This document shows positions 1 through 64,000 of a stretch of 64,000 bases of DNA, one piece after another. The DNA lies in assembly GCA_963965975.1 (NCBI GenBank), contig OZ014418.1:694501-758500 (forward strand), given 5' to 3'. A program made the position numbers and the translations under genes. How positions within the stretch are numbered: position 1 is the first letter of the stretch; each line of letters starts with the position of its first letter. The notes below the pieces were generated by a model. The model made no database searches. It saw only the letters and a program-made list of their open reading frames with translations, and was not told where the DNA came from. The DNA is from Xestospongia bergquistia (taxonomy: Eukaryota > Porifera > Demospongiae > Haplosclerida > Petrosiidae).

Positions 1-840
1 ATATTGGTAATAATACCAACATGTTCTCAGGTGGAATGTCTTCAACATGTAGGAACCTCTCCTGTTAATTTTACTCATTGTAATATCTCTTGTAATTTAT
101 TTATTCATCCATTATCCAGCCATGTATCCATTTTCTCTATACATCTATTTTTAGGTACCAGTTTATTTACAAGTCAAACAGATGATATGTTAGGTACAAC
201 TGGAGGTCTAGGATGGAAGTGGTCTTTGAAGTAGTGCTGGCATGTTTGATCTGGACTGTTTGGATTTGTAAGCAATTTTGGGGGTGGAGTCAGAACTAGT
301 TCAAGTGGTCTTAGTTGGAAGTTGTCTTAACTTTACATGAATGTACTACATTGGTGAATTATATTTGTTATAATCTCTGATTGATTTAGAACACCTATAT
401 ATCTTATTAAAAGGTATATATTATGTTCTATGAACTATTGTTGTTATACAATATATCTAATAGACTTACTATATTACTGTATGGGTAAAGCCAATGGAAC
501 TGGTCTATTTTCTGGTAAAGGAACATGTAATAAAGATTGTATATGTCATTTGTATATATTACACTGTTTGTGTAATATTGAAAGTAAAGTGAGAGACTCA
601 GGTTAGTATACCTGACCTAATTATTATTATATTTATATTTATTATTTTATTATATTGTTATATACTATTATTAACATTAACTGACAACATACATTACAAT
701 CAATAAAGTTAATTAATTATTACTGTGTGTACTCCCAATATGATATTGTGAGTAATACAAGAATTAATTACATTGACATCATTAACTATTACAACTGATA
801 AACTTAATATACTACTCCCAGAGTACTATAAGTTAAATGT
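1..840 (+). pseudogene. NUP98-like GLFG-repeat exon relics (copy a)
   Basis: The block is not an intact gene. Short open pieces read GTSLFTSQ (about 153-176) and NGTGLFSGKGT (about 494-526), and a Gly-rich tail is readable only after a frame change. These resemble the GLFG/FG repeats of nucleoporin NUP98. The assignment depends mainly on the sister block at 12,500-14,760, where a GLEBS-like motif follows. Frames are broken between pieces, so this copy is almost certainly non-functional. An alternative is another low-complexity Gly/Phe gene. Confidence 0.45.
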
Positions 841-1151
841 GTATATATTACAACAGATATCAATATACAGATAATTGTAATTGTTTTTTAAAAATGGAAA
901 ATTGGGTGAAGTCATCCAATCACTTGAAACTTTTTATGAAGTTGCTACTCTAAGATGTTAATATTTTAAAAAATACAAACGTGCTCCTTGTATGAACTCA
1001 ATTGAATTTTTTGAGGTTGTGTTCAATTGATTTTTTAAAGATAGCTTACGATTATTAAATTCAAATCTTTAAAGACAACTTTATGTGGACAAAATTTTTG
1101 AATCGAATCTAAAATTTAATTGTTTTTCTAAGTAGTGGGAGTGGCTCAGAC

Positions 1152-2032
1152 ATGGAGTCTTCATCTATAATTCTCCTGTTCACTGTAAGTAATACACTAA
1201 CAAATATAATTAAATGTAATTACAATTTGTCAGGAGTTTCAAAAGGAGTTAGATTTGAAATATGATAAATATGAACGCCTAGTAAAACTAAGTCGTGACA
1301 CCACTATTTTCAGTAAGAGGATCATCTTTCTTCTTCATCGTGTCTCAGAGCAACAACATAAAAACAGTGAACGTTCTAGTTGAAGCTCAAGAGAAACTGT
1401 CTACTGTTATAGAGCTCCTTCGTCAAATAGCATCTGAACTTACAAACGAGGACCCAGCAAAATTCTATAAATCATACACTAATGGTGTCCAAGAATTTGT
1501 TGAAGCATTTTCTTTTTTTGTTTTCCTGAAAGAAGGTAGGTTGATATCTTTTATTGAGATGCAACAATGGTTGACATTCTCAAAGAAAGAGTCAATTGAA
1601 GAACAAGAACAATCTAGAGAAATAATAGAATATGGTGACAACTTTGACCAATCAAATATTCTTACCACTAACAATGAAGAGAAACAATTTGTCTTTCCTC
1701 TAACAGAATTAGAGTATGTTCTTGGTGTTGCTGATTTAACTGGTGAGCTAATGAGATTGACTGTCAATGCTGTTGGTAATGGTAACTGGACATTACCTTT
1801 CTCTATTCTTTGCTTCATTCGAAGCATCCAAAGATGTTATCAAAGTCTACGGCCCATCACACGAGAAATACCACGTAAATTGCAGACAATGAATGACAGT
1901 GTCTCTAAGATTGAACAAGTGTGTTATTCTATTAAAATTAGAGGTTCTGAACAACTTCCTAAACATATTTTACCAGTAGAGTCACAAACTCTTCAAGAAA
2001 CAGAAGAATGGCCAGACAGCCATCAAATGTAA
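1152..2032 (+). pseudogene. TSNAX: TSNAX-like, copy 1, frameshifted
   Basis: This is a copy of translin-associated factor X, partner of translin in the C3PO RNase. Exon 1 (1152-1184) encodes MESSSIILLFT and splices in phase 0 to an exon starting at 1234 that encodes the family hallmark [14 protein letters not shown]. An extra A near 1370, compared with the intact copy at 33,137, shifts the frame and gives a stop a few codons later. The remaining frame (to 2032) keeps the translin-fold motifs LGVADLTGELMR and SIKIRGSEQLPKH. A single-base assembly error cannot be excluded, because everything else is intact. Confidence 0.85.
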
Positions 2033-2209
2033 TCCATCAGCTATCTTGTGATGTCACGGGAAAAAATTGAAAAGGATTGGTACTTTGTATTCATAACTGA
2101 TAGTAACCTACATTGAAAACAACATGTGATATTAAAATTGGTGTATTCCAACATGCTCTTTGTATATAAAGGGAAGTTTCTGTATCTAAAATTATCATGA
2201 GATTACATC

Positions 2210-2437
2210 ATTCAAAATACCCTATTGAACCTAAAAATAGTAACCATGTGGTAGAAATGTATTGCTACATAACCAATTACATGACGAAGTAACCATTTAA
2301 GGTTAGTCTTTAAAAACTCACATTTAAATATTTCACTCCATTCCGTTTGAAGAGTACGAAAAGCTACAGCAAGACTACCTCCAATTCTGTTAAAAACAGT
2401 TAGAAAATTTGTACAATGATCTTGTACTTGAATAAAG
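2210..2437 (-). pseudogene. Kelch-gene 3' fragment, copy 1
   Basis: On the minus strand this matches the 3' part of the last exon of the complete kelch gene (34,184-34,400). It encodes the end of the shared helical domain (NRIGGSLAV..RTLQTEW) and the tail after it. Homology stops at about 2437, inside the exon, where an unrelated AT-rich stretch leads to the Death-domain gene. No upstream exons remain, so this is a duplication scar. Confidence 0.75.
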
Positions 2438-2657
2438 TCAATTAAAATAGAAGAATGACTACACTAGATGTAATCACTTACTTTTGAGTTTGTTTACTAC
2501 ACAAGACATCACTTGCTTTTTAATTTTACTTGCTTTTTACTTTTGAGTTTCTTACAGATGTAATTATCAATTGTTACTCCGCCTACTGTTTATTTAGTTG
2601 TTATGAATATATAATATCCATTCCTGTGGAAACATTCCTGTCTTTAGCCGCTTCTCA

Positions 2658-5600
2658 ATGGATGACTCACTCGAAAGCTACAGGAAAGCCGTTATTGATA
2701 CCTTTAATTCTCAATATGCCAACCTCAGTTCAGCTCTACAAGGATGTATGACAAAATTTACTGAGGAAGCATTTACCGTTAAGCTGACATCTGAGTCTGT
2801 TATGAGAAGTGAGAATTTTGCTGACATAGCTAATGAATTTAAAACTGGATTGAAGTTGAGGAAGACTATAGAGGAAATACAGACGCATTGTTATTGTCTT
2901 GTTAGAATTCTTGAGGATCTTGGTGGACCAGCAGCAATTGTTGGTAGGAATCTTGCTACAGAGCTGTCAACATTAACTGCACAGTATCGTGGTATGTCAT
3001 GTTAGAATGGAATAATTAAGTGTACCTTTAATTGGAGATCATGTTTATGAATTAGGAACATGTGCAAAAATTTTGAAAATTCCATTGTTATGGAACTAAA
3101 CAAGCTTTAGTTATAATGCCATAGTTAACACTAGTATTATATAGTCTCGTCCCCAGACTGTATACCCCCTTAGGGAGACTTGCTTCAAATTCTTGGACCT
3201 ATAGTGTCATTAGCATGATGTGAGTGATCATATGACCTTGAAAAAAAAATGTGTGATTAGTATATAGAAGACTACCTTTTATCTGGTGCATATGGCAGTC
3301 TAGGGATGATATTATAAGTCAATTCTATTGTTATATTAACATTACTTTAATTAACACTGTAAAAATTGATCTGTTAATTTTAACAACCAACTAATAGTTT
3401 ACATAAGTGGTTACTATGGAATCTATAATTAATATAAATTACTCATTTATTATATAATTTGTTGTTATGTTATTATAAAGTAACTAGTTAAAGTAATAAT
3501 ATTAATTTTCATAATGTTCATGAACTTAACTTTCACATTTTAATTATCTATAATAATGATAGTCACACAAACAGTTAAATAATCATCATATTATGAGATA
3601 TTGATCAGTTCTAGTATCATTATAAATCATTTAAAGTACTGATATATTATCATGTTATACACTATATATTGTAATTAGGGTGTGTCTTAATGCTCATGGT
3701 TTTTCCTTGTGAGATATTGACCCCACCCATTATTATATAATGGTAGCTCTCATATAATTAGTAAATATGCTAATTTAAATAAGAATTATATATTTAAATA
3801 TTACTTATATTATCTTTATTATTGTAATGTCTCTTTAATTACATTAGATCTTTCCAGTCTATTCAGTCAGTATGGTCTATCATATGAAGAAGTAGATAAA
3901 GAGTGTGATGATGGAGTTTTCATTGAGGTCTCACAACATATGAATGATGACTATATAACAGCTGGTCATTGTCTTGGTTTATCAACTGAAAAAGTGCGTC
4001 ACATTTCACAAAGTGATAAAAATGATGTACAAAAGAAGAATGAGTTGTTGTGGGCATGGAAAAGGAAAAATGGTAGTGGAGCTACTTCCAAAGAATTGGT
4101 GAAAGCTTTCTTGAAAATGGAAGATCGATTCATAGCTGAATCTATATTAAGATATCTTTTTAAGAAATTTAAATCAGATTTAAGTCAAAGTGGTTGTATT
4201 CTTAATCCACAAAAGGCTAAAAAGAATTGGGAAGAATTAACACCAAGTGAAAAGGAAGCAGTGCGAAATAAGCTGATGGATGAAAATCATGATGTACGTA
4301 AAGCATACACTGTTTTTGTTGCCCAACTAGTACATTCTTTTAAAGAGCGCAAAGTGGACCCAATGGATATTCAGTGGGTGGCAAATAGCTTTGGTGCTTT
4401 AGAAAGCAGGCAAGAAAATACCACCGTCTTCAATTTTAGTAAAGATGACAGTATTGCTGCTGTTTTTTCAGAGTTAACCAGGTATTGTACGTGGTTTAAC
4501 TATGAGCTACTTCAGGTTATCCTTGATATTTTGGGCAACAATTGTGAGAAACAGTACTTAAAGTTATATGAAGAGGAGCATCTCATCCCATACTTAACTC
4601 GCTCCATTTTTGACATACCATGTACTCCATTACAAGACTCTCAACTTACTAGTGTTCTTCTTAAAGTGTCTGCAGATCTTGTCATAACTGGAGGAGAAGT
4701 AAAAGCTATTCAACGTAACCTTGCCAAATTACTGGGTTTTCAAAGTAGTGCTATCTTACACTTCCATAATTACAATGAAGGTTGTATTGAATTAGTATTT
4801 AGTCTTCCTACAGTAGTATTGGAGAATAGCTCTCCTAAATCCAAGCTGTTCACTTACATTAAATGGGACAAGTCAAGTCAATCTTACAAAGTTAATGTTG
4901 ATCTAGTGACTGTATTGTAAGTATTATTTTAAATATATTCTCACTTTATGATCATATTTCAGAACATATTGTGAGAAACCAGAAGTATCTCTACTTGTTA
5001 AGTTGCTGCATGAGAAAGAGGATGTTCTTAACGAACTTTTAGAGAGAGAAAAGACAAAACAATGTTAGTTATTTTATATGTATATATTCTGACTAATACT
5101 ATATTGTGTTATCAATTACATACATAACTACTAGTTTGCCATCAAGTCATCATATTATATTCTAAACTCTGTATGATTACTTTCACTGACAGCTAATGAT
5201 AATCATCACTGTATTATATGTGTATATTTTATTAGTACTAGGACACAGTATGGAGAGAGAAGGATCACAAGATCAATCATCAACTGACACTTTATCAGGT
5301 ACATGTACATTAATGGAGATATAACTATGTACCTAATGTAAACAGAGAAGCTGAAACTATCAGAGAAAATGAGTAAGGCAAAGACCTTAGAGATAGAGGA
5401 GTTAACCAGACATAAAGAAGGTGAGCTAAAATACTGATAGTAGTACATACCATATATGGTTATGTTCTATAGCTACTAATAAAGTGTTAGTAGAGAAACA
5501 AGAAAAGATTGAGGCATTACAAATGGAAATAAAATCACTAAATATAGAAGTAATGGAGAGAGAAGAAAGTGGAATCAGTCAGTTAATTGAGAAAATTAAA

Positions 5601-6817
5601 GGTAAGTAAAATAGAAAATGTTATTACAGAAGCTGAAGGCAAATATCCAATTCTACTTCGAATTTCATATTCTGCTTTGAAGTTTCCGAAAATATTCAAT
5701 TCTAATTTACAGTTTTATCCTAAAATTCCAATTCTATTTTCTATCCTTCAATGGAATATTTAACAACTAAAATCCTATACCCCCACCCTAACTGGAAACA
5801 TATCCTTTCACTCCATTTTAAGAGACAGCTCATGGTACTCATGCTCCATACTTCAGTTCAGTGAGACTTCATTGAGCAATGGCAAATAGAATTGGATGTC
5901 TGTTATGACATATGTTTACAAAACTACAATTATTCTAAATAGAATTCAATTAACATTTTAATTATCATTAATATAAATTATTGTAGATCCAAGAATTAAC
6001 ACAAAATTGAAGAAGACAATGTCATTAGAAGTTAGTCAGTTAAAATCTACACAGAAAGGTGAGAACTTAACAGATATTATTAATATTTCATGCTCCTTCT
6101 ATTTATTGTCTTTTCTCATTATGTGCTCCTGTTGTTATATATAATTATTATGTTTTAAATCTAATATTAATATACATGTGCTGTACATGTGCTTTGTATT
6201 ATACAGAATTACAGAAGGAGCTACAATCATTACAAGAGATAATAACATCTCTTACTTTACAACTACGAGAGAAAGAGGAAAGAAATGTTCATTTAACAGA
6301 GAATATAAAAGGTATATTAACAACATGTATAGCTCTTTACTTTATCTATTGTAGATCTGAGGTCTAGGATATTAGAGGTAAGAGATCTCCTTAAAACTAG
6401 TCATCCAAAGCTAAGTCAAAAACTTGAAGAACCACTTGCTAGCAAACAAGAAGGTATATGTACACCTGTTCTTTATATAACTTATATACTCCTGTACATT
6501 CTTTATCACTTCATATTTCAGACATAGAAGCATATGAGTTGGTTGACAAGATGAAAACACTAGAGGACCTCACATCTACTGTCCAAGAAAGAGAAGGTAT
6601 TATATAACTATGTACAATATCTTATATTGTGTATTGTGTAGCTATTGACAGACAACAAGAGATTACAAAATTACAGGAGATGATTAGTTCACTAACTCTT
6701 CAATCGACAAAGAAAGATAGAATCATCACTCAGTTAACATCAAAAAATACAGATGAGGAGGACAGCCAAGAGGAATCATCAGATGATGAAGAAGTACCAA
6801 GTAAGCTGCCATTATAA
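2658..6817 (+). CDS. Death-domain/coiled-coil protein, copy 1
   Basis: The gene has eleven exons: 2658-2991, 3848-4916, 4963-5063, 5236-5298, 5346-5420, 5473-5601, 5987-6058, 6207-6311, 6355-6453, 6522-6596 and 6642-6817. They join in frame to 765 codons. Residues 1-111 form a helical domain shared with the kelch protein at 34,184. Residues about 112-220 contain a Death domain (AGHCLGLSTEKVRHI, then LLWAWKRKNGSGATSKELVKAF). Residues about 220-467 form a helical region I do not recognise. The rest is Glu/Lys-rich coiled coil made of small exons, ending in an acidic DEEDSQEESSDDEE tract. Death domains mediate homotypic signalling, so a scaffold or receptor role in innate immunity is an inference. 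The ATG at 2658 is chosen because the reading frame upstream is broken here. The last exon either reads to TAA at 6815-6817 or splices at 6801 (gtaagc, phase 1) to the LRR exon at 8471. Confidence 0.8.
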
Positions 6818-6915
6818 CTTTAGTAATATTTAAAACATGTCATTAAACTATACAATGTATATATGGTACAGTATGTAGTGGTTTGTAGCACACTCTTATA
6901 ACATATGATAGGTCT

Positions 6916-6950
6916 TAAATTTCACATACAACAACTGTATGTGAAATTTA
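6916..6950. repeat. Perfect hairpin, 15-bp arms, 5-nt loop
   Basis: TAAATTTCACATACA (6916-6930) is exactly complementary to TGTATGTGAAATTTA (6936-6950), around the loop ACAAC. It lies 99 bp after the possible stop codon of the Death/coiled-coil gene. Unit 3 keeps the core near 26,932-26,962 and unit 2 has a degraded version near 19,196. It may be a 3'-end structure or a tiny MITE. Confidence 0.8.
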
Positions 6951-7188
6951 TTACATGAAGACACAAGTCTATTTCATTAGTTGCTTTCATCACCACTACC
7001 TGTTGTCAATATTGAGTAAGAATGAGTAATGGATTCATCATTGATGACACAGTAACATAAAAAATACAACTATCAAATATTTCTCACTAATCTATAATAG
7101 ATCTCTATGATAATATCTGTCATAATAGTACTTACACATGTACCAATTAATGTAGTCCAAGTTATTGTTTACTTCAAGATACTTTCAC

Positions 7189-7227
7189 AGCTTGAGTATA
7201 ATGTACCTAGGATATTATACTCAAGCT
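7189..7227. repeat. Perfect hairpin, 14-bp arms
   Basis: AGCTTGAGTATAAT (7189-7202) pairs with ATTATACTCAAGCT (7214-7227) across an 11-nt loop. In unit 3 the left arm is present at about 27,195-27,208, but the loop, the right arm and following bases are replaced by another element. Confidence 0.8.
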
Positions 7228-8357
7228 TCATTCCTGTACCTCATCTATTTAGTGCTATATTTATATACTAGTATAGTTGTATATGACCTACCACTAATTG
7301 ACACAACAAATAAAATAACAATAAGTCACATGATCATTAGAGATCAAGAAGTCAACAATAAACACATTCTAATAATACAGGAATAGTTATTCTTGATATC
7401 AGTACCTAGAGCTAGAGCTATGTTCACATGACGGAGGAATTGAGTATATAATTTGAAGACTATTTGTCACCTTGTTCTAGTGGACACAAACATTGACTGC
7501 TGAACTTTACTTCATATAAGGAATATACCAGTATGATGCTTTGTAGTGAATAATATTATAACTATGTCCATACATGTACTGACATGATATATAGTACATG
7601 TAATATAGTGGAAATATTGGAGAGAATAAAATTTAAAGCTTACAATGTATTATGTAGAAGTTGTAGACTACAATCATCACTAACATGATCAAATTAATTC
7701 CTCACCAATATTTTCAGTTATATGTATACATGTACTATCATGTATGATGAAAAGATAAGACTAAAAATGGAGAAAAGACTAGCTACCAGAAGAATAGTAA
7801 ACTTGAGCTGATATGAAAATACTGTTATGATATCTTTGAGTTAACTAGTGTTAATTAGCTGACAGAGAAATGATGTCACTGCAGCTTCAATGTTGATAGG
7901 ATTGTTTCCAATAAATTATATATTTTTCAAAAACATTAAAGTACATTATAGACGACATAACTTACATTACAATATGATATCACAATACTAAATATAATGT
8001 TTTATTAGATTATGACATTTGTAAAGGAAAAGAGAAATGTCAATCAGTTGATATAAACACACAAATGACAAGTCAAACAAAACTTTGTTACCAGACATCA
8101 TGATAATTCATCCTTGAGTGTTGTTTCTTAATTGTGACTCATCTTGATTAGTGATATGATTGAGTCATCCTCAATGACAGCTATATGACAGTTCGTTATC
8201 TTGTGTGTTCGTCTCAATAGTAGATAGTTATGTCCCCATCTTAGCTCAGATCTTCTAATACAGTAAATTATTAGTATAACACTCAGTAAATTTACGCCCG
8301 TTTTTGTAGAATCCGTTCATCTCCGTACATCGTTGTTATAGTAACCTAACACTAAAA

Positions 8358-9042
8358 ATGGCGTCATCTTCTTCGTTAGGCCTTGACAATCGTATTTGAG
8401 CATGTTAGAGTGTGTGTATAACTATTGTTGTGTATGTAAAATATTATATAGTAACTATATTTTATTATAGGAGACACTGGAAGTGTTAAGTGGGAGAGTG
8501 ATAGAGTTATACTTACTTCATCTACTGTGGCAGAATGTAAAGAAGTGATACATCAATTAAAGAGACGACAACATACAACATGGTGGATTGAACTCTACAC
8601 ATTATCTCCTCAAAGTTTACTAACAGTATTAACTGATATTAATGAATGTAAAGTGAGGGAACTTGAGATATGGAACACTCATTTTGATAGTAACTGTATC
8701 AGTCAACTATCACAAGTAATAACTTATAACAAAACAATGGAGTACCTACGTCTTATCTCCTCACCTCTCTTACCAAATACTTACCAATTACTAACAACAG
8801 CTCTAACTAATAATACAATAATCAAGCTATTAGTCTTGTATTATGATCCTAACATTACTGATAATGATATACCACATTTCTCTCATTTAATCAATAATAA
8901 TAATACATTAGAATATCTATATCTCACTAACTGTACTAATATTACTAAATTTGGTATACAACAATTACAAAATGTTGTTGTTAATAATAATAGTTTGAAG
9001 GGTTTGTTTGTTAATGGTAATAGACTCCGTGATAATTATTAG
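8358..9042 (+). CDS. Leucine-rich-repeat gene or C-terminal LRR exon, copy 1
   Basis: The main exon (8471-9042, acceptor ttattatag) encodes about five to six repeats of the LxxLxL...N type. The strands are ELEIWN, YLRLIS, LLVLYY, YLYLTN and GLFVNG, separated by helix segments such as NCISQLSQVITYNKTM. Two gene models fit. In one, a small first exon (8358-8391, ATGGCGTCATC..., donor gtattt) joins in phase 1 to give a 201-residue protein with its own promoter. In the other, exon 11 of the Death/coiled-coil gene joins in phase 1 to give a 950-residue Death-coiled-coil-LRR protein. An AATAAA signal lies at 9083. Compared with copies 2 and 3, the helices are identical while the exposed strand residues differ, as expected of a recognition surface. 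Confidence 0.75.
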
Positions 9043-10629
9043 TTATTTTTGTACTATTGTTGTTATTGTATTTTTTAATGAAAATAAATTATTTTAAATT
9101 CAAATAAGTCAATTATTAATTAAATACTTTAGTTTCCAGTTCTTTGTCTTCTAAAAAAGTTAACAATTTTTATAATTCACTTCTTCTCTAGAAAAACTCA
9201 ACTTCTCTACTTGACAATTGACCACGCCTACATTAATTAATAATAAAAAGCTTCAATATTGTTATTTCTAATATTTACAAATACAATTATAACAAACAAA
9301 CTAGACTAAATTGTACATTAATAGTCCTCTAGTTAGTAGATATATAAAATTAAATATTATCGCTACGTCTAATACCACTAATTACTACTGCTAATAAAAA
9401 AATCCATTAATTAAAGCCAATTAATTTGACAAATCACTTAAAAACTTATTTCCTATACACAAAATTCACTTAACAAGTTGTTATATTTAATAACACGTTC
9501 TATTTAATAATATACTCACTTTTAACAATTCCATTAAAGTACTGATCCATACAACATCAGATGATTTCTTGATAACATTACAACTATTAACTTACTACTA
9601 AATAAACTTAGTTTATATTAACAGTAGTAGACTGTATCTAGTAGTTAGCAGTTTTGCTAGTTAGTTAATTTCTATCATTAGTAGTTTCTAGTAAAGAAGA
9701 CTTAAAGCAGTAAAGACTTAAGCAGCAAACTTTTTCTCACCGACAGCTGCTGGTTTCTCCAGCTGCTACTTTAATGGGTGTGGTCTGTAACTATGGAAAA
9801 ATGCAAACCCGCGAGTAAACATGGCGGTAAGAGTGGTGTTTTATTATTAAACAAACTACAGACTGAAGGAAGAGGAGGAGACAAAGGAATATTATATCAA
9901 TAGTTCATATGATGTCTGTTCTAGTCATAACATTGTACCACTGAATGCATTAAGACTGAAGACACTGCACAAAAAGAAAGATCACACAGAAATGTGATAG
10001 AAGGTAATGACTCTGTAGATTGTTTCACTGGTAAGTATATTAAATGTATATATACTACAAGAGATATCAATATACAGACCAAGAATTAACACATAATATG
10101 TCAATAATTTACCTTCTACTTTGTAGGACCATAGATATTAGAGTACTCTAATATCTATGGTAGGACACGTTTGAAAATGGACATTCTACCAACTGCTGGA
10201 TGGATTTGCTCCAGTTACATTAAAATTAAAATCAATCAAAATAAAGGAATGATTATAATTCCATTATTTTGTATTTTATGATGTCAGGTTCTATCATTGA
10301 AACTGTTCTTTATTAAAAAATGGAAAATTGGGTGAAGTCATCAAATCACTTGAAACTTTTTATGAAGTCAAAGTTATAGGTCCTTGTTAAGTGACATTAA
10401 TATCACTACTCTAAGATTTTGTGTTAATATATTAAAAATACTAAAGTGCTTCTTGTTTTACTAGTAATATGAACTCAATTGAATTTTTTTGAAGTTGTGA
10501 CTTTTTAAAGATACCTTAGCATAATTGAATTCAAATTTTTAAAGACAAGGACAAAATTTTTGAATCAAATATTCCTTTTTAAAATTTTATTGTTTTTCTA
10601 AACTAATAAGTAGTGGGAGTGGCTCAGAC
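9043..10629. other. AT-rich spacer, unit 1/2
   Basis: No convincing gene is visible. A possible first exon, ATGGCG followed by donor gtaaga (about 9821-9832), is conserved in all three spacers, with a short stretch encoding TEGRGGDKGILYQ before a stop about 45 bp later. This may be the relic of another gene's 5' end. The stretch ends with the 34-bp palindrome at 10,128 and a block shared with 860-1140 upstream of TSNAX. Confidence 0.5.
10128..10161. repeat. 34-bp perfect palindrome (copy in unit 2)
   Basis: The half-site ACCATAGATATTAGAGT is followed directly by its exact reverse complement, with no loop. The same 34 bp is at 21,092-21,125 in unit 3. The palindrome has survived without mismatch in both copies. 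It could be a dimeric protein-binding site, or the relic of paired transposon ends. Confidence 0.85.
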
Positions 10630-11513
10630 ATGGAGTCTTTATCAACAATTCTCCTGTTCACTGTAAGTAATACACTAACAAATATAATTAAATATAATTA
10701 CTGTTTGTCAGGAGTTTCAAAAGGAGTTAGATTTAAAATATGATAAATATGAACGCCTAGTAAAACTAAGTCGTGACACCACCATTTTCAGTAAGAGAAT
10801 CATCTTTCTTCTTCATCATGTCTCAGAGCAACAACATAAAAACAGTGATGTTCTAGTTGAAGCTCAAGAGAAACTGTCTACTGTTATAGAGCTCCTTCGT
10901 CAAATAGCATCTGAACTTACAAACGAGGACCCAGCAAAATTCTATAAATCATACATGCACTAATGGTGTCCAAGAATTTGTTGAAGCATTTTCTTTTTTT
11001 GTTTTCCTGAAAGAAGGTAGGTTGATATCTTTTATTGAGATGCAACAATGGTTGACGTTCTCAAAGAAAGAGTCAATTGAAGAACAAGAACAATCTAGAC
11101 AAGTAATAGAATATGGTGACAACTTTGACCAATCTAATATTCTTACCACTAACAATGAAGAGAAACAATTTGTCTTTCCTCTAACAGAATTAGAGTATGT
11201 TCTTGGTGTTGCTGATTTAACTGGTGAGCTAATGAGATTGACTGTCAATGCTGTTGGTAATGGTAACTGGACATTACCTTTCTCTATTCTTTGCTTCATT
11301 CGAAGCATCCAAAGATGTTATCAAAGTCTACGGCCCATCACACGAGAAATACCACGTAAATTGCAGACAATGAATGACAGTGTCTCTAAGATTGAACAAG
11401 TGTGTTATTCTATTAAAATTAGAGGTTCTGAACAACTTCCTAAACATATTTTACCAGTAGAGTCACAAACTCTTCAAGAAACAGAAGAATGGCCAGACAG
11501 CCATCAAATGTAA
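10630..11513 (+). pseudogene. TSNAX: TSNAX-like, copy 2, frameshifted
   Basis: Exon 1 (10,630-10,662) and the exon from 10,712 keep the same phase-0 structure as the intact copy. A 4-bp insertion (ATGC) near 10,955 changes the codons after KSY and gives an immediate stop. Downstream, the frame from about 11,022 to 11,513 still encodes the translin-fold C-terminus, including LGVADLTGELMR. The break sits at a different place from that in copy 1, so the copies decayed independently. Confidence 0.85.
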
Positions 11514-11756
11514 TCTATCAGTTATCTTGTGATGTCACGGGAAAAAATTGAAAATGATTGGTACTTTGTATTCATAACTGATAGTAACCTACATTGAAAA
11601 CAACATGTGATATTAAAATTGGTGTATTCCAACATGCTCTTTGTATAAAAAGGGAAGTTTTTGTATCTAAAATTATCATGAGATTACATCATTCAAAATA
11701 CCCTATAAATCTAAAAATAGTAACCATGTGGTAGAAATGTATTGCTACATAACCAA

Positions 11757-12480
11757 TTACATGAAGAAGTACCATTTAAGTTTAGTCTTTAAAAACTCAC
11801 ATTTAAATATTTCACTCCATTCCGTTTGAAGAGTACGAGAAGCTATAGCAAGACTACCTCCAATTCTGTTAAAAACAGTTAGAAATTTTGTACAATGATC
11901 TTGTACTTCTGAGAAGCTGTTCATAAAACGCATTGCTGAAACAAACTCTTGTACTATACTATCAAAAGTAGGTGACCGTCTAATAGCTTTATTAATGAGA
12001 CCAGCTTGAAATAACTGGTTTGCTAAACAGGTCATACAACTTTGTGACATGTCGTGTAAGTCAGCATAATGGTTGTTAATGCTTCTCTCAACAGTAATTC
12101 CTGGAAATAAAATACTTTAGTCATCTTTTACATATAATATCTCACCTTGTCTTACATGAAAATCAAATTGTACATGAGTTGTTTGGAGAGTATAGTATAG
12201 GGTTTGGTCCTCTGTTAAAGTAACAGTCTGCTGTGTCCTAGATTCAACTTCGTGAACAATTGTATCTCTCCCATCTAGTTCTTCATAAAGCTGTTCTCTT
12301 GGTTTTTGAAGCTTCCTCTTACAAGTGCAGTGTTGTTGTTCTTGTTTCAACTGATGTATTTGTTGTTTTAAATCTTGAATCTGTTGTTGAAGTGATTCTA
12401 GTGTCTCTTGATGAACCTGGTGTTTTGTTTCTAGTTTCATTTCTTGGCAACTTTGATGGTTTCTGTCTGGTTCTTGAACT
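11757..12480 (-). pseudogene. Kelch-gene 3' fragment, copy 2 (last two exons)
   Basis: This minus-strand piece keeps the last exon (helical domain, CMTCLANQLFQAGLINKAIR) and most of the coiled-coil exon (QQQIQDLKQQIHQLKQEQQ). Compared with the complete gene it has a 27-bp in-frame deletion at the start of the last exon. The kelch repeats are gone. Homology stops near 12,480, where sequence like 31,890 (the NUP98-like block) is joined on. The fragment has no start exon and is presumed dead. Confidence 0.8.
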
Positions 12481-12499
12481 TGAATTGGAGGGGTGATCT

Positions 12500-14760
12500 C
12501 TTTAGTGGACAGAGCTCAGGTAATCATTGGACTCAAAGGTAGAGTCATGGGAAGAGGAGAAGTTGGAACTGATAATACTGACATGTTCTCAGGTGGAATG
12601 TCTTCAACATGTAGGAACCTCTCCTGTTAGTTTTACTCAATGTAATATCTCTTGTAGTGTTGTTTTAGTAGTCATAAGGTTTTTTAGTTTTAGTATTAGT
12701 TATAGTATTAGTTATAGTATTAATGTGAAATTAAATTTAGTTATAGTATTAGTTATAGTATTAGTTATAGTCATGTTTAACAGTAGTTTTTAGTTGTTAT
12801 GTAGTTAGTTATTCAATTGTGTTTTATGCACATGCTCTTGGCTTACCAGGACCAGCTGTTATACTAGCTGTACCATGCTTTCTAGTTAAGCTTAACTATA
12901 ATAACTAGAAAATCACTCATGCATGGAAGGTTAAATGCACAAACAACTCAGCCATGCACTACCTAACATGATAATTATGCTAAACGCTTTACACATTCTA
13001 TGTGGTTAATAACTAATATAATTAAGGTAGTATTAGTTATAGTTCAAAGGAAAGTTTTAATTTTAGTTTAGTTATAGTTATAGTAACATTTGAAAAAAAT
13101 ATTAGTTATAGTTTTAGTTATAGTTAACTAAAATTTTTACACTCTACTAAAAATATTTTAGTATTAGTTATAGTTAACTAAAACAACACTAATCTCTTGT
13201 AATTTATTTATTCATCCATTATCTAGCCATGTATCTATTTTCTCTATCCATCCATATTTAGGTACCAATCGTAGATTGTTTTAATGTCAACCAAATGATA
13301 TGTTAGTTACAACTGGAGGTCTAGGATGGAAGTGGTCTTGGAAGTAGTGCTGGCATGTTTGATCAACCCTACAGAGGATCTGGACTGTTTGAATTTGTAA
13401 GTAATTTTGGGGGTGGAGTCAGAACTATCTCAAGTGGTCTAGCTGGAGGTAGTCTTAACTTTACATGAATGTACTACATTGGTGAATTATATTTGTTATA
13501 ATCTCTGATTGATTTAGAACAACCATATATATCTTATTAAAAGGTATATATTATGTTCTATGAACTATTGTTGTTATAAAATACATCTAATAGATGTATT
13601 GTATTTTCTCTTATTTCTGGCTATTGAGTTTTTGAATGTAAATGACAATACGATATTAAAGTGAGAACAATGAGTGGATCCAATGGAACTAGTCTATTTT
13701 CTGGCAGTGCTAAAGGAACATGTAATAAAGATTGTATATGTCATTTGTATATATTACACTGTTTGTGTAATATTGAAAGTAAAGTGAGAGACTTAGGTTA
13801 GTATACCTGACATAAATATTATTATTATATTCATTTATTGTTATTTTATTATATTGTTATATACTATTATTAATATTAACTGACAACATACATTATAAAC
13901 AATAAAGTTAATTAATTATTACTGTGTGTACTCCAACATGATTTTATAAGTAATAGAAGAATTAATTACAGTGACATCATTAACTATTACAACTGATAAA
14001 CTTAATATACTACTCCCAGAGTACTATAAGTTAAGTATGACTGTATTAATTAAAACATTAACCATCATAGCTTATATCAACTCTCCTATTTACAATGTTA
14101 GTTAGCCCCAGCAATTTAATACAACATTAACAATCTTAAGACCTTTTTACAATAGGTGGAATAGGAATGAACACAAGATTAGAGATGGGAATGAGGATAG
14201 GTACAGGAATGTTAATTAAGATGGGGCTAGGTGGTGAAACCCCTCAGGCCTTTTCTGTAAGTTATATTATTTGGTTTTTAAATTAGTATGAAGTATTGTA
14301 ATCATAAATTAATAGTAATAGTTATTAATCATTGTCAATTATCTATTTCTATAAATTATATTTCTATATTATAATAATTATGGTATAGTTTGTAACCATA
14401 GGAAATGATGTCATCATTAAATCTGGTCTATTGTTTATATTTATACTTCTCTCTATTGTATTACTACTGGTATGAGATAATATGAGAATAAAGGTTTAGA
14501 GGTAAGTAGAATGAATGGACAAATTAACAGATGAATGGATATATGTTATGAATTAATTGACATAATGTATTGATAACAAACAATATGAGGTAACAATTAC
14601 TAGATTATATTGGTATATTAAATGTATTATGTATGATTGTAGGAATTGAGATTTGAGGACTACTTATATAACAGACAATAGATATCTCTACAATAGAGAA
14701 CAAATAAAAAGGAGATTATACTCACAAGAGGAACAAAGGAGACGCTTTCACCTTTAACTA
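12500..14760 (+). pseudogene. NUP98: NUP98-like relic with GLFG exons and GLEBS motif
   Basis: The block contains disconnected open pieces: GRVMGRGEVGT-like Gly-rich sequence (about 12,540), SAGMFDQPYRGSGLFEF (about 13,346-13,395), NGTSLFSGSAKGT (about 13,681-13,720) and a Gly/Met-rich exon ending at the donor gtaagt (about 14,156-14,259). Near 14,455-14,501 an open piece reads CITTGMR, stop, YENKGLE, donor. About 140 bp later (14,643) comes ELRFEDYLYNRQ. Joined, this resembles the GLEBS (RAE1-binding) segment of NUP98, recalled as CITAMKEYESKSLE then ELRLEDYQANRK. The in-frame TAA and broken frames mark it as a pseudogene. Telling NUP98 from a paralogue needs a database search. Confidence 0.6.
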
Positions 14761-14970
14761 GTTTGAATTCTTATAATTAATATTAAATCTTATGATAATT
14801 CATTGTTATTATCACTAGCTGTTTTTTATATATGTATGTGTTTTTTTCACTTTCAGTGCTGTAGGTTTTTTGGTTAGCATGTAAAAATATCGTGTTTTAT
14901 ATTATTCATAGCTGTCAAAATAGGGTGAGCAATTCAATATTTACGAGCCCCACCCTTCTTTGTGACCACA

Positions 14971-17900
14971 ATGGATGACTCACTCGAAAGCTACAGGAAA
15001 GCCGTCATTGATACCTTTAATTCTCAATACGCCAACCTCAATTCAGCTCTACAAGGATGTATGACAGACTTTACCAAGGAAGCATTTGCCGCTAGTCTGA
15101 TAACTGACTCTGTTATGAGAAGTGAGAATTTTGCTGACATAGCTAACGAATTTAAAACTTTATTGAAGTTGAGGAAGACTGTAGAGGAAATACAGACACA
15201 TTGTCATTGTCTTGTTAGAATTCTTGAGGATCTTGGTGGACCAGCAGCAATTGTTGGTAGGAATCTTGCAGCAGAGCTGTCAACATTAACTGCACAGTAT
15301 TGTGGTATGTCATGTTAGAATGGAATAATTAAGTGTACCTTTAATTGGAGATTATGTTTAGGAATTAGGAACTTGTGTAAAAATTTTGAAAATTCCACTG
15401 TTATGGAACTAAACAAGGTTTAGTTATAATGTCATAGTTAACACTAGTATTATTTAGTCTCATTCCCAGACTGTATACCCCCTTGGGGAGACTTGCTTCA
15501 AATTCTTGGTCCTAGTGTCATTAGCATGATCTGAGTGATCATATGACCTTGAAAAAAAATGTGTGATTAGTATATAGAAGACTACCTTTTATCTGGTGCA
15601 TATGGCAGTCTAGGGATGAGATTATAAGTCAATTCTATTGTTATATTAACATTACTTTAATTAACACTGTATAAATTGATCTGTTAATTTTAACAACCAA
15701 CTAATAGTTTACATAAGTGGTTACGATGGAATCTATAATTAATATAAATTACTCATTTATTATATAATTTGTTGTTATGTTATTATAAAGTAACTAGTTA
15801 AAGTAATAATATTAATTTTCATAATGAACTTAACTTTCACATTTTAATTATCTATACTAATGAGAGTCACACAAACAGTTAAATAATCATCATATTATGA
15901 AATATTGATCAGTTTTAGTATCATTATAAATCATTTAAAGTACTGATATATTATCATGTTATACACTATATATTGTAATTAGGGTGTGTCTTAATGCTCA
16001 TGGTTTTTCCTTGTGAGATATTGACCCCACCCATTATTGTATAATGGTAGCTCTCATATAATTAGTAAATATGCTAATTTAAATAAGAATTATAATATTA
16101 TATTTAAGTATTACTTATATTATCTTTATTATTGTAATGTCTCTTTAATTACATTAGATCTTTCAAGTCTATTTAGTCAGTATGGTCTATCATATGAAGA
16201 AGTAGATAAAGAGTGTGATGATGGAGTTTTCATTGAGGTCTCACAACATATGAATGACGACTATATAACAGCTGGTCATTGTCTTGGTTTATCAACTGAA
16301 AAAGTGCGTCACATTTCACAAAGTGATAAAAATGATGTACAAAAGAAGAATGAGTTGTTGTGGACATGGAAAAGGAAAAATGGGAGTGGAGCTACTTCCA
16401 AAGAATTGGTGAAAGCTTTCTTGAAAATGGAAGATCGATTCATAGCTGAATCTATATTAAGATATCTTTCTAAGAAATTTAAATCAGATTTAAGTCCAAG
16501 TGCTTGCATTCTTAATCCACAAAAGGCTAAAAAGAATTGGGAAGAATTAACACCAAGTGAAAAGGAAGCAGTGCGAAATAAGCTGATGGATGAAAATCAT
16601 GATGTACGTAAAGCATACACTGTTTTTGTTGCCCAACTAGTACATTCTTTTAAAGAGCGCAAAGTGGACCCAATGGATATTCAGTGGGTTGCAAATAGCT
16701 TTGGTGCTTTAGAAAGCAGGCAAGAAAATACCACTGTCTTCAATTTTAGTAAAGATGACAGTATTGCTGCTGTTTTTTCAGAGTTAACCAGGTATTGTAC
16801 ATGGTTTAACTATGAGCTACTTCAGGTTATCCTTGATATTTTGGGCAACAATTGTGAGAAACAGTACTTAAAGTTATATGAAGAGGAGCATTTAATCCCA
16901 TACTTAACTCGCTCCATTTTTGACATACCATGTACTCCATTACAAGACTCTCAACTTACTAGTGTTCTTCTTAAAGTGTCTGCAGATCTTGTCATAACTG
17001 GAGGAGAAGTAAAAGCTATTCAACGTAACCTTGCCAAATTACTGGGTTTTCAAAGTAGTGCTATCTTACACTTCCATAATTACAATGAAGGTTGTATTGA
17101 ATTAGTATTTAGTCTTCCTACAGTAGTATTGGAGAATAGCTCTCCTAAATCCAAGCTGTTCACTTACATTGAATGGGACAAGTCAAGTCAATCTTACAAA
17201 GTTAATGTTGATCTAGCGACTGTATTGTAAGTATTAATTTAAATATATTCTCACTTTACGATCATATTTTAGATCATATTCTGAGAAACCAGAAGTATCT
17301 ATAATTGTTAAGTTGCTGCATGAAAAAGAGGATGCTCTTAATGAACTTTTAGAGAGAGAAAAGACAAAACAAAGTTAGTTATTGTATATATTCTGACTAA
17401 TACTACAGTGTGTTATCAATTACATACATAACTACTAGTTGGCCATCAACTCATCATATTATATTCTAAACTCTGTATGATTACTTTCACTGACAGCTAA
17501 TAATAATTAGTACTCACTGTATTATATGTGTATATTTTATTAGTACTAGGACACAGTATGGACAGAGAAGGACCACAAGATCAATCATCAACTGACACTT
17601 TATCAGGTACATGTAAATTAATGGAGATATAACTATGTACCTAATGTAAACAGAAAAGATGAAACTATCAGAGAAAATGAGTAAGGCAAAGACCTTAGAG
17701 ATAGAGGAGTTAACCAGACATAAAGAAGGTGAGCTATAATACTGATAGTAGTACATACCATATATGGTTATGTTCTATAGTTACTAATAAAGTGTTAATA
17801 GAGAAACAAGAAAAGATTGAGGCATTACAAATGGAAATAAAATCACTAAATATAGAAGTAATGGAGAGAGAAGAAAGTGGAATCAGTCAGTTAATGGAGA

Positions 17901-19098
17901 AGATTAAAGGTAAGTAAAATATAAAATGTCATTACGGAAGTTGAAGGCAAACATCCAATCTACTTCATAATTTCATATTCTGCTTTGAAGTTTTCCGAAA
18001 ATATTCAATTCTAATTTACAGTTTTATCCTAAAATTCCAATTCTATTTTCTATCCTTCAATGGAATATTTAACAAATAAAATCCTATACCCCATCCTAAC
18101 TGGAAACATATCCTTTCACTCCATTTTAAGAGACAGCTCATAGTGCTTGCACTCTGTGCTTCAATTCAGTGAGACTTCATTGAGCAATGGAAAAAAGAAT
18201 TCAGCTTACCTATGTTATGACATATATTTACAAAACTACAATTATTCTAAATAGAATTCAATTAACATTTTAATTATCATTAATATAAATTATTGTAGAT
18301 CCAAGAATTATTGACATAAAATTGAAGAAGACATTAGAAGTTAGTCAGTTAAAATCTAAACAGAAAGGTGAGAACTTAGCAGATATTATTAACATTTATT
18401 GTCTTTTCTCATTATATGCTCCTGTTATTATATATAATTATTATGTTTTAAATCTATACATGTCTGTACATGTGCTTTGTATTATATAGAATTACAGAAG
18501 GAGCTACAATCATTACAAGAGATAACAACGTCTCTTACTTTACAACTAAGAGAGAAAGAGGAAAGAAATGTTCGTTTAACAGAGAACATAAAAGGTATAT
18601 TAACAACATGTATAGCTCTTTACTTTATCTATTGTAGATCTGAGGTCTAGGATATTAGAGGTGAGAGATCTCCTTAAAACTAGTCATCCAAAGCTAAGTC
18701 AAAAACTTGAGGAACCACTCACTAGCAAACAAGAAGGTATATGTACACCTGTTCTTTATATAACTTATCTACTCCTGTACATTCTTTATCACTTCATATT
18801 TCAGACATAGAAGCATATGAGTTGGTTGACAAGATGAAAACACTAGAGGACCTCACATCTACTGTCCAAGAAAGAGAAGGTATTATATAACTACTCAAAA
18901 TGTACAACATCTTATATTGTGTATTGTGTAGCTACTGACAGACAAAAAGAGATTACAAAATTACAGGAGATGATTAGTTCACTAACTCTTCAATTGACAG
19001 AGAACGATAAAATCATTACTCAGTTAACATCAAAAAATACAGAAAGCCAAGAGGAATCATCAGATGATGAAGAACTACCAAGTAAGCTGTTATTATAA
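14971..19098 (+). CDS. Death-domain/coiled-coil protein, copy 2
   Basis: The exon plan and phases are those of copy 1. The first exons are 14,971-15,304, 16,158-17,226 and 17,273-17,373, followed by eight small phase-1 exons up to 19,081 (or the stop at 19,096-19,098). Every exon I translated is open. The protein starts MDDSLESYRKAVIDTFNSQY. Its second exon carries the same Death domain and unrecognised helical region, and the coiled coil ends in an acidic ESQEESSDDEELP tract. Upstream sequence differs from copies 1 and 3: it begins after the NUP98-like relic, so this copy has a different promoter region. An alternative GTG start nine bases upstream is less likely. Confidence 0.8.
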
Positions 19099-19445
19099 CT
19101 TTAGTAATATTTAAAACATGTCATTAAACTACAATGTATATATGGTACAGTATGTAGTGGTTTGTAGCACACTCTTATAACATATGATAACTTTAAAATT
19201 TCACATGCAACAACAGTATGTAAAGTTTATTACATGAAGATACAAGTCTATTTCATTAGTTGCTTTCATCATCACTACCTGCTGTCAATATTGAGTAAGA
19301 ACATTGTTGTTATAGTAACCTAACACTAGTAATGGCATCATCTTCTTTGTTAGGCCTTGACAATTTATATTTGAGCATGTTAGAGTGTGTGTATAACTAT
19401 TGTTGTGTGTGTAAAATATTATATAGTAACTATGTTTTATTATAG

Positions 19446-20008
19446 GAGACATTGGAAGTGTTAAGTGGACTAATGATAGTGTTATACTTACTTCATCTAC
19501 TGTGGCAGAATGTAAAGAAGTGATACATCAATTAAAGAGACGACGACACACAACATGGAGGATTGTACTCAACAGATTATCTCCTCAAAGCTTACTAACA
19601 GTATTAACTGATATTAATGAATGTAAAGTGTGGAGACTTGATATACATAACACTCATTTTGATAGTAACTGTATCAGTCAACTATTACAAGTAATAACTT
19701 ATAACAAAACAATGGAGGGACTACGTCTTTACTCCTCACCTCTCTTACCAAATACTTACCAATTACTAACAACAGCTCTAACTAACAATACAATAATCAA
19801 GGTAATAGTCTTGTGGCATGATCCTACCATTACTGATAATGATATACCACATTTCTCTCATTTAATCAATAATAATAATACATTAGAAGAACTATATCTC
19901 GCTGACTGTACTAATATTACTAAATTTGGTATACAACAATTACAAAATGTTGTTGTTAATAATAATAGTTTGAAGGGTTTGTATGTTAATGGTAATACAC
20001 TCCGTTAA
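19446..20008 (+). CDS. Leucine-rich-repeat exon, copy 2
   Basis: The exon starts after acceptor attatag and encodes the same repeats as copy 1, but the strand residues differ: RLDIHN, GLRLYS, VIVLWH, ELYLAD and GLYVNG. A start codon resembling the MASSSS first exon is present at 19,332, but its splice donor is changed (cgtattt to ttatattt). A stand-alone model is therefore weaker here, and joining to the Death/coiled-coil exon ending at 19,081 (phase 1, intron of 364 bp) is easier than in the other units. Confidence 0.75.
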
Positions 20009-21377
20009 TTATTAGTTATTTTTGTACTATTGTTATTGTATTTTTTAATAAAAATAAATTATTTTAAATTCCAATAAGTCAATTATTAATTAAATACTTT
20101 AGTTTCCAGTTCTTTGTCTTCTAAAAAAGTTAACAATTTTTATAATTCACTTCTCTAAAAAACTCTACTTCTCTACTTGACAATTGACCACGCCTACATT
20201 AATTAATAATAAAAAGCTTCAATATTGTTATTTCTAATATTTACAAATACAATTATAACAAACAAACTAGACTAAATTGTACATTAATAGTCCTCTAGTT
20301 AGTAGCTATATAAAATTAAATATTATCACTACGTCTAATACCATTAATTAATACTGCTAATAAAAAATCCATTAATTAAAGCCACTTAATTTGTCAAATC
20401 ACTTAAAAACTTATTTCCTACACACAAAATTCACTTAACAAGTTGTTATATTTAATAACACGTTCTATTTAATAATACACTCACTTTTAACAATTCCGTT
20501 AAAGTACTGATCCATACAACATCAGATGATTTCTTGATAACATTACAACTATTAACTTACTACTAAATAAACTTAGTTTATATTAACAGTAGTAGACTGT
20601 ATCTAGTAGTTAGCAGTTTTGCTAGTTAGTTATCTTCTATCATTAGTAGTTTCTAGTAAAGAAGACTTAAAGCAGTAAAGACTTAAACAGCAAACTTTTT
20701 CTCACCGACAGCTGCTGGTTTCTCCAGCTGCTACTTTAATGGGTGTGGTTTGTAACTATGGAAAAATGCAAACCGCGAATAAACATGGCGGTAAGAGTGA
20801 TGTTTTATCATTAAACAAACTACAGACTGAAGGAAGAGGAGGAGACAAAGGAATATTATATCAATAGTTCATATGATGTCTGTTCTAGTCATAACATTGT
20901 ACCACTGAATGCATTAAGACTGAAATCACTGCACAAAAAGAAAGATCACACAGAATTGTTATAGAAGGTAATGACTCTGTAGATTGTTTCACTGGTAAGT
21001 ATATTAAATGTATATATACTACAAGAGATATCAATATACAGACCAAGAATTAACACATAATGTGTCAATAATTTACCTTCTACTTTGTAGGACCATAGAT
21101 ATTAGAGTACTCTAATATCTATGGTAGGACATGTTTGAAAATGGACATTCTACAACTGCTGGATGGATTTGCTCCAGTTACATTAAAATTAAAATCAATC
21201 AAAATAAAGGAATGATTATAATTCCATTATTTTGTATTTTATGATGTCAGGTTCTATCATTGAAACTGTTCTTTATTAAATAATGGAAAATTGGGTGAAG
21301 TCATCAAATCACTTGAAACTTTTTATGAAGTCAAAGTTATAGGTCCTTGTTAAGTGACATTAATATCACTACTCTAA
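20009..21377. other. AT-rich spacer, unit 2/3
   Basis: This closely copies 9043-10,410, including an AATAAA after the LRR stop, the conserved ATGGCG/gtaaga site near 20,785 and the 34-bp palindrome at 21,092-21,125. I see no intact gene. Confidence 0.6.
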
Positions 21378-22050
21378 AAACAGTGATGTTCTAGTTGAAG
21401 CTCAAGAGAAACTGTCTACTGTTATAGAGCTCCTTCGTCAAATAGCATCTGAACTTACAAACAAGGACCCAGCAAAATTCTATAAATTATACACTAATGG
21501 TGTCCAAGAATTTGTTGAAGCATTTTCTTTTTTTGTTTTCCTGAAAGAAGGTAGGTTGATATCTTTTATTGAGATGCAACAATGGTTGACGTTCTCAAAG
21601 AAAGAGTCAATTGAAGAACAAGAACAATCTAGACAAGTAATAGAATATGGTGACAACTTTGACCAATCAAATATTCTTACCACTAACAATGAAGAGAAAC
21701 AATTTGTCTTTCCTCTAACAGAATTAGAGTATGTTCTTGGTGTTGCTGATTTAACTGGTGAGCTAATGAGATTGACTGTCAATGCTGTTGGTAATGGTAA
21801 CTGGACATTACCTTTCTCTATTCTTTGCTTCATTTGAAGCATCCAAAGATGTTATCAAAGTCTACGGCCCATCACACGAGACATACCACGTAAATTACAG
21901 ACAATGAATGACAGTGTCTCTAAGATTGAACAAGTGTGTTATTCTATTAAAATTAGAGGTTCTGAACAACTTCCTAAACATATTTATTTACTATCAGAGT
22001 CACAAACTCTTCAAGAAACAGAAGAATGGCCAGACAGCCATCAAATGTAA
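21378..22050 (+). pseudogene. TSNAX: TSNAX-like, copy 3, 5'-deleted with a stop codon
   Basis: A deletion joins the upstream spacer directly to codons for [11 protein letters not shown]. Exon 1, its intron and the [11 protein letters not shown] segment are missing. In the remaining frame a CGA codon (Arg in the other copies) is TGA at 21,835, in the segment CFIRSIQRC. Near 21,985 the LPKHILPVES region is also altered. This is the most damaged of the four copies. Confidence 0.9.
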
Positions 22051-22219
22051 TCCATCAGTTATCTTGTGATGTCATGGGAAAAAATTAAAAACGATTGGTA
22101 TTTTGTATTCATAACTGATAGTAACCTACATTGAAAACAACATGTGATATTAAAATTGGTGCATTCCAACATGCTCTTTGTAAGCTTCTGTATCTAAAAT
22201 TATCATGAGATTACATCAT

Positions 22220-22437
22220 TCAAAATACCCTATAAATCTAAAAATAGTAACCATGTGGTAGAAATGTATTGCTACATAACCAATTACATGAAGAAGTAAC
22301 CATTTAAGGTTAGTCTTTAAAAACTCACATTTAAATATTTCACTCCATTCTGTTTGAAGAGTACGAGAAGCTACAGCAAGACTACCTCCAATTCTGTTAA
22401 AAACAGTTAGAAAATTTGTACAATGATCTTGTACTTG
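22220..22437 (-). pseudogene. Kelch-gene 3' fragment, copy 3
   Basis: The piece is the same truncated tail as at 2210-2437, with the same breakpoint after gtactt. Units 1 and 3 are therefore more closely related to each other here than to unit 2. It encodes only the end of the shared helical domain on the minus strand. Confidence 0.75.
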
Positions 22438-22665
22438 AATAAAGTCAATTAAAATAGAAGAATGACTACACTAGATGTAATCACTTACTTTTGAGTTTGT
22501 TTACTACACAAGACATCACTTGCTTTTTAATTTTACTTGCTTTTTACTTTTGAGTTTCTTACAGATGTAATTATTAATTGTTACTCCGCCTACTGTTTAT
22601 TTAGTTGCTATGAATATATAATATCCCATTCCTGTGGAAACATTCCTGTCTTTAGCCACTTTTCA

Positions 22666-25600
22666 ATGGATGACTCACTCGAAAACTACAGGAAAGCCGT
22701 TATTGATACCTTTAATTCTCAATATGCCAAGCTCAGTTCAGCTCTACGAGGATGTATGACAAAATTTACTGAGGAAGCATTTGCTGTTAAGCTGATATCT
22801 GAGTCTGTTATGAGAAGTGAGAATTTTGCTGACATAGCTAACGAATTTAAAACTGTATTGAAGTTGAGGAAGACTGTAGAGGAAATACAGAAACATTGTC
22901 ATTGTCTTGTTAGAATTCTTGAGGATCTTGGTGGACCAGCAGCAATTGTTGGTAGTAATCTTGCTACAGAGCTGTCAACATTAACTGCACAGTATCGTGG
23001 TATGTCATGTTAGAATGGAATAATTAAGTGTACCTTTAATTGGAGATCATGTTTAGGAATTAGGAACTTGTGCAAAAATTTTGAAAATTCCATTGTTATG
23101 GAACTAAACAAGCTTTAGTTATAATGCCATAGTTAACACTAGTATTATTTAGTCTCATTCCCAGACTGTATACCCCCTTGGGGAGACTTGCTTCAAATTC
23201 TTGGTCCTAGTGTCATTAGCATGATCTGAGTCATCATATGACCTTGAAAAAAAATGTGTGATTAGTATATAGAAGACTACCTTTTATCTGGTGCATATGG
23301 CAGTCTAGGGATGAGATTATAAGTCAATTCTATTATTATATTAACATTACTTTAATTAACACTGTAAAAATTGATCTGTTTATTTTAACAACCAACTAAT
23401 AGTTTACATAAGTGGTTACTATGGAATCTATAATTAATATAAATTACTCATTTATTATATAATTTGTTGTTATGTTATTATAAAGTAACTAGTTAAAGTA
23501 ATAATATTAATTTTCATAATGTTCATGAACTTAACTTTCACATTTTAATTATCTATACTAATGAGAGTCACACAAAGAGTTAAATAATCATCATATTATG
23601 AGATATTAATCAGTTCTAGTATCATTATAAATCATTTAAAGTACTGATATATTATCATGTTATACACTATATATTGTAATTAGGGTGTGTCTTAATGCTC
23701 ATGGTTTTTCCTTGTGAGATATTGACCCCACCCATTATTGTATAATGGTAGCTCTCATATAATTAGTAAATATGCTAATTTAAATAAGAATTATATATTT
23801 AAGTATTACTTATATTATCTTTATTATTGTAATGTCTCTTTAATTACATTAGATCTTTCCAGTCTATTCAGTCAGTATGGTCTATCATATGAAGAAGTAG
23901 ATAAAGAGTGTGATGATGGAGTTTTCATTGAGGTCTCACAACATATGAATGATGACTATATAACAGCTGGTCATTGTCTTGGTTTATCAACTGAAAAAGT
24001 GCGTCACATTTCACAAAATGATAAAAGTGATGTACAAAAGAAGAATGAGTTGTTGTGGGCATGGAAAAGAAAAAATGGGAGTAGAGCTACTTCCAAAGAA
24101 TTGGTGAAAGCTTTCTTGAAAATGGAAGATCGATTCATAGCTGAATCTATATTAAGATATCTTTCTAAGAAATTTAAATCAGATTTAAGTCAAAGTGGTT
24201 GTATTCTTAATCCACAAAAGGCTAAAAAGAATTGGGAAGAATTAACACCAAGTGAAAAGGAAGCAGTGCGAAATAAGCTGATGGATGAAAATCATGATGT
24301 ACGTAAAGCGTACACTGTTTTTGTTGCCCAACTAGTACATTCTTTTAAAGAGTGCAAAGTGGACCCAATGGATATTCAGTGGGTTGCAAATAGCTTTGGT
24401 GCTTTAGAAAGCAGGCAAGAAAATACCACTGTCTTCAATTTTAGTAAAGATGACAGTATTGCTGCTGTTTTTTCAGAGTTAACCAGGTATTGTACATGGT
24501 TTAACTATGAGCCACTTCAAGTTATCCTTGATATTTTGGGCAACAATTGTGAGAAACAGTACTTAAAGTTATATAAAGAGGAGCATCTCATCCCATACTT
24601 AACTCACTCCATTTTTGACATACCATGTACTCCATTACAAGACTCTCAACTTACTAGTGTTCTTCTTAAAGTGTCTGCAGATCTTGTCATAACTGGAGGA
24701 GAAGTAAAAGCTATTCAACGTAACCTTGCCAAATTACTGGGTTTTCAAAGTAGTGCTATCTTACACTTCCGTAATTACAATGAAGGTTGTATTGAATTAG
24801 TATTTAGTCTTCCTACGGTAGTATTGGAGAATAGCTCTCCTAAATCCAAGCTGTTCACTTACATTGAATGGGACAAGTCAAGTCAATCTTACAAAGTTAA
24901 TGTTGATCTAGCGACTGTATTGTAAGTATTATTTTAAATATATTCTCAATTTATGATCATATTTTAGATCATATTCTGAGAAACCAGAAGTATCTTTACT
25001 TGTTAAGTTGCTGCATGAGAAAGAGGATGTTCTTAACGAACTTTTAGAGAGAGAAAAGACAAAACAATGTTAGTTATTTTATATGTATATATTCTGACTG
25101 ATACTACATTGTGTTATCAATTACATACATAACTACTAGTTGGCCATCAAGTCATCATGTTATATTCTAAACTCACTTTCACTGACAGCTAATGATAATA
25201 ATCATCACTGTATTATATGTGTATATTTTATTAGTACTAGGACACAGTATGGACAGAGAAGGATCACAAGATCAATCATCAACTGACACTTTATCAGGTA
25301 CATGTACATTAATGGAGATATAACTATGTACCTAATGTAAACAGAGAAGCTGAAACTATCAGAGAAAATGAGTAAGGCAAAGACCTTAGAGATAGAGGAG
25401 TTAACCAGACATAAAGAAGGTGAGCTAAAATACTGTTAGTAGTACATACCATATATGGTTATGTTCTATAGCTACTGATAAAGTGTTAGTAGAGAAACAA
25501 GAAAAGATTGAGGCATTACAAATGGAACTAAAATCACTAAATGTAGAAGTAATGGAGAGAGAAGAAAGTGGAATCAGTCAGTTAATGGAGAAGATTAAAG

Positions 25601-26832
25601 GTAAGTAAAATAGAAAATGTTATTACGGAAGCTGAAGGCAGACATCCAATTCTACTTTGTAATATCATATTCTGCTTTGAAGTTTTCCAAAAATATTCAA
25701 TTCTACTTTACAGTTTTATCATAAAATTCCATTCTATCCTTCAATGGAATATTTAACAACTAAAATCCTATACCCCACCCTAACTGGAAACATGTCACTT
25801 CACTCCATTCTAAGAGACAGCTCATGGTGTTTGCACTCTGCGCTTCAGTTCAGTGAGACTTCATTGAGCAATGGAAAATAGAATTGGAATTAGATGTCTG
25901 CCTTCAGCTTACCTATGTTATGAAATATATTTACAAAACTACAATTATTCTAAATAGAATTCAATTAACATTTTAATTATCATTAATATAAATTATTGTA
26001 GATCCAAGAATTATTGACATAAAATTGAAGAAGACAATGTCATTAGAAGTCAGTCAGTTAAAATCTACACAGAAAGGTGAGAACTTAGCAGATATTATTA
26101 ACATTTCATGTTCCTTCCATTTATTGTCTTTTCTCATTATGTGCTCCTGTTATTATATATAATTATTATGTTTAAATCTAATATTAATATACATGTGCTG
26201 TACATGTGCTTTGTATTATATAGAATTACAGAAGGAACTACAATCATTACAAGAGATAACAACGTCTCTTACTTTACAACTACGAGAGAAAGAGGAAAGA
26301 AATGTTCATTTAACAGAGAACATAAAAGGTATATTAACAACATGTATAGCTCTTTACTTTATCTATTGTAGATCTGAGGTCTAGGATATTAGAGGTGAGA
26401 GATCTCCTTAAAATTAGTCATCCACTTCTAAGTCAAAAACTTGAGGAACCACTTGCTAGCAAACAAGAAGGTATATGTACACCTGTTCTTTATATAACTT
26501 ATCTACTCCTGTACATTCTTTATCACTTCATATTTCAGACATAGAAGCATATGAGTTGGTTGACAAGATGAAAACACTAGAGGACCTCACATCTACTGTC
26601 CAAGAAAGAGAAGGTATTATATAATTACACAAAATGTACAACATCTTATATTGTGTATTGTATAGCTACTGACAGACAACAAGAGATAACAAAATTACAG
26701 GAGATGATTAGTTCACTAACTCTTCAATTGACAGAGAAAGATAAAATCATTACTCAGTTAACATCAAAAGATACAGAAAGCCAAGAGGAATCATCAGATG
26801 ATGAAGAACTACCAAGTAAGCTGTTATCATAA
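22666..26832 (+). CDS. Death-domain/coiled-coil protein, copy 3
   Basis: Exons 22,666-22,999, 23,853-24,921 and 24,968-25,068 are followed by eight small exons ending at 26,815 (donor gtaagc) or at the stop 26,830-26,832. All translated exons are open and phases match copy 1. The reading frame is also open upstream to 22,537, but the homologous frame in copy 1 is broken by a 1-bp difference, so the ATG at 22,666 (MDDSLENYRKAV) is preferred. Few substitutions separate the Death domain and helical region from the other copies, in contrast to the LRR exon. Confidence 0.8.
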
Positions 26833-27207
26833 CTTTAGTAATATTTAAAACATGTCATTAAACTACAATGTATATATGGTACAGTATGTAGTGGTTTGTA
26901 GCACACTCTTATAACATATGATAACTCATTAATTTCACATACAACAACTGTATGTGAAATTTATTACATCAAGTCTATTTCATTAGTTCCTTTCATCATC
27001 ACTACCTGTTGTCAATATTGAGTAAGAATGAGTAATGGATTCATCATTGATGACTCAGTAACATAAAAATACAACTATCAAATATTTCTCACTAATCTAT
27101 AATAGATCTCTATGACAATATCTGTCATAATAGTACTTACACATGTACCAATTAATGTAGTCCAAGTTATTGTTTATTTCAAGATACTTTCACAGCTTGA
27201 GTATAAT

Positions 27208-27420
27208 GTTATATTTTTGCAGTTGAGTGACTTCGCAAAAATTGGACTCGCGAATAATTACACACGATACTCATCCATCGTGTTGCTGCACGAGGATACC
27301 GAATATCTAAATATTCGCGAAGTCAAATTTTCGCGGTTGACACAAAACGCAAAATTATGAGTTCAGGAAAATTTTATATGCGAAAGTTTGAGCCGCGAAA
27401 ATTTTGACATTTACGGTATA
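27208..27420. mobile_element. Unit-3-specific insertion, MITE-like, rich in CGCGAA/TTCGCG
   Basis: Flanks match unit 1 (left at 7202, right at about 7545), but the middle is unrelated. The insert carries several copies of CGCGAA and TTCGCG in both orientations in an otherwise CpG-poor region, and it ends in TTTACGGTATA. I see no transposase or clean terminal inverted repeats, so a short non-autonomous element is the best description. About 340 bp of the unit-1 sequence is missing at this site. Confidence 0.55.
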
Positions 27421-28240
27421 TGATACTATGTAGTGAATAATATTATAACTATGTCCATACATGTACTGACATGATGTATAGTACATGTAATACAGTGGAA
27501 ATATTGGAGAGAATAAAATTTAAAGCTTACAATGTATTATGTAGAAGTTGTAGACTACAATAATCACTAACATGATCAAAGTAATTCCTCACCAATATTT
27601 TCAGTTATATGTATACATGTACTATCATGTATGATGAAAAGATAAGAAAAGCCAAAAAATGGAGAAAAGACTAACTACCAGAAGAATAGTAAACTTGAAC
27701 TAATATGAAAATACTGTTATGATATCTATGAGTTAACTGTTCATTAGATGACATAGAGAAATGATGTCACTACAGCTTCAATGTTGATAGGATTGTTTCC
27801 AATAAATTATATATTTTTTCAAAAACATTAAAGTACATTATAGATGACATAACTTACATTACAATATGATATCACAATACTAAATATAATGTTTTATTAG
27901 ATTATGACATTTGTAAAGGAAAAGAGAAATGTTAATCAGTTGATATAAACACGACAAGTCAAACAAAACTTTGTTACCATGGTGATAATTCATCCTTGAG
28001 CGTTGTTTCTTAATTGTGAATCATCTTGATTAGTGATATGATTGAGTCATCCTCAATGACAGCTATATGACAGTTCATTATCTTGTGTGTTCGTCTCAAT
28101 AGTAGATAGTTATGTGCCCATTCTTAGCTCAGATCTTCTAATACAGTAAATTATTAGTATAACACTCAGTAAATTTAACTCCGTTTTTGTAGAATCCGTT
28201 CATCTCCGTACATTGTTGTTATAGTAACCTAACACTAGTA

Positions 28241-28916
28241 ATGGCGTCATCTTCTTCGTTAGGCCTTGACAATCGTATTTGAGCATGTTAGAGTGTGTGT
28301 ATAACTATTGTTGTGTGTGTAAAATATTATATAGTAACTATATTTTATTATAGGAGATACTGGAAGTGTTAAGTGGTACAGTGATGGTGTTACACTTACT
28401 TCATCTACTGTGGCAGAATGTAAAGAAGTGATACATCAATTAAAGAGACAACAACATACAACATGGTGGATTGTACTCGACAGATTATCTCCTCAAAGTT
28501 TACTAACAGTATTAACTGATATTAATGAATGTCAAGTGAGGATACTTGATATAGAGAACACTCATTTTGATAGTAACTGTATCAGTCAACTATTACAAGT
28601 AATAACTTATAACAAAACAATGAAGTACCTACGTCTTTTCTCCTCACCTCTCTTACCAAATACTTACCAATTACTAACAACAGCTCTAACTAACAATACA
28701 ATAATCAAGGTATTATACTTGTATAATGATCCTAACATTACTGATAATGATATACCACATCTCTCTCATTTAATTAATAATAATAATACATTACAATCAC
28801 TAGATCTCTATAAATGTACTAATATTACTAAATTTGGTATACAACAATTACAAAATGTTGTTGTTAATAATAATAGTTTGAAGAGATTGTTTGTTAATGG
28901 TAATAAACTCCGTTAA
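28241..28916 (+). CDS. Leucine-rich-repeat gene or C-terminal LRR exon, copy 3
   Basis: A small exon 28,241-28,274 (ATGGCGTCATC..., donor gtattt) and the main exon 28,354-28,916 join in phase 1, as in copy 1. The variable strands read ILDIEN, YLRLFS, VLYLYN, SLDLYK and RLFVNG. The helices and turns (SSPLLPNTYQLLTTALTNN, CTNITKFGIQQLQNVVVNN) are identical to the other copies. Joining to the Death/coiled-coil exon at 26,815 is equally possible by phase. Confidence 0.75.
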
Positions 28917-31004
28917 TTATTAGTTATTTTTGTACTATTGTTATTGTTGTATTTTTTAATAAAAATAAATTATTTTAAATTCCAATAAGTCAATTATTAA
29001 TTAAATACTTTAGTTTCCAGTTCTTTGTCTTCTAAAAAAGTTAACAATTTTTATAATTCACTTCTTCTCTAGAAAAACTCAACTTCTCTACTTGACAATT
29101 GACCACGCCTACATTAATTAATAATAAAAGCTTTAATATTGTTATTTCTAATATTTACAAATACAATTATAACAAACAAACTAGACTAAATTGTACATTA
29201 ATAGTCCTCTAGTTAGTAGATATATAAAATTAAATATTATCGCTACGTCTAATACCACTAATTACTACTGCTAATAAAAAATCCATTAATTAAAGCCAAT
29301 TAATTTGTCAAATCACTTAAAAACTTATTTCCTACACACAAAATTCACTTAACAAGTTGTTATATTTAATAACACGTTCTATTTAATAATACACTCACTT
29401 TTAACAATTCCATTAAAGTACTGATCCATACAACATCAGATGATTTCTTGATAACATTACAACTATTAACTTACTACTAAATAAACTTAGTTTATATTAA
29501 CAGTAGTAGACTGTATCTAGTAGTTAGCAGTTTTGCTAATTAGTTATCTTCTATCATTAGTAGTTTCTAGTAAAGAAGACTTAAAGCAGTAAAGACTTAA
29601 GCAGCAAACTTTTTCTCACCGACAGCTGCTGGCTTCTACAGCTGCTACTTTAATGGGTGGGGCTGTAACTATGGAAAAATGCAAACCCGCTAGTAAAGAT
29701 GGCGGTAAGTGTGATGTTTTATTATTAAACAAACTACAGACTGAAGGAAGAGGAGGAGACAAAGGAATATTATATCAATAGTTCATATGATGTCTGTTCT
29801 AGTCATGTAATAATGAAAACTATTAGTTACAGGTAGTTATCATTAACAGTGGAACATTTTCATACTCCAGTTAGTTGAAAATACTACTATGACCTGTGAA
29901 CTTGATATTAACTGGAACATAACAACAGTTGTGTCTTTTCTACCTCAGATATCCAGTCAGTTTGAGATCTAGTGAGTTGTTCAGATATAACATAATAAAG
30001 GTAAGTTTATCATATTATCTACAAACATGACCTCTTGTTACAACATCAATTATAAAGTCTATAACATGTTTACTATTGACTAAATGTAAGTTTGTCCTTC
30101 TGATATTACTTTGACATATATCTACATTATGTAGCTATTCAAGTGATGTCCAGTAACTTGAACAAGTGAATAGTTTCTCTCTTGAAGATAAAATAGACAC
30201 ACTTCAATATCATATAAAATAAATGTAGGTCTTTATATATCAGTACTGACTATTGGATTAAATCAAGTACTAGGTCCATATCATCAGAGATTAGTTGATA
30301 TTAATAAACAGGTACATCATGTAACATTAACTCTACATTGTAAATATGTTTTATTTTTAAATGTAGTGTATACTACTTGATGTCCTATGATCTGTGAACT
30401 TGATATTTACTGGAACATAACAACAATTGTCATTTACCATTATCACATGTTCAGTATAAATTTGAAGAGGTTATATATTATCATTTTCTGTCCATCAATA
30501 TCATCTGTTTATCCATTATCCTTCTATATATCCATCAGTTCATTAATCCCTCTGTCCAATTTATCCATTCATCCATTGTTTGTCCATATATCCATTCATT
30601 TATTTTAACTCTTTTCTCTCTCATTTTAAAATATCATTTTCTCCTATTATCATTAGATACTACTATTAAACATATTATATTAATATATAAGGTAATTTAT
30701 ATAGTGTTAATATATTGTATTAGTTAGTTGGTATTAAAACATCAAATAAATGGTGAATGGATGAATGAATGGACAACTAGATGTATCTATGGATACATAA
30801 ACAGATATTACTCAATATTACATATCATATTGTCATTATATTTAGTCTCCAGTATACATGTTATGATGTCCTATATAAACAGCTATCTAGTTGGATAATT
30901 CATGGACTACTTAAAGATGACTATAAGAAATTCTTCATATAACCTGTTCATTTTATAGAATACAAAGAAGAGGAAGAAAATGTAGAGATAGTGAGAGAGA
31001 AAGA

Positions 31005-31064
<60 letters not shown>

Positions 31065-31348
31065 CAGCTTATCAGCTGAGGGAACTCTCTCTGTTACCTA
31101 GTTATTTCTTATGACAGTAGCAGAGAAGGTCAGTTATTTCTTATTATGTACAGATACTAACTGACTATGTCATATCTAGATAGTGTTAATAAGAGAAGGT
31201 CTTCAGATCTTTTTAGAAAAGAATTATAAAGTTTTGTCAGTGAACTAATGAAAGTAAAATTAAAAAATTGACAGCTGATAAAATTAAATTAATAACTAAT
31301 TAATTAACTAATTTAAACTAAAGCAATTCTATTTAATAAAGTAAAACA

Positions 31349-31398
<50 letters not shown>

Positions 31399-31753
31399 GG
31401 TAACATTGGAAGAGCTGGTTTTGAAACAGATGGTTCAACTAAATATTTTGTTTGTTACAATGGATGCATAATTCCCTGAAATAGATTAATAGAAAAGAAT
31501 AAATGGATACATAATACAACTTGTACAGAGCAACTCTCCAATATTTATGACAATAAATTTCATTGTTCAGCCACACCTTCTATTGTCATGTGGTTTCTAA
31601 TGACATAACTGGTTTCTCGACTTTACAGAAAATTCAAAAGTTATTGCAAAACAAAGAATTTATTAACTATTTGTTTTCCTTATGTTTTCTGTTTTCTTTG
31701 TTCTTCACCAAGGTTCCAAGGATTTGGTAAACTATCTGCTAACTACTTAGTAC

Positions 31754-31787
<34 letters not shown>

Positions 31788-31879
31788 GTTGTGCTTGAAA
31801 ACATAAGAAACTAAATTTGAATGACCTACATTTTAACCACAAACACACTACGTTAATAATTTTAATTTAATGTAGGGGG
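28917..31879. other. Spacer and unique AT-rich region with microsatellites
   Basis: Up to about 29,810 this is the array spacer, including ATGGCG/gtaagt near 29,700. Beyond that the sequence is unique in the window. It holds (GT)n at 31,011-31,062 and 31,756-31,786, (ATT)n at 31,349-31,398, a run of CCATTCATCCATT-type words near 30,490-30,610, and a direct repeat around TGTGAACTTGATAT at about 29,895 and 30,395. I see no gene. Confidence 0.6.
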
Positions 31880-32600
31880 TTGAAAGATTGGAGGGGACAG
31901 TCTTTTTAGTGGACAGACCTCAGGTAATCATTGGACCCAAAGGTAGAGTCATGGGAAGAGGAGGAGAAGTTGGAACTGATATTGGTAATAATACCAACAT
32001 GTTCTCAGGTGGAATGTCTTCAACATGTAGGAACCTCTCCTGTTAATTTTACTCAATGTAATATCTCTTGTAATTTATTTATTCATCCATTATCCAGCCA
32101 TGTATCCATTTTCTCTATACATCTATTTTTAGGTACCAGTTTATTTACAAGTCAACCAAATGATATGTTAGGTACAACTGGAGGTCTAGGATGGAAGTGG
32201 TCTTGGAAGTAGTGCTGGCATGTTTGATCTGGACTGTTTGGATTTGTAAGCAATTTTGGGGGTGGAGTCAGAACTATCTCAAGTGGTCTAGCTAGAGGTA
32301 GTCTTAACTTTACATGAATGTACTACATTGGTGAATTATATTTGTTATAATCTCTGATTGATTTAGAACAACTATATATCTTATAGGTATATATTATGTT
32401 CTATGAACTATTGTTGTTATACAATATATCTAATAGACTTACTATATTACTGTATGGGTAAAACCAATGGAACTAGTCTATTTTCTGGTAAAGGAACATG
32501 TAATAAAGATTGTATACATCATTTGTATATATTACACTGCTTGTGTAATATTGAAAGTAAAGTGAGAGACCTAGGTTAGTATACCTGACATAATTATTAT
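31880..32600 (+). pseudogene. NUP98-like GLFG-repeat exon relics (copy c)
   Basis: The block is nearly identical to 1-620 and extends further left. It includes GDSLFSGQTS (about 31,894-31,923), the Gly-rich GRVMGRGGEVGTDIGNN piece (about 31,942-31,995) and GTSLFTSQPNDMLGTTGG (about 32,133-32,190). Intact splicing of these pieces could not be shown. It lies 0.5 kb upstream of the intact TSNAX gene. Confidence 0.45.
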
Positions 32601-33136
32601 TATTATATTTATATTTATTGTTATTTTATTATATTGTTATATACTATTATTAACATTAACTGACAATATACATTACAACCAATAAAGTTAATTTACTATT
32701 ACAATACTGTGTGTACTCCCAATATGATATTGTGAATAATAGAAGAATTAATTACATTGACATCATTAACTATTACAACTGATAAACTTAATATACAACT
32801 CCCAGAGTACTATAAGTTAAATGTGTATATATTACAACAGATATCAATATACAGACTATTGTAATTGTTTTTTTAAAAATGGAAAATTAGGTGAAGTCAT
32901 CCAATCACTTGAAACTTTTTATGAAGTTGCTACTCTAAGATGTTAATATTTTTAAAAATACAAACGTGCTCCTTGTATGAACTCAATTGAATTTTTTGAG
33001 GTTGTGTTCAATTGACTTTTTAAAGATAGCTTACGATTATTAAATTCAAATCTTTAAAGACAACTTTATGTGGACAAAATTTTTGAATCGAATCTAAAAT
33101 TTAATTGTTTTTCTAAGTAGTGGGAGTGGCTCAGAC

Positions 33137-34016
33137 ATGGAGTCTTCATCTATAATTCTCCTGTTCACTGTAAGTAATACACTAACAAATATAATTAAAT
33201 GTAATTACAATTTGTCAGGAGTTTCAAAAGGAGTTAGATTTGAAATATGATAAATATGAACGCCTAGTGAAACTAAGTCGTGACACCACTATTTTCAGTA
33301 AGAGGATCATCTTTCTTCTTCATCGTGTCTCAGAGCAACAACATAAAAACAGTGACGTTCTAGTTGAAGCTCAAGAGAAACTGTCTACTGTTATAGAGCT
33401 CCTTCGTCAAATAGCATCTGAACTTACAAACGAGGACCCAGCAAAATTCTATAAATCATACACCAATGGTGTCCAAGAATTTGTTGAAGCATTTTCTTTT
33501 TTTGTTTTCCAGAAAGAAGGTAGGTTGATATCTTTTATTGAGATGCAACAATGGTTGACGTTCTCAAAGAAAGAGTCAATTGAAGAACAAGAACAATCTA
33601 GACAAGTAATAGAATATGGTGACAACTTTGACCAATCAAATATTCTTACCACTAACAATGAAGAGAAACAATTTGTCTTTCCTCTAACAGAATTAGAGTA
33701 TGTTCTTGGTGTTGCTGATTTAACTGGTGAGCTAATGAGATTGACTGTCAATGCTGTTGGTAATGGTAACTGGACATTACCTTTCTCTATTCTTTGTTTC
33801 ATTCGAAGCATCCAAAGATGTTATCAAAGTCTACGGCCCATCACACGAGACATACCACGTAAATTGCAGACAATGAATGACAGTGTCTCTAAGATTGAAC
33901 AAGTGTGTTATTCTATTAAAATTAGAGGTTCTGAACAACTTCCTAAACATATTTTACCAGTAGAGTCACAAACTCTTCAAGAAACAGAAGAATGGCCAGA
34001 CAGCCATCAAATGTAA
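33137..34016 (+). CDS. TSNAX: Translin-associated protein X, intact copy
   Basis: Exon 1 (33,137-33,169) and exon 2 (33,219-34,016) join in phase 0 to a 276-residue protein. TSNAX pairs with translin in the octameric C3PO endoRNase, which trims passenger strands and tRNA processing products. Recognisable motifs in order are [14 protein letters not shown] and RIIFLLHR (N-terminal helix), LTNEDPAKFYKSYTNG.QEFVEAFSF, LGVADLTGELMRLTVNAVGNG and CYSIKIRGSEQLPKH near the C-terminus. Length is close to the animal family (about 290). Helices with Glu residues include those of the family's catalytic region (QEFVEA, DLTGELMR), but I did not verify each catalytic position. It is the only unbroken copy of four in the window and is tail-to-tail with the kelch gene (168-bp gap). 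Confidence 0.93.
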
Positions 34017-34183
34017 TTCATCAGTTATCTTATGATGTCACGGGAAAAAATTGAAAATGATTGTATTCATAACTGATAGTAACCTACATTGAAAACACTG
34101 TATGATATTATAATTGGTGCATTCCAACATGCTCTTTGTATAAAAAGGGAAGTTTCTGTATCTAAAATTATCATGAGATTACA

Positions 34184-36598
34184 TCATTCAAAATACCCTA
34201 TAAATCTAAAAATAGTAACCATGTGGTATAAATGTATTGCTACATAACCAATTACATGAAGAAGTAACCATTTAAGGTTAGTCTTTAAAAACTCACATTT
34301 AATTATTTCACTCCATTCTGTTTGAAGAGTACGAGAAGCTACAGCAAGACTACCTCCAATTCTGTTAAAAACAGTTAGAAATTTTGTACAATGATCTTGT
34401 ACTTCCGAGAAGCTGTTCATAAAACGCATTGCTGAAACAAACTCTTGTACTATACTATCAAAAGTAGGTGACCGTCTAATAGCTTTATTAATGAGACCAG
34501 CTTGAAATAACCGGTTTGCTAAACAGGTCATACAACTTTGTGATATGTCGTGTAAGTCAGCATAATGGTTGTTAATGCTTCTCTCAATTAGCTGACTCAG
34601 CTCATTAACATCGACAGTAATTCCTGGAAATAAAATACTTTAGTCATCTTTTATATATAATATCTCACCTTGTCTTACATGAAAATCAAATTGTACATGA
34701 GTTGTTTGGAGAGTATAGTATAGGGTTTGGTCCTCTGTTAAAGTAACAGTCTGCTGTGTCCTAGATTCAACTTCGTGAACAATTGTATCTCTCCCATCTA
34801 GTTCTTCATGAAGCTGTTCTCTTGGTTTTTGAAGCTTCCTCTTACAAGTGCAGTGTTGTTGTTCTTGTTTCAACTGCTGTATTTGTTGTTCTAAATCTTG
34901 AATCTGTTGTTGAAGTGATTCTAGTGTCTCTTGATGAACCTGGTGTTTTGTTTCTAGTTTCATTTCTTGGCAACTTTGATGGTTTCTGGCTGGCTCCTGA
35001 ACTTGCAGATCTTGAGATAGTTGGGCAGTAATATGCTGTCTATGAGATGCCTTTTCACATTCTATTCTCCTCTCTCTCAGTTTACGTTGATAGCTCTCAA
35101 AAAACCCTAGATCTTTCTGATTTAACACAGATCTTACAGACCACTGATCATCAAATACTAAAATATGCATAATAAAAATAACTTAGACTAAGCATTAGAG
35201 AGTTGGGCATTTAACATGCTGAGTCATTTTAATATGCTGAGCTAGTCAAGGTGTTATTACAAGGAAGTGGTCTATAATCACTGTATGTAAACAAGGTGTA
35301 CAACTCACTCAATTCAGTAATGGTAGTGTCATTGAGTCGTCTGTTTCCTCTAAGTCCACCAAACTCTACCAAGCAGACACATTTAGAGTCAATACTCCAT
35401 GCTGATAGTGATTGTCTACAACGACTAACTCTATTGCTATGTAAACTCAACTATAGAGTATAGTCTCTAGTGAATTGATTTGTATAGATAGTTAATAACT
35501 AACTTCAGTCCATGTTTTTGTATCAATATCAAACAACCAGCTGTCTTCATTATCACGTCCGCCAATCACTATGATATGTTGTTGACAATGACTTCTAATG
35601 ATAGTTGCAGCATGACCACGTCTAGTCTCTGGCCACTTGACCAACTGATTAATTGGTTTTGAAAGTTGTTCCCAATGCTAAATATAAAACTTAGTTATTT
35701 ATGTAGCTATAATAATTGTTTATGTAAAAGTACGTACCACTGCTGACTTCCATATTTGGCCAATGTAGAGTGTGTTGCTAGGATCACTCTGTAATAATCC
35801 TCCAAATAATACAACTCTACTATCAGAAATAGCAGTGAGAGTGAAGCTACTACAAGGAGGTGGACCTTTACCGCTAATAGTGGGCAAGATCCATTGATCT
35901 AAAGTAGACAACTATCACACATTGTTAAAACAAATTACTTACTAGTTGTAAAATCATATAAATGGGTTTCATTTGTCCGGTACATACCATTTTGTAGTTT
36001 GTAATACTGCGCATCACATTGACGTGTTTTCGGACATGGACCACGCCCACCAATAATTAGCAAATAATCCTGTTGGTTAACTTTAAGAGCAGCTATTCCA
36101 CCATAACCTCTTTTCATAGGTGCTTGGTTTGGATTTGACGGCACAATATCTCTCCATACAAGAGAGTCAATATCCAATATCTTTAAACTGTTGTGATAAC
36201 ATCTATCGTGATTACAATATCCTCCGAAATAAATAACATTTGACTCAATGGTTGTTGATACATATCCAATGATACCCAAAGGAGGAGTTCCTCTGGTCCG
36301 TTTTTGTTCCCATTTACCAGAGGTAAGGTCTAATATTTCAACGACAGAAATTAAATCAATTTTTGTTGGAGTATCATGTTCCTCTGGGAAAATATACGCA
36401 TCTCCTCCCCACATATAAAGATAGTTACCAACTATTGTTGTAAATTGTTGATATCTACTAGATGGTCGATAGTAATCTGAAAATAAAACAATGACGTAAC
36501 TAATTTTTACGGACTATTTTTATAACCTGAAAAATACGCACATGACAACTAGTAATTATAATTATCTTACTTGAAATCTGACGACGTAGAGTCGTCAT
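34184..36598 (-). CDS. Kelch-repeat/coiled-coil protein with C-terminal domain shared with the Death-domain family
   Basis: Seven exons read on the minus strand (36,598-36,571; 36,476-35,943; 35,898-35,738; 35,677-35,504; 35,450-35,309; 35,157-34,669; 34,623-34,184) join with matching phases to 655 residues. Residues about 10-370 form a kelch beta-propeller, with GG pairs and W residues typical of blades (VIYFGGY, YLLIIGGRG, VVLFGGL, HIIVIGGRD, LVEFGGL). A Gln/Glu-rich coiled coil follows (LQQQIQDLEQQIQQLKQEQ). The last exon encodes a helical domain of about 100 residues (CMTCLANRLFQAGLINKAIR to GGSLAVASRTLQTEW) homologous to the N-terminus of the neighbouring Death-domain proteins, then a hydrophobic tail (WLLLHVIGYVAIHLYHMV) that might be a membrane anchor. 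A BTB domain is absent, so it is not a Cullin-3 KLHL adaptor. Function is unknown. Confidence 0.85.
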
Positions 36599-36763
36599 CT
36601 TCCTTTCTTGCTCTAATTTTAATACTGAAAATAAGTGTATTGTGCTTAACGACGTTAGCTTTATAATAGTAAATCTGCCGACTGTGCAAAACAATTTTTT
36701 TGCTGACAGTGCAAATAGTAATTTATTAATGGAATGTCAATTAAGGGCGTATCACTACCTAAA
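36599..36763. promoter_or_regulatory. Divergent promoter region, kelch gene / SDR gene
   Basis: Only 165 bp separate the two start codons, so both transcription start sites must lie here. No TATA box is clear. The element boundaries are inferred from gene starts only. Confidence 0.5.
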
Positions 36764-37888
36764 ATGTCTGGCTCACTTCATATAGATATATCTGAGGCAT
36801 GGAATACAGTTATCTCTTATCCTTACAACATAATTGCTGGAGCAGCAGCTGTTGGGACCGCCGTCCTAATCATTAGAAAGTAAACGACCTTAGATCTATA
36901 AGTCTAATAATGTCTATATTTTGTAAAGGTATTTCGGGGGAGCAGTGTGTAAGTCTAAAGCTAAGCTTGTACACAAAACTGTGATCATAACAGGAGGTAA
37001 TACTGGTATTGGAAAAGAAACAGCAATCGATCTAGCTAAGCGAAAAGCTAAGGTCATTCTTGCTTGTCGTAATCCTGACCGAGGAAGACAAGCTGAAGAA
37101 GAAATACGAAAAATGAGCGGCAACGAAAATGTCGTGTATCGTCATCTTGATTTGGCTTCACTAGCTTCCGTACGTGAATTTGCCGAGGGAGTCCTTCAAG
37201 ATGAGCCACATATCGACATCCTAATTAACAATGCTGGTATAATGGCCTGTCCATACTGGAAAACAGAGGATGGTTTTGAAATGCAATTTGGAGTCAATCA
37301 TCTCGGTCATTTCCTCCTGACAAATTTACTCCTAGATAAACTCAAAGAAGCTCCATCTGCTCGTATTGTCAATGTGTCTTCATTAGCTTATAAACGAGTA
37401 AAAGCAATAAACTTTGATGACATTAATAGCGAAGAAAGTTACAATCCACAGATTGCATATGGTCAGAGCAAACTAGCTAACATTCTCTTCACTCGTGCTC
37501 TCTCTAAACGACTGGAGGGTACTGGAGTAACAGTCAATTGCTTACATCCTGGTATAATATGGACAGAATTAGGTCGCCATATTATGAAGAAAATGGGACT
37601 CATAAAAAAGGTAATAATTTTTGTTGAATGACATATCGTTCACTGCCAATTCTATAGTTATTAGCATTGCCAATAATATTGCTTGTTTTTAAGACCCCTC
37701 ATGAGGGGGCCCAGACAACCATTTATTGTGCAGTGTCACATGATTTGGAAGGTGTCTCTGGTGAGTACTTTGGTGAATGTCGATTGGAAAAGCTACAGAC
37801 TGAAGCTGCTAAGGATGATGAAGCTGCTGAGAGACTATGGAGGATGTCAGCCAATATGGTTGGACTAGGATACAACAATAGTGACTGA
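36764..37888 (+). CDS. Retinol-dehydrogenase-like short-chain dehydrogenase/reductase
   Basis: Three exons (36,764-36,879; 36,929-37,610; 37,658-37,888) encode about 342 residues. A hydrophobic N-terminal segment ([15 protein letters not shown]) suggests a membrane anchor. The Rossmann NAD(P) site TGGNTGIG, the NNAG motif, the catalytic Ser in NVSS and the YGQSK (YxxxK) active site are all present. The sequence [12 protein letters not shown] and the order of motifs are like RDH11/12/13/14, which interconvert retinoids or lipid aldehydes with NADPH. The substrate cannot be told from sequence. The gene is head-to-head with the kelch gene and 65 bp upstream of APLF. Confidence 0.9.
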
Positions 37889-37953
37889 AAATGATTTTCA
37901 TTTATTATAATTATTAGTTTTATTAATTAATTTGTAGTCACGCCCACTTTAGC

Positions 37954-39719
37954 ATGGCAGCAACTGTGTATTTTGTCAGTGAAGATGGTTCTGAGCACGA
38001 GTTAGGTAGTGTAGGGGAATATTCTATTGGAAGAGGACCACTATTAAAAGTATTATGCTTTGTTTTATTATATACTGCATTGTGTGTGTGTGTGTGGTTA
38101 TTAGGTAACTGATAAGAGAGTATCAAGAAATCATGTTACTGTTAAAATAGATGATATTGGTAATGTATCAATGTGTCCTGTGAGTTGTTGTAATAATTGT
38201 TTATTTATAATACACTTATAAATTTATAGAAGCATACGAATCCTTGTTATCATAAACGAGTGGGGGCTCATGAATTTGTTCAACTCAAACAAGGGGTCTG
38301 GCAACAACTAAGTCACAATGATCAAATCTCATTGTTACATTATGATATTAAAGAGTTAGTATTCACTGTGAAAATGAAAGGTAATGATGTAGATACAGAA
38401 CAAAATGTCAGAACTGATCTTGGCGCGATCACCAGTACATTATCAACTACAAGTCCTACTGAAGAAGTGGACTCTAGTACTGCAAAAAGTAAACCAGTAA
38501 AACCAGAAACAAAAACTAGTTTATCTGGACTGGACATCAGTGATGACAGTACTTCAAATGCTACTCCGTCTAATTCCATTGTTACTTCCCTTGAGCCAAG
38601 ATCAGTTAGTAGTAGTAGTACTGGTAAAACTAGAATATTACCAGTATGGTTGAAAACAATGACTAGCAATACCAGTAGTACTACTAAAGAGAAACCAAAG
38701 ACAACACCTCCAGTGAAAAAAGGCACAAGCTCTTCTGCTAAACTAGGTCTGTGAATAAAAGTTATTGTCTCAATATATTTTATCAACAAATAGAACCAAC
38801 CACTAAACAGAGGAGAAGTCCAGATGATGATGACAAAGATAGTGAAATTGTAAAGGAAAAACCAGCTCCTAAAAAGAGAATCTCTCCTCCATCCATTGAC
38901 ACAGCTACTACAGAAGATAATACATCCTCTGCTCATTCCAAAAAGGTACAATAAACAATGAAAGTTACTTAAATTCTTACTTTTTTTGATAGGAAGAAGA
39001 GAGTGCTTCCAAAAATTCAGAGGAGATAGTAAAGACAAAGAAACTACCTCTATGTCCATATGGCAAGAAATGTTATAGAAAAAATCCAGATCATTTCAAA
39101 GAATACTCTCATGAGAGAGCTAGTAGCGATGACGAAGACAAACCAGAATGTCCCTATGGTACCTCATGTTATCGACGTAACCCACTTCATCATCAACAAT
39201 ATAAACATACCACTTCACCAGGTATCAGGTATAGAGGTAGAACTAGAATGATACTTACATATTTATTCTAGCAGCTGCTACTGGTAAGAAGAGAACTCGA
39301 ACAAGTACGAGACCAAAACGTGGTAAGTTGTACAAAGTACGTATCTTGTCATTATTGAAAGAGCTCTCCTCGTATATAGAGAAGAAAACTAAGAAGAGTA
39401 TAGTTGTTGGTGATAGTGATGATGATGGAGAAGCTAACACTTATGATTATAACGATTCTTTCATTGATGATGAAGATGTAGAAGGTTTGTATACAATAAA
39501 TGGAGATGACATTTAAATTAATAGCAGCTGATATATTATACAAATATTAAAGGTTAAAGGTCGTCTGTCTGTCTGTGTATAGGTAGTTCTAGTACTAGCT
39601 ATGGTCCTGATTCTGAAGATGAAGATTGGGCACCAGTAGAGAGCAGTGAGGATGTACAAGAGTTAGTAGCAGATGCTAATGATTTTATGTCAAATAAAAA
39701 AATGCACAAAACACTTTAA
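37954..39719 (+). CDS. APLF: Aprataxin- and PNK-like factor, APLF
   Basis: Seven exons join in frame: 37,954-38,049; 38,105-38,179; 38,230-38,746; 38,794-38,945; 38,993-39,221; 39,272-39,484; 39,583-39,719. APLF is a DNA-repair scaffold and histone chaperone in non-homologous end joining. The order of parts is the family's. An N-terminal FHA domain has SIGRG and VSRNHV, which bind phosphorylated XRCC1/XRCC4. A Ser/Thr-rich linker holds KTRILPVWL, like the Ku-binding motif of vertebrate APLF. Two PBZ poly(ADP-ribose) zinc fingers follow (CPYGKKCYRKNPDHFKEYSH and CPYGTSCYRRNPLHHQQYKH; C-x5-C-x6-H-x5-H). The acidic C-terminus (NDSFIDDED, then PDSEDEDWAP) matches the histone-binding region. Nothing appears broken. 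Confidence 0.93.
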
Positions 39720-39807
39720 AAAACTAGCACTATTTCAAAATAAAAAGGAGTCCATTCTTTATTTTTAGTTGGGTTTAAAAAAATGAATTATATTATACTA
39801 CATATCT

Positions 39808-40476
39808 TTATTGGACTTTGTGATACATAACATCTGTTCTCATGATGTACTTTACTCCACTTGTTACTGGTGTACCTTCATGATAAAAATCCAAATTGAA
39901 CTGAGGGAATATAACACATAGTCCAGGCTCTGGTATAACAGAGTAATTGACTTCTTTAGTTCTATATCCAATGAAGTTAGTAAGTCCACCTTCAAACTCA
40001 TCAGTTCCATTTAAATAGAACATACACGTCAAAACACTTCGATGATTGGCATCAATGACATATGATCCATCTGTATGTGCACCAAAATAGTGGCCCTGCC
40101 CACCTATATACTTACAGAATCTGAAACGCGTGTTCAACTGGTCCAGTTCCCATTCTGCTCCAAATGCCTGAACTCTCACGGGAATGTACTCCTTGACACG
40201 GTCCCACATAAATGTGGCTAGTTCAGAATCGTCAGCCATGAATCGATCATTGTAACGATTGATATACATGAAACAATACTCAGCTGCATTTTGGTAGCCC
40301 CTTGTCTCACTCAATTGAATAATTGCCTTACATTCCTCAGAAGTGAGTGCATTGCGGACAATAACTCCCTCTTTTAAAAATGTGTCAGGTATTGGACGAG
40401 GAATGGATTGATGATCTTGTAGATGAGGTTTGAGCTCCTGATAGACAGGAGGCCACTTGACAGGATCTTCCATCAT
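39808..40476 (-). CDS. 2-oxoglutarate/Fe(II) oxygenase, prolyl-4-hydroxylase-like domain
   Basis: The single exon encodes 222 residues. The double-stranded beta-helix motifs are visible: HTDG supplies the HxD iron ligands (about residue 134), FYHEG the distal His, and the following KYIMRTDVMY the Arg that would bind 2-oxoglutarate. The N-terminal part (VIVRNALTSEECKAIIQLSE) is typical of P4H-type oxygenases. No signal peptide or peptide-binding domain is present, so this is a small cytosolic oxygenase and not collagen P4H. The substrate is unknown. The start shown has two consecutive Met codons. The gene is head-to-head with VTI1B. Confidence 0.85.
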   Translation of the reverse strand: MMEDPVKWPPVYQELKPHLQDHQSIPRPIPDTFLKEGVIVRNALTSEECKAIIQLSETRGYQNAAEYCFMYINRYNDRFMADDSELATFMWDRVKEYIPVRVQAFGAEWELDQLNTRFRFCKYIGGQGHYFGAHTDGSYVIDANHRSVLTCMFYLNGTDEFEGGLTNFIGYRTKEVNYSVIPEPGLCVIFPQFNLDFYHEGTPVTSGVKYIMRTDVMYHKVQ

Positions 40477-40638
40477 CTTTGTAGCTAATGAAACTAAAAA
40501 ATTAGTGTGTTTGGAGTGATCGATGTCTGTTCATTTTTATACATTCGAGGATGTTACTATTTATAGTAACAATATTATGACCTAATAATGCTGAGCCTAT
40601 TTTTGTATGCTGAGTAAGTAAAGGGTGTGGTTCTAAAC

Positions 40639-41145
40639 ATGTCTTCTGAGAGGCTGGAAACTCATGAAGAGAACTTGAGATTACTACTAAGAGATGTAGA
40701 GACCTTAATATCTCACACACTACCAAATGTGAGAGGAGGTAATACCCTGAATTATAAGTGATCCAAATCTCTAAATTATTTTTGTAGACGAATTAAGAAG
40801 ATACTTGCAACAAACAGAGAGAAAACTTAAAGATGCCGATACTGAGGTATTTCAAGTCACTCACTCAAATAGTTTAGAGTGTTTTTTTAATAGTATCAAA
40901 GTTTACAATCAGAATTAAAGAAGGCTCCACGTCAGTACCAACAAGAATACAATTTAACAATGGCACGCTATAAAAATGAGCTCAACTCTTTTAGGAGACA
41001 ACTAGTATGTTTAGTTTATGTTATTATGATATGTCATATTATTATTTAGATCTCACACTCTAACATCTCAGCTAGAAGTGATCTACTTGAAGGTGATCAG
41101 TCACCGTCATTTGGTGTGAGTGACGTTGGTTTAATGAACATTATA

Positions 41146-41178
<33 letters not shown>

Positions 41179-41698
41179 AGGCCACTAATTCCTCTTATGA
41201 TCAACTCTTGAGGAACACTGATACATTAAATAGAGCATCTGAGAGTGTATTTCGAGCTCAACAAGTCTCAGCTGAAACAGGTTAGGGTAGCGAGAGTTTC
41301 TAATTTAATATCTTAATATATTAATTTACTGTATAGATCAAATTGGTATTGAAATAATGAATGAACTCGGAGAACAACGACAGAGTTTGCTAAGAACTAG
41401 AAATAGAGTATGTTCAATGTGTTATATCAATCATTACTTGTTGTATGAGTTAGGTACGTGGGTTTGATGCCCAAATGGATCAAACTAGAAGTCTCTTGCG
41501 CAAGATAGCCTGTCAGTGAGTAAACCCCTGTCTATCATTTAATAAGAACTCATTTCTCTCTCTTTAATTGGAGACATGTGCTACATTTACTCTTTTAGGT
41601 CAGCTCAAACTCGTATAATCCTCATTGGTGTTATCATATTGGAACTATTAATTTTAGCAATAGTAATTTGGATAAAGTTCTTCAAAAATAAAAAGTAA
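40639..41698 (+). CDS. VTI1B: Vti1-type Qb-SNARE
   Basis: Exons 40,639-40,738; 40,788-40,846; 40,894-41,004; 41,050-41,115; 41,181-41,280; 41,337-41,407; 41,454-41,515 and 41,599-41,698 join in frame to about 222 residues. The N-terminal three-helix domain is followed by a SNARE helix (LNRASESV, then AETDQIGIEIMNELGEQRQS). It has the central Gln layer and the family's hallmark ETDQIG...ELGEQR. A C-terminal anchor follows (IILIGVIILELLILAIVIWI). Such proteins drive fusion of late endosomal and Golgi vesicles. Similarity by eye is greater to VTI1B than VTI1A. The intron before the SNARE helix ends in a (CT)n tract that runs straight to the acceptor. Confidence 0.92.
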
Positions 41699-41811
41699 AA
41701 TTTATATAATTACAACAAACAACTTAGTTTTATGTCACAACATTTGCTAAGTTATTGTTATTTAAATAATCTATTTATAAAATTGCCTATTAAAATACAT
41801 TACAATTCACA

Positions 41812-42824
41812 CTATACAGTTTTGACATTAGCTTGAATTCCAGGCAAAATATTCTTTGAGAACCACATCAATCCAAATGCAAGGCCAATAGATTTCTTTT
41901 TAGTTGTGTCATATATAAAATTATCTACTTGATCTATTGGTAAATGAAAGACATCAATTCGTTCTTCCTCCAAAGGGTTACCACCTCCTTGACCCACGGC
42001 CATCTCGTCTGTCACTTCACAGTAAAAAATGGACTGCAATGAGCCAGCTGTACCAATATTGCTCCAGAAATTAGTGATAAGTTGAAGGTTTGCTGATGAA
42101 ATGTCGTAACCTGTTTCCTCTAAGACTTCTTCCTTAGCTATTTCTTCTAAAGAAATAGGTTTGTCAACTATTCCCGCACAACATTCATAAGTAATACCCT
42201 CAGACCCAGGTCCATAACTAATAGTCGAATTAGGTTCCTTAGTATCGCTACTATCTGTGTCCTTGTTGTGTTTCATGCTGAGAGAATTGTCTTTGAAAAT
42301 CTCTGAATTTTCCCATACAGGTCGATTTGAGGACATGTATATAGCTAGAACAGTAAATGGTAACAATGATAATACGCAAGTACATGTATTATAAATACTT
42401 ACCTGGTCTGAACTGGTTTACAAGAACTATAGTCTGCTTTGTGGAGTTATATAATAATATAGCAACACTATATTGAAAAGATAATCTCATGTGTATTAAT
42501 AATTAATTGGTCAATTAATTATAATTATAGGTTACACTAAAACCAGTTATTACAATGAACAGAATTAATATAAACAAATTTGTTACCTATCATGTTGACG
42601 AAGACAGTCCCAATATCGTTGTTTTCCATTCTAAGGGTCGAAGGTCATAATGAAATGAAGTGGGGGCACTAATTAGAAATACATTAACAACTACTAAAAA
42701 TACATATTATTTTCAAACACTCAATACCACAATTTCTATTTACCTGTTTAAATCCAACTCTGAAAGGTTGAATATATTTTGATTCAGTCAGTGGAGCAAT
42801 CTGCACATCTGTTATATGATCCAT
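41812..42824 (-). CDS. NUDT14: Nudix hydrolase, UDP-sugar pyrophosphatase NUDT14
   Basis: Four exons on the minus strand (42,824-42,744; 42,630-42,587; 42,477-42,413; 42,344-41,812) give about 240 residues. Upstream of the Nudix box are the family markers WDCLRQHDSVAILLYN and LVNQFRPAIY. The Nudix box reads GIVDKPISLEEIAKEEVLEE followed by TGY, giving the Gx5Ex7xExxEE metal-binding pattern. Human NUDT14 hydrolyses UDP-glucose and ADP-ribose. A polar insert of about 35 residues (SEIFKDNSLSMKHNKDTD...) precedes the box. It is head-to-head with YY1 (182-bp gap). Confidence 0.92.
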
Positions 42825-43006
42825 TTCCTTTTAGACCACTAGGCAACTCCACCTCTTTCCTGTTTCTATAGAAACACTTGTCACTGACCAATCAGATTGC
42901 TGCTGAGTTCCTGTCTCGTGATCATCCACATTTCGATAAAGGCACAAACCAGAGTGAGAGTTTCATGTCTGCCATCTTTCTCTAGGGACGGGCAAATACG
43001 AAAAAC

Positions 43007-44990
<1,984 letters not shown>

Positions 44991-45388
44991 TACATACACT
45001 GAACAGTTCATCATGTCCTATTGGCATTGAATGGACGTTGATTCTGGACTTTTTGTGTTGTGCTTCAATACCATTCAGCAGCTGTCTTGTTTCTCTCTAC
45101 CCATCTTATTTTGAATTTGTAACCATTTTAATTTTAAATATAACGGGTAATTTTCCTATCAAAAACATATTTATAGGATCATAACAATATCAATTGTTTA
45201 CAACAATCTTTCAAGACAGTATTGTTTGATGGTTTGTTAATTTAGTCTCTCTCCTGTCATGTGATCATTAATTAAACAAGATGAAATGATGCATCTGGAA
45301 AATGTTTGATTAATTTTATATTTTCTCTTGTCATAATTGTAGAGTTTAAATGATTTCTATTAATATACAATATTACAGCTGTTCACTG
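44991..45388. other. Convergent 3' region between YY1 and TIMM50
   Basis: This is the tail-to-tail gap, presumably both 3' UTRs. No further exon is visible. Confidence 0.5.
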
Positions 45389-47080
45389 TTACTTCCACCC
45401 TATCCAGCTACCAATCCACCCAGTCACAGACCACGCCTCCTCTTTATTTTCATCTGTAGTGCTTTGAGTAGTAGAATTGATGTCCTGAGAAGGTGTGTCA
45501 AGAGGTGTGGTTGAATACTGTTGAGAGAGAGAACCAAGAGAGAAAATATTGATAGGTCCTCCTGTTTCTTTCTTCCGTGCTAAATTGGCTTGTCTTTTTT
45601 CTTCTTCTTCTCGAAGCTTTGCTTGGTTAGCTGTTTGCGTGAAAGAGAAAGTAGGAAGGTGTTATGTATGTGTGTGAAGAAATGAAGTCATTTGGCAACA
45701 TTTAAAAACTAACCTTTGAATGTTTCCAATACATTAGGTCCTTGTGATTTATAATAATCCAATATTGGACGAACGTCATCTGTACCACTTACTGCTATAG
45801 CTGACAAACAGTTCATATCATTATGACTAGTTATTCATAATACATAAACTCACTAAGGAGAAATGGTGCTAGATCAGAGAGAGTAGTGTCATAAATATCT
45901 CCTGTCCATTTGTCTAGGATGACACTATTTTCAGGTTGATATTTCACGGAAGTGGGATCAGTATCAATAATGATGACACGATTTAATGAGCGATTGAGAT
46001 TTGATAAATCCTATATATAGAAAGAAATAAAAATTATTTACAGACATGAAGAATATGAAGCCAAAATATTTAATATCCATTATTTCAAGCAATATATGTT
46101 ATATAATTTATGCCTCCACTGCTGGATAAGACAAGACTAAATACATTTCTACTAATTTAGCAGCTAAATACTCACTAACTTTAACATGATGACCATCAAC
46201 ATATTTTGTAGAGTCTCTATATAATCTGTATATGATGAACTGGTTAGGGTCCATCTTGTCAATCAATCCATGAGTACTCTAAAACAAAGGGTTAAATAAA
46301 ACCAATTCACTGTTTGGAGACTTGGTTACTATGGCATTCTCTGATGTAAAAATAACTATCTCGAAAAAATCAAAGAGATTGTTTAGTAAGTTGTCCAGAC
46401 CGGGTCTTTTCTGGTGTTTCCAACCCATCTTCCTCTAAAAAATAAGTAACACAAACTGGTAAAACAGGTTTCCTTATGACATCATACTGACATCATATTC
46501 ACTGTGTATTAAGATGTCTTTGAGTTCAATAAGAAGCGTGTAACGTCGCTGGTAAGGGGGAGGGAGAAGATCGGGAAGAAGAGTAGGACTAGAAGGTTCT
46601 GTGTAGTTTCTTTTGAATTCAAGAACTTTGTCTTTAGCTCTGAGACAATATGCTTTAAGTACAGGATCTAAAAATATAGGAGAAAATTACTCAATGACTT
46701 TAAAGTCACTTTTACGACTACTAGCTACTTACCATTTGAGTACTTGTCTGGTTCCTGTAATAGTGTGATAACAAGTGTTAATTGAATGTTATGATATTGT
46801 ATGACTTACTGTCTGTAAACCAGCAATCTCATCATCTGGACGACCTAATATTAGATCAACACTATTACTATGATAGCGTATATTTTTTTAACATACCTAA
46901 TGTATAGAGAGTTAATCCGCCAACTGTTAATGATACACCACCCAGAGCTAACCAAGCCTGTCCTGAGCCTCCACGTTTTTTCTTTGGTTTCACGTAATAG
47001 TCTCGTCTCCAGTTTTGTTTCAAGCATTGTCGTGATCGACATAACAAACGAGAAGAGAAAATTCTCAACGGAGAGGCCAT
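45389..47080 (-). CDS. TIMM50: Mitochondrial import receptor subunit TIM50
   Basis: Exon 1 (47,080-46,897) encodes an Arg-rich mitochondrial presequence ([18 protein letters not shown]) and a membrane helix ([20 protein letters not shown]). About eight or nine short exons follow down to TAA at 45,389-45,391. The intermembrane-space domain is of the FCP1/NIF type: [59 protein letters not shown] and VIIIDTDP. The catalytic DxDx(T/V) of true phosphatases is ELKDI here, as expected for TIM50, which binds presequences rather than removing phosphate. The C-terminus has a Glu/Arg-rich helix ([16 protein letters not shown]). The gene is head-to-head with the BTB-PDZ gene. Confidence 0.92.
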
Positions 47081-47095
47081 TTTCCATACACCACG

Positions 47096-47125
47096 TGTAG
47101 CCCCACCTATGTGGGTGGGGCTACA
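47096..47125. promoter_or_regulatory. GC-rich palindrome in the TIMM50 / BTB-PDZ shared promoter
   Basis: TGTAGCCCCACC (47,096-47,107) and GGTGGGGCTACA (47,114-47,125) are exact inverted repeats. Each arm holds a CCCCACC/GGTGGGG box of the Sp/KLF type, and a CACGTG E-box overlaps the left end (47,092-47,097). It lies 16 bp upstream of the TIMM50 ATG in a 210-bp divergent promoter. A role in coupling the two genes is inferred. Confidence 0.55.
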
Positions 47126-47290
47126 TGCAAGCCTCCAGCAGCAATTTCAAAAACGACCACAGATAATAGGTAAGTACAAGAACTTCTGTTAGCTCCTTTT
47201 ATAGAACTCAGATATAACTGGAAGACTCCTTTATTTCTTGGTCTTAATTGTCTTGTACTTGTTGTGCCGACTATTTTAATTTAAAGAACC

Positions 47291-50200
47291 ATGACTACTT
47301 CTCCTGAGCCTCTCATTGACTTCACAGATGAAGACAATTCTTCAAGCCATACCAAAAGGCGTCCTCCGCCACCTCCTCCACACAGGTCTACAAAGCCTCT
47401 GATTCGATCCAACACAGCTGGTGATGTGAGTGCCTACACAAAGAGACCAATTCTTCCACCATATAAAAAACCCCTTCCCCCTGTACCTGGTCACCAAATC
47501 ACCTTAGATACTAGTTTACCATCTAAAAGACCACCCCCACCTCCTAAACCAAAAGCACTTGGACGCACGGTATCACTAGAAATCACTTCAAAAACCAATA
47601 AAGAAAAAGAAATTGGTACCAGCAATAGAGGAGTCAACAAACCGTTACCTCCTCTTCCTTCTAATAGACCTATACCAGAGAGACCACAACGAAACTCCTC
47701 CTATATCCCATCCAAATCTCCATCACCAGTTGAAGATTTAGCTGTGATAAAGCAAACCACACCCACTAGTGATGATGAACTCCAAAACGAAGAACTTCTT
47801 GTAGATTTGACTCCACCCTCAGATCACGGAGGATTAGACCAGGACACAAGTTTTGTTACCATAGCAATAGACACACCACCACCATCCAGTGAAGATGGTA
47901 GTCAGAAAACAAACAGTCCACTTTCTTCAGCTACAACAGTTCGTTCATCCAGTACTCGTCGAGCCCAACCAGTTTGCCTACCAAAACCAATATCACGTGA
48001 GTTGGTATATGAAGAAAAAGAACATCCGAGAAACACTTTTAAACAATTGAACATTTTACGAGAGAAAGGAGAGTTGTGTGATGTTGTATTAGTAGTAGAT
48101 GAAGCAGAGATCAAAGCTCATAAAATAGTATTGGCAGCTTGTAGTCCTTACTTTGAGTCCATGTTTATTGGTGAGTTTGCAGAACCAGACGGGGAACCTA
48201 TAATAATTGAAGAGATTGAAGAAACGGCACTTATAGCATTAGTTGATTTTGCATATACATCACGTATTAAGTTATCACAGACTAATGTTTACACGTTGTT
48301 TGAGGCAGCAGATCTTTTGCAATTCCAAGGAGTTATAAATGCTTGTTTCCGATTCTTCAAAAGTCAAATGAACAAGACAAATTGTATAAGAACATGGCTG
48401 TTTGCAGAAAGTCACAATTGTACAGAACTCATCGAGGCCTCATTGAAATTTATTGAAGTTAACTTCCTGGATATTGTGCGTGGACGAGAATTCTTGGCTG
48501 TGGAAGCAAGTACTGTTTGTAGGATTGTGGAATTAGAGGAATTGGCTATTGCCTGTGAAGAGCAAGTTTATGAGGCTGTGTTAGGATGGTTAAATCACGA
48601 TATTGAAGAACGTCAACAATATGCTTCCAAAATCCTACAAAATGTTCGATTTCCCAGTATGAATCGTGAGTATCTTATGCATATAAGTGATCACGAAGCT
48701 ATTATACGTGATGACCCTGATTGTCTACAACTTATCATATCAGCTATTGAAAGTCACATGTCTAACGTGAGAGGTACCTTAAAGAAAAAGATGAAGAAAC
48801 AAGACAAGCAATTACCACGAAGTGCAGCAATGGCAGTTGAGGTTAGCAAATTGAGACTAATAGTTCATGGGTCATTTTGTCAGGGGAATGAATAATGTTT
48901 GTTTATAATGTATATAGTTTGTTACTAGAAGTAGTAAGATTGTTGACTACTAGTGGATGTCTTAATATTAAATGGTGTGTACAGTTTGGATGTACAATGT
49001 GGTTGACTTTAAAACTTTTCCTTTTTTGTCAATGTCATCAACTGAGTTATTGGACAATATTTGTATTGTCTGAACTTGTTTAAAATGTATCATTATGTAA
49101 TGTTTGTGTAGGATGAATAGAATGAATAGATGTGTTGATCAGTCGATGGATGAATGAAGCAATCTTAATTTTGATTCCCAACAAATTACAAATTGTAATA
49201 ATATATACATTGAATTCTTCTCTCTTGTATACTAGGAGGTAGAATTATATAAAGCAGAGTGTTCTCTTGGTGTGGGAATAATGGGAGGTTATGACAGACC
49301 TAACCACGTCTTCAGACAGGGAGACAAACCAGGAATATTTATACGTGATGTGAGTACTAATTGAGGGTTACTATTTGTAATTCTAATTTTAATATTTATT
49401 AGATAATGTCAGGAGGAGCAGCTGCAAAAAGTGGCAAACTAAGAATTGGAGATCGTATCCTTTCGGTAAATTCCTAGTCACATGACTATCACATGACTAA
49501 TGCATTGTTTTAGATCAACAATGAAGATATCAGTCGCTGTACTCATGAGACAGCTATACGTCTATTACTCACTAGTGAAGACCCTCTAACTTTACTAATT
49601 CGACATGAACCTCCACCTCATGGTTTGAAAGTAAGAACATAAATGGTGTGTTTTGGATTCAGTTAACAATGTCAACTGTTATAAGATTATTGTTAATCTT
49701 GGTAGCCATATTAGTAGTAGTAGCCATATTCTTTCCTAGAACATTGGAGTGTGTTGTTGTTGTTGTGCATGTCAATGTTGTACTCATTTAGTTACAATTT
49801 ACTAACAATTTACTAACAGTTTACTAACAATTTACTAACAAATGCACTAAGCAAACATTTAGTGACATTTTGGTACATTGACATACTGGTTCTAATTCTA
49901 TTCTTTAATTTGTTTGTCCATTAGGAACTAACATTAGTTACTAAGCCCGGAGAAGGATTTGGGTTCTCAATAGCCGGGGGAGTTAACGGAGACCCAGCTA
50001 ATCCATTGGATGATACAGATGAAGGTATCTTTATATCACAAATTGTACCAGGAGGAGCTGCAGAACAAGATGGCCGACTAACTGTAGGCACAAGAATATT
50101 ACAGGTGTCCTATACATTCTCCATCTATTCATAAATCTATTTATCCATCCATCTATCTATCCATCCATTCCTTTGCCTATAGATCAACTCCATTAGTCTT

Positions 50201-50365
50201 CTTGGGAAAACACATGAAGAAGCTTTAAAGGTTCTTCAAGGAGTTGTAGATCGAATAACATTACTCGTATCCCATGGATACAATCCTTCAACCACACCCA
50301 TTCCCTCAGAGACGGGTAGCATATGTTCGTGGGGAGAAGGAATGGACGAATGGCCAAATGATTAA
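47291..50365 (+). CDS. Proline-rich BTB-BACK protein apparently fused to Scribble-like PDZ3-PDZ4
   Basis: The large first exon (47,291-48,840, donor after MAVE) encodes a Pro-rich tail with SH3-type motifs (RPPPPPPHR, KKPLPPVPG). It then encodes a BTB domain (GELCDVVLVVDEAEIKAHK, ACSPYFESMF) and a BACK domain, without kelch repeats. Exons 49,236-49,349; 49,403-49,465; 49,514-49,630; 49,925-50,104 and 50,183-50,365 follow in phase 0. They encode two PDZ domains (LGVGIMGG and FGFSIAGG loops) joined by HEPPPHGLKELTL. This pair, including DDTDEGIFISQI and GAAEQDGRLTVG, closely resembles Scribble PDZ3-PDZ4. If splicing at 48,840 does not occur, the BTB protein ends at 48,895 (534 aa) and the PDZ exons would need another start, which I do not see. 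Confidence 0.75.
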
Positions 50366-50598
50366 ACCTTAAATTAAACAATTGAATATGATATTAACAT
50401 TGTTTGTTATTTTTCTATAGTTTTGTACAGTTTTTATTGCATTCCTCTTAACAATATTCATAGATTGTACAGTTATTTTTAGATCACTTGTTGCTAAATT
50501 TATACACTCAGCACTATGTAATTATGACATCATGCATCGTGTAAGCAACAACAATATGGAAGGATCGTCTGCTTGAGGCCCAATAAGCGGAAAACGAT

Positions 50599-61427
<10,829 letters not shown>

Positions 61428-61948
61428 AATAAATTACTTTCTTCTCTTACCAAATTTAGTAATCTGATCTAGCTATAAAAATTGTTTTTAAGTGTCTGTT
61501 AAACTTGAGTCATCTAGTAATCTTGTTACATTGATATGTACTCATACTGACTGATAAATTTTAACAATATTATTGTCATAGTTTTAATAAACATTTGAAG
61601 AGTTTTTTCCTTTGTCATGATTAATTTATTTCCTTAATTACATATGTCAATAGAAGAGTATCTCCTCTTTCTTTAGCTATAATAGTGTAATCTAATTTCT
61701 GTTTACATTTTGGAAAAAGACAAGTTTCTATTCCCAATATCTATAAATATACAAATAGAACACTTAGCACTAATCCTTCTATCAATCAATGTTCTAAACA
61801 ATTCACTAACACACAGTCTTATAATAATCTTTCAATATGTTTCTTAGACAATAACTTTATTTCTAATACAGAGACATTTCTACATACATATAGATATACA
61901 CACACACACACACACACAAAGGATCTTGTCAACTCTGTAAGCAACAGG
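61428..61948. other. Convergent 3' region between UBR gene and membrane-protein gene
   Basis: The gap holds AT-rich sequence, an AATAAA near 61,586, and a short (CA)n run at 61,899-61,919. No exon is visible. Confidence 0.5.
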
Positions 61949-64000
61949 TTAGTTCTGAGAATAATAATGAGCTGAGCGATAAGAATTATCATAAGAGAGA
62001 GGTGTATCTTCTTCCAGGAGACGAGAAGGTAAAGAATCTCCCGCAATATCTTCATGTTTTATGAATCTCAAATAAACAGAATTGAGTTTTAGACAAGGCA
62101 ATTGACTCTTGAATTTATGACAGAGATAATATGTAAAGTAACCACTGATGTAGACCAGTGGAAGAGCAATAAGTATTAATTGACCAATGAGAACAGTCTG
62201 ATTAGCACTATCCCACAAACTGGAGTAATAATTAATAGTAGTTAATGTATTAACTAAAAGGATATTGGATAAGAGGAAGATATCTATATTGTTGTGCCAT
62301 TTTTTATGGAACGGTTGGAGAATGCTGTGAATCAAAACTATGAGGGCAAGTACAATTGTAGCATGTGTATAACACCGACCAATACTTTCAGTGTATAATA
62401 CTGGTAGGTAGATGACTATACGATAGAGAAAGAAGAAACCAGCAAAACATCGACAATTGTCTTTAAAACATCCTTGAAATGAGTCTAGGAATGGTTTCAG
62501 TTTCATTCTGATTCTATGAAGACAATATGTAAATGCATTTCTTCTCATAGGTATGAGACCACTTAGTTTAACTAAGACAGGCTCTGATAAAAGTATAAGA
62601 GGAGGTGGAAGAATGATCATCATAAAACAAATGATAGCTGGTATAGCATAGTGTAGATGTTCTCCTTTCATGTAAGTCAACGTACCGTCAAAGAGAGGAA
62701 CCGTAGTTATTAAGTGACGTCCTTTACCTTGCAATCCAGAAGGTATTAAAATGCTATATGTAACTTGGATACACTGGAAATAACAGAGAACCAGGAACGC
62801 TGTGAGACCATTGATAACAGAACCTCGAATGTTCCTCCGTCCACATTTGTGACATAACTTAATACAAGTGTATAGAGAATTAACTTTAAGGATAATGATG
62901 GTAGTTAAAATAAGAAAGAGAGCATAGAGAGTTGTGAGATATTTGAATAGGAACAAGTCCATTACTGTGGCATTATTGACGATACAAAATGACAGCAAAT
63001 TATTATTCAAGATATTGAAATTAGCTACACCATAGAGTATTCGATAGATGGCTGCAACAGCTGAAATAATCTTGTTATCAATCTTGATTGCGCCAAAGCA
63101 ATTTATAAATAGAGCATCAAGCATTTGAGCATAAAATATGAATGTATACACAGCTCCAGATGTTATGTGTAGGTTGAGGAGTAATATTAATAGAAATAAT
63201 GCAGTAACTGGTAATATCTCTGACAATATATAGAGCAGAATACCATATTGACATCTACTCTTTTCACCACATTTGTATGAAGGTGAATGGTAGTAGGAAA
63301 CATAACCAGTTTTACACTGCGTACAAAGAATTCCTTGGTGCAGGTTGCTACACACATTGTCCTCAAGCTCAGAAATCAGTTGTGGAAGATGATGATGTCC
63401 CATATGTAGCTGACTCTTGTTCTTGAAACCACACATTTCAACATTACAATTTCCAGTAGCAAAAGTCTTATTATCGTCGATATAACCAGCCCAATAACTA
63501 ACCAGAAGAACGGCTCTGTTGCCACTACAAAATGGGATGCCTTGATATTGAGTTTCAATACTTGAAGCAGAACAGACACACTTTTTAAATTCACTTGTAT
63601 CAACAACAAAACCAGGAGAGCACATGGCAAGTTCCACGTCTACTGCAATGCCTATGTTTGTCATAACATTGCTTTGCAAGATAAGAGTAGCATTCCATTT
63701 GGGCTGGCCATAAAGTTTAGTTGTATTGTCAGTGACTATAATATAATTTGAATCAATTGTTATACCATTAGTATTATTTATGAGGGTGGCTGAAAGAGGA
63801 AACAATTTGCCAACCTCTGTTCCAAATTCATCCAGTTGGGAGATGTTTATCTTAAAAGGGACACCTGGCCAAGGCTTAATTGGAGATACTGCAGTAATTG
63901 TTGATGTACTTGTTGCAACAGTTTTGTTGGCACTGAAAGTGATGTCACCAATACATTGGTTAGTAAACAATATTTGAGAAGTAACTTTCAATTTGTGTTT
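61949..64000 (-). CDS. Cysteine-rich multi-pass membrane protein, partial
   Basis: The frame runs from the right window edge to a stop at 61,949-61,951, so the N-terminus is missing and the Met at 63,991 need not be the start. About 270 residues of extracellular character come first, with many N-x-S/T sites and Cys residues. They end in a Cys-rich juxtamembrane motif (CSNLHQGILCTQCKTGYVSY). About nine hydrophobic segments follow, for example ILPVTALFLLILLLN, TLYALFLILTTIIILKV, AIICFMMIILPPPLILL and LIGQLILIALPLVYISGYF. Conserved-looking loop features include LQPFHKKWHNNIDIF and CRCFAGFFFLYRIVIYLP. I do not recognise the family. It looks like an orphan receptor or channel-like protein with a large ectodomain. 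Confidence 0.75.
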   Translation of the reverse strand, partial: KHKLKVTSQILFTNQCIGDITFSANKTVATSTSTITAVSPIKPWPGVPFKINISQLDEFGTEVGKLFPLSATLINNTNGITIDSNYIIVTDNTTKLYGQPKWNATLILQSNVMTNIGIAVDVELAMCSPGFVVDTSEFKKCVCSASSIETQYQGIPFCSGNRAVLLVSYWAGYIDDNKTFATGNCNVEMCGFKNKSQLHMGHHHLPQLISELEDNVCSNLHQGILCTQCKTGYVSYYHSPSYKCGEKSRCQYGILLYILSEILPVTALFLLILLLNLHITSGAVYTFIFYAQMLDALFINCFGAIKIDNKIISAVAAIYRILYGVANFNILNNNLLSFCIVNNATVMDLFLFKYLTTLYALFLILTTIIILKVNSLYTCIKLCHKCGRRNIRGSVINGLTAFLVLCYFQCIQVTYSILIPSGLQGKGRHLITTVPLFDGTLTYMKGEHLHYAIPAIICFMMIILPPPLILLSEPVLVKLSGLIPMRRNAFTYCLHRIRMKLKPFLDSFQGCFKDNCRCFAGFFFLYRIVIYLPVLYTESIGRCYTHATIVLALIVLIHSILQPFHKKWHNNIDIFLLSNILLVNTLTTINYYSSLWDSANQTVLIGQLILIALPLVYISGYFTYYLCHKFKSQLPCLKLNSVYLRFIKHEDIAGDSLPSRLLEEDTPLSYDNSYRSAHYYSQN

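Follow-up and report, generated by a model that had tools for sequence, protein, structure and literature searches.

Death-domain and LRR exons at the locus

The window, that is, the whole stretch of 64,000 nucleotides of sponge DNA analysed here, carries three LRR exons, each preceded by a death-domain exon, together with smaller elements between and behind them. All lie on the forward strand.

3832..4917 (+): death-domain exon 5' of LRR copy 1 (PF00531; exon ends approximate)
4961..6800 (+): small charged exons between death domain and LRR, a putative coiled coil (by-eye reading, predicted splicing)
8358..8391 (+): short ATG block 5' of the LRR exon, which could serve as an alternative first exon (donor in phase 1)
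8471..9042 (+): LRR copy 1, terminal exon (phase-1 acceptor; stop TAG; AlphaFold model)
9043..9700 (+): LRR cassette 3' flank, common to ten C8 copies (mean divergence 1.7%)
16142..17227 (+): death-domain exon 5' of LRR copy 2 (protein 98% identical)
19446..20008 (+): LRR copy 2, terminal exon (stop TAA)
23837..24922 (+): death-domain exon 5' of LRR copy 3 (protein 97% identical)
28354..28916 (+): LRR copy 3, terminal exon (stop TAA)

The three LRR exons are open throughout, with an AG acceptor on the 5' side and a stop at the end, and AATAAA occurs at 9083-9088 within the 3' flank of copy 1. The five strand strings quoted for these exons in a preliminary description of the locus are exact, as is the multi-base codon difference it gave as an example, codon 68 reading TGG, CAT and GAG in the three copies. 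Its further statement that introns and spacers are near-identical holds for the 3' spacer (mean divergence 1.7% over ~610 bases among ten C8 copies) and fails for copy 2 upstream of about -140, where 54 of 205 bases differ from copy 1. The short ATG exon might point to a separate promoter; its donor is absent in copy 2, and the simple pattern recurs in 27 of the 64 copies with enough upstream sequence. A sponge origin is supported indirectly by an exon that carries Ser in place of the catalytic Cys, the silicatein motif.

The PF00531 match in the open frame 3721-4917 has an E value of 1e-10 and is followed, within the same exon, by ~240 aa without any Pfam family above cut-off. The death-domain exons of four C8 genes are conserved (dS 0.035, dN 0.013, dN/dS 0.36). 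PF00531 was also matched at L095 (E 9.3e-7) and L041 (E 5.5e-5), and a Pfam scan with E up to 0.01 found no death domain in the C4 gene L094. Exon phases from death domain to LRR are compatible by eye, and one LRR cassette stands 3' of two different death-domain modules, in 6/10 and 4/10 C8 copies respectively. Of 110 death-domain matches, the first 38 were compared with the LRR places: one lies 2.3-6.7 kb downstream in 21 cases and none does in the other 17, in a count that ignores LRR strand and draws on an incomplete LRR list. We infer that the death-domain and LRR exons are joined in one gene, which would then run from a death domain through an unknown domain and a coiled coil to the LRR.

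The LRR exon is modelled by AlphaFold as a ribonuclease-inhibitor-type LRR (pLDDT 92), alternating strand and helix in repeats of ~28 residues, with strands at 12-16, 38-43, 62-68, 92-96, 120-124, 149-153 and 178-181. Its profile matches ribonuclease inhibitor and NLRP14, with 4peq at E 1.6e-8. The C8 genes thus carry the C-terminal ribonuclease-inhibitor-type LRR of bona fide NLRs, and they are nevertheless not bona fide NLRs, because NACHT (PF05729), with 95 matches in the genome, has none on C8, which holds the window (six-frame search; 103 of 156 candidates scored). Likewise, the C8 LRR genes fall outside the VLR definition, because LRRNT and LRRCT caps gave no Pfam match in the four LRR exons scanned.

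Replacement and silent change in the LRR exons

The LRR exon family occupies at least 250 genomic places. The codon alignment covers 62 of the 250 known places and 11 C4-family copies from one assembly, and rates are Nei-Gojobori estimates and minimum-step counts. Left out were L076 (in-frame stop, removed before codon alignment), L001-L008 (first LRR_8 search), L079-L082, and L009-L018 as duplicates of window copies and L039-L045. L029, L036, L074 and L077, which lie within three concave codons of another copy, were excluded from the association, codon-sharing and between-cluster distance analyses and retained in the site-variation, minimum-step, run and pairwise-saturation counts.

Among the three window exons, amino-acid-variable codons comprise 22 of 30 concave positions and 4 of 8 in the N-cap strand, against 2 of 72 in helices, 1 of 18 core L positions and 6 of 59 in other loops. 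The preliminary description had called helices and turns identical, which is nearly but not wholly so; its placing of the variation in the strands agrees with these counts. Variability is also seen in the N-cap strand (codons 9-14) and at codon 185, neither of which it had listed. In the LRR exons, concave dN is 0.44 and dS 0.068, with 0.031 and 0.038 for the rest of the exon. Across ten C8 copies 26/30 concave and 10/72 helix codons vary (Fisher p 3e-12), with 17 of 18 core positions fixed and one variable. High-entropy concave sites are 20% Tyr (1.6% elsewhere), followed by Asp, Arg, Ser and Glu, with Trp at 4.9%.

Measured against silent and flanking change, a comparison that the preliminary description had proposed, the excess is large. 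The 30 concave codons of the ten C8 copies took at least 76.5 replacement steps in 72 sites (1.07/site), and the corresponding values are 0.026 for the core and 0.059 for helices; silent steps elsewhere in the exon number 8 in 101 sites (0.079/site) and 3' flank steps 41 in 614 (0.067/site). Concave replacement therefore exceeds the neutral rate 13- to 16-fold as a lower bound (Poisson p 2e-61, steps treated as independent), and neither equal rates nor an even spread over the exon describes these data. The C4 family, ~40% identical to the C8 family, varies on the same concave face: its 11 copies show 1.14 replacement steps/site there, 0.022 in the core, and 0.089 replacement and 0.093 silent steps/site in the rest. 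Because the pattern is seen in two families of such limited identity and maps onto a confident model, strong diversifying selection on the predicted ligand-facing LRR surface, as originally proposed, is supported. A near-identical scaffold combined with variation over most of the presumed ligand face is characteristic of recognition systems under very strong diversifying selection.

Silent change is itself somewhat raised at concave codons: 0.19 vs 0.079/site in C8 and 0.41 vs 0.093/site in C4 by minimum steps, and 0.183 vs 0.083 as pairwise dS in the C3 copies (n=27). This may be path averaging over multi-step codons. Individual pairs are instructive. Between W3 and L042 only 4 of 822 bases in the flanks have changed, yet their concave codons are separated by 24 replacements and no silent change; outside these, the exon differs at 16 bases in 157 codons (3 silent), and its being more divergent than the flanks means that flank likeness understates exon age. 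The pairs L025/L036 and L073/L074, with flanks 1.6% and 2.1% apart, show no concave change, and therefore the process is not uniform.

Origin of the concave codons

Concave codon states are widely shared. Of 101 states in C8, 89 are also present in 48 other copies, including copies on other chromosomes, and over the 71 that are derived, codons match at 0.911, a level reached in 0/5000 simulations of nearest-mutation re-derivation (expectation 0.776), a simple null that ignores mutational bias. At codon 9, for example, Tyr is TAC in 4/4 C8 and 8/8 other copies, and Thr is ACT in 4/4 C8 and 27/29 other copies. Nearly irrespective of silent distance, the concave codons have reached saturation: 62 copies give 1891 pairs, of which 1885 differ at 12 or more concave codons, one differs at 9 and 5 differ at three or fewer, while the range 4-8 is empty. 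A Mantel comparison of concave and flank distance (r 0.14, p 0.27) is not informative alone.

The most serious competitor to our reading holds that new point mutations were repeatedly fixed in each copy by very strong positive selection, with no exchange. The 13- to 16-fold excess, the absence of block structure in C8 and the finding that all 7 steps confined to third positions are replacements would each suit it. However, it does not sit well with codon matching across clusters above re-derivation, with the near lack of intermediate pairs, or with the two young pairs that show no concave change, and we consider it rather improbable, though to be taken seriously.

Taken as a whole, the data are in our judgement best explained, with a probability of roughly 0.6, by death-domain LRR receptors in which an old codon pool is held under diversifying selection and reassorted on a fine scale. 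The genes would probably encode intracellular recognition receptors built of a death domain, the ~240-aa unknown domain, a coiled coil and a ribonuclease-inhibitor-type LRR, the last being one terminal exon inside a cassette of ~1.5-1.7 kb found behind at least two death-domain modules. Their concave face is probably the binding surface for a variety of non-self or self/non-self ligands, with signalling left to the death domain. Many codon states per concave position would be maintained by diversifying selection; these would predate the present C8 copies, be common to clusters on different chromosomes, and be reassorted a few codons at a time, through gene conversion or allelic recombination, alongside homogenisation of scaffold and flanks. 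A bolder version, which we regard as speculative and probably wrong, sees the hundreds of death-domain LRR receptors in the germ line as a combinatorial codon library: each concave position of a homogenised scaffold would be drawn nearly independently from its own small old alphabet by a dedicated codon-scale exchange, perhaps within individuals, and would serve anticipatory recognition or allorecognition in an antibody- or VLR-like manner, with neither NACHT nor rearrangement.

Targeted mutation, in which hypermutation or template mutagenesis writes the strand codons in germ line or soma, might account for saturation at small neutral distance, independent assortment of neighbouring C8 codons, mostly fixed third bases and the somewhat higher concave silent rates. 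A blind mutator, however, is expected to leave many silent changes; blind hypermutation is disfavoured because these are few in the same concave codons (76.5 replacement vs 3.5 silent minimum steps in C8, and none of the seven third-only steps silent), and targeted mutation as a class appears quite unlikely. Adenine-template mutagenesis of the diversity-generating-retroelement kind, with NNY-type codons, was rejected: TGG, GAG, AAG and AGA are common, and 13 of 80 minimum steps fall at third positions.

The preliminary description had also entertained the copying of variable cassettes. Exchange in large units, either the entire LRR cassette or blocks of repeat size in the manner of lamprey VLR assembly, would agree with the copying of a whole cassette between two gene contexts and with a slight run excess in 52 other copies (p 0.03 from 60 permutations, with near-duplicates kept in). 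The ten C8 copies, however, are not enriched in identical runs (p 0.91), and their surface codons show no association, within strands either (n=10, little power), so that this suggestion is not borne out and its probability is very low. In 48 other copies, association is stronger within than between strands (p 0.005). With only 5 C8-diagnostic markers, exchange tracts are bounded solely at strand 5 (<=30 nt) and strand 4 (<=70 nt). Reassortment of old variants at codon scale accounts for the data better than block cassette copying. Relaxed constraint, or pseudogenes, could draw on the stops flagged within the match at 25 of 250 places (at least two of which, L042 and L053, are merely terminal), but a core fixed at 17/18 positions, near-neutral helices, replacement far above silent change at concave codons and C4 variation on the same face make it scarcely credible, and pseudogene drift is rejected on site pattern for the C8 and C4 sets.

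Significance and known systems

Sponges tell symbionts, food and other individuals apart, and are not known to possess adaptive receptors. A NACHT-free family with at least 250 places and a ligand face at least 13-fold above neutral in ten C8 copies is thus a concrete candidate for sponge recognition, and its concave residues are directly testable targets. It also poses a mechanistic puzzle, in that concave codons are saturated and unlinked, yet scaffold, flanks and death domain are nearly unchanged.

Lamprey VLRs, which are assembled somatically from modules and bear LRRNT and LRRCT caps, likewise carry their diversity on concave LRR strands; the sponge genes differ in being germline, with a single LRR exon and no caps found in the four exons scanned. 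Among sponges, large NACHT-defined NLR families with death-fold domains and LRRs are described for Amphimedon (Yuen et al. 2014, cited in PMC4986451) and Dysidea avara (PMC12909245). The available text of the latter describes no death domain-coiled coil-LRR family comparable to that on C8, and the words 'selection' and 'coiled' are absent from its main text. Zebrafish NLR-B30.2 genes, as described in PMC4852459, form clusters of hundreds in which positive selection and gene conversion act unlike on signalling and recognition exons; there, however, the recognition module is B30.2 and NACHT is present. Fungal NLR/HET genes are described as having conserved repeats with exposed sites under diversifying selection, concerted evolution and exchange between members, and they resemble the sponge family in placing different N-terminal domains on one recognition module, but they use WD, ANK and TPR repeats with NOD and no LRR, and reshuffle repeats, which is not seen in the sponge family (PMC4986451). 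In plant hvNLRs, variability is highest at the exposed positions of LxxLxLxx, with exposed aromatics, and the defining threshold is at least 10 positions at >=1.5 bits among alleles of one clade across ecotypes (Prigozhin and Krasileva, PMC8226289). Unlike these, the sponge genes carry a death domain and coiled-coil-like exons, and NACHT was not found with the NACHT profile. The likeness lies in the exposed positions, which vary in both; 16 positions of the exon reach >=1.5 bits among ten C8 copies, although these are paralogues and the plant sequences are alleles.

LRR exons and their gene setting

The window, C8:694501-758500 of a 146.46 Mb genome assembly, holds three LRR exons, each closing its gene within tandem units of about 9-11 kb; each begins after a phase-1 AG acceptor and has a coding length of about 187-190 residues. 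AlphaFold models of the three copies (pLDDT 92, pTM 0.89) place strands at residues 6-8, 12-16, 38-43, 62-68, 92-96, 120-124, 149-153 and 178-181 with helices in between, and LRR profile matches are to ribonuclease inhibitor (4peq, E 1.6e-8) and also to NLRP14. Repeated Translin-family exons accompany the tandem units. Features of the window are as follows.

1292-2029, Translin-family exon (PF01997, E 4e-43)
8358-8391, ATGGCGTC-containing block that carries a phase-1 donor, about 110 bases upstream of the LRR exon
8471-9042, forward strand, LRR exon, copy 1
10908-11513, Translin-family exon, by DNA likeness to the first
19446-20008, forward strand, LRR exon, copy 2
21364-21837, Translin-family exon, by DNA likeness to the first
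28354-28916, forward strand, LRR exon, copy 3
33195-34016, Translin-family exon, by DNA likeness to the first
44262-44672, neighbour resembling what we take to be a YY1-like zinc-finger exon
47285-48895, neighbour presumably resembling a BTB-like protein
51986-53267, long tandem repeat with several open frames on both strands (EEGQKEGQ-type reading)
59742-60122, GA-rich microsatellite with an (RE)n reading frame

Genome searches gave 150 matches to the LRR exon protein (best 150 of 419 candidates scored) and 146 to a query from a second family on contig C4 (best 144 of 462 scored), which pool to at least 250 distinct places when those less than 900 bases apart are merged; as scoring was confined to the best candidates, this figure is a minimum. 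A stop inside the match was flagged in 25 of the 250, and in at least two of these (L042 and L053) it is the terminal stop only. Ten close copies, including those of the window, lie on contig C8 at 441-878 kb.

Upstream of the LRR exon stands a death-domain exon (PF00531, E 1e-10), followed by small charged exons. This first module precedes the LRR cassette in six of the ten C8 copies (the three of the window, L039, L042 and L043), and the identical cassette type lies behind a different module in the other four (L040, L041, L044 and L045); L041, the one of these run through Pfam, has a death domain (5.5e-5), and L044 was assigned by its later exons, its death-domain exon lying outside the stretch examined. 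The ten-copy alignment fades past about -300 and +1240 relative to the exon start. A death domain is present too in a C3 gene (L095, 9.3e-7), and in a C4 gene (L094) the N-terminal exons matched no Pfam family at 0.01. Across the genome, an LRR place lies 2.3-6.7 kb downstream of 21 of the first 38 death-domain matches (of 110). NACHT is frequent, with at least 95 matches, none of the 95 listed being on C8; on C2 at 8.8-9.15 Mb NACHT matches cluster with distant death-domain matches interspersed, and these are likely true death-domain NLRs. The ATGGCGTC-type block recurs at the corresponding position in the majority of C8 copies, in many on C3 and in the single C4 copy inspected, its phase-1 donor being gone from the second copy of the window. 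The block may represent a first exon, either old or alternative, whose product would be an LRR-only protein.

The preliminary description had assigned the DNA to a sponge. A silicatein sequence used as query found one genomic exon reading CGCSYAFAAVGALEG, which we liken to the silicatein motif, with Ser at the position of the catalytic Cys of cysteine cathepsins; the two longest matches were ordinary cathepsins (CGSCWAF). The Ser-for-Cys exon favours a siliceous sponge and falls short of proof.

Replacement on the concave face

The 30 concave positions are x2, x3, x5, x7 and x8 of LxxLxLxx in six strands, a class that is a motif definition and non-blind, since it was fixed before the per-class counts yet after the aligned variation had been seen. 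The preliminary description held that the copies differ almost only at exposed strand residues, and codon-level rates among the ten C8 copies bear this out: concave dN is 0.426 and dS 0.053, against 0.032 and 0.026 in the remainder of the exon. The minimum steps joining the codons observed at each site, a lower bound uninflated by shuffling inside the set, number 76.5 replacement (N) over 72 sites and 3.5 silent (S) over 18 on the concave face. Replacement steps elsewhere are 1 in the core, 10 over 169 sites in helices, 17 over 138 in loops and 14 over 18 in the N-cap strand; silent steps outside the concave and N-cap classes are 8 over 101 sites, and the 3' flank has 41 changes over 614. The concave replacement excess is thus 13-16 fold. 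Concave silent steps, at 0.19 per site, run about 2.4 times the silent rate in other exon parts, which we take as path averaging over multi-step codons; third-position-only steps there are silent in 0 of 7. The roughly 600 bases 3' of the stop (9043-9700 in copy 1) diverge by 1.7% among the ten copies, below exon silent sites, and copies sharing this near-identical flank occupy two different gene contexts.

The same face is variable in eleven C4 copies, about 40% identical to the window family, with 95 replacement (1.14 per site) and 9 silent (0.41 per site) minimum concave steps, 0.022 in the core, and 0.089 N and 0.093 S in the remainder. The 52 other copies, of which C3 holds 42, give a concave dN of 0.53 and dS of 0.26, with 0.117 and 0.161 in the remainder, a weaker contrast because silent change is larger in those copies; in the C3 cluster at 10.3-11.3 Mb (27 copies) the values are 0.51 and 0.183, and 0.082 and 0.083. 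Death-domain exons of four C8 genes are conserved (dS 0.035, dN 0.013). The variation is therefore a property of the LRR surface, not of the whole locus.

Origin of the diversity

The diversity would best be explained by an old pool of codons held under diversifying selection and reassorted at fine scale through a putative exchange step, the remainder of the gene being homogenised. Copies elsewhere, 48 in number, share 89 of the 101 C8 concave codon states. Over 71 derived states the synonymous codon agrees at 0.911; nearest-mutation re-derivation predicts 0.776 and attained the observed value in 0 of 5000 simulations. In the remainder of the exon, dS is 0.136 between C8 and the 48 copies against about 0.026 inside C8, and the concave codon states therefore look older than the C8 backbones.

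Transfer of surface codons as blocks, the copying of variable cassettes that the preliminary description gave as one alternative, finds no support in the ten C8 copies, in which identical runs are not in excess (p 0.91) and no association of surface codons was found within or between strands; runs are slightly over expectation in the 52 others (p 0.03; 60 permutations, near-duplicates included). In 48 of the others codon association is stronger within strands than between them (p 0.005), as expected under short exchange tracts.

New mutation alone is argued against by that codon sharing, by saturation among the 62 aligned copies (at least 12 concave codons differ in 1885 of 1891 pairs, three or fewer in 5, 4-8 in none and 9 in 1, so that intermediates are almost absent) and by the absence of concave change in two young pairs whose flanks diverge by 1.6% and 2.1%. 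Between window copy 3 and L042, 24 concave replacements stand against flanks that differ at 4 of 822 bases; the exon of this pair is older than the flanks imply, because the remaining 157 codons differ at 16 bases. Contrary to nearly all pairs, L025, L029 and L036 (C3, 10.59-10.70 Mb) are near-identical with 0-2 concave differences, as are L073 and L074 (C1, 9.68 and 9.82 Mb); some members are thus currently non-diversifying or very recently copied.

Proposed function and known systems

Concave residues are 20% Tyr, followed by Asp, Arg, Ser, Glu and Asn, with Trp at 4.9%, the composition of a putative binding site. The death domain, the coiled-coil-like exons and the lack of NACHT suggest, as a function predicted from sequence, an intracellular sensor that would signal by clustering and whose targets may be microbes, symbionts or other sponges. 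The open-access titles and abstract beginnings surveyed mention no such NACHT-free death-domain LRR family in sponges, and an earlier account for Amphimedon (Yuen et al. 2014) is possible. The systems for comparison are the NLRs of the sponge Dysidea avara (PMC12909245), fungal NLR/HET proteins (PMC4986451), zebrafish NLR-B30.2 proteins (PMC4852459) and plant hvNLRs (PMC8226289).
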